This document shows, in pieces, positions 1 through 64,000 of a DNA stretch of 64,000 nucleotides. How positions within the stretch are numbered: position 1 is the first letter of the stretch; each line of letters starts with the position of its first letter. The stretch lies in the NCBI RefSeq assembly GCF_025717605.1, contig NZ_JAJIRQ010000010.1, positions 62,001-126,000 on the forward strand, given 5' to 3'. The notes under the pieces were generated by a model that ran no database searches, had not been told where the DNA came from, and saw nothing but the letters and a program-made list of their open reading frames with translations. Both the position numbers and the translations under genes were made by a program. Source of the stretch: Paucibacter sp. TC2R-5. GTDB lineage: Bacteria > Pseudomonadota > Gammaproteobacteria > Burkholderiales > Burkholderiaceae_C.

Positions 1-927
1 GCTGGCGTTGTCCAGCACCAGCAGGGCACCGTCTTCAACATTGCGACCGGACAACTCAGCGAGCTGCTGCTTCAACAGCGACATGGCATAACGCTGCAGC
101 CCCGCTTCAAGGCTGCTGCGCTGCAGGGCCGGACCATCCGCGCGCAAGAACTGGCGGGCGAAATGCGGCGCCAGCTGCTCGCCCAGCAGCATGGCCGGGC
201 GGCGCGCCAGCAAGGCCTCGGTGTCGCCTTTGAGTGCCTCACATTGCGAGTCTGCGCTGCGGCCCATCAGCTGCAGCAAGCCACAAGCCCGCTGGGCCAG
301 CAGCGCCGGCGCGGCATTGGGGGCGCGCAGCATGGCCGCAGCCAGCGCCGCTTCTTCCGCGTTCAAGCCGCTCGGGTGTTTGGCGAACAGGGTCTGCGCC
401 AAAGCGTTGATGCCGACCACCTCGCCCCGAAGAGGCACGCTGTTCAGATAGGCCTCCAAAATTTGCGCCTTACTCCAGCTGCGCTCCAGCTGCCCTGCCA
501 GCACGACCTGGCCCAGCTTTTGCGAGAGGCTGCGGCCGGCCGCCGGGCGGGCCAAGCCAGCGTCGATCAAGCCGGCCAATTGCATCGTCAAGGTCGAAGC
601 TCCGCTGGTTCGGGTGTTCCACAGATTGCCCCAGGCGCTACGCGCCACCGCCGACCAATCGACGCCGCTGTGCTCGTAAAAACGTTTGTCTTCGCCCAGC
701 AACAAGGCCTGCAACAAGGCCGGAGACACCTCCTCCAGCGCCACCCAGGCCAGCGCGCGGCGCTGGTGATCCAGGCGCAATGTCTGCAGCGCTTCGCCGT
801 TAGCCGCCAGCAGCGTGAAGTCAGACACCCGGTGCGCCGCGCGCACTTGCTCGAAGCTGGCTTGCGCCCAAGCCGGCATGGCCAGGCCCAGCGAAAGACC
901 GAGCCCGCAAACCCAGCGTCGAATCAA
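1..927 (-). CDS. pbpC: Penicillin-binding protein 1C (partial, 3' end outside window)
   Basis: Bifunctional murein synthase of the inner membrane; only the N-terminal part is in the window. The translated minus strand starts with a short hydrophobic signal/anchor (IRRWVCGLGLSLGLAMPAWA), followed by the GT51 glycosyltransferase signature: GEDKRFYEHSGVDW with the catalytic Glu, then GASTLTMQLAG and EAYLNSVP. The end of the visible part (NVEDGALLVLDN) is the start of the transpeptidase domain. The start is a TTG at 925-927 that overlaps the TGA of the upstream alpha-2-macroglobulin gene (shared TTGA) and has a GGAGGT ribosome site six bases ahead, so the two genes are translationally coupled. 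PbpC next to an alpha-2-macroglobulin is a well-known bacterial pairing: the macroglobulin is thought to trap proteases that enter through a damaged envelope while PbpC repairs the wall. Identification is firm; the penicillin-binding Ser is beyond the edge. Confidence 0.93.
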   Translation of the reverse strand, partial: MIRRWVCGLGLSLGLAMPAWAQASFEQVRAAHRVSDFTLLAANGEALQTLRLDHQRRALAWVALEEVSPALLQALLLGEDKRFYEHSGVDWSAVARSAWGNLWNTRTSGASTLTMQLAGLIDAGLARPAAGRSLSQKLGQVVLAGQLERSWSKAQILEAYLNSVPLRGEVVGINALAQTLFAKHPSGLNAEEAALAAAMLRAPNAAPALLAQRACGLLQLMGRSADSQCEALKGDTEALLARRPAMLLGEQLAPHFARQFLRADGPALQRSSLEAGLQRYAMSLLKQQLAELSGRNVEDGALLVLDNAS

Positions 928-3900
928 GGGGCCACCTCCAAGACCGCTTGCGGCAACTCGCCAAACTGCTCAGGTGCATAGAGCGCCTCGGCGCGCGTGC
1001 CTGGCAGCATGAAGCGGCCGGCATTGTTCAGGCGCACGGTGTAGCTCAACTCATGCTTGCCACGCGGCAAGAAGTCGAAATAGCCGCGCCAAGCCTCAAA
1101 GCTGCGTTCGATATAGACCGGCCGGCGCCCGAGCGGCGCCGGCGCACTGGCCTGGCTTTGCAAGGCCAGGCTCGAATCTCCGCCCAGGCCCGAGCCCATG
1201 ATGGCCGCCCCGGCTGGCAAGGGGTCGGACAGCACCACCCAGGTCATATCGCTTTGCGCCTCAAGCTGCAGACGCACCCGCAGCAAGTCGCCGCGCGACC
1301 AGCGCCCCGGCACTTTTTGCTCGAGCGGCTGCAGCTCGCGCGTGATCCTGTAGCCCGCATTCAAGGGCTCTTTCAAAGGCACAGCCGCCAGCGATTGAAT
1401 AGTCACCCAGGGCTTGCCCGCACCTTGTTGCTGCAGCTTCAGCTGACCCTCGCTCCAAGGCAGCAGCAAAGCGGCCCCGTCGGGCTTATGGGCCCAGTCC
1501 TGCTTCAAGCTCTGGCTGCCCAGCGACACCAGCGTCTGCCCGGCCGGCTTGACCGACTCAAACTTCTCAGCAAACTTATCCAGCGCCAGCACGCCCCAAA
1601 GATTGGCCGTGGTGGTGGCCCACGCGCCTTGGCGCTGGCGAGCCAAGAGGCCCTGCACCATGCGCGGCAGCTCGGCGCTCCAGGCCGGATCATCCAGCGC
1701 CGCCAGAGCCAAGCGCGCGGCGTTGCCGTCGGCGCTGTCCATCAGCCACCACCAGGCGTCATCCTCTTCGTTGCTGAACTTCAGCATCGTGCCGGCATAG
1801 CTGAGCCGGCTGCGCAGCATCGCTTGCGCCTCGTTGATGCGCTGTTCGCGCTGCGGCGCCTTGGCGTTGCGCGTCAGGAGGCTGAGCCAATCGATCACGG
1901 CCGCCGTCGGCCACGTGCTGAGATTGCGCGCATCGACGCTGGCAAAGCCACTCGCGCCGACGCGGCCGTAGCGCGCCAAAGCTTCCAAGGCGGCCAAGCG
2001 CCGCACCTCGCCGTCCAGCTGCGCGCTGCGCGGCGACCAGCTCTTGCGCACCAGGCGTCCCTCGACAAAGGCACTCAAGCCGTCCAGCATGCGCTCGCGC
2101 GCCGCCGCCGGCAGCTCGCGCCCGGACGCATGTGCGGCCGCCAGCACATAGGCCGTCAGCCTGTCGCTGCCGCCGGCCCGCTCGCCCTCGGTCGGCGGGA
2201 AGAAGTTGGCCAGCCCATCCGCATCCAGATAGCCGGGCAGGCGGTTCATCAGCGCCTGCCAGCGCGCGCCGTCATGCAGGCCAATCGCCTGCGAGGTCTG
2301 CTGCTCCAGGCAGCTGTAAGGGTAGGTCTCGAAAAATCGCTTGAGCCCCGGCAAGTCTCCGCCCAAGCGCGCTTGCAAGACCACATTGACGCCGCCCCGC
2401 TTGGGGCCGCTGGGAGGCCAGGCGTCGGCCGGTGGCGCCACAGCCAGGCTCATGCTGCCATCGACTTGGCTCAGGCTGGCTTGCAAGACCTGCACCTTGA
2501 CTGCAGGCAGCACGCGCTGGCTGAATTTGAGCCGATCTCGGGCCGGCCCGCCGACCTCCTGTGCCTGCGCTTCCCACTGCAGATCGCCCGCGCCCTCGGG
2601 CACCTGCAGCTGCCAGAGCAATTCGCTCGCCGCGCCGGCGGCCAAGCTCAGGTCTTGCGCCGGTGGGTTCTTGATCTGAGCGCCGCCTGGGCTACTGCCC
2701 TGCAAGCTAACGCGCAACTTCATGGCCCGGTTGCTGCTATTGCGCAGCGTCAGCGCGGCCTGGAACTGATCCCCCTCGCGCACCAAGGGCGGCAGACCGG
2801 ACAGCAGCTGCAAATCCTGCGTCACCCGCACCGAGGCTTGGCCGGTGCCAAATTTTTGCGCGCCCGCATCGGCCACCGCCACCAAGCGGAAGCTTGTCAG
2901 CGAGTCGTTCAGCGGCACCTCGATCACCGCCTCGCCATTGGCATCCAGCAAGACCTGTGGCCGCCACAGCAGCAAGGTATCGAAGAGCTCGCGCGTCGGC
3001 GCGCGCCCGCCGCCCCCGCCCGCCGCCACCGCCTTGCGGCCGTAATGGCGCCGGCCAATGATTTCACTCTGCGCGGTGGCCGTCTCGACGCCCCAGCCGC
3101 GGCGCTGAATCAGCGCTTGCAACAAGTCCCACGACGCATTGCCGCGCAGCGCCAGCAAGCCCTCATCAACCGCCGCAAACGCCACTTGCGCGTCGGCCAG
3201 CGGGCGGCCGTCTTGGCTCACCTTGACGCGGGTCTGCACGGTCTGGCGCACGCTGTACTGCGGCTTGTCGGTCGTCACCGTGACTTGCAGCTGATGTTCG
3301 GCCAAGCCCACTTGCAGCTCGGTCACGCCGAGTTTGAAAGACGGCTTGGCCAGATCCACCATCGCCGTCGGCGCAGGCATGGCGCGGCCCTCGCGGAAGG
3401 CGCGCCACCAATCCACCGGCGCGCGCCAGCCCCAGCGGAAAAAGGAATACCAAGGCACCTCAAACACCCGCCCGCGCAGCGCCAGCACGCTGACATAGAC
3501 GTTAGGCGCCCAGGCCTTGTCGATCTTGAGCTCGATGCTGGGGTCGCTGCCGCGCAGCGTCACGACCTTGGTTTCGATCACGCCCTCGCGCTCCACCGCG
3601 ACCAGGGCTGTCGCCTCGCGAAACGGCATGCGCACCTGCAGCCTGGCCGTTTCACCCGGCTCGTAACGCTTCTTCTCGGCCAAGACATCGATACGGTCGT
3701 CATTGTCTTGCGGGAACCACAACTCGCCTTGGCGGGTCAGCCACACCTGGCTGGCGGCTTGCGCTACGCGGCCCTCGGCGTCCGAGGCTTGCGCCACCAG
3801 TTCCACCTCGCCCGCCACGTCCAGCTTGGCCTCGCAGGCCAACAAGCCTTTGTCGTCGCTGCGGCCGCTGCACACGACCCCCAGCGGCTTCACCTCGTTG

Positions 3901-6860
3901 CGGTTGTCATAAGCATAAAAGCCGCCGACCATGCGTTTGCGCGAGCTGATCATTTGATTCAGGCTCGCCTTCACCTCGATGCGCTGGCCGGCTAGCGGTT
4001 TGCCCGCCGTGTCCACGGCCAAGACGCTGAAGCTGAGCTTGCCCTCGGCATTGCTGACCCAGCCCTTGCTGCGCAAACCCAGCACGACTTGGGAAGGCCA
4101 CAGCGGCAGTACTTGCGCCACCGTCTTGGTTTCGCCATTCGGGTCTTGATAGCTCAGCTCGGCCAGCAACTCACTGGCGCGCTCAATCTTGGGCAAGGGC
4201 TTCAACAAGAACTCGGCCGCGCCATTGCGGTCGCTCAGACCGGCTAGCTTGTCTATGACCAACTTGCCGTCGCGCTGAACCGCGTGGCCCTCGCCTTGTG
4301 CGCCCTCTCCTTCGGGCTCTTGATAGACAGGCTCGCCCCCATTCGCGCCGCGCTCGCGCGGCGGCTCGAAGGAGAAGTCCTCGAAGCCGGCAAAGCTCAG
4401 GCCGCGCGGCCGCAACAAAGCGCTGAGTTTGAGCGGGGCCTGGGCCAAGCCGCCACCCGCCATATAGTTCAGCTGCGCCGTCATGCGCAGCTCGCGCGGG
4501 GCTACCGGCAAGGCCTTGGGGCCACTCAGGCGAGCATCGATCAGGGGTACGCGGAACTCCTCAACCCTGAATTCCCCGCTGGGCCAGCTACGGCTGTGCG
4601 AAGCCTCAGCCCTGCTCCGCTCCAAGGTGATCTGGTAGCTGCCCAGTTTGGCATTGGCCGGGATTTGCCACTGCGACAGGCTGCTGCGCGCCGTCGGCCA
4701 AGTCAGCGGCAAGCTGATCTGCTCACCGCTGCCTTGATGGGTCAGCTTGACGCGGTCAGGCAGTTGTTCGGGCCGGGCCAGGCGCAGACCTTGCAGCGTC
4801 TGCAGCCGAAAGAAATGCTTCATTGAGACCGTCTCGCCGGCGCGCAGCAAGCTGCGATCCAAGACCGTGTGGGCTCGCGCATCGGGTTCGGGGCCGTTCG
4901 AGGTCGGCAGGCCGAAACGCCAGTTCTCGATGCCTCGGTTCCAGTTGCTGAACACAAAGGCCATATCGCCGGGCTTCTTGATGTCGGCATCGGCCTTGCG
5001 GGCGGTGATGAAGAAACCCCGCTCCGCCACGCAGCGCCGGTCATTCCAGTCCGGCTGCACCAGCGCCAGCGGTATTTTTGCCAAGCCCTGCGCATCGCTG
5101 CGCCCACTCCACAGCGGCTTGCCGGCGCAGTCATTGACGACCACGTCCGCCTGCGGCACCGGCTGGCCGCGGTCCAACGTGGTCACCCAAACCAGGCTGT
5201 TCTCGCGCCCCCATTTGAAGTGCACGCCCAGATTCGTCACCAGCACGCCGGTGCGCACATACATCGCGGCGTCTTTGTCCAGCAAGGAGCGCCCCAGCTT
5301 GGCCGAACTCAGCTCGACCACGTGATAGCCGGGCTCGGCCAAGGGCAGGCCTATCACCTCAAAAGGCCGCTCTTGCCCTTGCACCGCGCCAGGCAGGGGC
5401 GGCAGCGCCAAGACCTGCGTGGCTTGCTGGCGCGGCAGCAACTCGACCTCGCGCGAGTGCACATAGCGCGTGCTCAACTGGCTGCGCGTCCTGCCGGCTT
5501 CATCCACGGTCTTGACCGTCTCTTGCCATTGCGAGGGCGGCAAGCCCAGCTCGCGCGCAGACAGCGACACCTCGTGGGTATGCATCAGCTTGGCGTACCA
5601 GGCCAGGACCTCGGCGTCGGTCTGCAAGCGCTTGATGCGGATCTCACCCGGCGGCGACTTGGTGGGCCGGTCGGTGGCATGCCAGTCGGCCTGCACATGG
5701 CGCATCGTGATCGGCAGCAAGGCCGCACCGCCAGCGTCCCGCTCAAGCACGCCAAAAGGTGCAGCCGCAAACTTGGCCAGCGGCGGCGCGGCAGCGGTCG
5801 CCACCTTGAGCGGGAAGCTCGCAGCATTGCTCAGGGCGCGGCCACTGAGGTCTTTCAAGCCTGCCGGCAGCTCCAGCGTGAATTGGGCGTTTTCGGCCAA
5901 CGGGGCAGGAAAGCGCAGTTCGCTCAACTCGGGCGTTTTATCGTCCGCCGCCAGCTTGGGCGCCAGAGCAGCACCACTCGCCGCACCATTCGCCGGGCCA
6001 CCCGCAGGCCTCAAGCGCACTTGCAGCGCCAACTCGCGCGCCACCGGTTCGCTGAACACCAAGCGCAGCGGCCGCACCGGAATGCAAGCTGCATTGGCGC
6101 GCTCGCGCTCGCAAGAAAAATCCGCCGTGAAGGGGCGGCGCACCTGGAATTCAAAACGCTGCGTCGCCCCCGCATTGCCGTGGCTCCAGACCAGTTGCAG
6201 CTTGGCGCCGGCGGGCAGCGGCCGCTGGCAATGCAGCAACCAATGGCGCCCCTGACTCTTGCTGAGCCGCTGCGAAGCCAGAACCTTGGCGAGCGTGGCT
6301 TCGTCGGCAAGCACCGCAGGCAAGCGTTCGCCCAGGCCCTCGACCTCGCACCAAGCGCGCTGGCCAACATCGGCCGCACTCAGGCTCCCGTTGAGCTTGA
6401 GCAAGAAATGCTGATCTTCTTCAATCTGGCTGTCCGCCCAAGGCTGGGTTTGCAGCACGATGGCCGCGCCGGTTCTGAATCCGAATTCACGCGGGCCAGT
6501 CAAGGCGCCGCCCAGAGGCTTGAAATCGTCTTTCAACAAAATCTGACATTGCATGCCCGCCGCCATGGGCTCGTTCAGGTCGAACAGCCACTCCCGAGCG
6601 CTGGCCCAGCGCCCGCTGCCGCCAACCTGGGCGGCGCCCGTTGCACCCGTGCAGCGCAGCGAGGCCGGCGCTGGCAAGCGCGGATCTCCGGCGGCCACCA
6701 CCGGCTCGGAAAAGCCCAGTCTGATTTGCCTGACTTCGGCCACTTCGCCGCTGGGGCTGACGGCAACAGCCGCCGCATGGGCCGGTGGCCAGGCCAGCGG
6801 GCCGAATATCGCCGCCAACAAAAATGCCCGTCGAGATAACTGACCAATCCAGCGTTTCAT
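924..6860 (-). CDS. Bacterial alpha-2-macroglobulin family protein (YfhM-like)
   Basis: Large periplasmic protease-trap protein, 1978 residues from the ATG at 6858-6860, which has a GGAGGGCAG ribosome site directly upstream; an in-frame start 28 codons earlier would spoil the signal peptide. The N-terminus SRRAFLLAAIFGPLAWPPAHA has the twin-arginine pattern S-R-R-x-F-L and a cleavage site after AHA, but no lipobox Cys, unlike E. coli YfhM, which is a lipoprotein. MG domains fill the first two thirds. A glycine-rich stretch (GGGGG, translated from near 3010-3030) lies before the macroglobulin core. The thioester motif C-L-E-Q is present with Cys at about residue 1517 in the context TYPYSCLEQQTS, so covalent trapping chemistry should be intact. 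It is the first gene of an operon with pbpC. No frame break is seen in 5.9 kb. Confidence 0.93.
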   Translation of the reverse strand: MKRWIGQLSRRAFLLAAIFGPLAWPPAHAAAVAVSPSGEVAEVRQIRLGFSEPVVAAGDPRLPAPASLRCTGATGAAQVGGSGRWASAREWLFDLNEPMAAGMQCQILLKDDFKPLGGALTGPREFGFRTGAAIVLQTQPWADSQIEEDQHFLLKLNGSLSAADVGQRAWCEVEGLGERLPAVLADEATLAKVLASQRLSKSQGRHWLLHCQRPLPAGAKLQLVWSHGNAGATQRFEFQVRRPFTADFSCERERANAACIPVRPLRLVFSEPVARELALQVRLRPAGGPANGAASGAALAPKLAADDKTPELSELRFPAPLAENAQFTLELPAGLKDLSGRALSNAASFPLKVATAAAPPLAKFAAAPFGVLERDAGGAALLPITMRHVQADWHATDRPTKSPPGEIRIKRLQTDAEVLAWYAKLMHTHEVSLSARELGLPPSQWQETVKTVDEAGRTRSQLSTRYVHSREVELLPRQQATQVLALPPLPGAVQGQERPFEVIGLPLAEPGYHVVELSSAKLGRSLLDKDAAMYVRTGVLVTNLGVHFKWGRENSLVWVTTLDRGQPVPQADVVVNDCAGKPLWSGRSDAQGLAKIPLALVQPDWNDRRCVAERGFFITARKADADIKKPGDMAFVFSNWNRGIENWRFGLPTSNGPEPDARAHTVLDRSLLRAGETVSMKHFFRLQTLQGLRLARPEQLPDRVKLTHQGSGEQISLPLTWPTARSSLSQWQIPANAKLGSYQITLERSRAEASHSRSWPSGEFRVEEFRVPLIDARLSGPKALPVAPRELRMTAQLNYMAGGGLAQAPLKLSALLRPRGLSFAGFEDFSFEPPRERGANGGEPVYQEPEGEGAQGEGHAVQRDGKLVIDKLAGLSDRNGAAEFLLKPLPKIERASELLAELSYQDPNGETKTVAQVLPLWPSQVVLGLRSKGWVSNAEGKLSFSVLAVDTAGKPLAGQRIEVKASLNQMISSRKRMVGGFYAYDNRNEVKPLGVVCSGRSDDKGLLACEAKLDVAGEVELVAQASDAEGRVAQAASQVWLTRQGELWFPQDNDDRIDVLAEKKRYEPGETARLQVRMPFREATALVAVEREGVIETKVVTLRGSDPSIELKIDKAWAPNVYVSVLALRGRVFEVPWYSFFRWGWRAPVDWWRAFREGRAMPAPTAMVDLAKPSFKLGVTELQVGLAEHQLQVTVTTDKPQYSVRQTVQTRVKVSQDGRPLADAQVAFAAVDEGLLALRGNASWDLLQALIQRRGWGVETATAQSEIIGRRHYGRKAVAAGGGGGRAPTRELFDTLLLWRPQVLLDANGEAVIEVPLNDSLTSFRLVAVADAGAQKFGTGQASVRVTQDLQLLSGLPPLVREGDQFQAALTLRNSSNRAMKLRVSLQGSSPGGAQIKNPPAQDLSLAAGAASELLWQLQVPEGAGDLQWEAQAQEVGGPARDRLKFSQRVLPAVKVQVLQASLSQVDGSMSLAVAPPADAWPPSGPKRGGVNVVLQARLGGDLPGLKRFFETYPYSCLEQQTSQAIGLHDGARWQALMNRLPGYLDADGLANFFPPTEGERAGGSDRLTAYVLAAAHASGRELPAAARERMLDGLSAFVEGRLVRKSWSPRSAQLDGEVRRLAALEALARYGRVGASGFASVDARNLSTWPTAAVIDWLSLLTRNAKAPQREQRINEAQAMLRSRLSYAGTMLKFSNEEDDAWWWLMDSADGNAARLALAALDDPAWSAELPRMVQGLLARQRQGAWATTTANLWGVLALDKFAEKFESVKPAGQTLVSLGSQSLKQDWAHKPDGAALLLPWSEGQLKLQQQGAGKPWVTIQSLAAVPLKEPLNAGYRITRELQPLEQKVPGRWSRGDLLRVRLQLEAQSDMTWVVLSDPLPAGAAIMGSGLGGDSSLALQSQASAPAPLGRRPVYIERSFEAWRGYFDFLPRGKHELSYTVRLNNAGRFMLPGTRAEALYAPEQFGELPQAVLEVAP

Positions 6861-6991
6861 CTGCCCTCCCAAGCCTTGCTGCTGCACGCCCAAGTCTAGT
6901 GCCTGCTTGGGGCTGCCTGCAGGTAGCGCAATGGCAAGGCGCAAGCAATAGAAAAGCCCTCAAGCTGAGCGCCCCTCAAACGAGCGCCCAC

Positions 6992-7016
6992 AAAAAACCC
7001 GGCCAAGGCCGGGTTT
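6992..7016 (-). terminator. Rho-independent terminator of the histone-like gene
   Basis: Perfect stem AAACCCGGCC with loop AA/TT and GGCCGGGTTT, followed on the minus strand by a run of six T. It lies 20 bases after the stop of the histone-like gene and isolates it from the alpha-2-macroglobulin operon. Confidence 0.85.
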
Positions 7017-7037
7017 AACTTGGGCGACGATCCAAAC

Positions 7038-7688
7038 TCAGGGCTTGTTGCCTGTTGGGAAAGGCCAAGCGGCTTGTGGGCTCAGAGCGGTCTTCGCTGC
7101 AGGTGCGGCTGCGGCCGGCTTGGCAGCTGCTTTTTTAGCGGCAGGCTTGGCGGCTGGCTTGGCAGCTGCCTTGGCTGCTGGTTTAGCTGCTGGCTTGGCG
7201 GCTGGCTTAGCTGGCGCCTTGGCAGGAGCCTTGGCTGGAGCTTTAGCGGGAGCCTTCTTGACGGGCGGGGTCTCCTTCTTGGCTGGCGTTGCAGGCTTCT
7301 TTGCAGGAGCTGCAGGCTTCTTCGCAGGCGCAGCGGCCTTCTTGGCTGGAGCCGCAACCTTCTTGGCTGGAGCAGCTGCATTCTTCGCAGGTGCAGCAGC
7401 CTTCTTGGCTGGAGCAGCAGCTTTCTTCGCAGGAGCGGCAGCCTTCTTGGCTGGAGCAGCGGCCTTCTTGGCCGGTGCAGCTGCCTTCGGTGCAGCAGCC
7501 TTCTTCGCAGGTGCAGCGGCCTTCTTGGCTGGAGCGGCAGCCTTCTTGGCCGGCGCTGCTGCCTTAGGTGCAGCCGCTTTCTTCGCAGGTGCGGCAGCCT
7601 TTACGGGAGCTGCGACCTTCTTGGCCGCAGGGGCCGCCTTGGGTGCAGGTACGGCCTTTTTGGCCGGAGCCTTCTTTGCAGTTGCCAT
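7038..7688 (-). CDS. Histone H1-like Ala/Lys/Pro-rich repeat protein
   Basis: 216-residue basic low-complexity protein starting at the ATG at 7686-7688, preceded by GGAGAACTGAAA; a start 14 codons upstream has no such site. Almost the whole protein is repeats of A-A-P-A-K-K with variants such as KPAAKPA and APAKAPAKA, ending in a non-repetitive tail (SPQAAWPFPTGNKP). Such eukaryote-H1-tail-like proteins (AlgP/HctB-like) bind DNA through lysine clusters and help compact the nucleoid; that role is inferred from composition. There is no folded domain to test. It sits downstream of nrdAB, a recurrent neighbourhood in Burkholderiales as I recall. The repeats make length variation between strains likely. 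A long open frame on the opposite strand is only the complement of the repeats. Confidence 0.85.
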   Translation of the reverse strand: MATAKKAPAKKAVPAPKAAPAAKKVAAPVKAAAPAKKAAAPKAAAPAKKAAAPAKKAAAPAKKAAAPKAAAPAKKAAAPAKKAAAPAKKAAAPAKKAAAPAKNAAAPAKKVAAPAKKAAAPAKKPAAPAKKPATPAKKETPPVKKAPAKAPAKAPAKAPAKPAAKPAAKPAAKAAAKPAAKPAAKKAAAKPAAAAPAAKTALSPQAAWPFPTGNKP

Positions 7689-7808
7689 TTTCAGTTCTCC
7701 TTGATCAAGTGGAAAGAGCACTGCCTGCATGGCCTAGACCGGTGCAGCGCAGTTATTCACCACCCAGATGTCGCTTAAGGTTGGCGCCCCGGTGCGGTGA
7801 ATTGGGTT

Positions 7809-7834
7809 GTTGGCTGAACAAAACTTCAGCCAAC
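7809..7834. repeat. 10-bp perfect inverted repeat in nrdB/histone gap
   Basis: GTTGGCTGAA, loop CAAAAC, TTCAGCCAAC. It lies in the 209-bp gap (7689-7897) after nrdB and before the histone-like gene. It could be the nrdB terminator, but no T-run follows on the minus strand, so the role is open. Nothing else coding is visible in the gap. Confidence 0.5.
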
Positions 7835-7897
7835 GAATCTTCTTTAATCAACAACAAACTGGAACAGCGCTGACAAAGGCTCCAAGCCCTTGCCGAC

Positions 7898-9124
7898 TCA
7901 GTCCCAGGACAAAGCGCCACCGGATTGGTATTCGATGACGCGGGTTTCGAAGAAGTTGCGTTCCTTCTTCAGGTCAATCATTTCGCTCATCCATGGGAAG
8001 GGGTTCTCCTCACCAGGGAAGAGTTCTTCCAAGCCGATCTGTGTCGCACGCCGGTTGGCGATGTAGCGCAGATAGCCCTTGAACATCGATGCATTCATGC
8101 CCAACACGCCACGTGGCATGGTGTCTTCGGCATAGGCATATTCCAGATCAACCGCCTTCAGGAACAGCGCCTTGATCTCGGCCTTGAACTCGGGCGTCCA
8201 CAGATGCGGGTTCTCCAACTTGAGTTGGTTGATCAGGTCGATGCCGAAGTTGCAGTGCATGGACTCATCACGCAAGATGTACTGGTACTGCTCGGCCGCA
8301 CCTGTCATCTTGTTTTGACGGCCCATCGCCAGGATCTGCGTGAAGCCGACGTAGAAGAACAAGCCCTCCATCAGACAAGCGAAAACGATCAGGCTCTTGA
8401 GCAGCGTTTGATCATTCTCGGGCGTGCCGGTATTGAAGTGCGGGTCCATGATCGCGCCGATGAAGGGGATCAGGAACTCATCCTTGTCGCGGATCGACTT
8501 GACCTCGTTATAGGCATTGAAGATCTCGGACTCATCCAGACCCAGCGACTCAACGATGTACTGATAAGCGTGGGTATGGATCGCTTCTTCAAAGGCCTGG
8601 CGCAGCAGGAATTGGCGGCACTCGGGCGCAGTGATGTGGCGGTAAGTACCCAGCACGATATTGTTGGCGGCGAGCGAATCGGCGGTGACGAAGAAGCCGA
8701 GATTGCGCTTGATGATGCGGCGCTCGTCTTCGCTCAAGCCATTCGGGTCTTTCCACAAGGCGATGTCGCGCGACATATTCACTTCTTGCGGCATCCAGTG
8801 GTTGGCGCAAGTGGCGAGGTATTTTTCCCAGGCCCATTTGTATTTGAAAGGCACCAACTGGTTGACGTCGGTCTGGCCGTTGATGATGCGCTTGTCGGCG
8901 GCGTTGACGCGGCGGGCGGGCGCGGCAGGAGCGGCAGCCGGGCCGAATGCAGGGGCATTCGACGTTAGGGACGCGGCCGCTGTCGCAGCAGCATTGCCAG
9001 TCCCAATCGATGAAGGAAATACGGTGGCAGTCGGACCGGCGTTCGCAGCGGGGCTGGGCGCGGGGTTCGCGACATTCGCGGGTGCTTTTTCAGCGGGCTT
9101 CAGGTCTTCTTCCCAAACCAACAT
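7898..9124 (-). CDS. nrdB: Ribonucleoside-diphosphate reductase subunit beta, class I
   Basis: Small (radical-generating) subunit of aerobic ribonucleotide reductase, 408 residues. Residues 1-75 are an Ala/Pro-rich extension ([10 protein letters not shown] and so on) not needed for the fold. The ferritin-like core then carries the metal ligands D149, E180, H183, E253, E287 and H290, with spacing exactly as in known class I R2 proteins. Y187 occupies the radical tyrosine position (EEAIHTHAY). Overall the sequence is closest, from memory, to the Chlamydia-type R2 (class Ic), but that protein has Glu and Phe where this one has Asp149 and Tyr187, so a tyrosyl-radical dimetal enzyme is expected. 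It follows nrdA after a 214-bp gap that contains a strong hairpin. Confidence 0.96.
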
Positions 9125-9291
9125 AGTCTGTTTTCCTATCGAGTCGAATTATCAGAGTGTTGCGTTCAAACACCAAGGACTTCTTGACATTTAGAGGTCT
9201 CGCGCGTTGCTCGGCCGCAAATCACATAACTCTGAATTTATGCATACAAAAATCAGCAGATGCCGATGAACAGTGGCATCGCAGGCGACGA

Positions 9292-9327
9292 GAAAATGGG
9301 CCGCCTCAAATCGAGTGGCCCATTTTC
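9292..9327. repeat. 11-bp hairpin between nrdA and nrdB
   Basis: GAAAATGGGCC and GGCCCATTTTC are perfect 11-bp arms with a 14-base loop. It lies 12 bases after the nrdA stop in the nrdA-nrdB gap. On the minus strand the T-run is inside the arm and CTCG follows, so it may be a weak terminator, a processing site or a 3' stabiliser. The remaining 160 bp of the gap show no gene. Confidence 0.6.
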
Positions 9328-9338
9328 TTTTCAACGAT

Positions 9339-12254
<2,916 letters not shown>

Positions 12255-12496
12255 GAATCGTCCTTTGATGTCTCGGTGAAATACTGAAAAAAAGAAACCA
12301 CTGCGCGCCTGAGACGCGCTTATCGCTTCAATTGAAATTGGGAATGGATTTGGGATGCGCTTGGCACATCGGCTCAGCTTTCAAATCTGCTGTGGCCACC
12401 TTGGTTTTTGGGACGGGGCTTGCGCCTGCGCCTAGCCTTCGCCTGCCTGGAAAGGCCGCCAAACCAATTTTGAATTCCGGGCCGAAGGATAGCATG
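12255..12496 (-). other. Long nrdA leader region
   Basis: About 240 bases between the predicted transcription start and the nrdA ATG. I see no convincing small gene or known riboswitch here. The whole gap, 12255-12720, between nrdA and pilR holds only this leader, the promoter and about 160 bp of featureless sequence after pilR. Confidence 0.4.
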
Positions 12497-12500
12497 GGCC

Positions 12501-12516
12501 ACACTATATCTGGGGT
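12501..12516 (-). promoter_or_regulatory. NrdR-like box 1 over the nrdA -10 element
   Basis: ACACTATATCTGGGGT matches the NrdR consensus acaCwAtATaTwgtgt, as I recall it, at 13 of 16 positions. It covers the predicted -10 element of nrdA. NrdR is the ATP/dATP-sensing repressor of ribonucleotide reductase genes and binds pairs of such boxes. Confidence 0.75.
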
Positions 12517-12531
12517 CACAGCGGCACTCAA
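12503..12531 (-). promoter_or_regulatory. Sigma-70 promoter of nrdAB
   Basis: Minus-strand -35 TTGAGT (12526-12531), 17-base spacer, -10 TATAGT (12503-12508). Spacing is ideal and each hexamer is close to consensus. The predicted start of transcription is near 12496. Both NrdR-like boxes overlap or abut the core promoter. Confidence 0.7.
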
Positions 12532-12547
12532 GCACTACAGATAGCGT
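12532..12547 (-). promoter_or_regulatory. NrdR-like box 2 upstream of the nrdA -35 element
   Basis: GCACTACAGATAGCGT matches the same consensus at 12 of 16 positions and begins exactly 31 bp from box 1, about three helical turns. That is the spacing known for functional NrdR box pairs. Confidence 0.65.
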
Positions 12548-12720
12548 ATCTATCCCATTGACGAAGATCGAAATTAACGCTAGTCATGGCCGCCAGGGTG
12601 GCTGCAAAGCTTGGCCGCGAAGGGTCTCTTTGCTTGATGCCTTCTGAGCAAGAGAAGGCCAAGCCGCAGCCCAGCTTGGTTTGCGAAGAAAAACAGCCGC
12701 TAGGCCGCGCCAATACTCGC

Positions 12721-14337
12721 TCAGGCCTGGTCGTCGGACTGCTCGGCCTCGTCAGCCGTCACACCCAGCCGGGCCATGCGGTAGCGAATTTGTCGCAGCG
12801 ACAACCCCAGGCTGGCGCCGGCAGCGGTGCGGTTGAAGCGGTGCTGCGTCAAGGCACGCAACAAGATGTCGCGCTCGACATCGTCCAAGAAGCGCGCTAG
12901 ATCGGTCGGCAGCTCGTTGGGCGCCTTGTCATGCCCAAAGCTATTCTTAATCGACACGCCGCCTTCCGGCTCGAAGTCATCGGCCGAGCTCAGCCCGCTC
13001 AGCAGCGAGTCATCCAACAGCGATTCAGGCAAACCGAGATCGTCCGCATCGATCCATTCACCGCCAGACAAAGCCAAGGCGCGGTGCAACAAATTTTCCA
13101 GCTCACGTACATTGCCGGGGAAGCCATAGCGGGTCAGCTGCGCCAATGCGGCGGGCGTCAGCTGCGGCACCGGCGAGACGCCGGCGTCGGCCGCTATGCG
13201 CTCCAGCACCCGCTCGGCGATCATGGGCACGTCCTCGATGCGCTCCCGCAAGGGCGGCACACGCAGCTGAATCACATTCAGGCGGTAAAACAAATCTTGT
13301 CGAAAACGCCCCGCCGCCACCTCGGCGCCCAAGTCTTTATGGGTTGCACTCAATATCCGCACATTGACCGCGGCCTCTGCCACCGCACCCACCGGCCGCA
13401 CAGTCCGCTCCTGGATCGAGCGCAAAAGCTTGCTCTGCATGGCCAAGGGCAAGTCCCCAATTTCATCCAGAAAAAGCGTGCCGCCATCGGCCGCCTGGAA
13501 GAAGCCCTCGCGGTCTTCATTCGCGCCGGTGAATGCGCCTTTGCGGTAGCCGAAGAATTCAGCCTCCAAGAGCTGCTCAGGGATGGCGCCGCAATTGACC
13601 GCCACAAAGCGCTGGCGCGCACGCACACCGCTATCGTGAATGGCGCGCGCCACCAACTCCTTGCCGGTCCCCGACTCACCCTGCAAGAGCACCGGCGCCA
13701 TGCTGCGCGAGACCTTCTCAATCAAAGAACGCAACTCCTGTATCGCCGCCGACTTGCCGGCCAAGCGGGACAGCGCCGTCAGCGTTGGTACGGCAGCGAG
13801 GGGGGGGCTTTTCACCAACTGCTGCCGTTCTTTGACGGGCGGCAGTTGTTGCGGCGCCTGCGGCTGCAGAGCCGATTGAGGCAGAGGCGGAAATTTCGTC
13901 GGCGCCACCGCTGGCACGGCTGGCGCCAACTTTTGCGGCTGCCGACCCAAGGCGGAAGCCACCACCTGCCGGAACTGGCGCAGATCAACCGGCTTGGTCA
14001 GGTAGTCATAAGCACCTGCCTTGAGCGCTTCGACGGCATTCTCGGCCGAGCCATAGGCGGTGATCACCAGCGTTTTTTCGTCCCGGCCTTGGCTTTCCAG
14101 CCAGTGCAAGAGGTCCAAGCCACTGCCATCGGGCAAGCGCATATCGGTGATGACGGCGCTGTAGGGGCGGCGCTGCAGGCACGCCAAGGCCTCCTGCACC
14201 GAGCCGGCCGTATCCAGTGCATAGCCTTCGCGCACCAGCGTCAACTCATACAAGGTCCGCAGGTCGGGCTCATCGTCGACCACCAGCAAACTCAGGGCCA
14301 TGCCATCGGAAGAAGCGCTGCTCATACTGGCTTTCAA
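12721..14337 (-). CDS. pilR: Sigma-54-dependent response regulator PilR
   Basis: NtrC-type activator, 538 residues, that switches on type IV pilin transcription with sigma-54 in Pseudomonas-like systems. The receiver domain (about 15-130) has the acidic pocket DDE at 21-23 and phosphoacceptor D65. A Pro/Gln-rich linker follows (about 131-188). The AAA+ domain has Walker A GESGTGKE at 220-227 and the sigma-54 contact loop GAFTGA at 267-272. The C-terminal Fis-type helix-turn-helix contains NRTAAGASLGLSLRQIRY. The start ATG overlaps the stop of pilS (ATGA, 14334-14337), so the two are coupled. No pilin gene lies in the window. Confidence 0.92.
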   Translation of the reverse strand: MKASMSSASSDGMALSLLVVDDEPDLRTLYELTLVREGYALDTAGSVQEALACLQRRPYSAVITDMRLPDGSGLDLLHWLESQGRDEKTLVITAYGSAENAVEALKAGAYDYLTKPVDLRQFRQVVASALGRQPQKLAPAVPAVAPTKFPPLPQSALQPQAPQQLPPVKERQQLVKSPPLAAVPTLTALSRLAGKSAAIQELRSLIEKVSRSMAPVLLQGESGTGKELVARAIHDSGVRARQRFVAVNCGAIPEQLLEAEFFGYRKGAFTGANEDREGFFQAADGGTLFLDEIGDLPLAMQSKLLRSIQERTVRPVGAVAEAAVNVRILSATHKDLGAEVAAGRFRQDLFYRLNVIQLRVPPLRERIEDVPMIAERVLERIAADAGVSPVPQLTPAALAQLTRYGFPGNVRELENLLHRALALSGGEWIDADDLGLPESLLDDSLLSGLSSADDFEPEGGVSIKNSFGHDKAPNELPTDLARFLDDVERDILLRALTQHRFNRTAAGASLGLSLRQIRYRMARLGVTADEAEQSDDQA

Positions 14338-16235
14338 AAAAGAGAGGGGTTGCGCACGGCCGGCCCGATTGCAGCGGATTCGATCAGCCGCAAGCGGATG
14401 CTGAACTCATTGCCAGGCAAGACCGGATCTTGCCGGCGGCGGTAGATGATCTGAGCACCGTAACGCTCGCACAACTCGCGGCATATATACAAACCCAGGC
14501 CCGAGCCCCGGCTGCGCGTCGAGAAAAAGGGCTCGAACAAATGCCGCTCGACCTCGGGCGGAATCGCCGGCCCGGCGCTGAAGATCGTCAAGCTGGCCAT
14601 CGGCAGCATCGGCTGCATTGTTGGGGTGCTGGCATCCGACTCCGGCGCCAAGCTCACCTGCACCGAGGCCGGCCCCGGCGTGGCGTGGCGCAGCGCGTTG
14701 TCGAGCAAATTGACCAAGACCCGTCGCAGATGTTCGGGATCAAAGCTGACCACCAAGGCTTGCAAGGGCAAGGCACAACTCAAGGGGTCGGAGGGGCCGG
14801 GTGCGAGTTGGTTGGTGCGCGCCCATTCCAGGCAAGCTTCGCTGACCAGCAAGCCCGCATCCAAAGGCACGGGGGCCGGCACCGCGCCGGGTGCAACTTC
14901 CAACACATCGTCAATGATGCGTTTGAGGCGGGTCACATTGGAAGCCACCATGCGCGTCAACTGCTGCGCCCTGGGGTCTTGCACATCTTCGGCCAACAAG
15001 GCATTGGCCTGGTCGATGGCGGCCAAGGGATTGCGGATTTCATGCGCGATGCCGGCCGACACCCGACCCATCGCGGCGAGCTTTTCTTGTTGACTGCGCG
15101 CCAGCACCTTGCGGTTGTCCTCGATGAAGAGCACGCACAAATCCTCACTCGCCTCCGACTCGCGCCGGCGCGTGAAGCGCATGCGCAAACGCAGACTGCG
15201 CAGCGTGCCATTGCCGAAACTCAGCCCCACATCACGACCCGCCTCGGGCCAAGCGGCCGAGGCAAAAGCCTGTTCCACCGCCCGTACCAGCGGCTGCCAG
15301 GCCTGCACGCCGCGCAGCTGAAACGGTGCCGTGCGTACCGCCGCCTGGCCGTCGGCCAACAAATCGCGGGCGGCCGGGTTGGCGGCGCGCACATGGCCGC
15401 GCCGGTCCACCACCAACACCCCCTCTTGCATTTCGTCGATCACCAGGCGGTTCAGCTGGGCTTGCTGGCGCGCAAACTCCATGCTGCCGCGGGCCGTGCG
15501 TTCCTCGCGTGCCAGGCGGCTGGCCATCTCGCTGGCCAGCAAGCTGATGACAAAAAAGCCGCTGCCCACCAAGCCTGCCTGCGTCAGACGCAAGGCGACA
15601 TCGGCGCCATCCAGCACCGCCCAGCCCGCCACACCCAGCATCACCAGGGCCGCAATCGCCGCGGTAGCCAGTCCGAGTAAGCGCGGCGCCAACACACCCG
15701 CCATCAAGACCGGCAGCACGAACAGCGCGCCGTAATTGACACCGCCGCTGCGGTCCGAGGCATGCAGCAGGCCGAACAAGGCCAGATCCAGCCCAATGCT
15801 GGCCCACCATTGCGGGCTGCTGATGCGCGCCAGCGTCTTGGCAGACGCACCGCGCTGCAAGCGCGGCAGCAACCAAAGTGCGACGGCCTGGGTGGCGTAC
15901 AGCACACACAAAACATTGGTCCACAGCGGCACCGCCGAGCCCAGCAGTCCGGCGATCAGCTGCGTCGCCACCAGCGCCAGCCCCAGCGCCGCCCGCGCGG
16001 CCAAGAAGGCCCGGTACAAACGCGTGAACGCATTGCCGCCGGCATTCACCAAGCGTCGCGCGGGCTGAAAAAAGAACTCCGAGCTTGCAGCAATAGATGC
16101 GTCGGCTGGCGACTGGTCGAAGCCGCCAATGCTGTCAAGGGCGTCAACGGCCTCCACGGCGTCAATGCCGCCCAAGGTATCCGGCGCGTCGCCGGCGACA
16201 CCCGGCCCAAACCAAGACTGGGGCGTCTCAGTCAT
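14334..16235 (-). CDS. pilS: Sensor histidine kinase PilS
   Basis: Membrane kinase partner of PilR, 633 residues. A 65-residue cytosolic N-terminus precedes about six membrane helices (about 77-100, 103-124, 146-160, 166-186, 187-208, 216-235), as in PilS. A PAS domain (about 260-370) follows, then HisKA with the phosphorylated H398 in IAHEIRNPLAA, and a HATPase with N-box NLLDNALRH and G-box GSGLGLYI. The gene lies between the PP0621-family gene, whose stop overlaps its start (ATGA, 16232-16235), and pilR. In Pseudomonas, PilS senses pilin subunits in the membrane; the same role is inferred here. Confidence 0.9.
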   Translation of the reverse strand: MTETPQSWFGPGVAGDAPDTLGGIDAVEAVDALDSIGGFDQSPADASIAASSEFFFQPARRLVNAGGNAFTRLYRAFLAARAALGLALVATQLIAGLLGSAVPLWTNVLCVLYATQAVALWLLPRLQRGASAKTLARISSPQWWASIGLDLALFGLLHASDRSGGVNYGALFVLPVLMAGVLAPRLLGLATAAIAALVMLGVAGWAVLDGADVALRLTQAGLVGSGFFVISLLASEMASRLAREERTARGSMEFARQQAQLNRLVIDEMQEGVLVVDRRGHVRAANPAARDLLADGQAAVRTAPFQLRGVQAWQPLVRAVEQAFASAAWPEAGRDVGLSFGNGTLRSLRLRMRFTRRRESEASEDLCVLFIEDNRKVLARSQQEKLAAMGRVSAGIAHEIRNPLAAIDQANALLAEDVQDPRAQQLTRMVASNVTRLKRIIDDVLEVAPGAVPAPVPLDAGLLVSEACLEWARTNQLAPGPSDPLSCALPLQALVVSFDPEHLRRVLVNLLDNALRHATPGPASVQVSLAPESDASTPTMQPMLPMASLTIFSAGPAIPPEVERHLFEPFFSTRSRGSGLGLYICRELCERYGAQIIYRRRQDPVLPGNEFSIRLRLIESAAIGPAVRNPSLF

Positions 16236-16474
16236 GAGTGCTTGCCATGCTCCAGCTCATAGCTTGCCCGGTGGGCCGAGCTGCAAAACACACCGCCCTG
16301 CCCCGGCAAGGCTTCATCCAAGGGCAGGTGCAGCCCGCATTGCTCGCAGGTACCCATGTTCAGGGCCTTGGGCTGAGCAGGAGCTTGCGGCTTAGGGGCC
16401 GGTGGCCGCGAACGCTTGCGGGCCAGCATTGAAAACACCAACCCCAAAACAACGATGAGCAAAAGGTACTTCAT
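16232..16474 (-). CDS. PP0621 family small membrane protein
   Basis: 80 residues from the ATG at 16472-16474. One membrane helix at the N-terminus (KYLLLIVVLGLVFSML) is followed by a basic stretch and a Pro/Ala-rich linker. The C-terminal cysteine motif has C-E-Q-C-G (the CxxC at about 44-47) and a later FCSSAH. The pattern CxxCG-(H)LP-x-EA-x-PG, then a (Y/F)C-S-x-x-H ending, is that of the PP0621 family, of unknown function and probably metal-binding. It is overlapped by pilS downstream and starts 40 bp after the cytochrome-assembly gene, so it is likely co-transcribed with both. Confidence 0.8.
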   Translation of the reverse strand: MKYLLLIVVLGLVFSMLARKRSRPPAPKPQAPAQPKALNMGTCEQCGLHLPLDEALPGQGGVFCSSAHRASYELEHGKHS

Positions 16475-16514
16475 GGCAATAGAGATTCTTCCAGCGTGAA
16501 AACGCGACCGGCAC

Positions 16515-17360
16515 TCAGACCGTGCGCTGCAAAACAACTTCCAGCACAAAGCGCGAGCCGGCGTAAGACAGCAAGAGCATCAAGGCGCCAAAGTAAAGCC
16601 AGCGCGTCGCCCGGCGGCCGCGCCACCCAAACACACGCCGCCCCGCCAGCAGACCGCTCAGCACCAACCAGCCCAGCACCGCAAACAAATTCTTATGATC
16701 CCAGCGCCAATGCGGGGTGAACCACCAACCCAGCAAGACCGCCAAGGACAGGACGGCCACGCCGGCGCCAACAAATTGAAACGTCAGCCGCTCCAGGCGC
16801 AGCAGCGGCATCAAGGGCTCGGGACGCGGCTCTTGCGGCTTGCCGATGCCGGGCTTCATCTGCCGCATCTGTCGCTCAGCCCGGCTCAACAAGGCCGCAT
16901 GCAAGACCGCCACCCCGAACAGGCCGTAAGAAGCCAGGCCCAGCACCCAGTGAATCGGCGCCCAGGGCGACGCCGCCTGAGGCCGGCTCTCACCCGGAAA
17001 CACAAAGGCCAGCAGCACCACGGTCGCCGCCATCAGAGCCAAAATGCGCCGCACGCTGGCCAGCGGCAAGAAGCGGCTCTCCAGCATATAGACGGCGATC
17101 ACCAGCCAGACCGTCATGGACAAAGCCGGCGCGAAACCGAAGCGCGCGCCCGGCACCGCTTGGCCCAAGCCGGCAATATCCAAGATCAAAGCGAGCAGAT
17201 GGACCGCCCAAGCCAGCAGCAAGGCGCCCTGAGGGCGAGCAGGTGTTTCCTGGCCTCTGCCACTCGCAGCAGCGACCCAGCCATAGGCCGAAATAGACAG
17301 CAAACTGGCCCCGGCCAACAAGGCGCCAGCAGGTGTTTGATAAGCGGACGATAAAATCAT
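16515..17360 (-). CDS. CcsA/YpjD-family cytochrome c assembly-like membrane protein
   Basis: 281 residues from the ATG at 17358-17360, with about eight membrane helices. The conserved tryptophan/histidine region near the C-terminus (GWWFTPHWRWDHKNLF) and the segment APIHWVLGLASYGLFG belong to the cytochrome c assembly (CcsA/HemX/YpjD) family, whose His residues bind haem in CcsA itself. E. coli ypjD is likewise divergent from ffh, which supports YpjD rather than a true CcsA. No cytochrome c maturation genes are nearby, so the function is uncertain. The gap to the ffh start is only 50 bp, so the two promoters must be packed together or overlap upstream coding sequence. Confidence 0.8.
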   Translation of the reverse strand: MILSSAYQTPAGALLAGASLLSISAYGWVAAASGRGQETPARPQGALLLAWAVHLLALILDIAGLGQAVPGARFGFAPALSMTVWLVIAVYMLESRFLPLASVRRILALMAATVVLLAFVFPGESRPQAASPWAPIHWVLGLASYGLFGVAVLHAALLSRAERQMRQMKPGIGKPQEPRPEPLMPLLRLERLTFQFVGAGVAVLSLAVLLGWWFTPHWRWDHKNLFAVLGWLVLSGLLAGRRVFGWRGRRATRWLYFGALMLLLSYAGSRFVLEVVLQRTV

Positions 17361-17410
17361 GGCCACAGTGTACTTTTGCGCGCCTCGCCAGACCGACGGC
17401 GCCACTCCCC

Positions 17411-18796
17411 ATGGCTTCCAATTTGACCGACCGCCTGAGTCGTCTCGTGAAAACGATGCGCGGCCAAGCTCGCATCACCGAAACGAACGTCCAGGAGATG
17501 CTGCGCGAAGTGCGCATGGCGCTGCTCGAAGCCGACGTGGCCCTGCCCGTGGTGCGGGACTTCATCGCCCGCGTTAAAGACAAGGCGCTCGGCGCCGAAG
17601 TGATCGGCTCGCTCAACCCCGGCCAGGTGCTGGTGTCGATTGTGCAAAAGGAGTTGGCCGCGACCATGGGTGAAGGGGTCGCCGACCTCAATCTGGCCGC
17701 CCAGCCGCCCGCCGTGATCCTGATGGCCGGCCTGCAAGGTGCGGGCAAAACCACCACGACCGCCAAGCTGGCCAAGCACCTGATCGAGAAGCGCAAGAAA
17801 AAAGTGCTGACGGTTTCGGCCGACGTCTACCGCCCGGCCGCGATTGAGCAGCTCAAGACTGTCACCAAACAGGCCGGCGCCGAGTGGTTCCCGTCGACGC
17901 CGGATCAAAAGCCGCGCGACATCGCGCTGGCCGCGATCGACTACGCCAAGAAGCATTATTTTGATGTGCTGCTGGTTGACACCGCCGGCCGACTCGCCAT
18001 CGATGAGGCCTTGATGGCCGAAATCCGCGACCTGCATGCCTTGCTGAACCCGATCGAGACGCTGTTCGTCGTCGACGCGATGCAGGGTCAGGACGCAATC
18101 AACACGGCCAAGGCCTTCAAGGAAGCACTGCCCTTGACCGGCATCGTGCTGACCAAGCTGGACGGCGACTCACGCGGCGGCGCGGCGCTGTCGGTGCGGC
18201 AGATCACCGGTGCACCGATCAAATTCGCCGGTACGTCGGAGAAGATCGATGGCCTGGAAGTGTTTGACGCCGAGCGTCACGCCGGCCGCGTGCTGGGCAT
18301 GGGTGACATCGTCGCGCTGGTCGAAGAAGTCACCAAGGGCATCGACGTCGCCGCGGCGCAAAAACTCGCCGACAAGCTCAAGACCGGCAGCGGCTTCGAT
18401 CTGAACGACTTCCTGGCCCAGATCACCCAGATGAAGAAGATGGGCGGCCTAGCCGGCCTGATGGACAAGCTGCCCTCGCAGATGACGGCCAAGACGGGTG
18501 CGGCAGATATGGACCGGGCCGAGAAAGACATGCGCCGCATGGAAGGCATCATGAACGCGATGACCGCCAAGGAGCGCCGTCAGCCTAGCCTCTTACTCGA
18601 TGGCAAGAGCAAGGCCAGCCGCAAGCGCCGCATCGCCAGTGGCGCCGGCGTGCAGATTCATGAAGTCAACCGCGTGCTGACCCAGTTCGATCAGATGCAG
18701 GGCATGATGAAGAAGATGAGCGGCGGCGGCATGATGAAGATGATGAAGAAGCTGGGCGGTATGAAGGGCATGGGCGGCATGCCCGGCATGAAGTAG
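17411..18796 (+). CDS. ffh: Signal recognition particle protein Ffh
   Basis: SRP54 GTPase, 461 residues from the ATG at 17411 (MASNLTDRLSRL), the usual N-terminus; the longer in-frame start at 17333 lies inside the divergent gene. N domain at about 1-85. The G domain has Walker A GLQGAGKTTTTAKL, VDTAGR and TKLDGD. The methionine-rich M domain from about residue 330 ends in the repeats MMKKM, MMKMMKKLGGMKGMGG, which bind signal peptides and 4.5S RNA. Together with FtsY, encoded convergently next door, it targets nascent membrane proteins to SecYEG. No 4.5S RNA gene is seen in the window. Confidence 0.97.
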   Translation: MASNLTDRLSRLVKTMRGQARITETNVQEMLREVRMALLEADVALPVVRDFIARVKDKALGAEVIGSLNPGQVLVSIVQKELAATMGEGVADLNLAAQPPAVILMAGLQGAGKTTTTAKLAKHLIEKRKKKVLTVSADVYRPAAIEQLKTVTKQAGAEWFPSTPDQKPRDIALAAIDYAKKHYFDVLLVDTAGRLAIDEALMAEIRDLHALLNPIETLFVVDAMQGQDAINTAKAFKEALPLTGIVLTKLDGDSRGGAALSVRQITGAPIKFAGTSEKIDGLEVFDAERHAGRVLGMGDIVALVEEVTKGIDVAAAQKLADKLKTGSGFDLNDFLAQITQMKKMGGLAGLMDKLPSQMTAKTGAADMDRAEKDMRRMEGIMNAMTAKERRQPSLLLDGKSKASRKRRIASGAGVQIHEVNRVLTQFDQMQGMMKKMSGGGMMKMMKKLGGMKGMGGMPGMK

Positions 18797-18817
18797 ACCC
18801 CTCGCCCGCGGGTACGT

Positions 18818-18849
18818 AAAAACGGCCGGTATCAAACCGGCCGTTTTTT
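18818..18849. terminator. Bidirectional terminator between ffh and ftsY
   Basis: Stem AACGGCCGGT / ACCGGCCGTT around a short loop, with a leading A-run and a trailing T-run of six, so it can end transcripts from both convergent genes. Confidence 0.85.
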
Positions 18850-18892
18850 CTTGGCTCCCGGCTTGGGCGGCCCGGCACTCGGGCGCAAAACC

Positions 18893-20044
<1,152 letters not shown>

Positions 20045-20216
20045 GAGGACGAAAACCCGAGAGCGACAGCCGCTAGGCGCACTGCCTTGTAAAAAGCCCG
20101 CGCCGAGCCCCAAAAAACCAGCGCGCAGACCTGTGGCCATGCCGGCCGCCAAACCATCAAGGCAGAATCATAATCGGCCGGCTCGGCCGACCCGCTGCAG
20201 CAAAAGGAATCCAGCC

Positions 20217-21113
20217 ATGCGAATACTCAATGCCGAAGCCACCGCCGACCTGCTGCCTTATGAGCGCTTGATACCTGCCGTGGCGCGGGCCATGCAGGAT
20301 TTGCGCGCTGGCCTAATTCATGCCAGCGCCCGCACCGTCTTGCCTTTGCCCGAGGGCGGCACATATTTGGCGATGCCCTGCACCGACGCTCGCTATGCGG
20401 TCACCAAACTGGTCGCCGTGAACCCCGCCAACCGCGAGCGCGGGCAGCCGACCATCCAAGGCCGCGTGGTGGTCAGCGAAGCCGGCACCGGCACGCCTCT
20501 GATCATTCTGGACGGCATCGTTGTTACCGCACGCCGCACCGCCGCGGTCACGCTGCTAGGCATAGAGACGCTGCTGGCTCGCCCGCCCGAGACGGTCGTG
20601 TTGGTGGGCACTGGCACCCAAGCGATGACACATGCCTTGGCGATGGGTGAGCGCTGGCCAGGCGTGCAACTGCGCTGCGTCGGGCGAGTTCGTGCGCAAA
20701 GCAGCGCTTTTGCTGCTGCGCTGAGCGCTCAAGGTTTGAACGCCAGAGTTTTGCCCCTGGAACAAGCACTGGAAGACGCCAGTGTTGCCGTCACCGCTAC
20801 AACCTCCTTGACGGCGGTGCTGCCGGACGACATCGCACCGAACACCTTGATCGTCGGTCTTGGCAGCTTCACGCCGCAAATGGCCGAACTGCCAGCCAAA
20901 CAGGTGCGGCAGCGGCAGTTATGGGTCGATGACCTTGACGGCGCGCGCCACGAAGCCGGTGACTTGCTCCAAGCCGGCGTCGACTGGAGTCGCGTGCACA
21001 TACTGGCCGAAGCTCTGGCCGACAAGGCCCTGCCGCGTGCACCAATGCTGCTAAAAACCGTAGGACACGCCGCCTGGGATCTCGCTGCCGTCCGCACCGC
21101 CTTGGCAGAATGA
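20217..21113 (+). CDS. Ornithine cyclodeaminase/mu-crystallin family imine reductase
   Basis: 298-residue NAD(P)-dependent enzyme of the OCD/mu-crystallin family. Evidence: the substrate-binding half with VTKLVAVNPANRERG, TARRTAAVTLLG and the nucleotide-binding VLVGTGTQAMTHALA, followed by VTATTSLTAVL and GLGSFTPQMAELP. The length and the GTGTQA motif fit the delta1-pyrroline-2-carboxylate/delta1-piperideine-2-carboxylate reductase subgroup, which works in hydroxyproline and D-lysine/pipecolate breakdown, better than true ornithine cyclodeaminase (about 350 residues). The start is the ATG at 20217; upstream in-frame codons overlap the ftsY promoter region. It stands alone, with tRNA(CAU) next downstream. 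The substrate assignment is tentative. Confidence 0.8.
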   Translation: MRILNAEATADLLPYERLIPAVARAMQDLRAGLIHASARTVLPLPEGGTYLAMPCTDARYAVTKLVAVNPANRERGQPTIQGRVVVSEAGTGTPLIILDGIVVTARRTAAVTLLGIETLLARPPETVVLVGTGTQAMTHALAMGERWPGVQLRCVGRVRAQSSAFAAALSAQGLNARVLPLEQALEDASVAVTATTSLTAVLPDDIAPNTLIVGLGSFTPQMAELPAKQVRQRQLWVDDLDGARHEAGDLLQAGVDWSRVHILAEALADKALPRAPMLLKTVGHAAWDLAAVRTALAE

Positions 21114-21133
21114 AAACTTTTTTAACTAATTCC

Positions 21134-21163
21134 TTGCGCACCTTCAAAACTCGATGCTATAGT
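21134..21163 (+). promoter_or_regulatory. Promoter of tRNA(CAU)
   Basis: -35 TTGCGC (21134-21139), 18-base spacer, -10 TATAGT (21158-21163). Transcription would begin near 21170, a few bases before the mature tRNA. Confidence 0.6.
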
Positions 21164-21174
21164 AGAGGGCTTGA

Positions 21175-21251
<77 letters not shown>

Positions 21252-21258
21252 AAATCAG

Positions 21259-21293
21259 AAAGCCTTGTGAGTCAACGACTTACAAGGCTTTTT
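21259..21293 (+). terminator. Terminator after tRNA(CAU)
   Basis: AAAGCCTTGT...ACAAGGCTTT stem, extended inward by AGTC/GACT, and followed by a T-run, eight bases after the tRNA. Confidence 0.85.
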
Positions 21294-21436
21294 TCTTGCC
21301 CGAGATCCGTGCAGCGGATCCACACCGCGTCAAGGCGGGTACCTCGGCTCTGCCGCAAGATCAGTGGCGAATCGAATGCAATCAGCGATCGCATGCCCGT
21401 CGACCCTCCCCGACTATCAGCGACAATCCGCTTCAT

Positions 21437-23491
21437 ATGTTTGCACTGTTCGATGACGCCGGAAAATTCCTCGCCGGCCGCGTGATGTCTGAAGCCGATA
21501 GTTCGATGCAGATCGAAATGGATTCGGGCAAGCGCGTCAAAGTAAAAGCCGCCAATGTGCTGCTTAAATTCGATAAACCCGCACCGGCCGAGCTGATTGC
21601 TGCAGCGCAGGCGCTGGCCAAAGAGATCGATCTCGACCTCGCCTGGGAGTTCGCGCCGGAAGGCGAGTTCGGCTTTGCGGAGCTGGCGCGAGAGTACTTC
21701 GACGCCAAGGCCAGCCTTGCCCAGCAGGTCGCTGCGCTGTTCGCGCTGTTCGAGGCACCGCATTACTTCCGCCGCGCCGGCAAGGGCCAGTTCAAAAAGG
21801 CGCCGGAAGAAATCGTGAAGGCTGCCCTCTTGGGCCTGGAGCGCAAGCGCCTGCAAGCGCTGCAGATCGAAGAATGGGCCACCGAGCTGGTCGAGGGCCG
21901 CTGCCCAGGCCCGGTGGCGGAGCAGATCTACAAGATTTTGTTCAAACCCGACAAGAACGGTCCTGAGTACAAAGCGGTGGCCCTGGCCACCCAGCGCGCC
22001 CGCAAGGCGCCGCTGGAGTTGCTGCAAAGCGTCGGTGCGATCAGCAGCGCTTACCAGTTCCACTGGAAGCGCTTCTTGTTCGACCAGTTCCCCAAGGGCT
22101 ATAAGTTCCCGCCTTTGAGCGCGCCCGCGATCAAGGACGATTTGCCTCTGTCGAGCGTGAGTGCTTTCTCGATCGACGATTCAGCCACGACCGAAATCGA
22201 CGATGCGCTGTCGGTGCAAGGCCTCGGCACCGGCACAGTCATCTTTGGCATCCATATCGCAGCACCGGGCCTGGCTTTTGAGCCCGATTCGGCGATCGAC
22301 AAGGTCGCACGCGAGCGCCTGTCCACCGTCTATATGCCGGGCTGGAAGCTGACCATGCTGCCCGACGATGTCGTGCAGGCCTACACGCTGATCGAGGGCC
22401 GCGCCTGCCCTGCGGTGTCGCTGTATGTGACCATGGACGAGGCGACGCTGGCCATAACCGGCAGCGAGACCAAGCTGGAGCGCGTGCCTATCACCGCCAA
22501 TCTGCGCCACGACAAGCTTGACGCCGTCATCACCGAAGCGACCTTGACCGGCGAGGCTGCGGCCGACTACGCGTTTGCGCCCGAACTGGCCTTTGCCTTC
22601 CGCCTGGCTCGCCACTTGAAGGCCGGCCGCGAAGTGGTGCGCGGCAAGCCGGAGAACTTCAACCGGCCGGACTACAACTTCCGCCTCGACTCGAACGGCG
22701 AGCATGAGCCCAAGGGCGGCGAGATCGTCAGCATCTCGACCCGCCAGCGCGGCGCGCCGCTGGACCTGATCGTCGCCGAGGCAATGATTCTGGCCAACTC
22801 GACCTGGGGCGGCTGGCTCAACGACATGGGCCTGCCCGGCATCTACCGCAGCCAGGCCAGCATGGCGCCCGGCATCAAGGTGCGCATGGGCACGCGTGCC
22901 CAGCCGCATGCCGGCTTGGGCGTGGCGCAATACACCTGGTCGACCTCGCCGCTGCGCCGCTATGTGGACCTGGTCAACCAATGGCAAATCATTGCCTGCG
23001 TGCGCAATGGCCGCACCGCCGCGCTGGTGGCACCGTTCAAGCCCAAGGACGCGGCGCTGTTCTCCATCATCTCGGGCTTTGACGCGGCTTATGCGGCCTA
23101 CAACGGCTTCCAGAACGGCATTGAGCGCTTCTGGACCATCCGTTATGTGGTGCAAAACCAGATCACCGAGATGACAGCCACGGTGATGAAGGACGGCTTG
23201 GTACGCGCCGACGACTTGCCGCTGGTCTTCAAGGCGGCCGGCTGTGACGCGCTGCCACGTGGCTGTGCGGTGCGCGTGCGCATCACCGGCACCGACGAGA
23301 TGACGCTGGATGTGCATGCGACGCTGATCGAGCGCTTGGATGCGGCCGCGGCACTGCCAGTCGAGGACGAGTCAGCCGAGGATGAAGACGAAAGCGAAGG
23401 CGCCGGACCCTTGACGCTGACCGTCGACATGGACGCGCCGGAAGCCGTGGCCGACCAAGCCAGCGAAAGCGCCGAGGCGACGCCGACCTGA
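21437..23491 (+). CDS. RNB-domain 3'-5' exoribonuclease (RNase II family)
   Basis: 684-residue hydrolytic 3'-5' exoribonuclease. The RNB catalytic motif I-D-D-x5-I-D-D-A-L is at 246-258, giving the magnesium-binding aspartates D247/D248, D255 and D256. The C-terminal part has the RNA-facing WSTSPLRRYVDLVNQWQ and an S1-like tail, ending in an acidic extension (about 640-684, rich in Glu/Asp). The N-terminal cold-shock region of RNase R is not obvious. It is shorter than RNase R (about 800), so it belongs to the RNase II-like proteins common in betaproteobacteria. The start is the ATG at 21437. It is the first gene of a run with tonB-like, aroE and mtgA; the next start is 3 bp after its stop. 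Confidence 0.9.
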   Translation: MFALFDDAGKFLAGRVMSEADSSMQIEMDSGKRVKVKAANVLLKFDKPAPAELIAAAQALAKEIDLDLAWEFAPEGEFGFAELAREYFDAKASLAQQVAALFALFEAPHYFRRAGKGQFKKAPEEIVKAALLGLERKRLQALQIEEWATELVEGRCPGPVAEQIYKILFKPDKNGPEYKAVALATQRARKAPLELLQSVGAISSAYQFHWKRFLFDQFPKGYKFPPLSAPAIKDDLPLSSVSAFSIDDSATTEIDDALSVQGLGTGTVIFGIHIAAPGLAFEPDSAIDKVARERLSTVYMPGWKLTMLPDDVVQAYTLIEGRACPAVSLYVTMDEATLAITGSETKLERVPITANLRHDKLDAVITEATLTGEAAADYAFAPELAFAFRLARHLKAGREVVRGKPENFNRPDYNFRLDSNGEHEPKGGEIVSISTRQRGAPLDLIVAEAMILANSTWGGWLNDMGLPGIYRSQASMAPGIKVRMGTRAQPHAGLGVAQYTWSTSPLRRYVDLVNQWQIIACVRNGRTAALVAPFKPKDAALFSIISGFDAAYAAYNGFQNGIERFWTIRYVVQNQITEMTATVMKDGLVRADDLPLVFKAAGCDALPRGCAVRVRITGTDEMTLDVHATLIERLDAAAALPVEDESAEDEDESEGAGPLTLTVDMDAPEAVADQASESAEATPT

Positions 23492-23493
23492 CG

Positions 23494-24354
23494 ATGGCCG
23501 TCAAGTTCTCCACCATCCACTACGCGCTGCTGGTATCGCTGGGCCTTCACGGCGCCCTGCTGACCCTGCGTTTGGTGGACCCGGAGCGCTTCAACCGGAT
23601 GTTCCAGGACACGCCCTTGGAAGTGGTGCTGGTCAACAGCCGCAGCCAGGAAGACCCGGCCAAGGCGCTCGCCTTGGCGCAAGCCAGTCTGGCCGGCGGC
23701 GGGCTGGCCGAGGCGGGGCGATCGACCTCGCCGCTACCGCCCTCCAAGACCATAGAAGTCGGCGAAGCCAGCGAGACCCAGCGCGCCCAGATTGCCCAGT
23801 TGCGCGAGCAAGAGCAGCAACTCTTGGCCCTGGTGCGGCGCGAGCTGGCGCAAATGCCCGCGCCCGATCCGCAGCAAAACAAGGGCGCCACTGCGGCGCA
23901 AGAGCAGACCGAGCGGCGCCGCCAACTGGTGCAACTGCTGGCCGAAATCGAAATGCGGGTCAACGAGGAAAGTGCCCGGCCGCGCAAACGCTATGTCAGC
24001 CCGGCCACCCGCGAGGTCGTCTACGCCCAGTATTACGACAGCCTGCGCCGGCGCGTCGAAGCGCGCGGCACGCGCGACTTCCCCGAATACAAAGGCCGCA
24101 AGCTGTATGGCGAGCTGACCATGAATATCCACGTCAACCAGCGCGGCCGCGTGATCGAGACGGATATCGTGGCCTCCTCGGGTGACCCCAATCTGGACCG
24201 CCGCGCCGAAGCCATCGTGCGTGCGGCCGGGCCCTTCGGCAACTTCAGCCCGGCGATGCGCAAGGGCGCCGAGGTGCTGGTGATCACCTCGCGCTTTCGC
24301 TTCACGCGGGATGAGGGCCTTGAAACCACCTTGAGCGCATCGCCAACACCATGA
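23494..24354 (+). CDS. TonB-family energy transducer
   Basis: 286 residues. The N-terminal membrane helix (about 10-27, HYALLVSLGLHGALLTL) contains the His typical of TonB. A periplasmic spacer rich in Gln, Glu and Ala (about 60-170) is probably coiled-coil rather than the usual Pro/Lys rod. The C-terminal TonB fold (about 190-275) contains GELTMNIHVNQRGRVIETDI and LDRRAEAIVRAAGPFG. It should link the inner-membrane ExbB-ExbD motor to outer-membrane receptors; two receptors are encoded in this window, but exbBD are not. The stop overlaps aroE (ATGA, 24351-24354). Confidence 0.85.
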   Translation: MAVKFSTIHYALLVSLGLHGALLTLRLVDPERFNRMFQDTPLEVVLVNSRSQEDPAKALALAQASLAGGGLAEAGRSTSPLPPSKTIEVGEASETQRAQIAQLREQEQQLLALVRRELAQMPAPDPQQNKGATAAQEQTERRRQLVQLLAEIEMRVNEESARPRKRYVSPATREVVYAQYYDSLRRRVEARGTRDFPEYKGRKLYGELTMNIHVNQRGRVIETDIVASSGDPNLDRRAEAIVRAAGPFGNFSPAMRKGAEVLVITSRFRFTRDEGLETTLSASPTP

Positions 24355-25202
24355 CTTCTTCCATTGATATTGATCGCTATGCCGTGGCCGGCAACCCGGT
24401 GGCGCACAGCCGCTCACCCGAAATTCATGCCCAGTTTGCCGCGCAGACCGGCCAAGACCTGACTTATGAGCGTCTGCTCTGCCCGCTGGACGGCTTTGCC
24501 GACAGCATGCGCGCCTTCGCGGCGAGCGGCGGGCGCGGCTGCAATGTCACTGTGCCCTTCAAATTTGAGGCACACGGCTTGGCGACGCACTTGAGCGAGA
24601 GGGCCAAGCTGGCCGGCGCGGTCAACACCTTAAGCTTTGATGAGCAGGGCTGGTTCGGCGACAACACCGACGGCGCCGGCTTGGTGCGCGATATCGAAAT
24701 CAACGCCGGGCGCCGCTTGGCCGGCAAGCGGGTCTTGCTCTTGGGCGCAGGCGGCGCCTCGGCCGGCGTGTTGGGCAGCTTGATTGCCACCCAGCCGGCC
24801 GCTATCACCATCGCCAACCGCAGCGTCGACAAAGCCGAAGCCTTGGTCGCTGCGCACAAGACCTACGCGCAGGAGCATGGGGTGAGGCTGGCCGCAACGG
24901 GACTGGACGATTGCGGCGAGGGCTACGACTTTCTGATCAATGCCACCAGCGCCAGCTTGGGGGGCGCCGGCGTGCCGGTCGCGGCGAGCGTCTTGGCGCT
25001 GGGTGCTTTGGCGCTGGACATGATGTATGGCCCGGCCGCAGCGCCCTTCTTGAACTGGGCGCGCGAGCATGGGGCCGAGGCACGCGACGGCCTGGGCATG
25101 CTGGTGGAGCAGGCCGGTGAAGCCTTTGCGCTTTGGCGCGGGGTGCGCCCGGACACAGCGACTGTGTTGAGCGCCATGCGATTGAAACTGAGCGCGGGCT
25201 GA
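24351..25202 (+). CDS. aroE: Shikimate dehydrogenase
   Basis: NADPH-dependent reduction of 3-dehydroshikimate to shikimate, 283 residues. Substrate site: AHSRSPEIH (S19/S21 region) and NVTVPFKFEA with catalytic K71; N92 in AGAVNTL and catalytic D107 in GDNTDGAGL. The NADP fold has GAGGASAGVLGSL and the NRSVDK adenosine-phosphate loop. It is translationally coupled to the tonB-like gene by an ATGA overlap; mtgA starts two bases after its stop. Confidence 0.96.
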   Translation: MTSSIDIDRYAVAGNPVAHSRSPEIHAQFAAQTGQDLTYERLLCPLDGFADSMRAFAASGGRGCNVTVPFKFEAHGLATHLSERAKLAGAVNTLSFDEQGWFGDNTDGAGLVRDIEINAGRRLAGKRVLLLGAGGASAGVLGSLIATQPAAITIANRSVDKAEALVAAHKTYAQEHGVRLAATGLDDCGEGYDFLINATSASLGGAGVPVAASVLALGALALDMMYGPAAAPFLNWAREHGAEARDGLGMLVEQAGEAFALWRGVRPDTATVLSAMRLKLSAG

Positions 25203-25204
25203 GC

Positions 25205-25969
25205 GTGAAGCAGATCGGGCGAAGCTTGTTGCGCTTGGCCGCCCTGCTGCTGCTGGGCGTATTGGCACTGCAGCTCTACTTCGCGGCACGGATTGCCTTG
25301 ATGATTGTGGTGGCGCCGCAATCGACCAGCTTTCAGCGCTCCGAAGCTTGGCGCTTAGCCACGGAAAGCGGTCGTATCAATTGGAGCCAGCAATGGGTTG
25401 ACGACAAGGAATTGTCCAAAAACCTCAAGCGCGCCGTCATTGCCAGTGAGGACGCCGGTTTTGTCGAACATGGCGGCGTCGAATGGGATGCTTTGGAAAA
25501 AGCCTGGGCGCGCAACCAACGCGAAGAGCAGCGGGTGGTCAAACGCGTACAAGCAAGCAAGCCAAGCAGCCCGGCTGCGCCGAGCAAGCTGCGTGAGCCC
25601 AAGGTGATTGGCGGCTCAACCATCAGCCAGCAGCTGGCGAAGAATTTGTTTCTCAGTGGTGAACGCAATTTGGCCCGCAAGGGCCAAGAGTTCATCATCA
25701 CCTTGATGCTGGAGGCGCTGCTGAGCAAGCAGCGGATCTTGGAAATTTATTTGAACAATGTCGAATGGGGCGAAGGCGTCTTCGGCGCGCAGGCGGCCGC
25801 CCGCCACTATTTTCATATCGATGCCAAGCAGCTGAGCCCGGCACAGGCGGCCCGCTTGGCCGTGATGTTGCCAGCACCTAAGCGGTTCGAAAAACGCCCG
25901 GCCTCGCCCTATGTGCTGGCGCGCGCCGCCACCATAGAAGCCCGCATGGGCGCGGTTGAATTGCCCTAG
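25205..25969 (+). CDS. mtgA: Monofunctional biosynthetic peptidoglycan transglycosylase
   Basis: GT51 enzyme that polymerises lipid II glycan strands, 254 residues. GTG start at 25205, two bases after the aroE stop; a longer frame from 25133 would overlap aroE and add a non-hydrophobic leader. One membrane helix (about 8-36), then the active-site motif IASEDAGFVEHGG with catalytic E82, GGSTISQQLAKNLFLS and EIYLNNVEWGEG. Between the first two motifs is an insertion rich in Lys, Pro and Ser (about 110-135) that is longer than in E. coli MtgA. Its stop overlaps the region of the next start. Confidence 0.93.
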   Translation: MKQIGRSLLRLAALLLLGVLALQLYFAARIALMIVVAPQSTSFQRSEAWRLATESGRINWSQQWVDDKELSKNLKRAVIASEDAGFVEHGGVEWDALEKAWARNQREEQRVVKRVQASKPSSPAAPSKLREPKVIGGSTISQQLAKNLFLSGERNLARKGQEFIITLMLEALLSKQRILEIYLNNVEWGEGVFGAQAAARHYFHIDAKQLSPAQAARLAVMLPAPKRFEKRPASPYVLARAATIEARMGAVELP

Positions 25970-25983
25970 TGTTAGCCTCCAGC

Positions 25984-26604
25984 ATGACCTCAGAGAACAG
26001 CATCAGCACCGAAATCGCCGCCACCGCCGCCCGCCTGGTGGTGGAAGAAGGCATGGAATATGGCCTCGCCAAGCAGCGCGCGCTGAAGGTACTGGGCCTG
26101 AGCCGAAACAGCCGCGCCGCTTTGCCCAGCAACGACGAACTGGAAGACGAGGTGCGCGACTATCTGGCGCTGTTTTGCGCCGACACCCAGCCGGCCGAGT
26201 TGGACGCGCTGCGCGAATTAGCGGCCGAATGGATGGCCCGCTTGGCCGAGTTCCGCCCTCATCTGTGCGGGGCAGTCTGGCGCGGCACCGCCACCCGGCT
26301 CTCCAATATTCATTTGCAGCTCTATTGCGATGACAGCAAGTCCGCCGAGATCGCGCTGATCAATATGGGCTTGGACTATGAGGTCGGCACAGTCAGCGGC
26401 CCCAAGGGCTCGCGGGGACGCGACATCGATGTGCTGTCCTTGGCTGTCCTCAGCCGCAAGTTGGGCGAATTGATCACCGTGCATCTGAGCATCCTCGACT
26501 TTGACGATTTGCGCGGCGCCCTTAAAACGGACGCGCGCGGCCGCAGCGAGCGCGGCGACCTGGCTGCTTTGCGCAAATTACTGGAACAAGCTTCAGATGA
26601 GTGA
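25984..26604 (+). CDS. Conserved protein of unknown function between mtgA and tlpA
   Basis: 206 residues from the ATG at 25984; a GTG at 25969, overlapping the mtgA TAG, would add five residues. Burkholderiales homologues are, as I recall, often labelled 'UDP-N-acetylmuramate-alanine ligase', which is clearly wrong because no Mur ligase ATP site is present. The N-terminus (about 5-80) is helical, with EEGMEYGLAKQRALK and ELEDEVRDYLALF. The C-terminal half looks like a compact alpha/beta domain with HLCGAVWRGTATRLSNIHLQLYCDD and GRDIDVLSLAV, a layout that recalls small nucleotidyltransferase-type folds, but no catalytic motif is certain. It is co-transcribed with mtgA and overlaps the tlpA start by 8 bases. 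Confidence 0.8.
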   Translation: MTSENSISTEIAATAARLVVEEGMEYGLAKQRALKVLGLSRNSRAALPSNDELEDEVRDYLALFCADTQPAELDALRELAAEWMARLAEFRPHLCGAVWRGTATRLSNIHLQLYCDDSKSAEIALINMGLDYEVGTVSGPKGSRGRDIDVLSLAVLSRKLGELITVHLSILDFDDLRGALKTDARGRSERGDLAALRKLLEQASDE

Positions 26605-27145
26605 ACCCACTTCAAACACACGCCGCAATCTATTCATTGCGGCCGGCCTTGGCGCTGCGGCGATCGGCGCCGGCCTCTCGCTACGCCATCGAGTTGCTGA
26701 GCCTGCCCCGCTGTCGGCGGCGGCCATGAGTTTTTGGAGCGCTCGCTTTGACCGGCCCGATGGCGGCGAAATGCTGGCGGCCGGATTCAAAGGCCAGCCA
26801 TTGCTGCTGAATTTCTGGGCCACCTGGTGCCCGCCCTGCGTCAAGGAGTTGCCCGAGTTGGCGCAGTTTCAACGCGAATTCAAAGGCAAAGGCTGGCAAG
26901 TTGCAGGCCTGGCGGTCGACAGCCCGAGCGCCGTGCGCGATTTTTTGAAAAAGCTGTCGCTCGACTTCCCCGTGGGTTTGGCCGGATTGACCGGCACCGA
27001 ATTGACCCGCACACTCGGCAACAGCCAAGGCGGGCTGCCCTTCAGCGTCGCCTTCAATGCTGCGGGTGAGCTGATTTGGCGCAAGCTCGGCGCCACCAAT
27101 CTGGACGAACTGCGTCAGATGGCGAGCAAATTCTCGCCCACCTGA
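26597..27145 (+). CDS. TlpA-family thiol:disulfide oxidoreductase
   Basis: 182-residue periplasmic thioredoxin-fold protein anchored by an N-terminal helix (about 11-28, LFIAAGLGAAAIGAG). The redox motif W77-C78-P-P-C81 lies in FWATWCPPCVKELPEL, and the cis-Pro loop is in GLPFSVAF. It probably keeps apo-cytochromes or other exported thiols reduced. The start ATG at 26597 lies inside the end of the upstream gene. The 172-bp gap that follows, up to aroQ, shows no gene. Confidence 0.88.
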   Translation: MSEPTSNTRRNLFIAAGLGAAAIGAGLSLRHRVAEPAPLSAAAMSFWSARFDRPDGGEMLAAGFKGQPLLLNFWATWCPPCVKELPELAQFQREFKGKGWQVAGLAVDSPSAVRDFLKKLSLDFPVGLAGLTGTELTRTLGNSQGGLPFSVAFNAAGELIWRKLGATNLDELRQMASKFSPT

Positions 27146-27317
27146 GTTGCGCCAGCTTGGCTGGGCAAGCGCAAAAGCAAATCCGGGTCAAGCGAATTAT
27201 TTAGAGCCAGAAGTCGCGAACGAGGCTTAAAACGCGTAAAGTTCGGCCTTTTCCGCTTCTAGGGTCTTCACTCTAGGTCGCCCGGCGAGGTGACCAAAGA
27301 GCCTCACCACGTCGCTG

Positions 27318-27773
27318 ATGCAAATTCTTGTCATTCATGGCCCCAACCTCAATCTGCTCGGCACCCGCGAGCCTGGGATCTATGGCGCGCAAACTCTGGC
27401 CCAGATCGACGCAGATCTAAGCGAGAAGGCGACCATTGCCGGGGTTGAACTAAAATCCTTCCAAAGCAACCATGAAGGCGCTTTGGTGGATCGCATTCAA
27501 GCGGCGGGCAGCGAGGGCTGCCAGTTCATCATCATCAATCCGGCCGCCTATACCCACACCAGTGTGGCCATGGCTGACGCCTTGGCGGCGGTGGCCCTGC
27601 CTTTTGTCGAAGTTCATCTGTCCAATATTCACAAGCGCGAATCATTTCGGCATCACAGCTTTTTTTCCGCGCGCGCCGAAGGCGTGATTTGCGGACTGGG
27701 TGCCCAGGGCTATCAACTGGCCTTGGCTTACGCGCTTGAGAAGCTGAAGAACCCGCCCAAGCGCCCGACTTAA
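27318..27773 (+). CDS. aroQ: 3-Dehydroquinate dehydratase, type II
   Basis: Dodecameric dehydratase of the shikimate pathway, 151 residues. The family N-terminus [13 protein letters not shown] is followed by the catalytic Tyr in [13 protein letters not shown] with the substrate Asn/His, and [17 protein letters not shown] with the catalytic His and Arg. It is the second shikimate gene in this window (with aroE) and precedes accBC, a common betaproteobacterial order. Confidence 0.96.
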
Positions 27774-27782
27774 ACGGTCGGA

Positions 27783-27803
27783 GTCGCCGCCGGCGACCTC
27801 TTT
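27783..27803 (+). terminator. Weak hairpin between aroQ and accB
   Basis: GTCGCC, loop GCC, GGCGAC followed by CTCTTT. Short and with a poor T-run, so it may only attenuate read-through into accB. The accB ribosome site TTGGAG follows at about 27831. Confidence 0.35.
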
Positions 27804-27841
27804 AATCAACAAACAATAATCAATCTCGTTGGAGAAACAAT

Positions 27842-28300
27842 ATGGATCTGCGCAAGCTCAAGACCCTGATCGACCTGGTTTCCGAGTCGAATATTTCCGA
27901 ACTTGAAATCACCGAAGCCGACGGCAAGGTACGTATCGTCAAGACCGACGGTGCCGTAGCCGCTCCACTGGTGATGGCCGCGCCCGTGGCCGCAGCGCCG
28001 GTTGCCGCTCCAGCAGCAGCGCCAGTTGCCGCCGCACCAGTGGTGGCTGCAGCGCCCGAAGAGACCGGCCGTATCGTGAAGTCACCGATGGTCGGCACCT
28101 TCTACCGCGCCGCCGGCCCGAACGCCAAGCCTTTCGCCGAAGTTGGCCAGGCGATCAAGGAAGGCGAGCCGATCTGCATCATCGAAGCGATGAAGATCAT
28201 GAACGAGATCGACACCGAAATCGGTGGCACGGTGACCAAGGTCTTGTGCGAGAACGGTCAGCCGGTCGAGTTCGGTCAGCCCTTGTTCGTGATCGAATAA
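27842..28300 (+). CDS. accB: Acetyl-CoA carboxylase biotin carboxyl carrier protein
   Basis: 152 residues. N-terminal segment (1-37), then an Ala/Pro-rich flexible linker (about 38-74) and the biotinyl domain, with biotin-accepting K118 in IIEAMKIMNEI. It carries the carboxyl group from AccC to the AccAD transferase, the first step of fatty-acid synthesis. GGAG ribosome site seven bases upstream of the ATG. It forms an operon with accC, nine bases downstream. Confidence 0.97.
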   Translation: MDLRKLKTLIDLVSESNISELEITEADGKVRIVKTDGAVAAPLVMAAPVAAAPVAAPAAAPVAAAPVVAAAPEETGRIVKSPMVGTFYRAAGPNAKPFAEVGQAIKEGEPICIIEAMKIMNEIDTEIGGTVTKVLCENGQPVEFGQPLFVIE

Positions 28301-28309
28301 GGCACAGCA

Positions 28310-29659
28310 ATGTTCAAGAAAATCCTCATTGCCAATCGAGGCGAGATCGCCTTGCGCATCCAGCGCGCCTGCCGCGAGCTGGGTGTCAAATCGGTGGTGG
28401 TCTACTCCGAGGCCGACCGCGATGCCAAGTATGTCAAGCTGGCCGATGAGGCCGTTTGTATTGGCCCGGCCGCCTCCACGCTGAGCTATCTCAGCATGCC
28501 CGCCATCATCGCCACGGCCGAAGTCACCGACGCCGAGGCGATCCACCCCGGCTACGGTTTCCTGAGCGAGAACGCCGACTTTGCCGAGCGCGTGGAACAA
28601 AGCGGCTTCACCTTCATTGGCCCCACGCCAGAGTCGATCCGCATGATGGGCGACAAGGTCTCGGCCAAGCAAGCGATGATTCGCGCCGGCGTGCCTTGCG
28701 TGCCCGGCTCCGAAGGCGCCTTGCCCGAGGACCCGAAGGAGATCATCAAGATCGCCCGCACGGTCGGCTACCCCGTCATCATCAAGGCGGCCGGCGGCGG
28801 CGGCGGACGCGGCATGCGCGTGGTGCACACCGAGGCTGCCCTGGTCAATGCAGTGCAAATGACGCGCACCGAAGCGGGCGCGGCCTTCGGCAACCCCGAG
28901 GTCTATATGGAGAAGTTTCTGGAGAACCCACGTCATGTGGAAATCCAGATCCTGGCCGACACCCACAAGAGCGCGGTCTGGTTGGGCGAGCGCGACTGCT
29001 CGATGCAGCGCCGTCACCAGAAAATCCTCGAAGAAGCGCCGGCACCGGGCATCCCGCGCCGCGTGATCGAGAAGATCGGTGACCGCTGCGCAGCCGCTTG
29101 CCGCAAGATGAACTACCGCGGCGCGGGCACCTTCGAGTTCCTGTATGAGAACGGCGAGTTCTATTTCATCGAAATGAACACGCGCGTGCAGGTCGAGCAT
29201 CCGGTCACCGAAATGGTCACTGGCATCGACATCGTGCAGATGCAGATCAAGGTGGCAGCGGGCGAAAAACTGCCCTTCACGCAACGCAATATCGTCATGC
29301 GCGGCCACTCGATCGAGTGCCGTATCAATGCCGAAGACCCGTTCAAGTTCACGCCCTCACCGGGCCGCATCACGATGTGGCACGCGCCGGGTGGCCCGGG
29401 TGTGCGGGTCGACTCGCATGTTTACAGCAACTACGTCGTGCCGCCACATTACGACTCGATGATTGGGAAAATCATCGTGCACGGCGACACCCGCGAGCAG
29501 GCCCTGGCGCGCATGCGCATTGCCTTGTCGGAGACCGTGGTTGAAGGCATCTTGACCAACATCCCCTTGCACCGCGAGTTGATGGTGGACGCCAAGTTCA
29601 TTGAAGGCGGCACCAATATTCATTACCTCGAAGGCTGGATGAGCCAACACAAGCGTTGA
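28310..29659 (+). CDS. accC: Acetyl-CoA carboxylase biotin carboxylase subunit
   Basis: 449 residues, usual length. N-terminal domain starting [17 protein letters not shown]-grasp domain with the glycine-rich loop [19 protein letters not shown]-like [13 protein letters not shown], and [18 protein letters not shown], which holds the catalytic Glu/Asn/Arg; C-terminal domain with [13 protein letters not shown]. It uses ATP and bicarbonate to carboxylate biotin on AccB. It is encoded directly after accB. Confidence 0.97.
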
Positions 29660-29672
29660 CCACGCGATAGGC

Positions 29673-29700
29673 GCTTCGCGCCACTCCCAAGGCGCGAAGC
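29673..29700. repeat. Hairpin 1 in the accC-prmA gap
   Basis: Perfect 10-bp arms GCTTCGCGCC and GGCGCGAAGC with an 8-base loop, 13 bases after the accC stop. No T-run follows. Confidence 0.6.
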
Positions 29701-29733
29701 CCAATGGCCCCGGCAAAAACCGGAGCCATTGGG
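29700..29733. repeat. Hairpin 2 in the accC-prmA gap
   Basis: Arms CCCAATGGCCCCGG and CCGGAGCCATTGGG pair at 13 of 14 positions around loop CAAAAA. It abuts hairpin 1. A short TATTTT follows, so it may be the accBC terminator. prmA starts 33 bases later. Confidence 0.6.
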
Positions 29734-29766
29734 CGCAACTATTTTGGCAACTCAAACGGAATTCAT

Positions 29767-30675
29767 ATGTCTACCACCTTGCATGAACTGCTGCTGATTT
29801 GCGGTGAGGACGATGTCGAGATCGTCAGCGATGCTTTGATGGAACTCGACGCCTTGGCCGTGTCGGTTGAAGACGCCGATGCCGACACCGACGCGGAGCG
29901 GGCCTTGTTCGGCGAACCCGGCATGCCCGCACCGAAGGGCGGCTGGCAGCGCTCGGTCGTCAAGGCCTTGTTCCCGAACGAGCAAGACGCGACCGAATGC
30001 GCGACCTTGATCCTGAGCCAGGACTGGGCCACCGGCGTGCATGTGCAGGCGATTCAAGCGGTGCCCGAGCAAGACTGGGTGCGCTTGACGCAGTCGCAAT
30101 TCGCGCCGGTCGAGATCACGCCCGAGTTCTGGATAGTGCCGTCTTGGCACCAGGCACCCGAGCAGGCCAAGCAGGTGATGAGCTTGGACCCGGGCCTGGC
30201 CTTCGGCACCGGCACCCACCCCACCACCCGCATGTGCTTGCGCTGGATCGCCCAGCAATCTGCAGCACTCAGCCCGACATGGGCGCGGGTGTTGGACTAC
30301 GGCTGCGGCTCCGGCATTCTGGCCATTGGCGCGGCGCTGCATGGCGCCCGCAATATCGATGCGGTTGACATTGACCCGGCTGCGATCATCGCCAGCAAGG
30401 CCAATGCCGAAGCCAACAAGGTCAGCTTGACTGCGGCGCTGCCCGACGCGGCCCAAGGCGAATACCCGCTGGTGATCGCCAATATTCTGGCTACCCCTTT
30501 GCGCCTGCTGGCGCCTTTGCTGTGCGCCCATATGGCACCCGGCGGCCACCTGATCCTGGCCGGCATTCTTGAGCGTCAAGCGGACGAACTCAAAGAGGCC
30601 TATGCGCCTTGGGTCAAGCTGGAAGTCAGCGACAGCCAAGAGGGTTGGATTTTGATGACGGCTCAACGAGCTTGA
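29767..30675 (+). CDS. prmA: Ribosomal protein L11 methyltransferase
   Basis: 302 residues from the ATG at 29767; a longer frame would start inside the hairpins. The N-terminal L11-recognition domain (LHELLLICGEDDVEIVSDALMEL) precedes the SAM domain with GLAFGTGTHPTTRMCL, motif I VLDYGCGSGILAIGA and the post-motif NILATPLRLL. It trimethylates L11 of the 50S subunit. It follows accBC, as is usual in proteobacteria, and is probably co-transcribed with the zinc-ribbon gene 60 bp downstream. Confidence 0.96.
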   Translation: MSTTLHELLLICGEDDVEIVSDALMELDALAVSVEDADADTDAERALFGEPGMPAPKGGWQRSVVKALFPNEQDATECATLILSQDWATGVHVQAIQAVPEQDWVRLTQSQFAPVEITPEFWIVPSWHQAPEQAKQVMSLDPGLAFGTGTHPTTRMCLRWIAQQSAALSPTWARVLDYGCGSGILAIGAALHGARNIDAVDIDPAAIIASKANAEANKVSLTAALPDAAQGEYPLVIANILATPLRLLAPLLCAHMAPGGHLILAGILERQADELKEAYAPWVKLEVSDSQEGWILMTAQRA

Positions 30676-30735
30676 CGCGGCACTTGGCCAGAAACGTAAG
30701 CCCGAAACCCAGCGGACTCATGGCATGATCGCGCC

Positions 30736-31884
30736 ATGAGCCTCGCCACCCGTTGTAGCGCCTGCGGCACCATCTTCAGGGTGGTGGAAGATCAGTTGCG
30801 GGTATCCGATGGCTGGGTCCGCTGCGGCCGCTGTGCCGAGGTGTTCGATGCGCGTGCGCAACTGTTCGACATTGACCGCGAAGCGCCGCCGCCCTGGCCT
30901 GCCGAGCCACTGGCCCCTCCGGCGCCCCCTCCATCGCCCATTCCTGCTCCTTTGCCTGCGCCGACACCAGCTTTGCGTAGCCGGCCACCCGAACCCGAGC
31001 CGGCAGAATGGCCGCAAGAAGAAGCTGTTTTCGAGCCCAGGCCCTCGCAGTTCACGCACGAGCAAAGCGCCTATGGTGCAGTTCATACCGACCCGTCCTT
31101 AGACCCCGCTTCGGCGCAAGTCCACGAGCCCGCACAGCATGCTCGGCTTGACGCCCGCTTGGAACCTCATTGGTCGGAAGAGCCCCCCGCGCCTGCTCAC
31201 GCAGCTCCGCCTGCGGTTTCGCCCACCCAGGCGCCGGCCATGGACCTGCATGCAGACATCGACGAGCGCCCCGATGTCGTGCTGGGCGAGCGCTTGGCCA
31301 AGAGCAGTGCCCCCACGCAAGCCCAAGCCCAAGCCGAAGCCCAAGCAGAAAACACAGCAGCGGCGGCCGCGCTGCCGGAATTCCTGCGCCAGCAAAACGC
31401 CAAGACCAAATGGCAAAACCCCAAGCTGCGTATCGCCCTGGGCCTGCTGTCCTTGCTACTCCTGGGCGCGCTATTGCTGCAGGCGGGCCTGCACTTCAGG
31501 AACACGGTCGCGGCACACCAGCCTGGCCTGCGCCCCGCCCTGCAGGCGGCCTGCGCCATCGCGGGCTGCGAGATCTCGCCCAGACAATACATCGAGGGCA
31601 TAGGCGTTGAAAGCAGCGCGCTCAATCAAGCAGGGCCGGGTAACCAATATCAGTTGGTGGTGGGCCTGCGCAACAAGAGTGGCACCGAAGTAGCGACGCC
31701 CTGGGTCGATCTCAGCCTGACCGATGCCGCCGGCGCCCTGGTGGCCAAACGCGTCTTGGGACCGGCCGACTTCAAGACCGACAAGACCGCCATGCCGGCC
31801 GGCTCGGACCTGAGCTTGCAAACCCTGCTCTCCACGGGCGACAAGCGCGTCAGCGGCTATAGCGTCGAGATTTTTTACCCCTGA
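30736..31884 (+). CDS. Zinc-ribbon and DUF3426 membrane protein
   Basis: 382 residues. N-terminal MJ0042-type zinc finger with C7-x2-C10 and C30-x2-C33 (TRCSACGTIF, RCGRCAEVF). A long Pro/Ala/Glu-rich disordered region (about 45-215) follows. One membrane helix (about 236-258, LGLLSLLLLGALLLQAG) precedes an extracytoplasmic DUF3426 domain to the end (GNQYQLVVGLRNKSG, PWVDLSLTDAAGAL). This architecture next to prmA is conserved in betaproteobacteria; function is unknown, perhaps a redox- or metal-responsive membrane protein. It converges on the cyanophycinase gene with only 20 bp between stops and no clear terminator. Confidence 0.85.
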   Translation: MSLATRCSACGTIFRVVEDQLRVSDGWVRCGRCAEVFDARAQLFDIDREAPPPWPAEPLAPPAPPPSPIPAPLPAPTPALRSRPPEPEPAEWPQEEAVFEPRPSQFTHEQSAYGAVHTDPSLDPASAQVHEPAQHARLDARLEPHWSEEPPAPAHAAPPAVSPTQAPAMDLHADIDERPDVVLGERLAKSSAPTQAQAQAEAQAENTAAAAALPEFLRQQNAKTKWQNPKLRIALGLLSLLLLGALLLQAGLHFRNTVAAHQPGLRPALQAACAIAGCEISPRQYIEGIGVESSALNQAGPGNQYQLVVGLRNKSGTEVATPWVDLSLTDAAGALVAKRVLGPADFKTDKTAMPAGSDLSLQTLLSTGDKRVSGYSVEIFYP

Positions 31885-31904
31885 GGCGGCCGCCGCCGGT
31901 CTGT

Positions 31905-33356
31905 CTACTTTGACAGGTCGCCGCGCAAAGGCTCGGCCGGCGCAGGTGCTGACTTACGCCCCGGCCCGGGCCAAGCGCTGTAAATCGGCTGAGGCATGCG
32001 TACCGGTGTGATATCGAGGTAGAGATTGATCACGGTGTATTCCTCCGGTCCGTTCTCGTCGGTACTCCAGCCATAGCTACCCCGGCCCTTGTAGACGCGA
32101 AACAAAAAGCCCAGATCCGCGACCGGATCATCGGCCTTGGCGCCCACATCAAAAGTCAAGCCACGCACCTCGCTGAGCGGGCTGTCGATCAAGTAGTTCA
32201 TCGAATTCGAAATGGTCGTGTCCCCCAGCATATCGAGGTGAAACAGCGGCTCGGTGTAATAGGGCTTGTAGTCGGGCGATGCCGGGTCCAGCTTGTCGCC
32301 ACGCAGCTTGATGGCCGAAGGCGTCGTCACACGGTTCTTCATGCTGTAGTGGTCGCCATGATCCAGGTAATTCAAGCGCGCATTGGTCAGGTTGAAAGCA
32401 CCCAGGGTGGGGTCGGTCTTCACCTCACTCAGATCCACCAACATGGCGCCCTTGCCGCCAATCACCTCGATATCGTCACCATGAATGATGGCGGCAGAGT
32501 TTTCGTCCACACCCAGGCCCAGCTTGTAGCCCTTGGCCATCATCAAAGGAATCATGCGGCCGAAGCGACCCCGCTTGAGGAAATGCTGATCAACAAACAG
32601 ATCGGGGCCAACAAAGCCCAGACCCCGGTCGATCTGTTTACCTTCAACCCACTTGCCCTTCATGATGTTGATGACGCTAGGCGCGTCGCGAAACATCACC
32701 GTGCTCATGATGGCCGCTCCTGCGCTGGTGCCCGCCACCACGCCGCCCTTGCGATAGACCTCCCAGATCGCCTCCAGCATCGGCGTCGGCTGCCCACCCG
32801 GCATCAAGACATCGACGATGCGCTCCTGCGAGCCGCCGGTGAAGAACACGCCACGCGCGCCCTTGACCTTATTGATCAAGGCCGGGTCACGCACCACCTT
32901 GTTCAGATCAACCCAGCCAAACTTAGGCGCCACCGGCAAGGCCTCGGCCACCGCGCCGCGCCTATGCAGCATGTCAATCGCCTGCTTGGCACTGGCTTCC
33001 GGATCCTCGGATGCGGTGCCAAAGACCACAAAGCGCGCGCCCTTGCCCCCTGCCAATGCGACGATGCGGCCCCAAACCTCTTCGTTATCGGCCTTCAAAG
33101 CGCCGCCGATCGGAATCGCATAGCCCTTGATCAAAGGCTCGGTCTTGACAGGCAGCACGACCGCCGCCGCTGGGTTTGTGCTGCCCGGATTGCGGGCAGC
33201 AGCAGGTGGCTGAGCCACGCTTGAAGCTGCACGAGCCGGCGCTGGTGCCGCACCACGCGCCGCCTGAGCTACAGCCTGGTCGGCACAAGCCAGCGAGGCA
33301 CTGAGCGACAACAGGGCCGCAAGACTAGGCCAGCGAAAAATGAATTGGATGCGCAT
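31905..33356 (-). CDS. Secreted cyanophycinase (peptidase family S51)
   Basis: 483 residues from the ATG at 33354-33356, giving a signal peptide (WPSLAALLSLSASLACA, cleavage near ACADQA). An Ala/Pro-rich linker (about 33-70) leads to the S51 domain with FFTGGSQERI (171-180) and the nucleophile Ser211 in AGTSAGAAIMS. The Asp/His region DENSAAIIHGD is about 110 residues later. Cyanophycinases cut the Asp-Arg polymer cyanophycin to beta-Asp-Arg dipeptides; exported forms (CphE type) act on polymer released by other cells. There is no cyanophycin synthetase in the window, which suits scavenging. It diverges from a TonB-dependent receptor. Signal peptide and motif are seen; the substrate is inferred from the family. 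Confidence 0.85.
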   Translation of the reverse strand: MRIQFIFRWPSLAALLSLSASLACADQAVAQAARGAAPAPARAASSVAQPPAAARNPGSTNPAAAVVLPVKTEPLIKGYAIPIGGALKADNEEVWGRIVALAGGKGARFVVFGTASEDPEASAKQAIDMLHRRGAVAEALPVAPKFGWVDLNKVVRDPALINKVKGARGVFFTGGSQERIVDVLMPGGQPTPMLEAIWEVYRKGGVVAGTSAGAAIMSTVMFRDAPSVINIMKGKWVEGKQIDRGLGFVGPDLFVDQHFLKRGRFGRMIPLMMAKGYKLGLGVDENSAAIIHGDDIEVIGGKGAMLVDLSEVKTDPTLGAFNLTNARLNYLDHGDHYSMKNRVTTPSAIKLRGDKLDPASPDYKPYYTEPLFHLDMLGDTTISNSMNYLIDSPLSEVRGLTFDVGAKADDPVADLGFLFRVYKGRGSYGWSTDENGPEEYTVINLYLDITPVRMPQPIYSAWPGPGRKSAPAPAEPLRGDLSK

Positions 33357-33607
33357 GAGGACGGGACGGGTTTGCGAGAGTCTTATCAATGTAGCCCAGC
33401 CGACTCGCCTTCGCCCTCCCCCACAGGTGTGAACTGCGGGTGCCTGAGCCTGAGCGAGCGCCTTGACGCCCGGGGCCAGCGCGGATTCACCCCTAATGCC
33501 ACCGTTGCGCGCATACGACTTATCGCGTAAACCCCTGCAGGCACAGGGGCTCAACTTTCTAGACTGAGCCGATTGGACCCAGTTGTGTCGACAAGGAGTA
33601 GAAAAAG
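33357..33607. promoter_or_regulatory. Divergent control region cyanophycinase / TonB receptor
   Basis: 251 bp between two divergent starts, so it must hold both promoters. Visible structure: CCCCTG-N5-CAGGGG (33533-33549) and the partly overlapping GGCTCA-N12-TGAGCC (33547-33570), both just upstream of the receptor gene. The receptor ribosome site AAGGAG is at about 33594. I cannot assign an operator to a known regulator. Confidence 0.45.
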
Positions 33608-36358
33608 ATGAATACCGTCAGTCAGCCCAAGCAAGTCGCTCGCAAAACTCAAGGCTTCGCCCTGCGCAGCAGTACACAGGCCGTTTTGCTCGCTCTTGCC
33701 GCTCTGCCTGCGTTTGCGCAGCAAGACGATAGCGCCGCTAACAAAAAACTTGAGCGTGTCGAGGTGACCGGTTCGGCGATCAAACGGCTTGCCGACGAAA
33801 CAGCGCTGCCCATGCAGGTCATCACCCGCGCTGACATCGTCAAGCAAGGGCTGACCACGGCGTCAGAAATCGTCAGCCGCATCAGCGCTGCGACCAACAA
33901 TATGACCGACGGCGGCAGCATTGGCTACGGCGGATTTCGAGATCAGATGGGCATGAACGCCGCGAACTTGCGCGGCCTCGGCGTGTCGTCCACCTTGGTG
34001 CTGCTGAATGGCCGGCGCATGGCCAACTTCGCCTCGCCGGGCGACTCCTCCGGGGTGGACCTCAACACGATTCCCGCCGCTGCGATTGAGCGGGTTGAGG
34101 TCTTGCTGGACGGTGCCTCAGCCATTTACGGCAGCGACGCGATTGGTGGCGTGATCAATTTCATCACCCGCAAGGACTACACCGGCATTGAGCTCAACGC
34201 CAGCTATGGCAACACCTCAGAGGGCGGGGCCAGCAAGACGACCGCCTCGATCGGCGCTGGCTTGGGCGACGCCGACCGCGACGGCTTCAACATCTTCGCC
34301 GTGCTGGATCTCCAAAAGACCGGCAGCCTGAATGCCAATCAACGCCAGTTCATCACCGACTTGGATATTCCAGGTCGCCTGCCAGACCTGCTGTCCAGCT
34401 TCACCTTCCCTGGCAATATGCGACTGAGCGGCAGCCAGCGCGATTCGCTGATTGATGACAAGTTCTCCACCAATGGCAAAGCCGTCATCGACAGCAGGAC
34501 CGTCAACCCGGCAGCCGCCAAGGGCTGCAACCCGCCCGCAAATCTGTATCTTCCGGACGGCATCGGCGGCATCGACGGTTGCACCTATGACTACATGCGC
34601 GACATCGAGCTTTACCCGAAGTCCGAGAAATCCAGCTTCTTCGGCCGTGGTGTGCTCAATCTGGGCGGCGGGCATCAGTTCTTTGCCGAGGCCGCACTGA
34701 ACCGAGCCAAAACGCTGTACGCCGGCACCCCCAATCGCATCACCGCCGATATGGATGTGTCCAAGGTTCCCTCTTTGGCAGGCACCAGTTTGAGCAAGCT
34801 CGACGCCGACGCCGAAGACCGCATCATTTCCGTACGCACCCGGCTGGGCGAAGCCGGCCTGCGCACCAGCGAGCTGGTGTCGACGGGGCAACGCTATGTA
34901 GCGGGGGTCAACGGCACAGCCGCCAATTGGGACTATGAGCTGGCCTATAACCACAGCCTCAGCACCGTGTCCGACCGCAACTATCAGGGCTATTTGAACG
35001 AGCAAATGATTCGCGACGGCTTTGCCAGCGGCAAGCTCAATGCCTTCGGGCCGTCCAACGCGGCCGGCTTGGCCTTGTACGACCAAGCGCAGATACGCGG
35101 TGAGGTGCGCCACGCCAAGGGCACGATGGACAGCGTGGATTTCAAGGCCTCGCGCGCGATCTACGCACTGCCCGGCGGCGACTTGGCGCTGGCCTTGGGC
35201 GGCGAGTACCGTCGCGAGAAGCAGGACTATCACCAGTCCGAGGCCTTGGCCAAAGACTTGATCCTCGGTGAAACCTCGCAAGGTCCGGACGCAGACTTTG
35301 GCCACTCACGCAAGGTCGGGGCCGTCTTTGCCGAAATCAATGCCCCCATCACCAAAGAGCTGGAGTTGCAAGCCGCCATGCGCTACGAGCGCTACCAGGT
35401 GTCGGGCAATGCCAGCAGCCCCAAGCTGGGCCTGAAGTATGTGCCGATGAAAGAGTTGCTGCTGCGCGCCTCGGCAGGTGCGGGCTTCCGTGCGCCAAGC
35501 TTGTCGGATCTCTACCGTCCTGTCACAGAGGGCAGTTCAGGCACTGTTGTAGATCCGGTCTGCATGGCGCTCGATCCCAGCAACACGGTCACCGATTGTT
35601 CGGAGGGCTGGACCACGCTGAACTTCAGCAACGCCAAACTCAAGCCAGAGAAGTCCAGGCAGTTTTCGCTCGGAGCGGTCCTGGAGCCCAGGGCCGGCAT
35701 GACGCTCAGCCTGGACTACTGGAATATCGAGAAAAGGGACCTGATCAGCTCGCTGGGCGTCGACACCATTTTGGCCAACCTCGACAAATACGGCCACCTC
35801 GTGCACCGCGATGAAGACAGCGTGATCGACCACATCGACCTGATCAAGGAAAACCGCGGCAAGCAAAAAATCAACGGTGTGGATCTGGGCGTGGCCCTGA
35901 GCGGTCTGAAGAGCGGCTTCGGCACCTGGGGCCTGCACCTGAACGGCACCTGGACGCTGAACTCCGAGCAACAGACCAGCAACGACGACCCGTTCTATAG
36001 CAACCTCGGCCATTTCGTCAACGACGGCGTCGTGCAGCGCTGGCGCCATACCGCCAGCCTGGACTGGAGTGAAGGCAATTTTGGCGCGACTCTGACCAAT
36101 AGCTACCTGTCAGGCTACACGGACCAAAGCATCGTCGGCAAGGTCGATCGCAAGGTGAAGGAATATTCGCTGTGGGACCTGACCGGTTCATGGGCCGTCA
36201 ATTCGGCGCTCACCATGCGCGCCGGCGTGAAAAATCTGCTCGACACCTCGCCCCCGTTCTCGCAACAGGCTTGGTTCTTCCTGTCCGGCTATGACCCCAG
36301 CTACACCGACCCCCGGGGGCGCTTCCTGTTCCTCAGTGCGCAATACAAATTCCGCTGA
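33608..36358 (+). CDS. TonB-dependent outer-membrane receptor (cyanophycinase locus)
   Basis: 916 residues. Basic N-terminus and signal peptide (QAVLLALAALPAFAQQ), then a plug domain at about 50-180: LERVEVTGSAIKR, ITRADIVKQGLTTASEI, NLRGLGVSSTLVLLNGRR, IERVEVLLDGASAIYGSDAIGGVINF. The beta-barrel follows and ends in LFLSAQYKFR with the terminal aromatic-x pattern needed for BamA. It resembles the peptide/oligomer-importing receptors of gammaproteobacteria and Caulobacter rather than siderophore receptors, from general pattern. Being divergent from an exported cyanophycinase suggests uptake of Asp-Arg dipeptides or polymer fragments; this is inference. Confidence 0.9.
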   Translation: MNTVSQPKQVARKTQGFALRSSTQAVLLALAALPAFAQQDDSAANKKLERVEVTGSAIKRLADETALPMQVITRADIVKQGLTTASEIVSRISAATNNMTDGGSIGYGGFRDQMGMNAANLRGLGVSSTLVLLNGRRMANFASPGDSSGVDLNTIPAAAIERVEVLLDGASAIYGSDAIGGVINFITRKDYTGIELNASYGNTSEGGASKTTASIGAGLGDADRDGFNIFAVLDLQKTGSLNANQRQFITDLDIPGRLPDLLSSFTFPGNMRLSGSQRDSLIDDKFSTNGKAVIDSRTVNPAAAKGCNPPANLYLPDGIGGIDGCTYDYMRDIELYPKSEKSSFFGRGVLNLGGGHQFFAEAALNRAKTLYAGTPNRITADMDVSKVPSLAGTSLSKLDADAEDRIISVRTRLGEAGLRTSELVSTGQRYVAGVNGTAANWDYELAYNHSLSTVSDRNYQGYLNEQMIRDGFASGKLNAFGPSNAAGLALYDQAQIRGEVRHAKGTMDSVDFKASRAIYALPGGDLALALGGEYRREKQDYHQSEALAKDLILGETSQGPDADFGHSRKVGAVFAEINAPITKELELQAAMRYERYQVSGNASSPKLGLKYVPMKELLLRASAGAGFRAPSLSDLYRPVTEGSSGTVVDPVCMALDPSNTVTDCSEGWTTLNFSNAKLKPEKSRQFSLGAVLEPRAGMTLSLDYWNIEKRDLISSLGVDTILANLDKYGHLVHRDEDSVIDHIDLIKENRGKQKINGVDLGVALSGLKSGFGTWGLHLNGTWTLNSEQQTSNDDPFYSNLGHFVNDGVVQRWRHTASLDWSEGNFGATLTNSYLSGYTDQSIVGKVDRKVKEYSLWDLTGSWAVNSALTMRAGVKNLLDTSPPFSQQAWFFLSGYDPSYTDPRGRFLFLSAQYKFR

Positions 36359-37457
36359 AGCGATTGGGCGCCGCGCTGCCTTGGGCTGGCTCGGCAGCCT
36401 AGCGCTGCGCCCAACCTGGGCCCAAGGTGGGGAAGTTCCGCTTGATCTGATTCGGCAGTTGCAGGGGCCAATCCCCGCGCTGCTGCAGGAGCTGCATGTA
36501 CCCGGCACGGCCTTGGTTCTGTTGCGCCAAGGAAAGCCGGTGTGGTCGGCTCAGTTCGGTCAGTCCGAAGCGGGCACGGCCAAGCCAATTCAAGCCGACA
36601 CCGTCTTTGAAGCCGCGTCTTTGAGCAAACCTCTGTTTGCCTATCTGGTGCTGCAAACGGTGCAGGCCGGGCAGCTAGCCCTGGACCGCCCGGTGATGCA
36701 TTACCTGCCGCAGGAGGTCTTCAAGCCGCAGCAAGATTGGCAGCGCTTGATCACCGCCCGCATGCTTTTGACGCATCAATCGGGCCTGCCCAACTGGCGC
36801 AGCGACGAGGATGAGCGGACCGTCTCGCTGCGCATCGCCTTCGAGCCCGGCCAGCGCTTCAACTACTCGGGCGAAGGCTATTTCTATTTGCAGCGGGTGC
36901 TTGAGGCGATCTGGGGCGAAGCCTTGCAGACCAGGGCCGAACAGCAACTCTTCAAACCACTGGGCATGCGGCACAGCGGTTTCGTACTGACGCCGCAACT
37001 GGACGGCTTGCGGGCCCGCGGCCACGACGCTCAGGGTCGGGTCCTACCGGCCCAAGCGTACAAGGAAGCGAACGCCGCCTATACGCTCTACACCACCGCT
37101 GCGGACTACGCCTTGTTTCTGGCCGAGATGTTGAACACGGATCGCAGCGGCAGCCATTCGTTGAACGCCGCCAGCCTACAAGCGATGCTGGCCCACGCCA
37201 CCCCCGCCACCGACCGCGCGCCCATTGCCAGGCCCGGTCTGGCCCAAGGTTTGGCGGTGTTTTGGGGCCTGGGTTGGGGCATCAACACGACGGCGCAGGG
37301 CGATATCAACTATCACACCGGCACCAACAGCAGCGGCTTTCGCAACTACTGCCAGTTTTCACCCAGCCAACAGACCGGCTTCGTCATCCTGAGCAATGGC
37401 CTGAACGGCAATCAACTTTGGATGCGCCTCATGGGGGAGTTAGGTGGTCGGTCGTGA
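36291..37457 (+). CDS. Serine hydrolase of the beta-lactamase/DD-peptidase family
   Basis: 388 residues if the ATG at 36291 is used, which overlaps the receptor gene by 68 bases. A GTG at 36336 would give 373 residues and a better export signal (GRRAALGWLGSLALRPTWA, a possible twin-arginine type). Class C-like motifs: S-L-S-K in FEAASLSKPLFAYL (nucleophile Ser and Lys) and YSGEGYFYLQ in place of the usual Y-S-N, so the third residue differs. The HTG motif lies near the end in NYHTGTNSSGF. It is likely periplasmic and co-transcribed with the receptor. It may be a peptidase or esterase acting on imported material; substrate unknown. Confidence 0.85.
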   Translation: MTPATPTPGGASCSSVRNTNSAEAIGRRAALGWLGSLALRPTWAQGGEVPLDLIRQLQGPIPALLQELHVPGTALVLLRQGKPVWSAQFGQSEAGTAKPIQADTVFEAASLSKPLFAYLVLQTVQAGQLALDRPVMHYLPQEVFKPQQDWQRLITARMLLTHQSGLPNWRSDEDERTVSLRIAFEPGQRFNYSGEGYFYLQRVLEAIWGEALQTRAEQQLFKPLGMRHSGFVLTPQLDGLRARGHDAQGRVLPAQAYKEANAAYTLYTTAADYALFLAEMLNTDRSGSHSLNAASLQAMLAHATPATDRAPIARPGLAQGLAVFWGLGWGINTTAQGDINYHTGTNSSGFRNYCQFSPSQQTGFVILSNGLNGNQLWMRLMGELGGRS

Positions 37458-37476
37458 CCGACTCGAACAGACGAAA

Positions 37477-37692
37477 TCAGAGGCCGGTTTTCTCGTTCGC
37501 CTCTTTGATAACGACATTCTCCGATGGCCGTGGTGCCTTGCGCGGAATACGCGAGCCGGTGACAAAATCTTGCTCTCCGTTGGCCACGCCTACCGATGGC
37601 GCTTGACCCGGCTTTGCATCATTCACCGCACAGCCCTGCAGAGCCACAAAGGACAGCATGGCGAGCGCAGCGCCCATTGAAAATTTACTCAT
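37477..37692 (-). CDS. Small lipoprotein of unknown function
   Basis: 71 residues from the second of two adjacent ATGs (37690-37692), the one better spaced from a GGGAG site. Signal peptide MSKFSMGAALAMLSFVALQGC ends in lipobox L-Q-G-C, so the mature protein is lipidated. The short polar tail contains FVTGSRIPRK and ends VIKEANEKTGL. Similar tiny lipoproteins with a TGSR-x-P motif occur in Burkholderiales, as I recall, without known function. It converges on the serine hydrolase gene. The 208-bp region to yceH (37693-37900) holds its promoter and otherwise nothing I can name. Confidence 0.7.
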   Translation of the reverse strand: MSKFSMGAALAMLSFVALQGCAVNDAKPGQAPSVGVANGEQDFVTGSRIPRKAPRPSENVVIKEANEKTGL

Positions 37693-37900
37693 CATTTTCT
37701 CCCTGAAGATCACATATCTAAGCGACGTGCTTGACCGCTGTGCAAAGCTCTTTTTTGGTTCATGCTTTGTCGTCTAGGGTCGCAGCGTCATGAGGCCCAC
37801 TTGCAGCGAGCGCCTGCCCCAACTATTACCGGCGGCCGAGCCTAACAGGGCGCTCACCGGACCGGGGAATGCCGAAAGTCACACCTCAATCAAACAGCCT

Positions 37901-38551
37901 TTAGGTGTCGCCTATCCCCAGCTCGCTCACTATCCGCTGCACCAATGCCTTCAGGCTTTCCAGCTCGGCATTCATGCGCTGCTGCTCTGCACGCAAAAAG
38001 GCGATCTCTTCGTCGCGCGGCAGCGCGCTAACGCTTGAGTCTTGCTGCACCTCGCCACATAGAAGATGAGCCCAACGCGCTTCCCGCGCGCCCGGCGCAC
38101 GCGCCAGCTTGACCACATAGGCGGGCCGCGTCTCGGTCTTTTCGGCCAACTCTTCCAGAAAGCCTTCGACCGAAGACAGATCGGCAAAACGGTGCAGGCG
38201 CTCGGTGTGCAGGCGCAATTCGGCCGTGGTGAGCGGCCCGCGCAACATCAGCAAGGTCAAACAGGCCAGCGCCGCACCCGGCACGCCCAAGCCCCGCGCA
38301 CCGTTGTGCTCAAAGCGCAGCACTCGGTTGCCACTGACAGTGTTGACCAAATGCATGGACTTCAATTCTTCCAGCGCCTGCAGCACATCGGGCTCGGCCG
38401 CGTTCATGACCGGCTCACGCGCAGTTTTCTGATTGCAGCCCATGGTCAAGGCGTTCAGAGAGAGCGGATAACTATCGGGCACGGTGGCGGCTTTCTCGAC
38501 CAGCACCGCCAGCACACGCGCCTCCAGCGCGCTCAAGGTTCGCAAGCTCAT
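37901..38551 (-). CDS. YceH family protein (DUF480)
   Basis: 216 residues. Two winged-helix-like halves: SALEARVLAVLVEKAATVPDSYPLSLNALTMGCNQKT is the hallmark of the family, followed by LTLLMLRGPLTTAELRLHTERLHRF. The C-terminal helix (EEIAFLRAEQQRMNAELESLKALVQRI) is probably a short coiled coil. Known members lack a defined function. It lies 12 bp downstream of the SDR gene on the same strand and may be transcribed with it. Confidence 0.9.
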   Translation of the reverse strand: MSLRTLSALEARVLAVLVEKAATVPDSYPLSLNALTMGCNQKTAREPVMNAAEPDVLQALEELKSMHLVNTVSGNRVLRFEHNGARGLGVPGAALACLTLLMLRGPLTTAELRLHTERLHRFADLSSVEGFLEELAEKTETRPAYVVKLARAPGAREARWAHLLCGEVQQDSSVSALPRDEEIAFLRAEQQRMNAELESLKALVQRIVSELGIGDT

Positions 38552-38563
38552 AGGGGTTCTGAT

Positions 38564-39346
38564 TTAGACGCCAAAGCCATCATCGGCTTGAATGATCGCG
38601 CCATTGATGAAGTGACTCTCGTTGGCGCACAGCATCAGCAGCGAGGTATCCAGATCCTGCGGCTGGCCGACCCGCTTGCGGGGCAGCAACTCAATCAGTT
38701 TCTTGCCCTGCTCGGTGCCCCAGTGGTGGTGATTGATCTCGGTGTCGATATAGCCGGGGCAGATCGCGTTGACATTGATGCCGTACTTGCCCCACTCCAG
38801 CGCCATGGCCCGCGTCATATGAATGACGGCCGCCTTGCTCATCGAATAGACGCCGATCTGGCTCAGCACGCGCAAGCCCGCCATCGAGGCGATATTGACG
38901 ATGCGCCCGCCAATAAAAGTGCCCGGCGAGCTGCCCTTGGCACGCCCCAACATGCGCTTGCCCACCTCTTGCGCGACGAAGAAGGCGCCGCGCACATTGG
39001 TGTCCATCACATAGTCGTAGTCGTCCCCGCTCACCTCGGTCAGCTTTTGAGTGGTGCTGACGCCGGAGTTATTGACCAGGATGTCTATCGTGCCGACCTC
39101 GGTCTCGGCATGCGCCACCGCTGACTTGATGCTGTCCAGGTCGGTCACGTCCAGCGTCACCACATGGGCATCGCCGCCATTGCCTTCGATTTCGCTGCGC
39201 AAGGTCTTCAGGCGCTCGGTGCGCCGCCCGGCCAAGACCACGCAGGCGCCGGCTTGCGCCAGGGTCTTTGCAAACTGGGCACCAAGGCCACTGGAAGCGC
39301 CGGTGACGAGGGCCACGCGGCCCGACAAATCAATGCTATAGCTCAT
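38564..39346 (-). CDS. Short-chain dehydrogenase/reductase
   Basis: 260 residues. Start chosen at the ATG at 39344-39346 because AGGAGG lies seven bases upstream; the ATG at 39350-39352 would touch the ribosome site. Classical SDR signs: cofactor loop VTGASSGLGAQFA, LAGRRTERL with a basic residue that favours NADP(H), NNSGVS, the catalytic Ser in IASMAGL, YSMSKAA with Tyr/Lys, and CPGYIDTEI. It is divergent from ETF-ubiquinone oxidoreductase and shares a control region with a long palindrome, which hints at a role in acyl or short-chain acid breakdown. The true substrate cannot be told. Confidence 0.9.
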   Translation of the reverse strand: MSYSIDLSGRVALVTGASSGLGAQFAKTLAQAGACVVLAGRRTERLKTLRSEIEGNGGDAHVVTLDVTDLDSIKSAVAHAETEVGTIDILVNNSGVSTTQKLTEVSGDDYDYVMDTNVRGAFFVAQEVGKRMLGRAKGSSPGTFIGGRIVNIASMAGLRVLSQIGVYSMSKAAVIHMTRAMALEWGKYGINVNAICPGYIDTEINHHHWGTEQGKKLIELLPRKRVGQPQDLDTSLLMLCANESHFINGAIIQADDGFGV

Positions 39347-39446
39347 GCTCATTCCTCCTGAATCGCTGTGGGCAAGATTAGCACGCTGGCCGCTGGACTC
39401 AAGCGCTTGACTCGACGGCGAATTTCCTAGACTCACTTCACCAATC

Positions 39447-39472
39447 AAAAAAAGCACGATCGTTCTTTTTTT
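39447..39472. promoter_or_regulatory. 26-bp palindromic operator between SDR and ETF-QO genes
   Basis: Perfect core ACGATCGT (39456-39463), flanked by AAAAAAAG and CTTTTTTT; 24 of 26 positions are symmetric. It is centred in the 220-bp divergent gap, 108 bp from the ETF-QO start. TetR-family regulators of fatty-acid and branched-chain amino-acid breakdown bind palindromes of this kind and commonly control electron-transfer-flavoprotein genes; which one acts here is unknown. Confidence 0.65.
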
Positions 39473-39566
39473 AATTCTGCCCAGTAGAATGCGGCCCAAT
39501 TAGTCAGCCACGGGTGGGCGCAGGCAGTCGGGCGCCCACAACCGAAAATCAAGCCAAAGGATGAAC

Positions 39567-41252
39567 ATGACCAGCTCAGAGTTGATTGCTCAATACGGCC
39601 CGCGCGACAGCATGGACTATGACGTCGTCATCGTCGGCGGCGGCCCCGGCGGCTTGGCCGCCGCAATCCGCTTGAAGCAGTTGGCGGCCGCGCAGAGCCG
39701 AGAGTTGTCCGTCGTGGTGTTGGAGAAGGGCTCGGAGCCCGGCGCGCACATCCTCTCGGGTGCCGTGATGGACCCGCGCGCGCTGACCGAACTCCTGCCC
39801 AATTGGGAGCAACTCGGCGCGCCGCTGAAGCAGGCGGTTACTGCCGATGAGGTGTTGTTCCTTAACGAAACCGGCGCCACCAACACCCCGCATTGGCTGA
39901 TCCCCGAGTGCTTCCACAACCAGGGCAACTATGTCATCTCGCTGGGCGCTGTGACCAAATGGCTGGGTGAACAGGCAGAAAGCTTGGGCGTTGAAATCTT
40001 CCCCGGCTTCAGCGCCGCCGAAATCGTCTACGGCGACGACGGCTCGGTGCGCGGCATTGCCACCGGCAATTTGGGCGTTGGCAAGGACGGCGCGCCGCAC
40101 GACGGCTTCCAACTCGGCATGGAGTTGCTCGGCAAGTACACCATCTTTGCCGAAGGCGCACGGGGCCATCTGGGCAAGCAGCTGATCGCCAAGTTCGGCC
40201 TCGATGCGGGCAAAGACCCTCAAAGCTATGCGCTGGGCATCAAAGAGCTGTGGGAAGTGCCCGCCGCTCAGGCCAAGCCAGGCCTGGTGGTGCACACCGC
40301 CGGCTGGCCCATGGACGGCGACACCTATGGCGGCGGCTTCCTCTATCACCTGGAGGGCAACAAGGTCACGCTGGGCTATGTGGTCGGCCTCGACTACAAG
40401 AACCCCTGGCTCTCGCCTTTCGAGGAGATGCAGCGCTGGAAGACTCACCCCAGCATCCGCGCCCATCTGGAAGGTGGCAAGCGCCTTGGCTACGGCGCCC
40501 GCGCCATCACCGCCGGTGGCCTGCTGTCGCTGCCCAAGACGGTATTCCCTGGCGGCGCCCTGGTCGGCTGCGACGCCGGCTACCTGAATGCTTCGCGCAT
40601 CAAGGGCAGCCATGCCGCCATCAAGAGCGGCATGCTGGCCGCCGAGGCTGCTTTTGAAGCCGTCGGCGCCGGCCGTCAACATGACGAGTTAGCGGCCTAC
40701 CCGGCTGCGTTCGAGCAAAGCTGGCTGCATGCAGAGCTGAATCAGGCGCGCAATTTCAAGCAATGGTTCAAGAAGGGCAATACCGTCGGCACCTTGATGA
40801 CCGGCATCGAGCAATGGCTGCTGCCCAAACTCGGCATCAAGAGCCCACCTTGGACGATTCACCGCACGGTACCCGACCATCTCTATCTGAAGCCCGCCGC
40901 CGAATGTGCCAAGATTGATTACCCGAAACCGGACGGCAAGCTCACCTTCGATCGCCTGTCCTCGGTGTTCATCTCCAACACCAACCACGAAGAGAACCAG
41001 CCGGCGCATTTGACGCTGAAGGATGCGGCGGTACCGGTGAGCATCAATTTGGCCAAGTTTGCCGGGCCGGAGAGCCGCTATTGCCCTGCCGGCGTCTATG
41101 AGTTCATCAAGACCGATGCCGGCGCTGACAGGCTGCAGATCAACGCGCAGAACTGCGTGCATTGCAAGACATGCGACATCAAGGACCCGACGCAAAACAT
41201 CGTCTGGGTCACGCCCGAAGGCGGCGGCGGACCGAACTACGCGGGCATGTAA
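39567..41252 (+). CDS. Electron transfer flavoprotein-ubiquinone oxidoreductase
   Basis: 561 residues from the ATG at 39567, which AAAGGA precedes by five bases; the ATG at 39561 is too close to that site. Membrane-associated enzyme passing electrons from ETF, reduced by acyl-CoA dehydrogenases, to ubiquinone. FAD site at the N-terminus: DVVIVGGGPGGLAAAIRL. Middle ubiquinone and membrane region. C-terminal [4Fe-4S] cluster motif INAQNCVHCKTCDIKDP, with the earlier Cys in SRYCPAGVYEF. EtfAB are not in the window. The palindrome upstream suggests control with fatty-acid or amino-acid oxidation. Confidence 0.95.
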   Translation: MTSSELIAQYGPRDSMDYDVVIVGGGPGGLAAAIRLKQLAAAQSRELSVVVLEKGSEPGAHILSGAVMDPRALTELLPNWEQLGAPLKQAVTADEVLFLNETGATNTPHWLIPECFHNQGNYVISLGAVTKWLGEQAESLGVEIFPGFSAAEIVYGDDGSVRGIATGNLGVGKDGAPHDGFQLGMELLGKYTIFAEGARGHLGKQLIAKFGLDAGKDPQSYALGIKELWEVPAAQAKPGLVVHTAGWPMDGDTYGGGFLYHLEGNKVTLGYVVGLDYKNPWLSPFEEMQRWKTHPSIRAHLEGGKRLGYGARAITAGGLLSLPKTVFPGGALVGCDAGYLNASRIKGSHAAIKSGMLAAEAAFEAVGAGRQHDELAAYPAAFEQSWLHAELNQARNFKQWFKKGNTVGTLMTGIEQWLLPKLGIKSPPWTIHRTVPDHLYLKPAAECAKIDYPKPDGKLTFDRLSSVFISNTNHEENQPAHLTLKDAAVPVSINLAKFAGPESRYCPAGVYEFIKTDAGADRLQINAQNCVHCKTCDIKDPTQNIVWVTPEGGGGPNYAGM

Positions 41253-41341
41253 GCGCCGGATGGTCAGGAAGGTGGTGTCAGGAGCCCGGCCCAAGGCATA
41301 GCCCGGCCATCGGCAAGCTAAAGCTTGCCTGTGCGGCGACA

Positions 41342-41773
41342 ATGCGCCGCCCCTACTCCCTGAGCATTGTTTATATGCGCCACCTGCGCCTCACCCTCCA
41401 CTCCGTTCTCTTCAGCGCGTCGGCACGCCCGCTGTGGCGCCTGGTTTTGCTCTTGCTGCTGGTGTTCATCAGCTATATGGCCTTGTCGCCAGCGCCGCCC
41501 AAAAGCCTGGGCAGCAGCTGGGACAAACTCAATCACGCGATGGCCTTCGCCAGCCTGGCTTTTTGTGGACATTGGAGCTTGAGCAGCGGGCGCGCTCGCT
41601 GGATAGCGCTGCCGCTGGCTCTTTTGGCCTATGGCGGCGCGATTGAGCTGCTGCAACTCAATATTCCTGGGCGTGACGGCGAATGGGCCGACTTGCTCGG
41701 CGACGCGGTCGGCATCATCATCGGCCTGGCTGCGGCCGTGGCCTTGCAGCGCTTAGCGAAGCGGCCCAGCTAG
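41342..41773 (+). CDS. VanZ-like membrane protein
   Basis: 143 residues from the ATG at 41342; an in-frame ATG at 41375 is an equal candidate, and neither has a clear ribosome site. Three to four membrane helices (for example LWRLVLLLLLVFISYMALSP and WIALPLALLAYGGAIELLQ). The motifs DKLNHAMAFASLAF, then ELLQLNIPGRDGEWADLLGDAVG, are typical of the VanZ family. Function unknown in most bacteria; only some VanZ proteins are linked to teicoplanin resistance. It stands between ETF-QO and egtB. Confidence 0.85.
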   Translation: MRRPYSLSIVYMRHLRLTLHSVLFSASARPLWRLVLLLLLVFISYMALSPAPPKSLGSSWDKLNHAMAFASLAFCGHWSLSSGRARWIALPLALLAYGGAIELLQLNIPGRDGEWADLLGDAVGIIIGLAAAVALQRLAKRPS

Positions 41774-41845
41774 ATTCCCCGGTTTCACGCAGCCTACGCA
41801 AATATAGGCTACCGTAGTGGCGCCCCGCCTCTTGGAGATTGATGC

Positions 41846-43129
41846 GTGAAACCCAGCCCTGCAGATGACTGCGCCCGCAACACCGACCGCAGCAGCATGG
41901 CGCCGGCGCAGCGCAGCGAACTTCTGATCCGCCTGCAAGCCACCCGCCGACATACCGAGCACTTGGCCGCGCCGCTGTCACCCGAGGATCAAGCGCTGCA
42001 GTCCATGCCGGACGCCAGCCCGACCAAATGGCATCAAGCCCACACGACTTGGTTTTTTGAAACCCTGGTCTTGCGGCCTTGGGCGCGAGACTACCAAGTC
42101 TTCGATGCGCGCTTCGCGCAGCTGTTCAACTCCTACTACGAATCGCTCGGTCCGCGTCACCCGCGACCCCAGCGCGGCCTGCTCAGCCGCCCGGCACTGA
42201 GCGAGATCCAAGCCTACCGCGCCCATGTCGACCGCGCCTTGGTCGACATGGTTCTGCAGGCCGATGCCGACAGCTGGGCCCAAGCCCGCCCGCTTTTAGA
42301 GTTGGGCCTGCAGCATGAGCAACAGCACCAAGAGCTGATTTTGAGCGACATCTTGCATGCCTTCAGTCTCAACCCGCTTGCGCCGGCCTATCGCGCACCG
42401 GAGCATCCAGCGCAAGTGCCTACCAGCTACGGCGCAACCACAATGCAATGGCTGACCCATCCTGGTGGGCTTGTCAACGTTGGCGCGCCAGCGGACGGCT
42501 TTTCCTTTGACAACGAAGGCCCGCGCCATGCGGTGCAGTTGACCGGCTTCGAGATCGCCAGCCGCTTGGTGAACTGCGGGGAATTCGCCGCCTTCATCGA
42601 AGACGGGGGCTATCGCAAAGCTGGCCTTTGGCTCGCGGACGGCTGGGCCCTGGCGCAAGCCCAGGGCTGGCAGCAGCCCAGCTACTGGCGCAAGCATGCG
42701 GACGGCTCGTGGCGCGTGTTTGGCTTGGCGGGTGAGCAGGCGCTGGACCCGCAAGCGCCGGTCATGCAGCTGAGCTTTTACGAAGCGGCAGCCTATGCCG
42801 AATGGGCCGGCGCACGCCTGCCGACCGAGTTCGAATGGGAAGCCGCCGCCGCTGACCTGAGCGGCCTAAGCCAACTGGATGACCAAGCTTGGCAATGGAC
42901 CCACTCGGCCTACCACCCCTACCCTGGCTTCAGGCCCTGGGCCGGCGCGGTGGGGGAATACAACGGCAAATTCATGGTGGGCCAAGTGGTGCTGCGCGGC
43001 GGCAGCCTGGCCACACCGCGCGGCCACGCCCGGCCCAGCTACCGCAATTTCTTTCCACCGCATGTCCGCTGGCAATTCAGCGGCCTGCGGCTGGCACGAG
43101 ACCTCTCAGACAGCCAAGGCAAGACATGA
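41846..43129 (+). CDS. egtB: Ergothioneine biosynthesis protein EgtB (hercynine oxygenase)
   Basis: Non-haem iron sulfoxide synthase joining hercynine to a thiol donor with oxygen, 427 residues. GTG start at 41846 with GGAG eight bases upstream. N-terminal DinB-like domain with KWHQAHTTWFFE (first iron His) and H157-x3-H161-x-E163 in LQHEQQHQELIL, the iron-binding signature. C-terminal formylglycine-generating-enzyme-type domain with GGLVNVGAP, FDNEGPRH, RLPTEFEWEAAA and RGGSLATPRGHARPSYRNFF. It overlaps egtD by ATGA (43126-43129), a two-gene pathway. No egtA is present, so gamma-glutamylcysteine or cysteine may come from elsewhere. Confidence 0.95.
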   Translation: MKPSPADDCARNTDRSSMAPAQRSELLIRLQATRRHTEHLAAPLSPEDQALQSMPDASPTKWHQAHTTWFFETLVLRPWARDYQVFDARFAQLFNSYYESLGPRHPRPQRGLLSRPALSEIQAYRAHVDRALVDMVLQADADSWAQARPLLELGLQHEQQHQELILSDILHAFSLNPLAPAYRAPEHPAQVPTSYGATTMQWLTHPGGLVNVGAPADGFSFDNEGPRHAVQLTGFEIASRLVNCGEFAAFIEDGGYRKAGLWLADGWALAQAQGWQQPSYWRKHADGSWRVFGLAGEQALDPQAPVMQLSFYEAAAYAEWAGARLPTEFEWEAAAADLSGLSQLDDQAWQWTHSAYHPYPGFRPWAGAVGEYNGKFMVGQVVLRGGSLATPRGHARPSYRNFFPPHVRWQFSGLRLARDLSDSQGKT

Positions 43130-44088
43130 CCCCCGTCCCATTTTTGAAGATCGTCGAAAAGTCGGGGTTTGCGGCTGACTTGCACAGCGCCTTGGCCCAG
43201 CAGCCGCGTCATATTTCGCCCAAGTACTTCTACGACGACATGGGCTCGGCCTTGTTCGAGCAAATCTGCGCGCTGCCCGAGTATTACCCCACGCGCACCG
43301 AGCTGGCACTGCTGCGTCTTCACGGCGCCGAGATGGCCGAATTGATCGGGCCGCAGGCGCAGCTGATCGAGTATGGCGCAGGAGCCTTGAACAAGGTGCG
43401 ACTCTTGCTGGCGCGCATGCTGCGGCCACATGGTTTCGTTCCCATCGATATCTCGGGCCCCCATCTCTTGCAGGCCTGCGCCGCGCTGCAGGCCGAGCAT
43501 CCGCTGCTGAACATTCAGCCGGTGGTGGGAGACTTCACCCAAGCGGTCGATCTGCCTGGCGCGCCAAGTCGAGGCGAGGGCCAGCGTGTCGGCTTTTTCC
43601 CCGGCTCCAGCATAGGCAACTTCACACCGACGCAGGCGCTGGAGTTCTTGGCCCTGACGGCCGAGCAACTGCGCGGCGGCGGCCTCTTGATCGGCGTCGA
43701 TCTGATCAAGGACCCGGACCTGCTGCACGCCGCCTACAACGACAGTCAAGGCCTGACCGCGCGCTTCAACCTCAATCTGCTGGAGCGCGCGCGGCGCGAG
43801 CTGGGCTGCGAGTTTGCGGCCGATGGCTTTCGGCATAGCGCATTTTTTAACGCGCCATTGCAGCGCATAGAGATGCACTTGATGAGCATGCGCAGTCAAG
43901 TCCTGAGCCTGCAAGGAATCGACTACGCTTTCGAAGCGGGCGAGACCTTGCACACCGAAAACTCCTACAAATACAGCATCCCCGGCTTTAGAGCCTTGGC
44001 CGAGAAGGCCGGCTACCGCGCCGGGCCGGTCTGGACCGATGCGCAAAACTGGTTCAGCCTGCATTGGCTGCAGGCGCCGGCCGGCTGA
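43126..44088 (+). CDS. egtD: L-histidine N(alpha)-methyltransferase EgtD
   Basis: 320 residues, starting at the ATG that overlaps the egtB stop. It makes hercynine by trimethylating histidine with SAM. Family motifs: RHISPKYFYDDMGSALFEQICALPEYYPTRTE split across the N-terminal region (about 22-55), SAM loop EYGAGALNKVRLLL, PIDIS, and FFPGSSIGNF. The C-terminus has ENSYKYSIPGF, which lines the histidine site. Both core steps of ergothioneine synthesis are encoded here apart from the C-S lyase (EgtE). Confidence 0.95.
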   Translation: MTPVPFLKIVEKSGFAADLHSALAQQPRHISPKYFYDDMGSALFEQICALPEYYPTRTELALLRLHGAEMAELIGPQAQLIEYGAGALNKVRLLLARMLRPHGFVPIDISGPHLLQACAALQAEHPLLNIQPVVGDFTQAVDLPGAPSRGEGQRVGFFPGSSIGNFTPTQALEFLALTAEQLRGGGLLIGVDLIKDPDLLHAAYNDSQGLTARFNLNLLERARRELGCEFAADGFRHSAFFNAPLQRIEMHLMSMRSQVLSLQGIDYAFEAGETLHTENSYKYSIPGFRALAEKAGYRAGPVWTDAQNWFSLHWLQAPAG

Positions 44089-44189
44089 AATCCACAGCAG
44101 CCCCCTGTCACCAAGCCTTCACACAAGTCAGCAATGCTCAGCGTCGCGGCATGTCGCCGTAACCCTTGATCTGAATGGAAGTGCAAGCC

Positions 44190-44480
44190 ATGAGCAACGA
44201 GCAAACGCTGGACCTGCCTGTAGACAATGCAGCGCATCTGCAAGACGAGTTCCATGACGAGGAACTGGACTCAATCGGCGACCACCACCGCATGGCGGCT
44301 CATCACTTTTCACTCGCCGCCGAGCACCATATTGCGGCGGCCGCTGCCGATGACGATGGCGACGATGAGAGCAATGCGCGACATGCCTATCTGGCCTACC
44401 GCCACCAACTCAATGCAGTGCAATACGCCGAGATCGCCGCGCTCGACAACGACTGCCTGGACGATGCGATCGAAGGCTAA
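44190..44480 (+). CDS. Small acidic histidine-rich protein
   Basis: 96 residues from the ATG at 44190 (MSNEQTLDLP); an ATG at 44175 would add five. Very acidic (many Asp/Glu) with several His clusters (GDHHRMAAHHFSLAAEHH), Ala-rich and probably helical throughout: HMAAHHF-like then DESNARHAYLAYRHQLNAVQYAEIAA. No signal peptide or membrane helix. The spacing of His and Glu recalls small metal-binding or four-helix proteins, but I recognise no family. It lies 101 bp after egtD and may be transcribed alone. Confidence 0.6.
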   Translation: MSNEQTLDLPVDNAAHLQDEFHDEELDSIGDHHRMAAHHFSLAAEHHIAAAAADDDGDDESNARHAYLAYRHQLNAVQYAEIAALDNDCLDDAIEG

Positions 44481-44510
44481 TTGAACTGTTTGAGCTGACC
44501 TTTCAGCAGA

Positions 44511-44563
44511 CAAAAAAAGACCTGTGAAACGGCCCGCATTGGTGTTTGAGCCGGTTCACAGGT
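44511..44563 (-). terminator. Terminator after the left binding-protein gene
   Basis: Arms ACCTGTGAAACGGC and GCCGGTTCACAGGT pair at 13 of 14 positions; read on the minus strand the stem is followed by CTTTTTTT. It is 120 bp beyond the stop of the minus-strand binding protein. A second short T-rich element (AGGTCTTTTTT, 44634-44644) faces the plus-strand genes and is the inverse complement of AAAAAAGACCT at the terminator edge. Confidence 0.75.
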
Positions 44564-44682
44564 AGCCATGAAGGTCTGAATTGATGCGGTTAACTGAGCA
44601 GTAAGGCCGCATCGGTCGGGCACCTGAGGCACCCTAGGTCTTTTTTAAGAATTCCTCGCTTCCCTGTTTCGTCGCTTCGCAA

Positions 44683-45933
44683 CTATTTCCCCGACTTGTT
44701 CAAACTGGCCTGCATCCTGCTCGCCGCCTCTGCAGGGCTGAGTTTTCCGGCCAGCACCAGGCTATGGACCGCCCAAAAATCAGACTCCAAGCTCGGCCGC
44801 CCACGGTTGAGAATCTGCGCATTCAGGCGGATCGTCGATGCACAAGACTTGCGCCAATCCATCATCTGTTTGGCCACGGGATCCAGCACCGGCACAAGAT
44901 GGTTGGACAGGCTGAAAAAACCCGTCACCTTGTTGGTGTAGAGGTCGGCAAACTCTTGCGACGCCATCCAGGTCAAGAACTTGTAGGCCTCCTCCTTGTT
45001 TTTGGAGCGGGGGTTGATGCCAATGCCGATGTCCGAATGGTCGGAGATATGGCAGGCCGCACCGGGCTTGGGCACCGGCGGCGGGAAGGCACCAAAGTCC
45101 AGGCTTTGCGCCCTTATCGGCCCGATATCCCAGGAGCCGGCCGGATACACCGCTGCACGGCCAAGGCCGAACAAGCTTTGCGAGTCGGCATTCGTCTGCG
45201 TCGCAGCACCCTTGCTCAGATAGGGCTGCAGCCTGGCCATCAAAGCCCAAACATCGACGAATTCGGCATCGGTGAGCTTTTTCTTGCCTGCGATCAGCCC
45301 TTTGCGGCCGGCCTCGCCCTGCCAATAGGCGGGGCCCATGCCATTGAAGATGACCTGATGCGTTTCCCATTGATCGGCCAGTCCAAGCGCCAGCGGTGTG
45401 TACTTACCCTGAGCCTTGACGGTATCCAGCAGCTTGAAAAACTCCGCCTCGGTGCCGGGCGGCTGCAGGTTCAGTTCGGCGAAGATTTTTTTGTTGTAGA
45501 AAAAGCCATGGATCACCGAGGCAATCGGCATGCAATAGGTTTCGCGCCCATCATCGGTTTGCCAGGCCAGCTTGGCCGAGGCCGGGAAGTCATCCAATTG
45601 GCTGCGGCCTTGGCCGTCCAAACGCTCAAGCAAGCCTTTTTTGTACAAGTTCAGCGAGGCGTCAAAAGGGCGGCAGGTGATCAGGTCGCCCGCCGTCCCG
45701 GCGCTCAAGCGCTGCTGCAGGCCGGCGTCATACTCGGTCGGCGCCGTCGGCACGAACTTGACCGCCGTACCCGGATTCTTGCGCTGGAAGGCTGGAATCA
45801 ACACCTCCTCCCACAAGACCTTGTCGTCAACCCGCCAACTCTCTATCGTCAGCGCAGCCGCCCGCAGCGTCGACGGCAACAGGGCCGCGCCGACGCAAAA
45901 CAAAAAGCAGGCCAGACGAAAGTGCTTAGGCAT
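44683..45933 (-). CDS. ABC-type sugar extracellular substrate-binding protein (left, orphan)
   Basis: 416 residues from the ATG at 45931-45933. Signal peptide (RLACFLFCVGAALLPSTLRAAA). Family 1 solute-binding fold: LTIESWRVDDKVLWEEVLIPAFQRKNPG, then AGDLITCRPFDASL, FYNKKIFAEL, ALGLADQWETHQVIFN, and the C-terminal FLTWMASQEFADLY. Binds sugars or oligosaccharides in the periplasm as part of CUT1-type ABC importers. No permease or ATPase gene is adjacent, so it either serves a distant transporter or has another role. Divergent from a second binding protein. Confidence 0.88.
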   Translation of the reverse strand: MPKHFRLACFLFCVGAALLPSTLRAAALTIESWRVDDKVLWEEVLIPAFQRKNPGTAVKFVPTAPTEYDAGLQQRLSAGTAGDLITCRPFDASLNLYKKGLLERLDGQGRSQLDDFPASAKLAWQTDDGRETYCMPIASVIHGFFYNKKIFAELNLQPPGTEAEFFKLLDTVKAQGKYTPLALGLADQWETHQVIFNGMGPAYWQGEAGRKGLIAGKKKLTDAEFVDVWALMARLQPYLSKGAATQTNADSQSLFGLGRAAVYPAGSWDIGPIRAQSLDFGAFPPPVPKPGAACHISDHSDIGIGINPRSKNKEEAYKFLTWMASQEFADLYTNKVTGFFSLSNHLVPVLDPVAKQMMDWRKSCASTIRLNAQILNRGRPSLESDFWAVHSLVLAGKLSPAEAASRMQASLNKSGK

Positions 45934-46418
45934 TGGGGTCGTTCGACTCACAACTGATGAAGATGGGTTCGAGGTTCACAGCAAACAGGCCACACCATAG
46001 TCAAGCCACCCCTGTAACGCAATCAAAGCGCCGCCCTGAACGCCCGGCGCAAAGCGCGCACAAGGAAACAGCAAAAGCTAACGTCATATTCAGTCTGATT
46101 TCGGCGGCCAGCGGCAGTCCTCCACGGCCGGCGCACAATCAGCGGCTGCGCATCGATTTGAACGCCTTGTGACGGCGAATCTGTGGTGCGCAGGCGTCGT
46201 GTTACGTTTTTTAACGTGGGCCAGATGCCGCTATTCATGGGGGAGGTGAGCCGAATAGCCCCGGCAGACAGTTCAGCCCAGCGAAACCCCCAATCGCCAA
46301 GCCACCCAGGCGCCCCTGACAATTGTCACAAGCGCCCAATCCTCTGCCTGCTTTGACTTACACAACATCACCGAAGTCCAACGATTCTTTGGCTTGGGGC
46401 CTTTCGCCCCAGGGCAAG
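45934..46418. promoter_or_regulatory. 485-bp divergent region between two binding-protein genes
   Basis: No gene is supported here. Two symmetric sites stand out: TGACAATTGTCA, a perfect 12-bp palindrome at 46317-46328, 91 bp before the right-hand gene, and ACGTT-TTTT-AACGT at 46204-46217. Either could be an operator. I see no promoter of convincing strength on either strand. An in-frame TTG at 46323 could extend the right-hand gene, but this would remove a clean signal peptide. Confidence 0.4.
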
Positions 46419-47744
46419 ATGGCTCGCATGTTTGCTTTGCTCGCATTGGCTTTGCCCACAGTTGCTCCCCTCGGCTTGATCGCTGCCGCGCCCGGCAGTT
46501 GGGCAGCGCCTGCGCCGACCGCAAGCACCGACAGCGCAGGCGAGCTCAATGTCCTGCATTGGTGGACCTCGGCCAGCGAGCGTGCCGCAGCGGACCATGT
46601 GGCAGCCCGCATGAGCGAGTTGGGACTGCGCTGGGTTGACGGCGCGGTGGCGGGAGGCGGCGGCGGGCCGGCCATCAAGGTGCTCAACGAGCGCACGCTG
46701 CGCGGCATGGCACCCAAGGTGGCGCAGCTGAACGGTCAAGCCACCATCGAATGGGCCGAAATGGGCTTGCTACTGGAGCTTGACGGCGTCGCCAAGCGAC
46801 GCCAATGGGCGCGCACCATGTTCCCGCAGGTGACGGCGCAGCTGAATGTGCGCGAGCATGTTGTCGCCGCACCGCTGGGCATTCACCGCATCAACAACCT
46901 CTATCTGAACAAGGCCGTGTTTCGCCGGCTCAATATCGAGCTACCCAATCATTGGAGCGGGCTGCAAGCGGCCGCCGTGGCCCTGCGCGCCGCCGGCGTC
47001 ACACCGGTCGCCTTCAGCGACGAGCCTTGGCAGGTGGCTACCGTTTTCGAAACCCTGCTGCTGGCCGAGGCGGGGCCGGCGCTGTACCGCAGGATGGTCG
47101 AACAGCGCGACCCGCAGGCCTTCAATGACCCGTCGGTGGAGCGCGCATTTCAGAGGCTGCGCGACTGGCGCAATCTGGCGGCAGGCCCGGGCGAGCGCCC
47201 TTGGACTCAACTGGTGGCCGACTTTGCCGCCGGGCGCGCGGCGATGTTGATCATGGGTGACTGGGCGCGTGGCGAGTTGGGCACGCTGGGCCTGGAAGGC
47301 GGGCGCGACTTTGCCTGTCAGGCCGTGCCGGGCACCAGCGGCGTTCACCAGTTCAGCATCGACACCCTGGCCATGCTGGCCGGCAATTACAGCGCCCAGG
47401 CCGAACAAGAAAAGATGGCCGAGCTGCTCGGCAGCGCGACCTTGCAACTGGGCTATAACCGCATCAAAGGTTCGGTGCCGGTGCGCCGCGATGTGCCGGT
47501 CGATGAGCTGGACTATTGCGCCCAGCAGTCTTACCAGCTGTTCGCCAACCCGGCCACCGCACGCGTGCCCAGCTTGGTACACCGCATGGCTTTTGATGAG
47601 GTCGGCAAAAACGCCTTCATCGAGACCGTCCACCGCTTTGCACTGGACCCCAAACAAACACCCGCCGCAGCGCAGCGCAAATTGCAGGGTCTGCTGCGCG
47701 CTCTTGGCCCGAAATCCATGAAATCTGTGCAAGCGACACCATGA
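46419..47744 (+). CDS. GtsA/GltB-like glucose-type ABC substrate-binding protein
   Basis: 441 residues from the ATG at 46419, with signal peptide (MFALLALALPTVAPLGLIAAA). The mature start LNVLHWWTSASERAA, then AVAGGGGGPAIKVLNERTLRG and PLGIHRINNLYLNK, is the pattern of Pseudomonas glucose/mannose-binding proteins (GtsA/GltB). In the usual gts operon a permease pair and an ATPase follow; here none does. Instead the stop overlaps the start of a response regulator (ATGA, 47741-47744). I infer a sensory role, presenting sugar to the membrane kinase two genes downstream, but delivery to a distant transporter is also possible. Confidence 0.88.
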   Translation: MARMFALLALALPTVAPLGLIAAAPGSWAAPAPTASTDSAGELNVLHWWTSASERAAADHVAARMSELGLRWVDGAVAGGGGGPAIKVLNERTLRGMAPKVAQLNGQATIEWAEMGLLLELDGVAKRRQWARTMFPQVTAQLNVREHVVAAPLGIHRINNLYLNKAVFRRLNIELPNHWSGLQAAAVALRAAGVTPVAFSDEPWQVATVFETLLLAEAGPALYRRMVEQRDPQAFNDPSVERAFQRLRDWRNLAAGPGERPWTQLVADFAAGRAAMLIMGDWARGELGTLGLEGGRDFACQAVPGTSGVHQFSIDTLAMLAGNYSAQAEQEKMAELLGSATLQLGYNRIKGSVPVRRDVPVDELDYCAQQSYQLFANPATARVPSLVHRMAFDEVGKNAFIETVHRFALDPKQTPAAAQRKLQGLLRALGPKSMKSVQATP

Positions 47745-48457
47745 CCCGTACGATCTTGATCGTTGATGACGACCAGAAAATCCGCACCCTGCTGAAGACC
47801 TATCTGGAGAAAAACCAGTACGAGGTCCGCTTGGCGCACGACGGCGCCAGCTTTCTGGCCGAGTTCGAGCGCTTCAAGGACGAAATAAGTCTGTGCATTC
47901 TGGACGTCATGCTGCCCGACACCGAGGGCTTTGCGCTGTGCCAGGCGGTGCGCAAGCGCTCCGATGTGCCGGTCATCATGCTGACCGCCAGCGCCGATGA
48001 GACCGACCGCATCGTAGGTCTTGAGCTCGGCGCTGATGATTACATCGGCAAGCCCTTCAACCCGCGCGAACTGCTCGCCCGCATCAAGGCCATCCACCGG
48101 CGCTCGGGCCAGGACCGCGGTCAGACGGCGCGCTACTTCCGTTTCAACGGCTTTTGCCTGGACATTCTGGAGCGCAGCCTGATCGACCCGAGCGGCGAAG
48201 CCTCGGCCTTGTCGGGCATGGACTTTCAGCTGCTCAAGCTCTTGGTCGAGCATCCCGGCGAAGTGCTGGACCGTAGCCGCCTGGCCGAAGTCACACGCGG
48301 GCGCGACCTCGGCCCGCTGGACCGCTCGCTCGACGTGCAAGTCAGCCGCCTGCGTCAACGCCTGCATGACGACGGCAAGCAACCGGCACTGATCAAGACC
48401 GTTCGGGGTTCAGGTTACGTCTTTTCCACCACGGTCACGTCGGGCCATGCGCCGTGA
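47741..48457 (+). CDS. OmpR-family response regulator (GltR-like)
   Basis: 238 residues. The receiver domain has the acidic pocket at residues 9-11, phosphoacceptor D55 in CILDVMLPDTEG, T in MLTASAD and K in GKPFNPREL. The C-terminal winged helix ends TVRGSGYVFSTT, with the DNA-contact segment SLDVQVSRLRQRLHDD. Pseudomonas GltR-GtrS, also next to a gts binding-protein gene, controls glucose uptake and is the best comparison. Coupled by overlaps to the binding protein upstream and to the kinase downstream (11 bases). Confidence 0.9.
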   Translation: MTRTILIVDDDQKIRTLLKTYLEKNQYEVRLAHDGASFLAEFERFKDEISLCILDVMLPDTEGFALCQAVRKRSDVPVIMLTASADETDRIVGLELGADDYIGKPFNPRELLARIKAIHRRSGQDRGQTARYFRFNGFCLDILERSLIDPSGEASALSGMDFQLLKLLVEHPGEVLDRSRLAEVTRGRDLGPLDRSLDVQVSRLRQRLHDDGKQPALIKTVRGSGYVFSTTVTSGHAP

Positions 48458-50048
48458 GCCTGAGCGGGCGATGACGGTGGGCGGGTCTGCGGGCCATAGT
48501 TCAGGAACGGTGGGCGGGCGCGGCTGGCTGCAGCGCTTTGTCGCCTTCTTGTTTGACAGCCTGCAAGGCCGCTTTGTGCTGGCCATGTTGGGCAGCCTGG
48601 TACTGGTGCAGCTCTTGATCAATCTGCTTTGGTACAAGCAGCTGGAGCAACGCACCACCCGGCAAACCGAGCTGGCCGCCCACCATGTTGCCAGCGGCGC
48701 ACTAGGCGCCTTGCGCGCGCTGCGTGAGCTGCCGGCCACTTACCGGCCGCTCTTGATCGAGCAGCTGCGCACCATGGGCGGCACGCGCTTTCTGGTGTTT
48801 TTCAATAACGCCGAAGTTGCAGTGCAGCCCTTGCCCGAGCAGGCCTTGGCGCGCCTGCTGGAAAATCGGGTACGCCAAGAGCTGCTCAATCAGTTGGCGC
48901 CAGGGACGCGGCTGCGCGTCACGCTGGCCTCGCCAGTGGGCTTGAAGGTCGCGCCCAGCGGGGCCTTGCTCGCCGATCTGCCCGACAGCTGGGTCGACCC
49001 CTCGCTGCTGGATGCCGAGCGCCCTGCCCCGTTCCTGGTGATTCAAGCGGAAACCGAACCCGGCCAGTGGCTCTACCTGAGCAGCGCCATGCCCGACCCC
49101 TATTTTCTGGAGCAGCTGGAATTTTTCACCTGGCAGCGGATAGTGCCGCAGTTGCTCACACTGGGCCTGGCCCTGCTGATGACGCTGATCACCGCGCGCG
49201 CCCTGACCAGCCCTTTGCGGGGCTTGAGTCGGGCGGCGGCGCGAGTCGGGCGGCGCGCCAACCCCAAGCCCTTGACCGTCACCGGCACGGCCGAAGTGCG
49301 TCGCGCGATCGAGGCCTTCAACGAGATGCAGGAGCGCATACGGCGCTACCTGAGTGACCGCGAACGGCTGTTCGCCTCGATCTCGCATGACCTGCGCACG
49401 CCCATCACCCGGCTGCGCCTGCGTAGCGAGTTACTTGACGACCTGGCCGTGCAAGATGAGTTTCATGAGGACTTGGACGAACTCGACATGATGGTCAAGA
49501 CGGCGCTGCAAATCGTCAAGGACACCGACATCCACGAGAACCGCGTGCCTGTGCGCATCGACCTGGTGCTGCAAAAAATGGTGCGCGACGCCCGCATGGC
49601 CGGGCAGCAGATAGAACTGTCGGAGCAACCCTTGACCGTCTTCGGCAAACCCTTGGCGCTCAAACGTGCCCTCGGTAATCTGATCGACAACGCGATGTTC
49701 TATGGTGCCAACGCCGGCCATACCGGACTGCACAAAGCCGAGCTCACCATGAGTGAAGGCGCGCCCGGCAGCGCCGAGCAAGGTCAGGTCTTGCTGACCG
49801 TACGCGACTTCGGGCCGGGCGTGCCCGACAGCGCTTTGGCCAAGCTGGGCCAACCCTACACCCGCCTGGCCCATGGCGCCAAGATGCGCGAGGAAGGCTT
49901 AGGGCTGGGTCTGTCCATCGTGCGCGACATCGTCGCCGACCATGGCGGCGCTTTGCGCTTTCGCAACCATCCGCAGGGCGGCTTCGAGGTGCGCGTGGCC
50001 TTGCCTGCTCACCCTGCGCCAGCAGCAACCCCCATCAACACCCCCTGA
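48447..50048 (+). CDS. Sensor histidine kinase (GtrS-like)
   Basis: 533 residues. A Gly/Ser-rich N-terminus (1-30), membrane helix 1 (about 43-62), a periplasmic sensor region of about 165 residues (63-230), helix 2 (about 231-252), HAMP, then HisKA with H314 in FASISHDLRTPITRL and a HATPase (NLIDNAMFYG, EGLGLGLSIVRDIV). The large periplasmic part could meet the binding protein encoded two genes upstream or bind a sugar acid directly, as GtrS does. Its start overlaps the regulator by 11 bases and its TGA shares bases with the halogenase ATG (TGATG), so all four genes are one translational unit. Confidence 0.9.
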   Translation: MRREPERAMTVGGSAGHSSGTVGGRGWLQRFVAFLFDSLQGRFVLAMLGSLVLVQLLINLLWYKQLEQRTTRQTELAAHHVASGALGALRALRELPATYRPLLIEQLRTMGGTRFLVFFNNAEVAVQPLPEQALARLLENRVRQELLNQLAPGTRLRVTLASPVGLKVAPSGALLADLPDSWVDPSLLDAERPAPFLVIQAETEPGQWLYLSSAMPDPYFLEQLEFFTWQRIVPQLLTLGLALLMTLITARALTSPLRGLSRAAARVGRRANPKPLTVTGTAEVRRAIEAFNEMQERIRRYLSDRERLFASISHDLRTPITRLRLRSELLDDLAVQDEFHEDLDELDMMVKTALQIVKDTDIHENRVPVRIDLVLQKMVRDARMAGQQIELSEQPLTVFGKPLALKRALGNLIDNAMFYGANAGHTGLHKAELTMSEGAPGSAEQGQVLLTVRDFGPGVPDSALAKLGQPYTRLAHGAKMREEGLGLGLSIVRDIVADHGGALRFRNHPQGGFEVRVALPAHPAPAATPINTP

Positions 50049-51574
50049 TGCAGCACCAAGCTCCCCAAGAAATCGTCATCATCGGCGGCGGCACGGCCGG
50101 CTGGATGGCAGCCAATCTGCTGGCCCATCAATGGCGCAGCCATGGCACCCAGATCACGCTGATCGAGTCCAGCGACATCGGCATCATCGGCGTCGGCGAA
50201 GGCTCCACGCCCTATTTGCGCCAGTTCTTCCACCGCCTTGGGATTCAAGAAAGCGAATGGATGCCGGCCTGCAACGCCACGTACAAATGCGGCATCAGGT
50301 TCCCGGGCTGGTCGACACAGCCGGGCTACGAGCAATATGTGCACCCCTTCTTCAATCAAGAAGACCTGAAGGTGGGCAGCGAGCTTTTCACCAACGCCCG
50401 GCTGCGCCGGCGCGGCACGGCGGCGCAAGCCAACCCGCAGGACTTCTTCATCGCCGCCGAGCTGGCCAGGCAGCGCAAGGCGCCGTTCTATCTGCCGCGC
50501 AGCGATGGCCGCCCCGCTCCGGCGACCGACTATGCCTACCACTTCGACTCCGGCCTGCTGGGCGCCTTCCTGAAAAGCCATGCCGCCAAACTCGGCGTTA
50601 AACATCAGCTCGACACCGTGGCAAGGGTAGAGCTGAGCGAGACGGGCGACATCGCGCGCCTGCTGATGCACAGCGGCGCCATCGTTAAGGCCGAGCTCTT
50701 TCTCGACTGCAGCGGCTTCAAAGGGCTCTTGATCAACGAAGCGCTGGGCGAGCCCTTTGTTTCCTTCAAAGACAATCTTTTCAACGACCGCGCCATCGCC
50801 ATCCCCAGCAGCTTGAACGAGGAAGAAGACATCCCGTCCGAAACCACGTCCACCGCCCTGCGCAACGGCTGGGTCTGGCAGATTCCACTCAGCAGCCGCT
50901 ATGGCAATGGTTATGTCTACGCCTCAGACTTTGCCAGCCCCGAGCAGGCCGAGACCGAGCTGCGCCAGCATCTGGGTGCGGCCGCACACAACAAGGAAGC
51001 GCGCCACCTGAAGATGCGGGTGGGCCGGGTCGAGCAACATTGGCGCAACAACTGCCTGGCCATAGGCTTGTCGCAAGGCTTTATCGAGCCGCTGGAAGCC
51101 ACCGCCTTGATGCTGATTCAGTTCTCGGTGGATCTTTTCATTGACCAGATGGAAGCGAGCCAGTTCAGCCGCAGCCGCCAAGCGCAATTCAATCGGCGCA
51201 TCAATCAAATGTTCGAAGGTGTGCGCGACTATGTGGTGGGCCACTATCAGCTCAATACGCGCCATGACAGCGACTACTGGCGCGCTAATCGCGCGCATCG
51301 CCATATCTCAGACCGACTGGCCAGTATTTTGGAAGTCTGGGATCAGGGCGGTGACTTCGAGGCTGAACTGACTCGGCATGGCGAGGCCTTGATGTATATC
51401 CGGCCGTCTTGGTATTGTTTATTGGCCGGCATGGGTCGCTTTCCGGCGGATCTGAAGCCTCTGAGCACTGCTCAGCGACAAGAGCTCATGAGCGCTGAAC
51501 AAGCGCGCGCCGCCCTGACAGACACGGTGACGCAGTTCTACGGACACCGTCAGTATTTGCAACTGCTGAAGTAG
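50048..51574 (+). CDS. Flavin-dependent 'tryptophan halogenase' family protein
   Basis: 508 residues. FAD motif GGGTAGWMAANLL (13-25), GVGEGSTP (49-55). Catalytic Lys K80 in ACNATYKCGIRF, which carries chloramine or guides HOCl in known enzymes, and Glu E350 in GFIEPLEATALM; the family signature W275-V-W277-Q-I-P280 is intact. So it should be an active flavin halogenase, needing a partner flavin reductase that is not in the window. Many such proteins of Caulobacter, Xanthomonas and Shewanella sit beside TonB-dependent receptors of sugar clusters with unknown substrates; true free tryptophan is not implied. Here it is coupled to a sensor kinase, and a sugar permease and receptor face it. Confidence 0.92.
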   Translation: MQHQAPQEIVIIGGGTAGWMAANLLAHQWRSHGTQITLIESSDIGIIGVGEGSTPYLRQFFHRLGIQESEWMPACNATYKCGIRFPGWSTQPGYEQYVHPFFNQEDLKVGSELFTNARLRRRGTAAQANPQDFFIAAELARQRKAPFYLPRSDGRPAPATDYAYHFDSGLLGAFLKSHAAKLGVKHQLDTVARVELSETGDIARLLMHSGAIVKAELFLDCSGFKGLLINEALGEPFVSFKDNLFNDRAIAIPSSLNEEEDIPSETTSTALRNGWVWQIPLSSRYGNGYVYASDFASPEQAETELRQHLGAAAHNKEARHLKMRVGRVEQHWRNNCLAIGLSQGFIEPLEATALMLIQFSVDLFIDQMEASQFSRSRQAQFNRRINQMFEGVRDYVVGHYQLNTRHDSDYWRANRAHRHISDRLASILEVWDQGGDFEAELTRHGEALMYIRPSWYCLLAGMGRFPADLKPLSTAQRQELMSAEQARAALTDTVTQFYGHRQYLQLLK

Positions 51575-51594
51575 GCGAAAGCGAGCGCGCAAAA

Positions 51595-51636
51595 GCAAAA
51601 CGCCGCAAAACACAATAAAGGCCTGCGGCGTTTTGC
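51595..51636. terminator. Bidirectional terminator between halogenase and sugar permease
   Basis: Perfect 13-bp arms GCAAAACGCCGCA and TGCGGCGTTTTGC with T/A runs inside the stem, placed between convergent stops. Confidence 0.7.
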
Positions 51637-51650
51637 GGGGCTGTCTAGGC

Positions 51651-52982
51651 CTACTTCCAGCGCCGCATCTTGTGACCCACCAACGCATAGAACAGGATCA
51701 GGCCGTAGCAGGGCAGCATCACCCAGTATGCGGCCTGTGAGTTGCCTGCATCGGAGAAATGTCCGTACAACATGGGCAATAAAGCGCCACCGGCAATGCC
51801 CATGATCAGCAGGGCGGAGCCGGCTGCCGTGTACTTGCCAAGGCCTTCCAGCGCCAGCGGCCACAACGATGGCCAAACCAAGGCATTGGCAAAACCCAGC
51901 AGGGCCAAAAACATCACCGTGTTGGGCACCACCGGCACGCCGGCCCAGCCGAGCAGCGCTTGCGAGAGGCTGGTATCGGTGCTTGAGCTCATGATGATGC
52001 CGGCCGTAAACGCGATACCGCTGAGCGCAGACATGAGTAAAGCCGCCTTTTGCGACATCAGCTTGGGGATGGTCAGCACACCTAAGCAATAGCCCAAGAC
52101 CATGAAACCCATGGTGTAAGAGGTCAGCACGGCAAAGTTTTTGACGCCGAGAGTTTGGCCGTAAAGCCCAATCGTGTCGCCGGCAATCACCTCAACACCG
52201 ACATAGGCGAACAGCGCCAGCGCGCCCAGCACCACCTGCGGAAACTGGAACACGCCAAACCGGTCGACCTCGGTCTGCGTGCCCTCTTCGTCAAGCGACA
52301 ACTCGGGCAAAGAGGAGAAGTGAACGACGACCATAAAGCACAGCAAGACCGCCGCCATCACGGCATAGGGGAATACCAGCCGTACAGACAAGTCAGCACG
52401 GACCTGCGCGCGCGCGCCAGCATCCAGCGCCGCCAGTGCCGCTTCGGAGTGCATGTCTATGCCTGACAACATCACCGCCGCAAACACCAAGGGCACAACG
52501 ATGCCCGCCCCCTTGTTGAACAGGCCCATGATGCTGATGCGGGTGGCCGCACTCTCACGCGGGCCGATACAGACGATATAGGGATTGATGGCCGTCTGCA
52601 TCAGCGTCATACCGGTGGCCAGCGTGAACAGCGCCAGCAAGAAGATGCCGTAATAGCTGGACTTGGCAGCCGGAATGAACAGCATCGCGCCCACAGCCAT
52701 AACGCCAAGCCCCACTGTCATGCCGTTCTTGTAGCCGATGCGGCTGAGCACGGCGGCCGAGGGCAAGGCCATCACCGTGTAGGCAATGTAGAAGGCGAAG
52801 GTCACCCATAGCGCCTGGAAGTTATTCAGATCGCAGACGATCTTCAGAAAGGGAATGAGCGAGCCATTCAACCAGGTCACAAAACCGAGGATGAAGAACA
52901 TCAGCCCGATGAAGAGCATGGGCAGCAAGACGCTGGGCGCCCGGCTGACCTTTTGGACATTGGTGTTCATGACGGAATCCAT
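51651..52982 (-). CDS. FucP/GluP-type sugar MFS permease
   Basis: 443 residues from the ATG at 52980-52982, with AGGAG upstream; an ATG four codons on is an alternative. Twelve membrane helices. Family pattern: MLFIGLMFFILGFVTWLNGSLIPFLK at the start (residues about 20-45), SRIGYKNGMTVGL between helices 2 and 3, TGMTLMQTAINPYI, and late GFANALVWPSLWPLAL and MGIAGGALLPMLYG. Proton symport of fucose, glucose or galactose in relatives. It lies downstream of the TonB-dependent receptor on the same strand with a terminator between them, so it may be partly co-expressed. Together they could bring a sugar across both membranes. Confidence 0.92.
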   Translation of the reverse strand: MDSVMNTNVQKVSRAPSVLLPMLFIGLMFFILGFVTWLNGSLIPFLKIVCDLNNFQALWVTFAFYIAYTVMALPSAAVLSRIGYKNGMTVGLGVMAVGAMLFIPAAKSSYYGIFLLALFTLATGMTLMQTAINPYIVCIGPRESAATRISIMGLFNKGAGIVVPLVFAAVMLSGIDMHSEAALAALDAGARAQVRADLSVRLVFPYAVMAAVLLCFMVVVHFSSLPELSLDEEGTQTEVDRFGVFQFPQVVLGALALFAYVGVEVIAGDTIGLYGQTLGVKNFAVLTSYTMGFMVLGYCLGVLTIPKLMSQKAALLMSALSGIAFTAGIIMSSSTDTSLSQALLGWAGVPVVPNTVMFLALLGFANALVWPSLWPLALEGLGKYTAAGSALLIMGIAGGALLPMLYGHFSDAGNSQAAYWVMLPCYGLILFYALVGHKMRRWK

Positions 52983-53038
52983 AAATTTCAAACACTCCTG
53001 CCCCAACACCTGCCGCTAAAGTGCTTGGGCGTGGGCGA

Positions 53039-53073
53039 GAAAAAAAGCCTCCCTGAGGACGGGGAGGCTTTTT
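53039..53073 (-). terminator. Hairpin terminator between receptor and permease
   Basis: AAAAAGCCTCCC / GGGGAGGCTTTTT stem with loop TGAGGAC. It can act in both directions; on the minus strand it ends or attenuates the receptor transcript before the permease gene. Confidence 0.8.
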
Positions 53074-53122
53074 CATTGATGCGATCCCTTGAGACTCTGG
53101 GACCGCGACTAGCCGGTTCCCG

Positions 53123-55762
53123 TCAGAACTTGGCGCGCAGACCGACGCTGTAACGAGCGCCGTTTTCATACAGTCCGATCGGGACACCATCCGATGTATT
53201 GGTTTTCACCAATTCATTGTTCAGATTCACGCCCGTTGCAAACAAGCTCAGCTTTGGCGTGATATCCCAACTCGCTGTCGCATCCCACTGGCCGTAAGCA
53301 CTGTTGATATTCTGGCCACCGGAGTCAAGGTCGCCATAGGACTTGGAGCGGTAGTTATAAGAAACGCGCAGGCTGATACCGTTCTTTTCGTAATAGCCAC
53401 TGAGGTTGAACTGGTCACGGGAGTTCCCCACAACATTGAGTTTTGGATCACTTGGCTTTGCCTTGCCTGGCACGGCATCGGTAAAGGTGTAGTTAGCGAC
53501 CGCACCGAAACCGGTATTACCGAAGGGCTGCTGCCATTGCAGCTCAAAGCCCTTGATGTCGGCGCCGTTGTCGGCGTTATAAGGGCGTTGAACGTCGAAG
53601 GTCTTCCCGCCAATGACTTCCTTCGTATATTGCTTGTAGGCGAAGGTGTCGAGCTTCTTTATAAACGCAGTAGCTGCAATAACCGCCGCATCGTCAAAAT
53701 ACCATTCGGCGCCAATTTCGGCTTGATTCGCATGAATCGGCTTCAAGAATGGATTTCCTGCCTTACCTTTTGTCAGCACGGTGCCGTCAGGCGTAAAGCC
53801 AGGGCTTAGCAAATCAAAGGAGTGTCGCGCCATCACCTTTGAAACAGCACCTCGGATAATGACTTTCTTGCTCAGGTCATAGGCGACATTGAGGTTTGGC
53901 AACACATCGTTATAGTCATTATTCAAGACAACGTGTTCAAACTTCTCACTCGCATTGACAATATTGCCTTCCGAAGTCTGCTTTGTCTTCACAAAGCGTA
54001 CGCCCACATCGCCACGCAATTTATCTACTGCAAAATCACCCTTGACATAGGCCGCAGAGATTTTTTCGTTGATCTTGTAGTTTGAACCCAATAGTGGCGC
54101 GTAGACCATCACCTTGTCGTACATCGGGATGGCCTTGCTGGCGACCAAACCGTCATCAAACCATGCATATTGGGTCAAGGTGCCTGATGTAGCGCCCGCT
54201 TGGCTCAACATCGGCGATGGGCCGGTGGACAAGTCGGCCAGGGAAAAAGGCTTCCAATCGGGCGACTTGGTATTGGTCACACCTTGGATGCGGGTGTTTT
54301 CAAGCGTGTTGTCGCGGAACTTCGCACCGACGCTGACCGCATTGAAGAACGGCGTCGTCAAATCAAAAACCAGATCGCCTTGAACATAGTTCTCCTTGCC
54401 CTTCATTTCACGCGTGCGGTCATCACCGCCCTGCAGGGTCAAGACTTTCGGATCAAGCGGATTGATGTCGAGATACTTGACGCCGTACTTGTCTTTCGCC
54501 AGGTCCAGTTGAACGCGAGAATCGCCAGTCATCCAGAAGTGACGATCATGCGTGCTGCCGCCCGAGCTTGACGTCGTGCCGACCTGCCCGTGAGCCTTCC
54601 AGTTGTTACCTTGGTAACTGCCGTCCAGGTCCAGCACGTCCGACTTCATGAAGGACTCACGATAAATTGGCTCGAACGAGACACCACCCACCTTGGGCAA
54701 TATGCCGCCGACCAGGGCTTTCTTTCCATTCGCCGTGCTGATGAACTTTGGATCAACGACGTTGATAACGCCGTTCGCGTCCTGCAAACCATCCGCTTGC
54801 CACAGGTAGTTTTGATTGCTGTTGTCCATCTTCATGTCTGAATTCATGTAATTCAGAATGATGTCGGCCTCGCGCACGGGCTTGAATTCCAGCGCAATAT
54901 TGGCGGTGGTGCGCTCGCGGTCCTGGCGGAAGATGGCAGAACCACCACCCCAGGAGGCATAGGCATCGGTCTTGACGCCGTTTTGGTCCACTACGGGCGT
55001 GGTGCTGCCTGCACCAAAAGTTTCCAGGCCGTCGCGGCGCATCGTGCGGGTCTGCCGGTTGACGGCCACCATCACACCGAAGGTCTTGTCGTCGTTCTTC
55101 CAGTTAAGCAGGCCCGACAACTGAGGGTCGGTCTTGGCGGGCAGCTTGCTGTAGATGGCCTCAACGCCGACTTGTGCGGTGAGCTGATCCTTGAAGTCCA
55201 GCGGCTTGCGTGTCTTGACGTTCACCAAACCACCAATGCTGCCTTCGTCTTGGTCGGCAGACGGGCTCTTGTAGACATTGATGCTGCCGACGATTTCGGA
55301 CGGCAAGATGTCGTAGTTGAAACTGCGGGTTTGCGGCTCATTCAGCCACCATTCGCTTGATGAAACCGCTTGCCCATTGAGCTGGGTCATGTTCAGGCTC
55401 TTGTCGGTGCCACGCACAAAAATCGCCTTGCCTTCACCCCAGGTGCGGTCCACCGAGATACCGGGCACGCGCTGCAGCGAGTCGGCCACGTTACGGTCAG
55501 GGAACTTGCCCACATCTTCCGAGCGGATCGAATCAACGATGGCGTTCTGCTCGCGCTTCTCCGACAGATTGCGCTGCAGCGTGGCACGCACGCCGCGAAT
55601 CTCAACCGTTTCCAGCTCGGCATTCTTGCCCGCTTGAGCTGTCGTTGCGGCAGCGGCTTGAGGGGCTTCGTCAGCGGCGCTGGCGTTGTGAAACGCCGTG
55701 GCGCCCAACATCAGGCTGATAAGGCTGGGCAGAAGTTTCTGCTTGAAAAGGGGCTGGGACAT
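53123..55762 (-). CDS. TonB-dependent receptor, Xanthomonas/Caulobacter type
   Basis: 879 residues from the ATG at 55760-55762, with GGAG seven bases upstream. Signal peptide (LPSLISLMLGATAFHNASA). The plug contains VEIRGVRATLQRNLSEKR, SIRSEDVGKFPDRNVADSLQ, RVPGISVDRTWGEG, LNGQAVSSSEWW and GSIGGLVNVKTRKP, the signature of the 'TonB-Xanth-Caul' group, which takes up carbohydrates in many aquatic bacteria. The barrel ends YSVGLRAKF with a terminal Phe. Part of the sugar locus with the FucP permease, halogenase and sensor genes. Substrate unknown; no glycosidase lies nearby. Confidence 0.92.
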   Translation of the reverse strand: MSQPLFKQKLLPSLISLMLGATAFHNASAADEAPQAAAATTAQAGKNAELETVEIRGVRATLQRNLSEKREQNAIVDSIRSEDVGKFPDRNVADSLQRVPGISVDRTWGEGKAIFVRGTDKSLNMTQLNGQAVSSSEWWLNEPQTRSFNYDILPSEIVGSINVYKSPSADQDEGSIGGLVNVKTRKPLDFKDQLTAQVGVEAIYSKLPAKTDPQLSGLLNWKNDDKTFGVMVAVNRQTRTMRRDGLETFGAGSTTPVVDQNGVKTDAYASWGGGSAIFRQDRERTTANIALEFKPVREADIILNYMNSDMKMDNSNQNYLWQADGLQDANGVINVVDPKFISTANGKKALVGGILPKVGGVSFEPIYRESFMKSDVLDLDGSYQGNNWKAHGQVGTTSSSGGSTHDRHFWMTGDSRVQLDLAKDKYGVKYLDINPLDPKVLTLQGGDDRTREMKGKENYVQGDLVFDLTTPFFNAVSVGAKFRDNTLENTRIQGVTNTKSPDWKPFSLADLSTGPSPMLSQAGATSGTLTQYAWFDDGLVASKAIPMYDKVMVYAPLLGSNYKINEKISAAYVKGDFAVDKLRGDVGVRFVKTKQTSEGNIVNASEKFEHVVLNNDYNDVLPNLNVAYDLSKKVIIRGAVSKVMARHSFDLLSPGFTPDGTVLTKGKAGNPFLKPIHANQAEIGAEWYFDDAAVIAATAFIKKLDTFAYKQYTKEVIGGKTFDVQRPYNADNGADIKGFELQWQQPFGNTGFGAVANYTFTDAVPGKAKPSDPKLNVVGNSRDQFNLSGYYEKNGISLRVSYNYRSKSYGDLDSGGQNINSAYGQWDATASWDITPKLSLFATGVNLNNELVKTNTSDGVPIGLYENGARYSVGLRAKF

Positions 55763-55932
55763 GGGTTGGCTCCGTTTGAATTTGTGGACGAAGGGATTTG
55801 GATAAATCAGTTCGAGGCCGCAATTTAGCGGCTCAAGCGGGCCTTGGCGCATGGCGTTGCGTTTTGTTGGACTTCATTGCAGCCAAGTTACAAAGCCAGC
55901 CGGCAGCGCAAGATTGGGACCTGCGCGGGTGC

Positions 55933-55966
55933 GGGTAGACCCTGATCTCCCGATCAGGGTCTACCC
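55933..55966. repeat. 15-bp perfect inverted repeat between fahA and the receptor
   Basis: GGGTAGACCCTGATC, loop TCCC, GATCAGGGTCTACCC. It is 14 bases after the fahA stop and 170 bp before the receptor start. No T-run follows on the minus strand. It could be a terminator of fahA without a T-run, an operator or a mobile palindrome. Confidence 0.65.
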
Positions 55967-55980
55967 TTGTTACGGCAAAT

Positions 55981-57309
55981 TCAGACTTGCGGCGCGGGCA
56001 CGATGGTGGCCGAACATTCGCCAAAACCGATGCGGCGGGCACCGTCTTTCGACGCAAAGGCGCGCAGGCTGACGCAGTCGCCGTCGGCCAAGAATGCACG
56101 CGTCTCGCCGTTAGGCAAGCCCAGGCTTTGTTTGCCACCCAAGGACAGCTCCAACATCGAGCCGCCTTCGCTGGCCTCGGGGCCCGACTGGGTGCCCGTG
56201 CCGAGCAGATCACCGGGCTGCAGATTGCAGCCATTGCTGGCGTGGTGCGTCAGCATCTGCGCCAAGGTCCAATAGGCATGCTTGAAGTTGGAGCGCATCA
56301 AGCGCGTTGCCGGCTCACCAGCGGCACGCATGGTCTCGGTCTGCAACCAAACCTCCAGCTCGATCTCATAGCCGCCCTCGCTGCGGTTTTTGTCCGAGTC
56401 GAGGTAAGGCAGCGGCTGCGGATCACTGGCTGGATGGGCAAAGGCAATGCGAAAGGGCTCCAACGCGTCCATGGAGACGATCCAGGGCGAGATCGTGGTG
56501 GCGAAGTTCTTGGCCAGGAAAGGGCCCAGCGGCTGGTACTCCCAGCCCTGCATATCGCGGGCCGACCAGTCGTTCAGCAAGGTCACGCCGAACATATGCT
56601 CGTCCGCGTCGGCCATCGGAATAGGCTCTCCGAGGGCATTGCCGCCGGCCACAAACAGACCCAGCTCCAACTCATGATCAAGGCGCTTACAGGCTGCGCG
56701 TACCGGCACTTCGGCGCCCGGCGGCATCAACTGACCCAAAGGGCGGCGCACGGTGCTGCCGCTGACCCCGATCGAGCTGCTGCGGCCGTGATAGCCGATG
56801 GGCACCCATTTGTAGTTGGGCAGCAATGGGTTGTCTGGGCGGAACAGTTTGCCCACCGTGGTGGCGTGGTGAATGCCGGTGTAGAAATCGGTGTAGTCGC
56901 CGATGCGGCAGGGCACAGCCATCTGGGCCTGCGCTTGCGGCAGCAAGCAGGCTGTCAGTGCAGACTGCTGCTTAGAGCCTTCGGCCAAAGCGTCGAACAA
57001 GGCATGCCGTACGAGCCGGCGCTTGGAAGCGCTTTGGGCCATGAAGCTGTTCAAGTCGCCGTCGGCCAAGGGCTGCAGCAGAACCTGCACGGCCGAGCTC
57101 CAGCGCCCTGCACTCGCGGCCAGTCGCAGATCAAGGATTTGATCGCCAATGGCGATGCCAACGCGGGCACTCTCGTTCGAGCCGGCGCGGCGGAACAGAC
57201 CGTAGGGCAGGTTCTGCAGCGGGAAGTCGGTGCCAGCCAGATTGGCGCTGGCGACAAAACTTTGCGCTTCTGGGTTGTGGGTGTGGTCAAGCAGGCTCAT
57301 GGCATTCAT
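55981..57309 (-). CDS. fahA: Fumarylacetoacetase
   Basis: 442 residues. Last step of tyrosine/phenylalanine breakdown: fumarylacetoacetate to fumarate and acetoacetate. Evidence: [20 protein letters not shown] with the catalytic His and metal Asp, [52 protein letters not shown] and the C-terminal [12 protein letters not shown]. The start overlaps the hmgA stop (ATGA, 57306-57309), so it is translated with it. Length is close to the eukaryotic-type enzyme, as is usual for the proteobacterial hmg cluster. Confidence 0.96.
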
Positions 57310-58592
57310 TCCTGAAAGTTGTCGGTCAGGCCAGCCCAGCAGGCGGCGTAATTGGTTTCAAGCGCGCCGCCCTTGAGCGCGAACTCGGTCGGCAGCAAAC
57401 GCCAGCGGGTTTCGAACATAAAGGCCAGGGTGTTGTCGAGCTTGTGCGGCGCCAAGTCGGCATTGCTAGCCTTGTCAAAGGCCTCGGTATCGGGGCCATG
57501 GGGCACATAGGCATTGTGCAGGCTGGAGCCACCGGGCTTGAAGCCTTCGGGCTTGGCGTCGTACTGGCCGAGCACCAGGCCCATGTACTCGCTCATCACA
57601 TTGCGGTGATACCAGGGCGGGCGGAAGCTGTCCTCGGCCACCATCCAGCGCGGCGGGAAAATCACGAAGTCGCAATTGGCCCAGCCGGCGGTGTCGGATG
57701 GCGAGGTCAGCACGGTGAAAATGCTCGGGTCGGGGTGATCAAAGCTGATCGACCCTATGGTCATGAAATGCTTGGTGTCGTACTTGTAAGGCGTTAGGTT
57801 GCCATGCCAGGCGACCACATTGAAGGGGCTGTGCGCCTGGACTGCGCACCACAGGCTGCCGCCGTACTTCTTGACGATCTCGTAGGCACCTGACGTGGCC
57901 TCAAAGGCCGCCACCGGCGCCAAAAAGTCGCGTGCATTGGCCAGCCCGTTGGAGCCAATCGGGCCCAACTCGGGCAGGCGGAAGGCGGCGCCGTAGTTCT
58001 CGCACACATAGCCGCGCGAAGGGCCATCCAGCTCGACCTTGAATGCCATGCCGCGCGGCAGCAGGGCGATCTCGCCCGGTGCGACGTCGAGCAAACCCAA
58101 CTCGGTCGTGATGCGCAAGACACCTTGCTGCGGCACGATCAGCATCTCGCCGTCGGCATTGATGAAGGCGCGCCGCCCCATGCTCTGGTTGGCCACGTAC
58201 AAATGCGCGGCAATGCCCAGCTGCGCGTCAGGGTCACCATTGACGGCCATGGTGCGCAGGCCTTCGACGAAATCGGTCGGCTCGGCCGGCATCTCTATCG
58301 GCGCCCAGCGCATGGGATCGGGTGGCGACACCTGACCCTCACGCGCGCCGGTGCAAAGGTAGGCGTGGGCCAGCGGCAGGAAGCTGCCGACCACCACCGA
58401 AGGCTGGCGGCGATACAGCCAGCTGCGTAAATTCTCATTGCGCGGCGCAGTGAAGGCGCTGCCCGAGAGCAACTCGGCGTACAGGCCATGGGCCACTTTT
58501 TGGGGGCTGTTGCGCCCTATCGGCAAGCTGCCAGCGATGGCTTCGCTTTGATGTTGATTGCCGAAACCGGCTGAATAATTCAAGGCGCTCAT
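57306..58592 (-). CDS. hmgA: Homogentisate 1,2-dioxygenase
   Basis: 428 residues from the ATG at 58590-58592 ([18 protein letters not shown]); a TTG two codons earlier is less likely. Iron-dependent ring cleavage of homogentisate to maleylacetoacetate. Typical segments: [43 protein letters not shown], and the iron-ligand region [26 protein letters not shown] with the metal-binding His and Glu. Operon with fahA; the isomerase maiA is not in the window. The divergent IclR gene is the probable regulator. Confidence 0.96.
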
Positions 58593-58752
58593 GGGCAACT
58601 CAGGGTTAAAAACGGGAAAGGCGAAGCCGGCTGCACCGAAGGCTTTTTGCCGGCACGGAATTAAACCAGCGCCACTTTAATTTGTCTATAGCTAACCATA
58701 CAGGGAAAATGAGCAAGTTTTGGCGGGCGCACTTCGGGTCTAATCTTTCGCC
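58593..58752. promoter_or_regulatory. hmgA / iclR divergent control region
   Basis: 160 bp between divergent starts. An AT-rich stretch (about 58670-58712) contains TGTCT-N10-ATACA, an imperfect dyad of the size bound by IclR-family dimers. Weak evidence; the gap must in any case hold both promoters. Confidence 0.35.
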
Positions 58753-59568
58753 ATGACAAGCCCTGCACATCCCAACACCGACAAGCATCAACGTGGCGGC
58801 CCACGCGGCATTCAGAGCATCGAGGTCGGCGGGGCCTTGTTGACGGCGCTGGTGCACCATGGCCGGCCCTTGGCGCTGAAGGACTTAGCGCGCGAAGCTG
58901 CGATGGCTCCGGCCAAGGCTCACCCCTATTTGGTCAGTTTTATCAAACTGGGCCTGGTCGAGCAAGAAGCGGTGAGTGGCCGCTACGGTCTGGGTCCGCT
59001 GGCCTTGCAACTCGGCCTCATCAGCCTGCAGCAATACGACCCGGTGCGCTTGGCCACGCCGCGCATCGAAGAATTGGCCATGCAACTGGGCCACACGGTC
59101 GCCATCGCCGTGTGGGGCAATCGCGGCCCGACCATTGTGCGCGTGGCCGAAGCGCCCAGCCCCGTGCACATCAGCATGCGGCACGGGACGGTGATGGGGC
59201 TGCGCGGCACGGCCTCGGGCCGCCTGTTCGCCGCGCATTTACCCACCGACTTGGTCTTATCGGCCTTGGCCGCCGAAGCGCCGCAGCAAGCCGCAGCGGC
59301 GCCAAAAATTGACGCTCAGTTTGCGGCTTTGCTGGCCTTGGCGCGCAAGGACGGCCTTGCCAGCGCTCACGACGGTATCGTGCTCGGGGTCAGCGCCCTG
59401 GCCGCGCCGGTTTTTGATGACCAAGGCCGGATCGCGCTGAGCCTGACGGCAATTGGCCCGAGCGGCAATTTCGACCTGAATCTGCACGGTCCGATTGCCT
59501 TGGCGCTAAAGAGTGCAAGCACCGACTTGTCACGTCAGCTGGGCTGGCGTGAGCCGGCGCAAAGCTAA
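58753..59568 (+). CDS. IclR-family transcriptional regulator of homogentisate genes
   Basis: 271 residues. N-terminal winged helix-turn-helix (about 18-80, SIEVGGALLTALVHHGRPLALKDLA, then KAHPYLVSFIKLGLV) and the effector domain (about 95-262) with GTASGRLFAAHLP and VSALAAPVFDDQGRIALSLTAIGP. Being divergent from hmgA-fahA makes it the likely HmgR-type regulator, probably sensing homogentisate or a precursor. Effector inferred. Confidence 0.9.
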   Translation: MTSPAHPNTDKHQRGGPRGIQSIEVGGALLTALVHHGRPLALKDLAREAAMAPAKAHPYLVSFIKLGLVEQEAVSGRYGLGPLALQLGLISLQQYDPVRLATPRIEELAMQLGHTVAIAVWGNRGPTIVRVAEAPSPVHISMRHGTVMGLRGTASGRLFAAHLPTDLVLSALAAEAPQQAAAAPKIDAQFAALLALARKDGLASAHDGIVLGVSALAAPVFDDQGRIALSLTAIGPSGNFDLNLHGPIALALKSASTDLSRQLGWREPAQS

Positions 59569-59620
59569 GCGCCCAAGCTTGCTGCGGCGCCATCAGATCG
59601 GCGAATCAGATCGGCCAAGT

Positions 59621-59655
59621 AAAAAAAGCGAGCCTGCTCGCGCTGACTCGCTTTT
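59621..59655. terminator. Bidirectional terminator between iclR and sapC genes
   Basis: AAAAGCGAG / CTCGCTTTT arms around a 14-base loop, with extra A on the left; shared by two convergent genes. Confidence 0.75.
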
Positions 59656-59700
59656 CTATCAGCCGGACAAAAGGACCGGCGTTCTTGCTGCTCGCGCCGA

Positions 59701-60456
59701 TCAGGCCGCTGCAGCAGTGCCTTCTTGACTGGCCAGGCGATTCATATTGCCCATCGACACGCGGTGCATTTCCAGCAGCGACAGCAAACCGTTGCGGTGC
59801 AACTCGACCACCTTGGCATCGTCCAATCCGGCCAGCTTTTGCTCATCAACGGCCAAGAAACCTTCGACGTCGATCTTCTCACCGCTGGCCAAGGTGGCCT
59901 CAAAGCGCATATCGCGCAATAGATCCAACTCAACCAACATCTGGCAGAAGGCCCGAGTGCGCTCGGACTCTTGCTCGAAGTTCTCCAAGAAAGTCTTGGC
60001 GTTCAGCAAGAACTCGGTCGGCTGACCGTCGGCTGCGAACAGCGAAGTGCCTTCGCTCTCCGAAAAACCGGCCCATTCGCTGTCAAAACAAACGGCGATG
60101 GTGTCGGAGTCTTGCTCCAGGCGAGCCATGGCGAAGGGATAACGGCGCAGATACGCGGGCACATAGTGACCCGTCCACTTGCCGTCTTTGACGAACAAGT
60201 TACTGGAGGGCTTGAGGCCCAGCACGGCCAGCGGCGCGACCACGGGCTTGGCACCCTCGGCCGGCGCATCACCCACGCGCACGAACACGATCGGGTACTC
60301 TTTGCAGGCCTCAGCAAACTCGACCACGGCCAGGAACAAGGAGTTCATGCCCTTCACCCGGTCCAGCGTCGGCAACTCCGTTTTCAGGCGCAGATTCTTG
60401 TGCGCGACACGGTCCAGCGGCGTCAAATTGCCGTACATCATTGGGCTTGCACTCAT
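59701..60456 (-). CDS. SapC family protein
   Basis: 251 residues, soluble, without a signal peptide. Family features: an N-terminal MYGNLTPLDRVAHKNLR, the hydrophobic core FLAVVEFAEACKEYPIVFVR, and WTGHYVPAYLRRYPFAM with CFDSEWAGF in the middle. Named after a Campylobacter S-layer gene, but the function is unknown; in many proteobacteria SapC genes lie near sugar receptors and halogenase-like genes. Here its start overlaps the stop of the CorC-type gene (ATGA, 60453-60456), so the two are translationally coupled. Confidence 0.9.
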   Translation of the reverse strand: MSASPMMYGNLTPLDRVAHKNLRLKTELPTLDRVKGMNSLFLAVVEFAEACKEYPIVFVRVGDAPAEGAKPVVAPLAVLGLKPSSNLFVKDGKWTGHYVPAYLRRYPFAMARLEQDSDTIAVCFDSEWAGFSESEGTSLFAADGQPTEFLLNAKTFLENFEQESERTRAFCQMLVELDLLRDMRFEATLASGEKIDVEGFLAVDEQKLAGLDDAKVVELHRNGLLSLLEMHRVSMGNMNRLASQEGTAAAA

Positions 60457-61757
60457 TTTTCACTCTCTCCATCTACGGTCAGACGACTGACCAACACTTT
60501 GTCAACACGCTTGCCATCCAGGTCCACGACCTCGAATCTCCAAGCATTCCACTCCACCACATCGGCCGTGCGCGGCAAGCGCCCCAGCAGCAGCATCACC
60601 ATGCCGGCCAGGGTGTTGTAGCGCCCACGATCCTCTTCGGGTAGCTCTTTCAGGGCCAGGCGGTCCTTCAACTCGGTCACCGGGATCAGGCCATCCAGCA
60701 GCCAGCTCCCGTCCTCGCGTTGCACCGCCCAAGCATCACCATCACCGGGCGCATTGAACTCCCCCGCAATGGCTTCCAACACGTCGCGCACAGAGATCAC
60801 GCCCTGCACCTCGCCGTACTCATCCACGACAAACACCAAGGGTGCATCCGAGACACGGAATTGCTCCAGCAACTCCATGCCCGACAGCGTCTCGGGCACA
60901 AACACCGGCACTTCGAGGTCCTCGGACAAAGACAGCGGCGCGCCGCTCAGCGCCCGCTGCAACAGCACCTGCGCCGACACGATGCCCAGCACCTCGCTCA
61001 GCCCATCTCGGCAGACCGGATAGCGGCTATAGCCATGGCCACGCAAGACTTCCAGCACCTGTTGCGGCGTGTCGGTAACGTCCAGCCAGGCGATTTCACC
61101 GCGCGGAATCATCATCGAGCCGATCTCGCGCTCATCGAGTCGGAACACATTGCGCACCATCTGATGCTCATGCTCCTCGATCACGCCTGCCTCGCGCCCC
61201 TCATCCAGGCTGGCGGCGATCTCTTCTTCGGTCACGCCACGCTGAGCCCGTCCGCCCTGCCCCATCAGGCCCAAAATAGCCTCGGTACTGAAGCTCAAAA
61301 ACTTCACCAAAGGTCGCGCAGCCGCCGACAAAAAATTCATCGCCGGCGCTACCCGCCGAGCGACCGTCTCAGGGTAGATCTGCCCGATACGCTTGGGCAC
61401 CAACTCGCCGAAAATTATCGTCACGATGGTGATGATGACCACCACCAAGGCGGTCGAAGCGATCTCCACAGCGCGGTCATGCAGGCCGAACTGTTCGCCC
61501 AACCAATGTGCAAGCGGGCCCGAGAAAGCCGCGTCACCGACGATGCCATTGAGCACACCGATCGAAGTGATGCCGACCTGCACGGTCGAAAGAAACTTGG
61601 TCGGGTTGTCGTGCAAATCCATGGCCGCCCGCGCACCGGGCTCCCCTGCCTCCACCAAAACCTGCAATCGCGCTTTGCGGCTGGCCGACAAGGCCATTTC
61701 CGACATCGCAAAAAAAGCATTCAAGAACAACAAGAAAATGAGAAAGGCGGTATCCAT
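60453..61757 (-). CDS. CNNM/CBS-domain membrane protein (HlyC/CorC family)
   Basis: 434 residues from the ATG at 61755-61757. N-terminal CNNM (DUF21) domain with about four membrane segments (AFLIFLLFLNAFFAMSEMALSASRKAR, and later ALVVVIITIVTIIFGELVPKRIG). A CBS pair (about 210-330, MMIPRGEIAWLDV, VFVVDEYGEVQGVIS) and the C-terminal CorC_HlyC domain (WLLDGLIPVTELKDRL, TLAGMVMLLLGRLP) follow. Relatives handle magnesium or cobalt efflux; the old name hemolysin is misleading. Operon with sapC. Divergent from apaH with starts about 110 bp apart. Confidence 0.92.
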   Translation of the reverse strand: MDTAFLIFLLFLNAFFAMSEMALSASRKARLQVLVEAGEPGARAAMDLHDNPTKFLSTVQVGITSIGVLNGIVGDAAFSGPLAHWLGEQFGLHDRAVEIASTALVVVIITIVTIIFGELVPKRIGQIYPETVARRVAPAMNFLSAAARPLVKFLSFSTEAILGLMGQGGRAQRGVTEEEIAASLDEGREAGVIEEHEHQMVRNVFRLDEREIGSMMIPRGEIAWLDVTDTPQQVLEVLRGHGYSRYPVCRDGLSEVLGIVSAQVLLQRALSGAPLSLSEDLEVPVFVPETLSGMELLEQFRVSDAPLVFVVDEYGEVQGVISVRDVLEAIAGEFNAPGDGDAWAVQREDGSWLLDGLIPVTELKDRLALKELPEEDRGRYNTLAGMVMLLLGRLPRTADVVEWNAWRFEVVDLDGKRVDKVLVSRLTVDGESEK

Positions 61758-61868
61758 TGGGGGCGTCAGCAAAGAATAAGCAGGGTTGTCCCTTGGTGGC
61801 GCAGTCAAGAAGCAAGAGGCCGCAAGCGTAGCAGAAGGCCGTGACGATAGAAGTCGCACAATCCCGAT

Positions 61869-62693
61869 ATGAACTATCTGATTGGTGACCTGCAAGGCTG
61901 TTGCGACGCGTTCGAACGCCTCTTGCTCAAGATTGACTTTTCGCCCTCGCGCGACCGGCTCTACCTGCTTGGCGACTTAGTCAACCGCGGGCCGGCCTCC
62001 TTGGCCACCTTGCGGCGGCTGATGGAGTTGGGCAACTCGGCGACCTGCTTGTTGGGCAACCACGACCTGCATTTGTTGGCGATTGCCTACGGCGTCAAAA
62101 AACCGCATCGCAGCGACACCGTCCAAGGCATTCTTGACGCCCGTGACCGCGCAGCCCTGCTGGACTGGCTGCGCCACCAACGCATGGCCTGCTATGCACA
62201 AGGTTGGCTGATGGTGCATGCCGGCGTGCTGCCGCAGTGGACGCTTGAAGACACCTTGGCATTGGCCGGCGAAGTTGAGTCGGTACTGCGCGGCCCCGAC
62301 CTGGGCGACTTTGTTCGTGAAATGTATGGCAATGAGCCAGCCGCCTGGGACGCTGCCTTGGTCGGCCCGGCCAGGTTGCGTTGCATCGTCAATGCCTTGA
62401 CCCGGCTGCGTTTTGTGGACGCTGCAGGACGGATGGACTTCAAGACCAAAGACAGCGCCGACAGCGCGCCGCCCGGCCACCGCCCCTGGTTCGACGCTGC
62501 AAACAGGCGCACCGACGCAGTGCCGATTGCCTTCGGCCACTGGTCAACGCTGGGCCTTGTGCAGCGCCCGCATTTGCTCGCACTCGACACCGGCTGCGTC
62601 TGGGGTGGGCGCCTCACGGCGGCCAGCGTCGAAAACGGCCAGTCGCTGGAGCTGATTTCGGTGAAATGTGAGCAAGCGCAAAAGCCGGGCTAG
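61869..62693 (+). CDS. apaH: Symmetrical bis(5'-nucleosyl)-tetraphosphatase
   Basis: 274 residues. Splits Ap4A into two ADP. Metallophosphatase motifs: GDLQGCCDAFERLL, GDLVNRGP, GNHDLHLL, then VHAGVLPQW and the C-terminal ALDTGCVWGGRL. Usual length for ApaH (about 270-280). Two bases after its end begins TAGAAT, a possible -10 element for the tRNA region that follows. Confidence 0.96.
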   Translation: MNYLIGDLQGCCDAFERLLLKIDFSPSRDRLYLLGDLVNRGPASLATLRRLMELGNSATCLLGNHDLHLLAIAYGVKKPHRSDTVQGILDARDRAALLDWLRHQRMACYAQGWLMVHAGVLPQWTLEDTLALAGEVESVLRGPDLGDFVREMYGNEPAAWDAALVGPARLRCIVNALTRLRFVDAAGRMDFKTKDSADSAPPGHRPWFDAANRRTDAVPIAFGHWSTLGLVQRPHLLALDTGCVWGGRLTAASVENGQSLELISVKCEQAQKPG

Positions 62694-62745
62694 AATCTCG
62701 CCCTTGTGTTCGATGCACGGTTTCGCGTCGCGCCCAAGTAGGCAA

Positions 62746-62774
62746 GGCCTCGGCGGTTGAAGGCACCGGTCTTG
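62746..62774 (+). pseudogene. Fragment of tRNA-Ser (D arm to anticodon)
   Basis: This 29-bp stretch matches 62900-62928 of the intact tRNA-Ser downstream: the last 15 bases (AAGGCACCGGTCTTG) are identical and 20 of the last 21 agree. The acceptor, variable and T arms are missing. It is a relic of duplication or recombination at the tRNA locus. Confidence 0.6.
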
Positions 62775-62884
62775 CTCAATCGACGCTTTAGCGGCGATTG
62801 CGCCGAAGCTCATATCGCGACAGCGATGTGAGTGCAGGCAAAACCGGCGACTCGTCGCTGGCACAATTGAATTTGAAAGTTCCA

Positions 62885-62974
62885 GGAAGCTTGGCCGAGC
62901 GGTTTAAGGCACCGGTCTTGAAAACCGGCGAGGGTTTATCCCCTCCGTGAGTTCGAATCTCACAGCTTCCGCCA
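62885..62974 (+). tRNA. tRNA-Ser (UGA)
   Basis: 90 nt with encoded CCA. Acceptor GGAAGCT/AGCTTCC, anticodon stem CCGGT/ACCGG with TGA in the loop, long variable arm (GAGGGTTTATCCCCTC) typical of class II serine tRNAs, and T arm GAGTTCGAATCTC. Serine tRNAs are frequent integration sites, and the sequence to the right changes in character. Confidence 0.95.
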
Positions 62975-63010
62975 ATACCCCAGTGTTTACGGGTGTTTTG
63001 GCAGTTTTTT
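62971..63010 (+). terminator. Likely terminator after tRNA-Ser
   Basis: CCAA-ACCC / GGGT-TTGG interrupted stem running from the tRNA 3' end, followed by CAGTTTTTTG. Confidence 0.5.
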
Positions 63011-63102
63011 GTATCAGGCCCAACATAAGGCCCAACGAACAGAGCAACCCTTGCGGATTGGGTCGCCTGAACGTCTATCTGGTTCAAGTGCACTCAGCAC
63101 AC

Positions 63103-63147
63103 CCCCAAAAAGAAGGCCCAACGCGCAAGCTGTCGGGCCTTTTTCTT
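63103..63147. terminator. Hairpin with T-run ahead of the zinc-ribbon gene
   Basis: AAGGCCC / GGGCCTT stem with A-run before and TTTTTCTTT after. It lies 45 bases before the zinc-ribbon gene and could end transcripts from the tRNA side. Confidence 0.55.
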
Positions 63148-63190
63148 TGCGGGTACGATACCCTGCCTATCAATAAATCAGGGGGAAAAA

Positions 63191-63544
63191 TTGTTTGAAA
63201 AGAAGAAACACATAGTCGAAGAATATCGAGGCAATGAGGCCCAAGCCAGAAAGCTGTTCCTGAAAGACGCTGAGAAGCAAGCGGCCAAGGGTTACTACCC
63301 GACTTCCGAGAACTTCACTCAGGGAACCTATGGCTGCGGCTCATTCATTTTTGCGCTGCTGCTTTGCTTCGTGATTGTGGGGATCTTCATATTCATCTAC
63401 ATGATTTTGGTCAAGCCTCCGGGTACTCTTACTGTTACCTATGAGTTTCGGGAGGTTGCACAAGAGAAGCAATGCCCGCAGTGCGCCGAAACTGTCAAGG
63501 CGGCGGCGACTGTTTGCCGCTTTTGCTCATATGAGTTTCGCTAG
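63191..63544 (+). CDS. Small membrane protein with C-terminal zinc ribbon
   Basis: 117 residues from a TTG start (TTGTTTGAAAAG) with AGGGGGAAAAA directly ahead; no ATG gives a sensible frame. A charged N-terminus (FEKKKHIVEEYRGNEAQARKLFLKDAEKQAAKGYYPTS, residues about 2-40) is followed by one membrane segment (about 49-75, FIFALLLCFVIVGIFIFIYMI) and a zinc ribbon CPQC-x10-CRFC near the end (residues about 94-113). Function unknown. The base composition is visibly more AT-rich than the rest of the window, which points to transfer. It lies 216 bp beyond tRNA-Ser. Confidence 0.7.
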   Translation: MFEKKKHIVEEYRGNEAQARKLFLKDAEKQAAKGYYPTSENFTQGTYGCGSFIFALLLCFVIVGIFIFIYMILVKPPGTLTVTYEFREVAQEKQCPQCAETVKAAATVCRFCSYEFR

Positions 63545-63679
63545 CGCCTAACGTCAGGGAGGCGGTCTAGATCGCCAAGGATCGGATGGCGGGCTTGGTA
63601 AGGCGAGCCATATTCCAGGCCAAGATAAGCGCCGCCCTCTGATCGCCCTTTGGCCATAAGGCCCGGCCAACCGGAATAT

Positions 63680-63724
63680 TTCCCAACTATAAAAAAGGCC
63701 CAATGTTCCCGACTATAAAAAAGG
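63680..63724 (+). repeat. Direct repeat pair, 19 bp, 26-bp period
   Basis: TTCCC[A/G]ACTATAAAAAAGG occurs at 63680-63698 and 63706-63724 with one difference and a 7-bp spacer. Confidence 0.8.
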
Positions 63725-63876
63725 GGACTGAGGGTCAAGCTCTGGCTTGGGAGTAGCCCGGTTGTCGGCCATGCGCGATGCGGCGAATCAGTAGCCGACC
63801 AAGCCGTGTGAGATGGGCGGGCAGGCTGCTATCCGACTGCTGGCGCTGCTGGTAGATGGCTTCTCTCAGAGGAGAG

Positions 63877-64000
63877 TCCCGCAGCGGGAATGCATTTCCA
63901 CCCGAAATGGCCCAATGCGCACCCGCAGCGGGAACGCAAGGGGCTGGTTCGGGTGGGTTCATTCCCGCTGCGGGTGCGGATAAGCCCTTTCCGTTCCCGC
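63877..64000. repeat. Cluster of GC-rich palindromic repeats
   Basis: The unit CCCGCAGCGGGAA occurs at 63878-63890 and, with the flank GCGCA, at 63917-63934. Its inverse complement ATTCCCGCTGCGGGTGCG is at 63961-63978, and TTCCCGC begins a fourth copy at the edge (63994-64000). The copies are about 32-44 bp apart. Confidence 0.75.

Follow-up and report, generated by a model that had tools for sequence, protein, structure and literature searches.

The sensing genes described here have their closest described counterparts in Pseudomonas, in the gltBFGK-oprB (gtsABCD) genes and the GtrS-GltR system; in P. aeruginosa, activation of GtrS requires GltB, which binds this kinase (excerpts of PMC7927077). 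Halogenases of the PF04820 family linked to TonB receptors form another described group. BrvH is a studied member of the family; its gene adjoins a second halogenase gene, and the FAD motif, the catalytic Lys and the WxWxIP motif serve as halogenase marks (excerpts of PMC5945002). A further relative is the chitin/GlcNAc locus (NagP, NagA, NagK, NagB, NagX), which has an MFS permease of the NagP/GluP kind in common with the locus analysed here.

We analysed a stretch of 64,000 nucleotides (the window) from a Paucibacter/Roseateles-type bacterium. It contains a set of four genes, SBP, RR, HK and HAL, all located on the + strand and joined by three start-stop overlaps. The features of the locus are as follows:

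44683..45951, − strand: SBP2, a second gene for a sugar-binding protein, divergently oriented to the sensor operon (SBP_bac_1, 117 bits)
46358..46384, + strand: TTACACAACATCACCGAAGTCCAACGA, an element conserved upstream of the sensor operon and a candidate response-regulator site
46419..47744, + strand: SBP, GltB/GtsA-type glucose-binding protein and proposed co-sensor (SBP_bac_1 domain)
47741..48457, + strand: RR, OmpR-type response regulator, GltR-like (Response_reg and Trans_reg_C domains)
48447..50048, + strand: HK, sensor histidine kinase, GtrS-like including the sensor domain (HAMP, HisKA and HATPase_c)
50048..51574, + strand: HAL, flavin-dependent halogenase-family protein with intact catalytic motifs (Trp_halogenase PF04820, 442 bits)
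51651..53009, − strand: MFS sugar permease of the NagP/GluP kind (gluP, 222.6 bits; cut-off 202.55)
53123..55852, − strand: TonB-dependent receptor (TIGR01782, 598 bits; cut-off 310)
55864..55875, − strand: copy of the upstream word, GAAGTCCAACAA, before the TonB receptor

The first-pass annotation had claimed the four genes and the three overlaps, all of which are present (SBP–RR, ATGA at 47741-47744; RR–HK, 11 bases at 48447-48457; HK–HAL, TGATG at 50046-50050). Its count of four omits the neighbours: the divergent SBP2 gene and the receptor and sugar permease genes convergent with the sensor operon, a pair that had been overlooked. The true start of the receptor is likely nearer to position 55762, the apparent beginning of a signal peptide. 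With the TIGR01782 receptor, the MFS permease and the sugar sensor adjacent in the window and in most close relatives, the locus belongs among TonB-linked carbohydrate-uptake loci; no hydrolase was recognised in it.

We consider it probable that a sensing operon of GltB-GltR-GtrS type has been built into a TonB sugar-uptake locus and has acquired a receptor-associated halogenase. This reading draws on observed gene content, homology, conservation and distribution, as well as on a shared upstream element. Distribution was followed over 32 sensor loci (21 close and 11 distant), and as these were picked for a halogenase or kinase match, co-occurrence of SBP, RR and HK in them is only partly independent. 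Among the close loci the receptor is present in 19/21 and the MFS permease in 18/21.

The ‘glucose-type’ label given earlier to SBP holds. Its best PDB match is 5dvf (E 1e-74, residues 30-428), which we take to be the P. putida glucose-binding protein, and 8hqq is matched as well (E 7e-58); thus, SBP is homologous over its full length to the solved Pseudomonas proteins of this type. The likeness of the two-component genes to GltR-GtrS was likewise borne out. RR is 51-52% and HK 39% identical to the counterparts in two pseudomonad-like gts loci, L176 (GltB 74% identical to that of P. putida) and L177 (70%). The sensor region of HK, taken alone, matches L176 at 35% identity (E 5e-26), L177 at 31% (E 8e-24) and L182 at 29% (E 6e-25), with no significant match to this region in the kinases of L178, L179 and L180. 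The phospho-acceptor Asp of RR (ILDVMLPD) aligns with that of GltR-like regulators; the assignment of RR to a subfamily rests on the kinase and the neighbours because a general OmpR model gives about an equal score (229 bits). Judged by these alignments, SBP, RR and HK are gene-by-gene homologues of the pseudomonad GltB-GltR-GtrS set, the kinase sensor domain included. One observation counts against our reading: such a kinase is not always located beside a GltB-type gene. Three of the eight GltB-type loci fetched had a kinase with a matching sensor and one (L179) had a kinase matching in the catalytic half only; of the remaining four, two had only unlike two-component genes and two had none.

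Twelve glucose contacts (W35, W36, E41, G68, Q90, K92, W250, W270, N301, D303, K339 and H379; excerpts of PMC7927077) were transferred to SBP through its PDB-match alignment. The SBP of the window keeps 10 of the 12, with K92 replaced by N and N301 by S; across the loci 10/12 are kept in 31/32 and 9/12 in L061, with N (or I) at K92. With most contacts kept and the P. aeruginosa GltB-GtrS pair as precedent (excerpts of PMC7927077), the earlier proposal that the binding protein works as a sugar sensor for the kinase is likely right by analogy; the idea is not new, since activation of GtrS by GltB is already published in the same source. The ligand of SBP may not be glucose, given that K92 and N301 differ and that in P. 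aeruginosa replacing the residue equivalent to K92 halves the response (excerpts of PMC7927077).

We also considered N-acetylglucosamine as a certain ligand, which was suggested by the NagP-like MFS permease, by a nagA gene beside the module in L065 and by a HAL relative in the nag locus of Colwellia (L139), where the neighbours are TBDT, GH20, NagK, NagA and the same kind of MFS. It was not adopted because SBP is of glucose type, the two nagA genes of the genome lie elsewhere and the MFS permease passes the gluP cut-off and not that of the NagP model (514.2 bits; cut-off 625). Unlike the chitin/GlcNAc loci, the window locus has no nagA gene, and the link to GlcNAc appears only in relatives. 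A second match to the MFS permease was not found in the own genome at E 1e-10.

Several features set the locus apart from the Pseudomonas system. The regulator-kinase operon starts with the SBP gene; its surroundings showed a TonB receptor and an MFS permease in place of genes for an ABC permease, ATPase or porin, none of which was observed there; glk is not among the neighbours identified; contacts K92 and N301 differ, and a halogenase gene is added. As no ABC glucose transporter operon is adjacent (none in the window), we file the locus as GltB-GtrS-GltR-like and not as a glucose-transport locus. The earlier remark that the ABC genes are missing is thus true of the window, and a close homologue of the permease found in the related locus L058 was not detected in the own genome either (best match 33%); the lost transporter, however, was SBP2's rather than SBP's, because in L058 and in distant relatives the ABC operon is headed by SBP2. 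In L058, BPD_transp_1 and ABC_tran genes follow the SBP2 orthologue, whereas among the open frames downstream of SBP2 in the window none is permease- or ATPase-like; SBP2 is a probable remnant of an ABC operon. This bears on the notion that SBP is an ordinary transport protein serving an ABC permease encoded elsewhere in the genome, with sensing secondary. SBP is indeed of glucose type with most contacts kept, and the genome has several sugar-type permease genes; of four such sites read, only one had a neighbour that the profiles used recognised as a binding-protein relative. Still, the low similarity of the best genome match to the L058 permease, the position of the visible ABC genes behind SBP2 and the ATGA overlap of SBP with RR in 17/21 close loci make this notion very improbable.

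The word AGTCCAWC, chosen after sequence inspection and counted in 400 bp upstreams of related, non-independent loci, was found upstream of SBP in 18/21 close loci (0.24 expected) and upstream of the receptor in 13/18 (0.14 expected), being missing from three and five of them, respectively. None of the control upstreams contained it (0/18 for MFS and 0/15 for HAL). The exact 12-mer GAAGTCCAACRA has seven copies in 5.13 Mb; by eye, four of the five other copies lie in open frames and one (L118) is possibly intergenic. Allowing two mismatches gave 12 occurrences in the window (5.9 expected); with one mismatch there were 54 genome-wide versus 49 for the reversed control, so the 12-mer is no predictor of a regulon. 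A scan with a matrix made from the longer SBP element gave weak scores at the receptor and no strong ones before MFS or HAL, which leaves the short shared word as the basis for linking the receptor. The heptamer GTNACAA, core of the published GltR motif GTNACAAA, was present in 12/32 SBP upstreams (2.6 expected) and 7/18 receptor upstreams (1.4 expected), with 2/18 for MFS (1.5 expected) and 1/15 for HAL (1.0 expected) as controls. The published motif itself was set aside as the site, being a partial match and less common than AGTCCAWC. Recurrence of the upstream word of the sensor operon before the receptor suggests that the two form one regulon.

The HAL protein carries the sequences GGGTAGW (FAD), NATYK (catalytic Lys) and GWVWQIP (WxWxIP), and all three motifs are kept in 15/15 HAL orthologues. 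In family and motifs it agrees with the TonB-receptor-linked halogenases; the structure of BrvH is presumably PDB entry 6frl. Purifying selection acts on each of the four genes (dN/dS 0.01-0.16 in comparisons with two relatives).

HAL is an optional fourth gene. Among the 21 close loci it follows HK in 14, is inverted in one (L043) and is absent in six, one of them (L052) in the same genus; these six still have SBP, RR and HK. In the 11 distant loci SBP, RR and HK are kept and HAL is absent from all stretches read. The four-gene adjacency, whose count the first-pass annotation had proposed, is therefore common among close loci and not found, as far as read, among distant ones; it is not unique to one genome, as the 14 same-strand cases come from 14 genomes. 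The junctions differ in conservation. RR and HK overlap in 20/21 close loci (the case of L037 hinges on start codon choice), while a clear HK–HAL overlap is seen in 6 of the 14 same-strand cases, i.e. the window and five relatives; the junction is ambiguous in L041 and ranges from +3 to +33 in the remaining seven. ‘Equal translation’ is thus a fair expectation for SBP, RR and HK, whose overlaps are largely conserved, and a weak one for HAL.

These counts bear on the claim that HAL is a dedicated fourth member, tied to the kinase, with either the signal or a sugar-linked aromatic compound as its target. Its place directly behind HK in two-thirds of the close loci and the tight HK–HAL overlap that the window shares with five relatives speak for such a bond, but loss of HAL with the sensing genes kept, the unconserved junction and the inversion in L043 do not, and the relatives of HAL point elsewhere. 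A TonB receptor is near in 31 of 37 named loci of halogenases 46-53% identical to HAL, and an SBP or HK match in none of them. In the own genome 6/6 HAL-family matches lie within 4 kb of a TonB receptor. A receptor is near in 27/36 paralogue loci of genus and family, a count that covers the own genome, eight genus genomes (a weak partial match in G002 omitted) and six family loci, that leaves out seven further genus genomes with matches, and that used a TBDT profile whose seeds, the receptors of the sensor loci and of L047-L050, necessarily match it. No receptor lies within 5 kb at the other nine, one of which (L078) belongs to the 50% group, or in the 5 kb downstream of the 76% HAL relative in L137. 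We regard a dedicated role as unlikely; a role as modifier of the signal is unsupported, and ‘output’, the other role proposed, is plausible in the sense of a co-expressed gene. A role with the receptor only does not explain everything either: the position behind HK in 14 loci is not demanded by it.

HAL could also be a positional accident, caught between two convergent operons and carried by read-through with no link to sugar. Its optional presence and varied junctions fit this, as do the genes, unrelated by eye, that separate HAL from MFS in L039, L042 and L045. Against it, purifying selection maintains HAL (two comparisons, dN/dS 0.12-0.16). The gene also stays near the receptor-permease pair in most relatives even when inverted (in L043 it is turned round and follows the receptor and permease genes), and its own-genome paralogues likewise adjoin receptors. 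An accident therefore has a low probability, and we return to the receptor-associated halogenase acquired by a sensing operon.

Under the preferred explanation, the TonB receptor would admit a hexose, either glucose or a closely related sugar (for example a glucoside or N-acetylglucosamine), and the sugar-loaded periplasmic SBP would touch the HK sensor domain. HK would then phosphorylate RR, and RR, acting at the shared GAAGTCCAAC element, may turn on both the sensor operon and the operon of receptor and permease. HAL, a putative TonB-receptor-associated enzyme moved into the sensor operon and presumably co-transcribed with it, would as we propose be made when the sugar is present; its probable reaction is the bromination or chlorination of an aromatic compound encountered in the course of uptake.

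The pairing of the BrvH gene resembles the TBDT-HAL-HAL sets observed in this analysis; in contrast, the halogenase gene of the locus stands alone and is attached to an operon for a two-component sensor. Among titles and abstract openings, partly of best-ranked matches and with few subscription journals, none concerned the receptor-halogenase link or an SBP-RR-HK-HAL operon. Excerpts of PMC11337851 assign tryptophan-halogenase transcripts to Colwellia and phages, with no mention in them of a TonB-receptor link, and a term search of PMC7190382 returned no halogenase.

The sensing part of the locus is of a known kind, and the halogenase at its end is the added feature. The glycan-eating bacteria examined repeatedly have a halogenase gene next to a TonB receptor, and the literature searched offered no role for such genes. 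In this locus HAL is coupled to a type of sensor that works by an understood mechanism in Pseudomonas, which makes the inducer, timing and partners of HAL directly testable. A speculative and rather doubtful extension is that TonB-dependent sugar nutrition includes halogenation as a working step, carried out by an under-described halogenase class of Alteromonadales, Sphingomonadales and Burkholderiales that would act on the receptor, the ligand or the ligand's aromatic partner, and that in this genus would be controlled by a glucose-type sensor. The locus also suggests how a sensing set can survive the loss of an ABC transporter and come to serve uptake by TonB receptor and MFS permease.

The first-pass annotation had placed a sugar-type binding protein (SBP), a response regulator (RR), a histidine kinase (HK) and a halogenase (HAL) in one unit, and on re-reading of the window sequence these four genes, their strands and overlaps were borne out. 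The domain scan assigned SBP to SBP_bac_1, RR to the OmpR type, HK to HAMP-HisKA-HATPase and HAL to the PF04820 halogenases. Beside the unit, convergent with it, lie an MFS permease of NagP/GluP type and a TonB-dependent receptor (TIGR01782); another sugar-binding protein, SBP2, is divergent from it. The locus is arranged as follows.

41846-44088, two genes presumably of ergothioneine type, like EgtB and EgtD by eye
44683-45951, minus strand, second binding protein (SBP2)
46419-51574, plus strand, SBP, RR, HK and HAL in succession
51651-53009, minus strand, MFS sugar permease
53123-55852, minus strand, TonB-dependent receptor
55981-59568, adjoining the receptor, genes that we take by eye to be fumarylacetoacetase-like, homogentisate dioxygenase-like and IclR-like
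59701-60456, SapC-family gene (PF07277, 234 bits)

The fumarylacetoacetase-like and homogentisate dioxygenase-like genes, at least, stay by the receptor in several genus relatives.

A search of 250 family genomes gave HK matches at E 1e-75 in 20 of them; for HAL, at E 1e-125, the number was 10. We read 32 SBP-RR-HK loci, each fetched for a halogenase or kinase match: the window, 11 genus loci (L035-L045) and 20 others (L052-L071) from genus genomes G003, G012, G015 and G017 and from further genera within the family. In 14 of the 21 close loci (HK identity ~75% or more) HAL comes after HK and shares its strand; it is inverted in one (L043, behind the receptor and permease) and missing from six (L052-L057); one genus genome, G011, was excluded, its HK and HAL being on different contigs. 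HAL was not found in the 11 distant loci (HK identity 45-49%), with 5 to 20 kb read per locus. The receptor is present in 19/21 close loci and the MFS gene in 18/21, counts affected by L044, which stops at a contig end; L060 has neither gene in the stretch read and L058 is without MFS. SBP and RR share an ATGA overlap in 17 of the 21, and RR and HK overlap in 20 (L037 hinges on the start codon); at the HK-HAL junction we found overlap in 6/14, spacing of +3 to +33 in seven and an ambiguous case (L041). In L068-L070 the gene after the kinase resembles an HGSNAT-type acetyltransferase (the one tested, from L069, is NagX-like at 140 bits, below the cut-off of 480), and L068-L071 carry a gene for a GDSL-like hydrolase upstream of SBP (L069 the one tested).

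SBP matched the solved structures 5dvf (E 1e-74) and 8hqq (E 7e-58), which we take to be the glucose-binding proteins of P. putida and P. aeruginosa, respectively; no paralogue was found in its own genome at E 0.001. Ten of the twelve glucose contacts given in PMC7927077 are kept in the window SBP (K92 is replaced by N and N301 by S). Of the 32 loci aligned, 31 retain these ten, with N or I at K92; in the exception, L061, W36 is additionally replaced by L.

A search for canonical GltB at E 1e-120 found it in 47/397 genomes, and eight of those loci were fetched. In L176 and L177, taken to be pseudomonads, GltB shares 74% and 70% identity with that of P. putida, and regulator and kinase genes near gltB match the window RR (52% and 51%) and HK (39% and 39%); L182 gave comparable matches (RR 49%, HK 36%). 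The HK sensor region alone matched at 35% (E 5e-26) in L176, 31% (8e-24) in L177 and 29% (6e-25) in L182. It had no significant match to the kinases of L178, L179 and L180, the match of the L179 kinase to HK being confined to the catalytic half; no regulator or kinase genes of the RR-HK kind were found in the GltB loci L181 and L183. According to PMC7927077, GltB of P. aeruginosa binds the sensor domain of GtrS (KD 0.1 uM), glucose activation of GtrS-GltR requires GltB, and of five GltB contacts changed to alanine three abolished the response and two halved it. The earlier proposal that the binding protein acts as a co-sensor of the kinase is thus well founded by homology to P. aeruginosa GltB/GtrS, where GltB activates the kinase; this is known biology. 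The sensing part is of a known type, arranged in a new way.

We inspected the sequences upstream of SBP (TTACACAACATCACCGAAGTCCAAC) and of the receptor (GCAATGAAGTCCAACAAAACGCAAC) and then picked the word AGTCCAWC, searched on the gene strand over 400 bp. It occurs in 18/21 SBP upstreams (0.24 expected) and in 13/18 receptor upstreams (0.14 expected; L042 was omitted, as its upstream is cut), counts which come from related loci and so are not independent events. Control upstreams gave 0/18 for MFS and 0/15 for HAL. The exact 12-mer GAAGTCCAACRA has seven copies in the genome (5.13 Mb), two of them at the window locus. The published GltR motif has the core GTNACAA, which is enriched at the SBP and receptor promoters, not at those of MFS or HAL. 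Because two separate promoters bear the same word, we read the SBP and receptor operons as one regulon of RR, acting via a putative element.

HAL is under purifying selection, and 15/15 orthologues retain its catalytic motifs (FAD motif, Lys, WxWxIP, EPLEAT). BrvH, a HAL relative, does not take tryptophan as a substrate and takes indole poorly, according to PMC5945002. The genome of the window has six HAL matches, all within 4 kb of one of 33 TonB receptors; roughly 8% of the genome (our own arithmetic) lies within 5 kb of such a receptor. Across genus and family, 27/36 paralogue loci (35/44 genes) have a receptor within 5 kb; the nine others are L078, L088, L092 (contig end), L093, L094, L097, L105, L110 and L112. 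Four of them, L088, L094, L105 and L110, were grouped by eye as one same-genus halogenase set, with no TonB receptor match in ~18 kb. SapC genes occur in the receptor-halogenase sets of L048, L049, L089, L090, L096, L099, L101, L104, L107 and L109. Of the two nagA genes in the genome, one (L050 736-1830; G000:C6:15735-16829) lies ~7.5 kb from a halogenase-receptor pair.

The named-record search, limited to records matching one of six short patterns, yielded 42 loci. Four carry the sensor operon, the named records with this operon being Paucibacter and Roseateles, and L137, a short Undibacterium contig, holds a HAL relative (76% identity) with no receptor in 5 kb downstream. The 37 loci at 46-53% HAL identity have titles mostly of Alteromonadales and Sphingomonadales. 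In 31 of them a receptor lies no more than 5 kb from a locus halogenase gene, and contig ends cut the stretch short in four of the other six; at the cut-offs applied, neither SBP nor HK had a match in any of the 37. Sugar genes were seen in L139 (GH20, NagK, NagA and an MFS of the same kind), L161 (NagA and a NagB-like gene) and L144 (amylase and pullulanase). The two halogenase genes of L152 are separated by a cupin_8 gene.

Permease and ATPase genes come after SBP2 in L058 (Pfam) and, judged by eye from open-frame lists, in most of L061-L067. In the window no permease or ATPase open frame was found behind SBP2, and the best match of its genome to the L058 permease is at 33%; at four other permease sites in the genome, SBP profiles gave a binding-protein relative beside only one. 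The orphan SBP2 is probably a remnant of an ABC operon, and we infer that its transporter was likely lost once the TonB/MFS route was at hand.

The most likely mechanism as a whole runs from sugar through SBP, HK and RR to both operons. Judging from gene content, the receptor would import a sugar, and MFS would move it inward. By homology, the sugar would load SBP, loaded SBP would activate HK, and HK in turn RR. RR, through predicted binding to the shared element, would switch on both the sensor and the receptor/MFS operons. HAL, whose halogenase chemistry would follow from its family membership, would be induced together with both.
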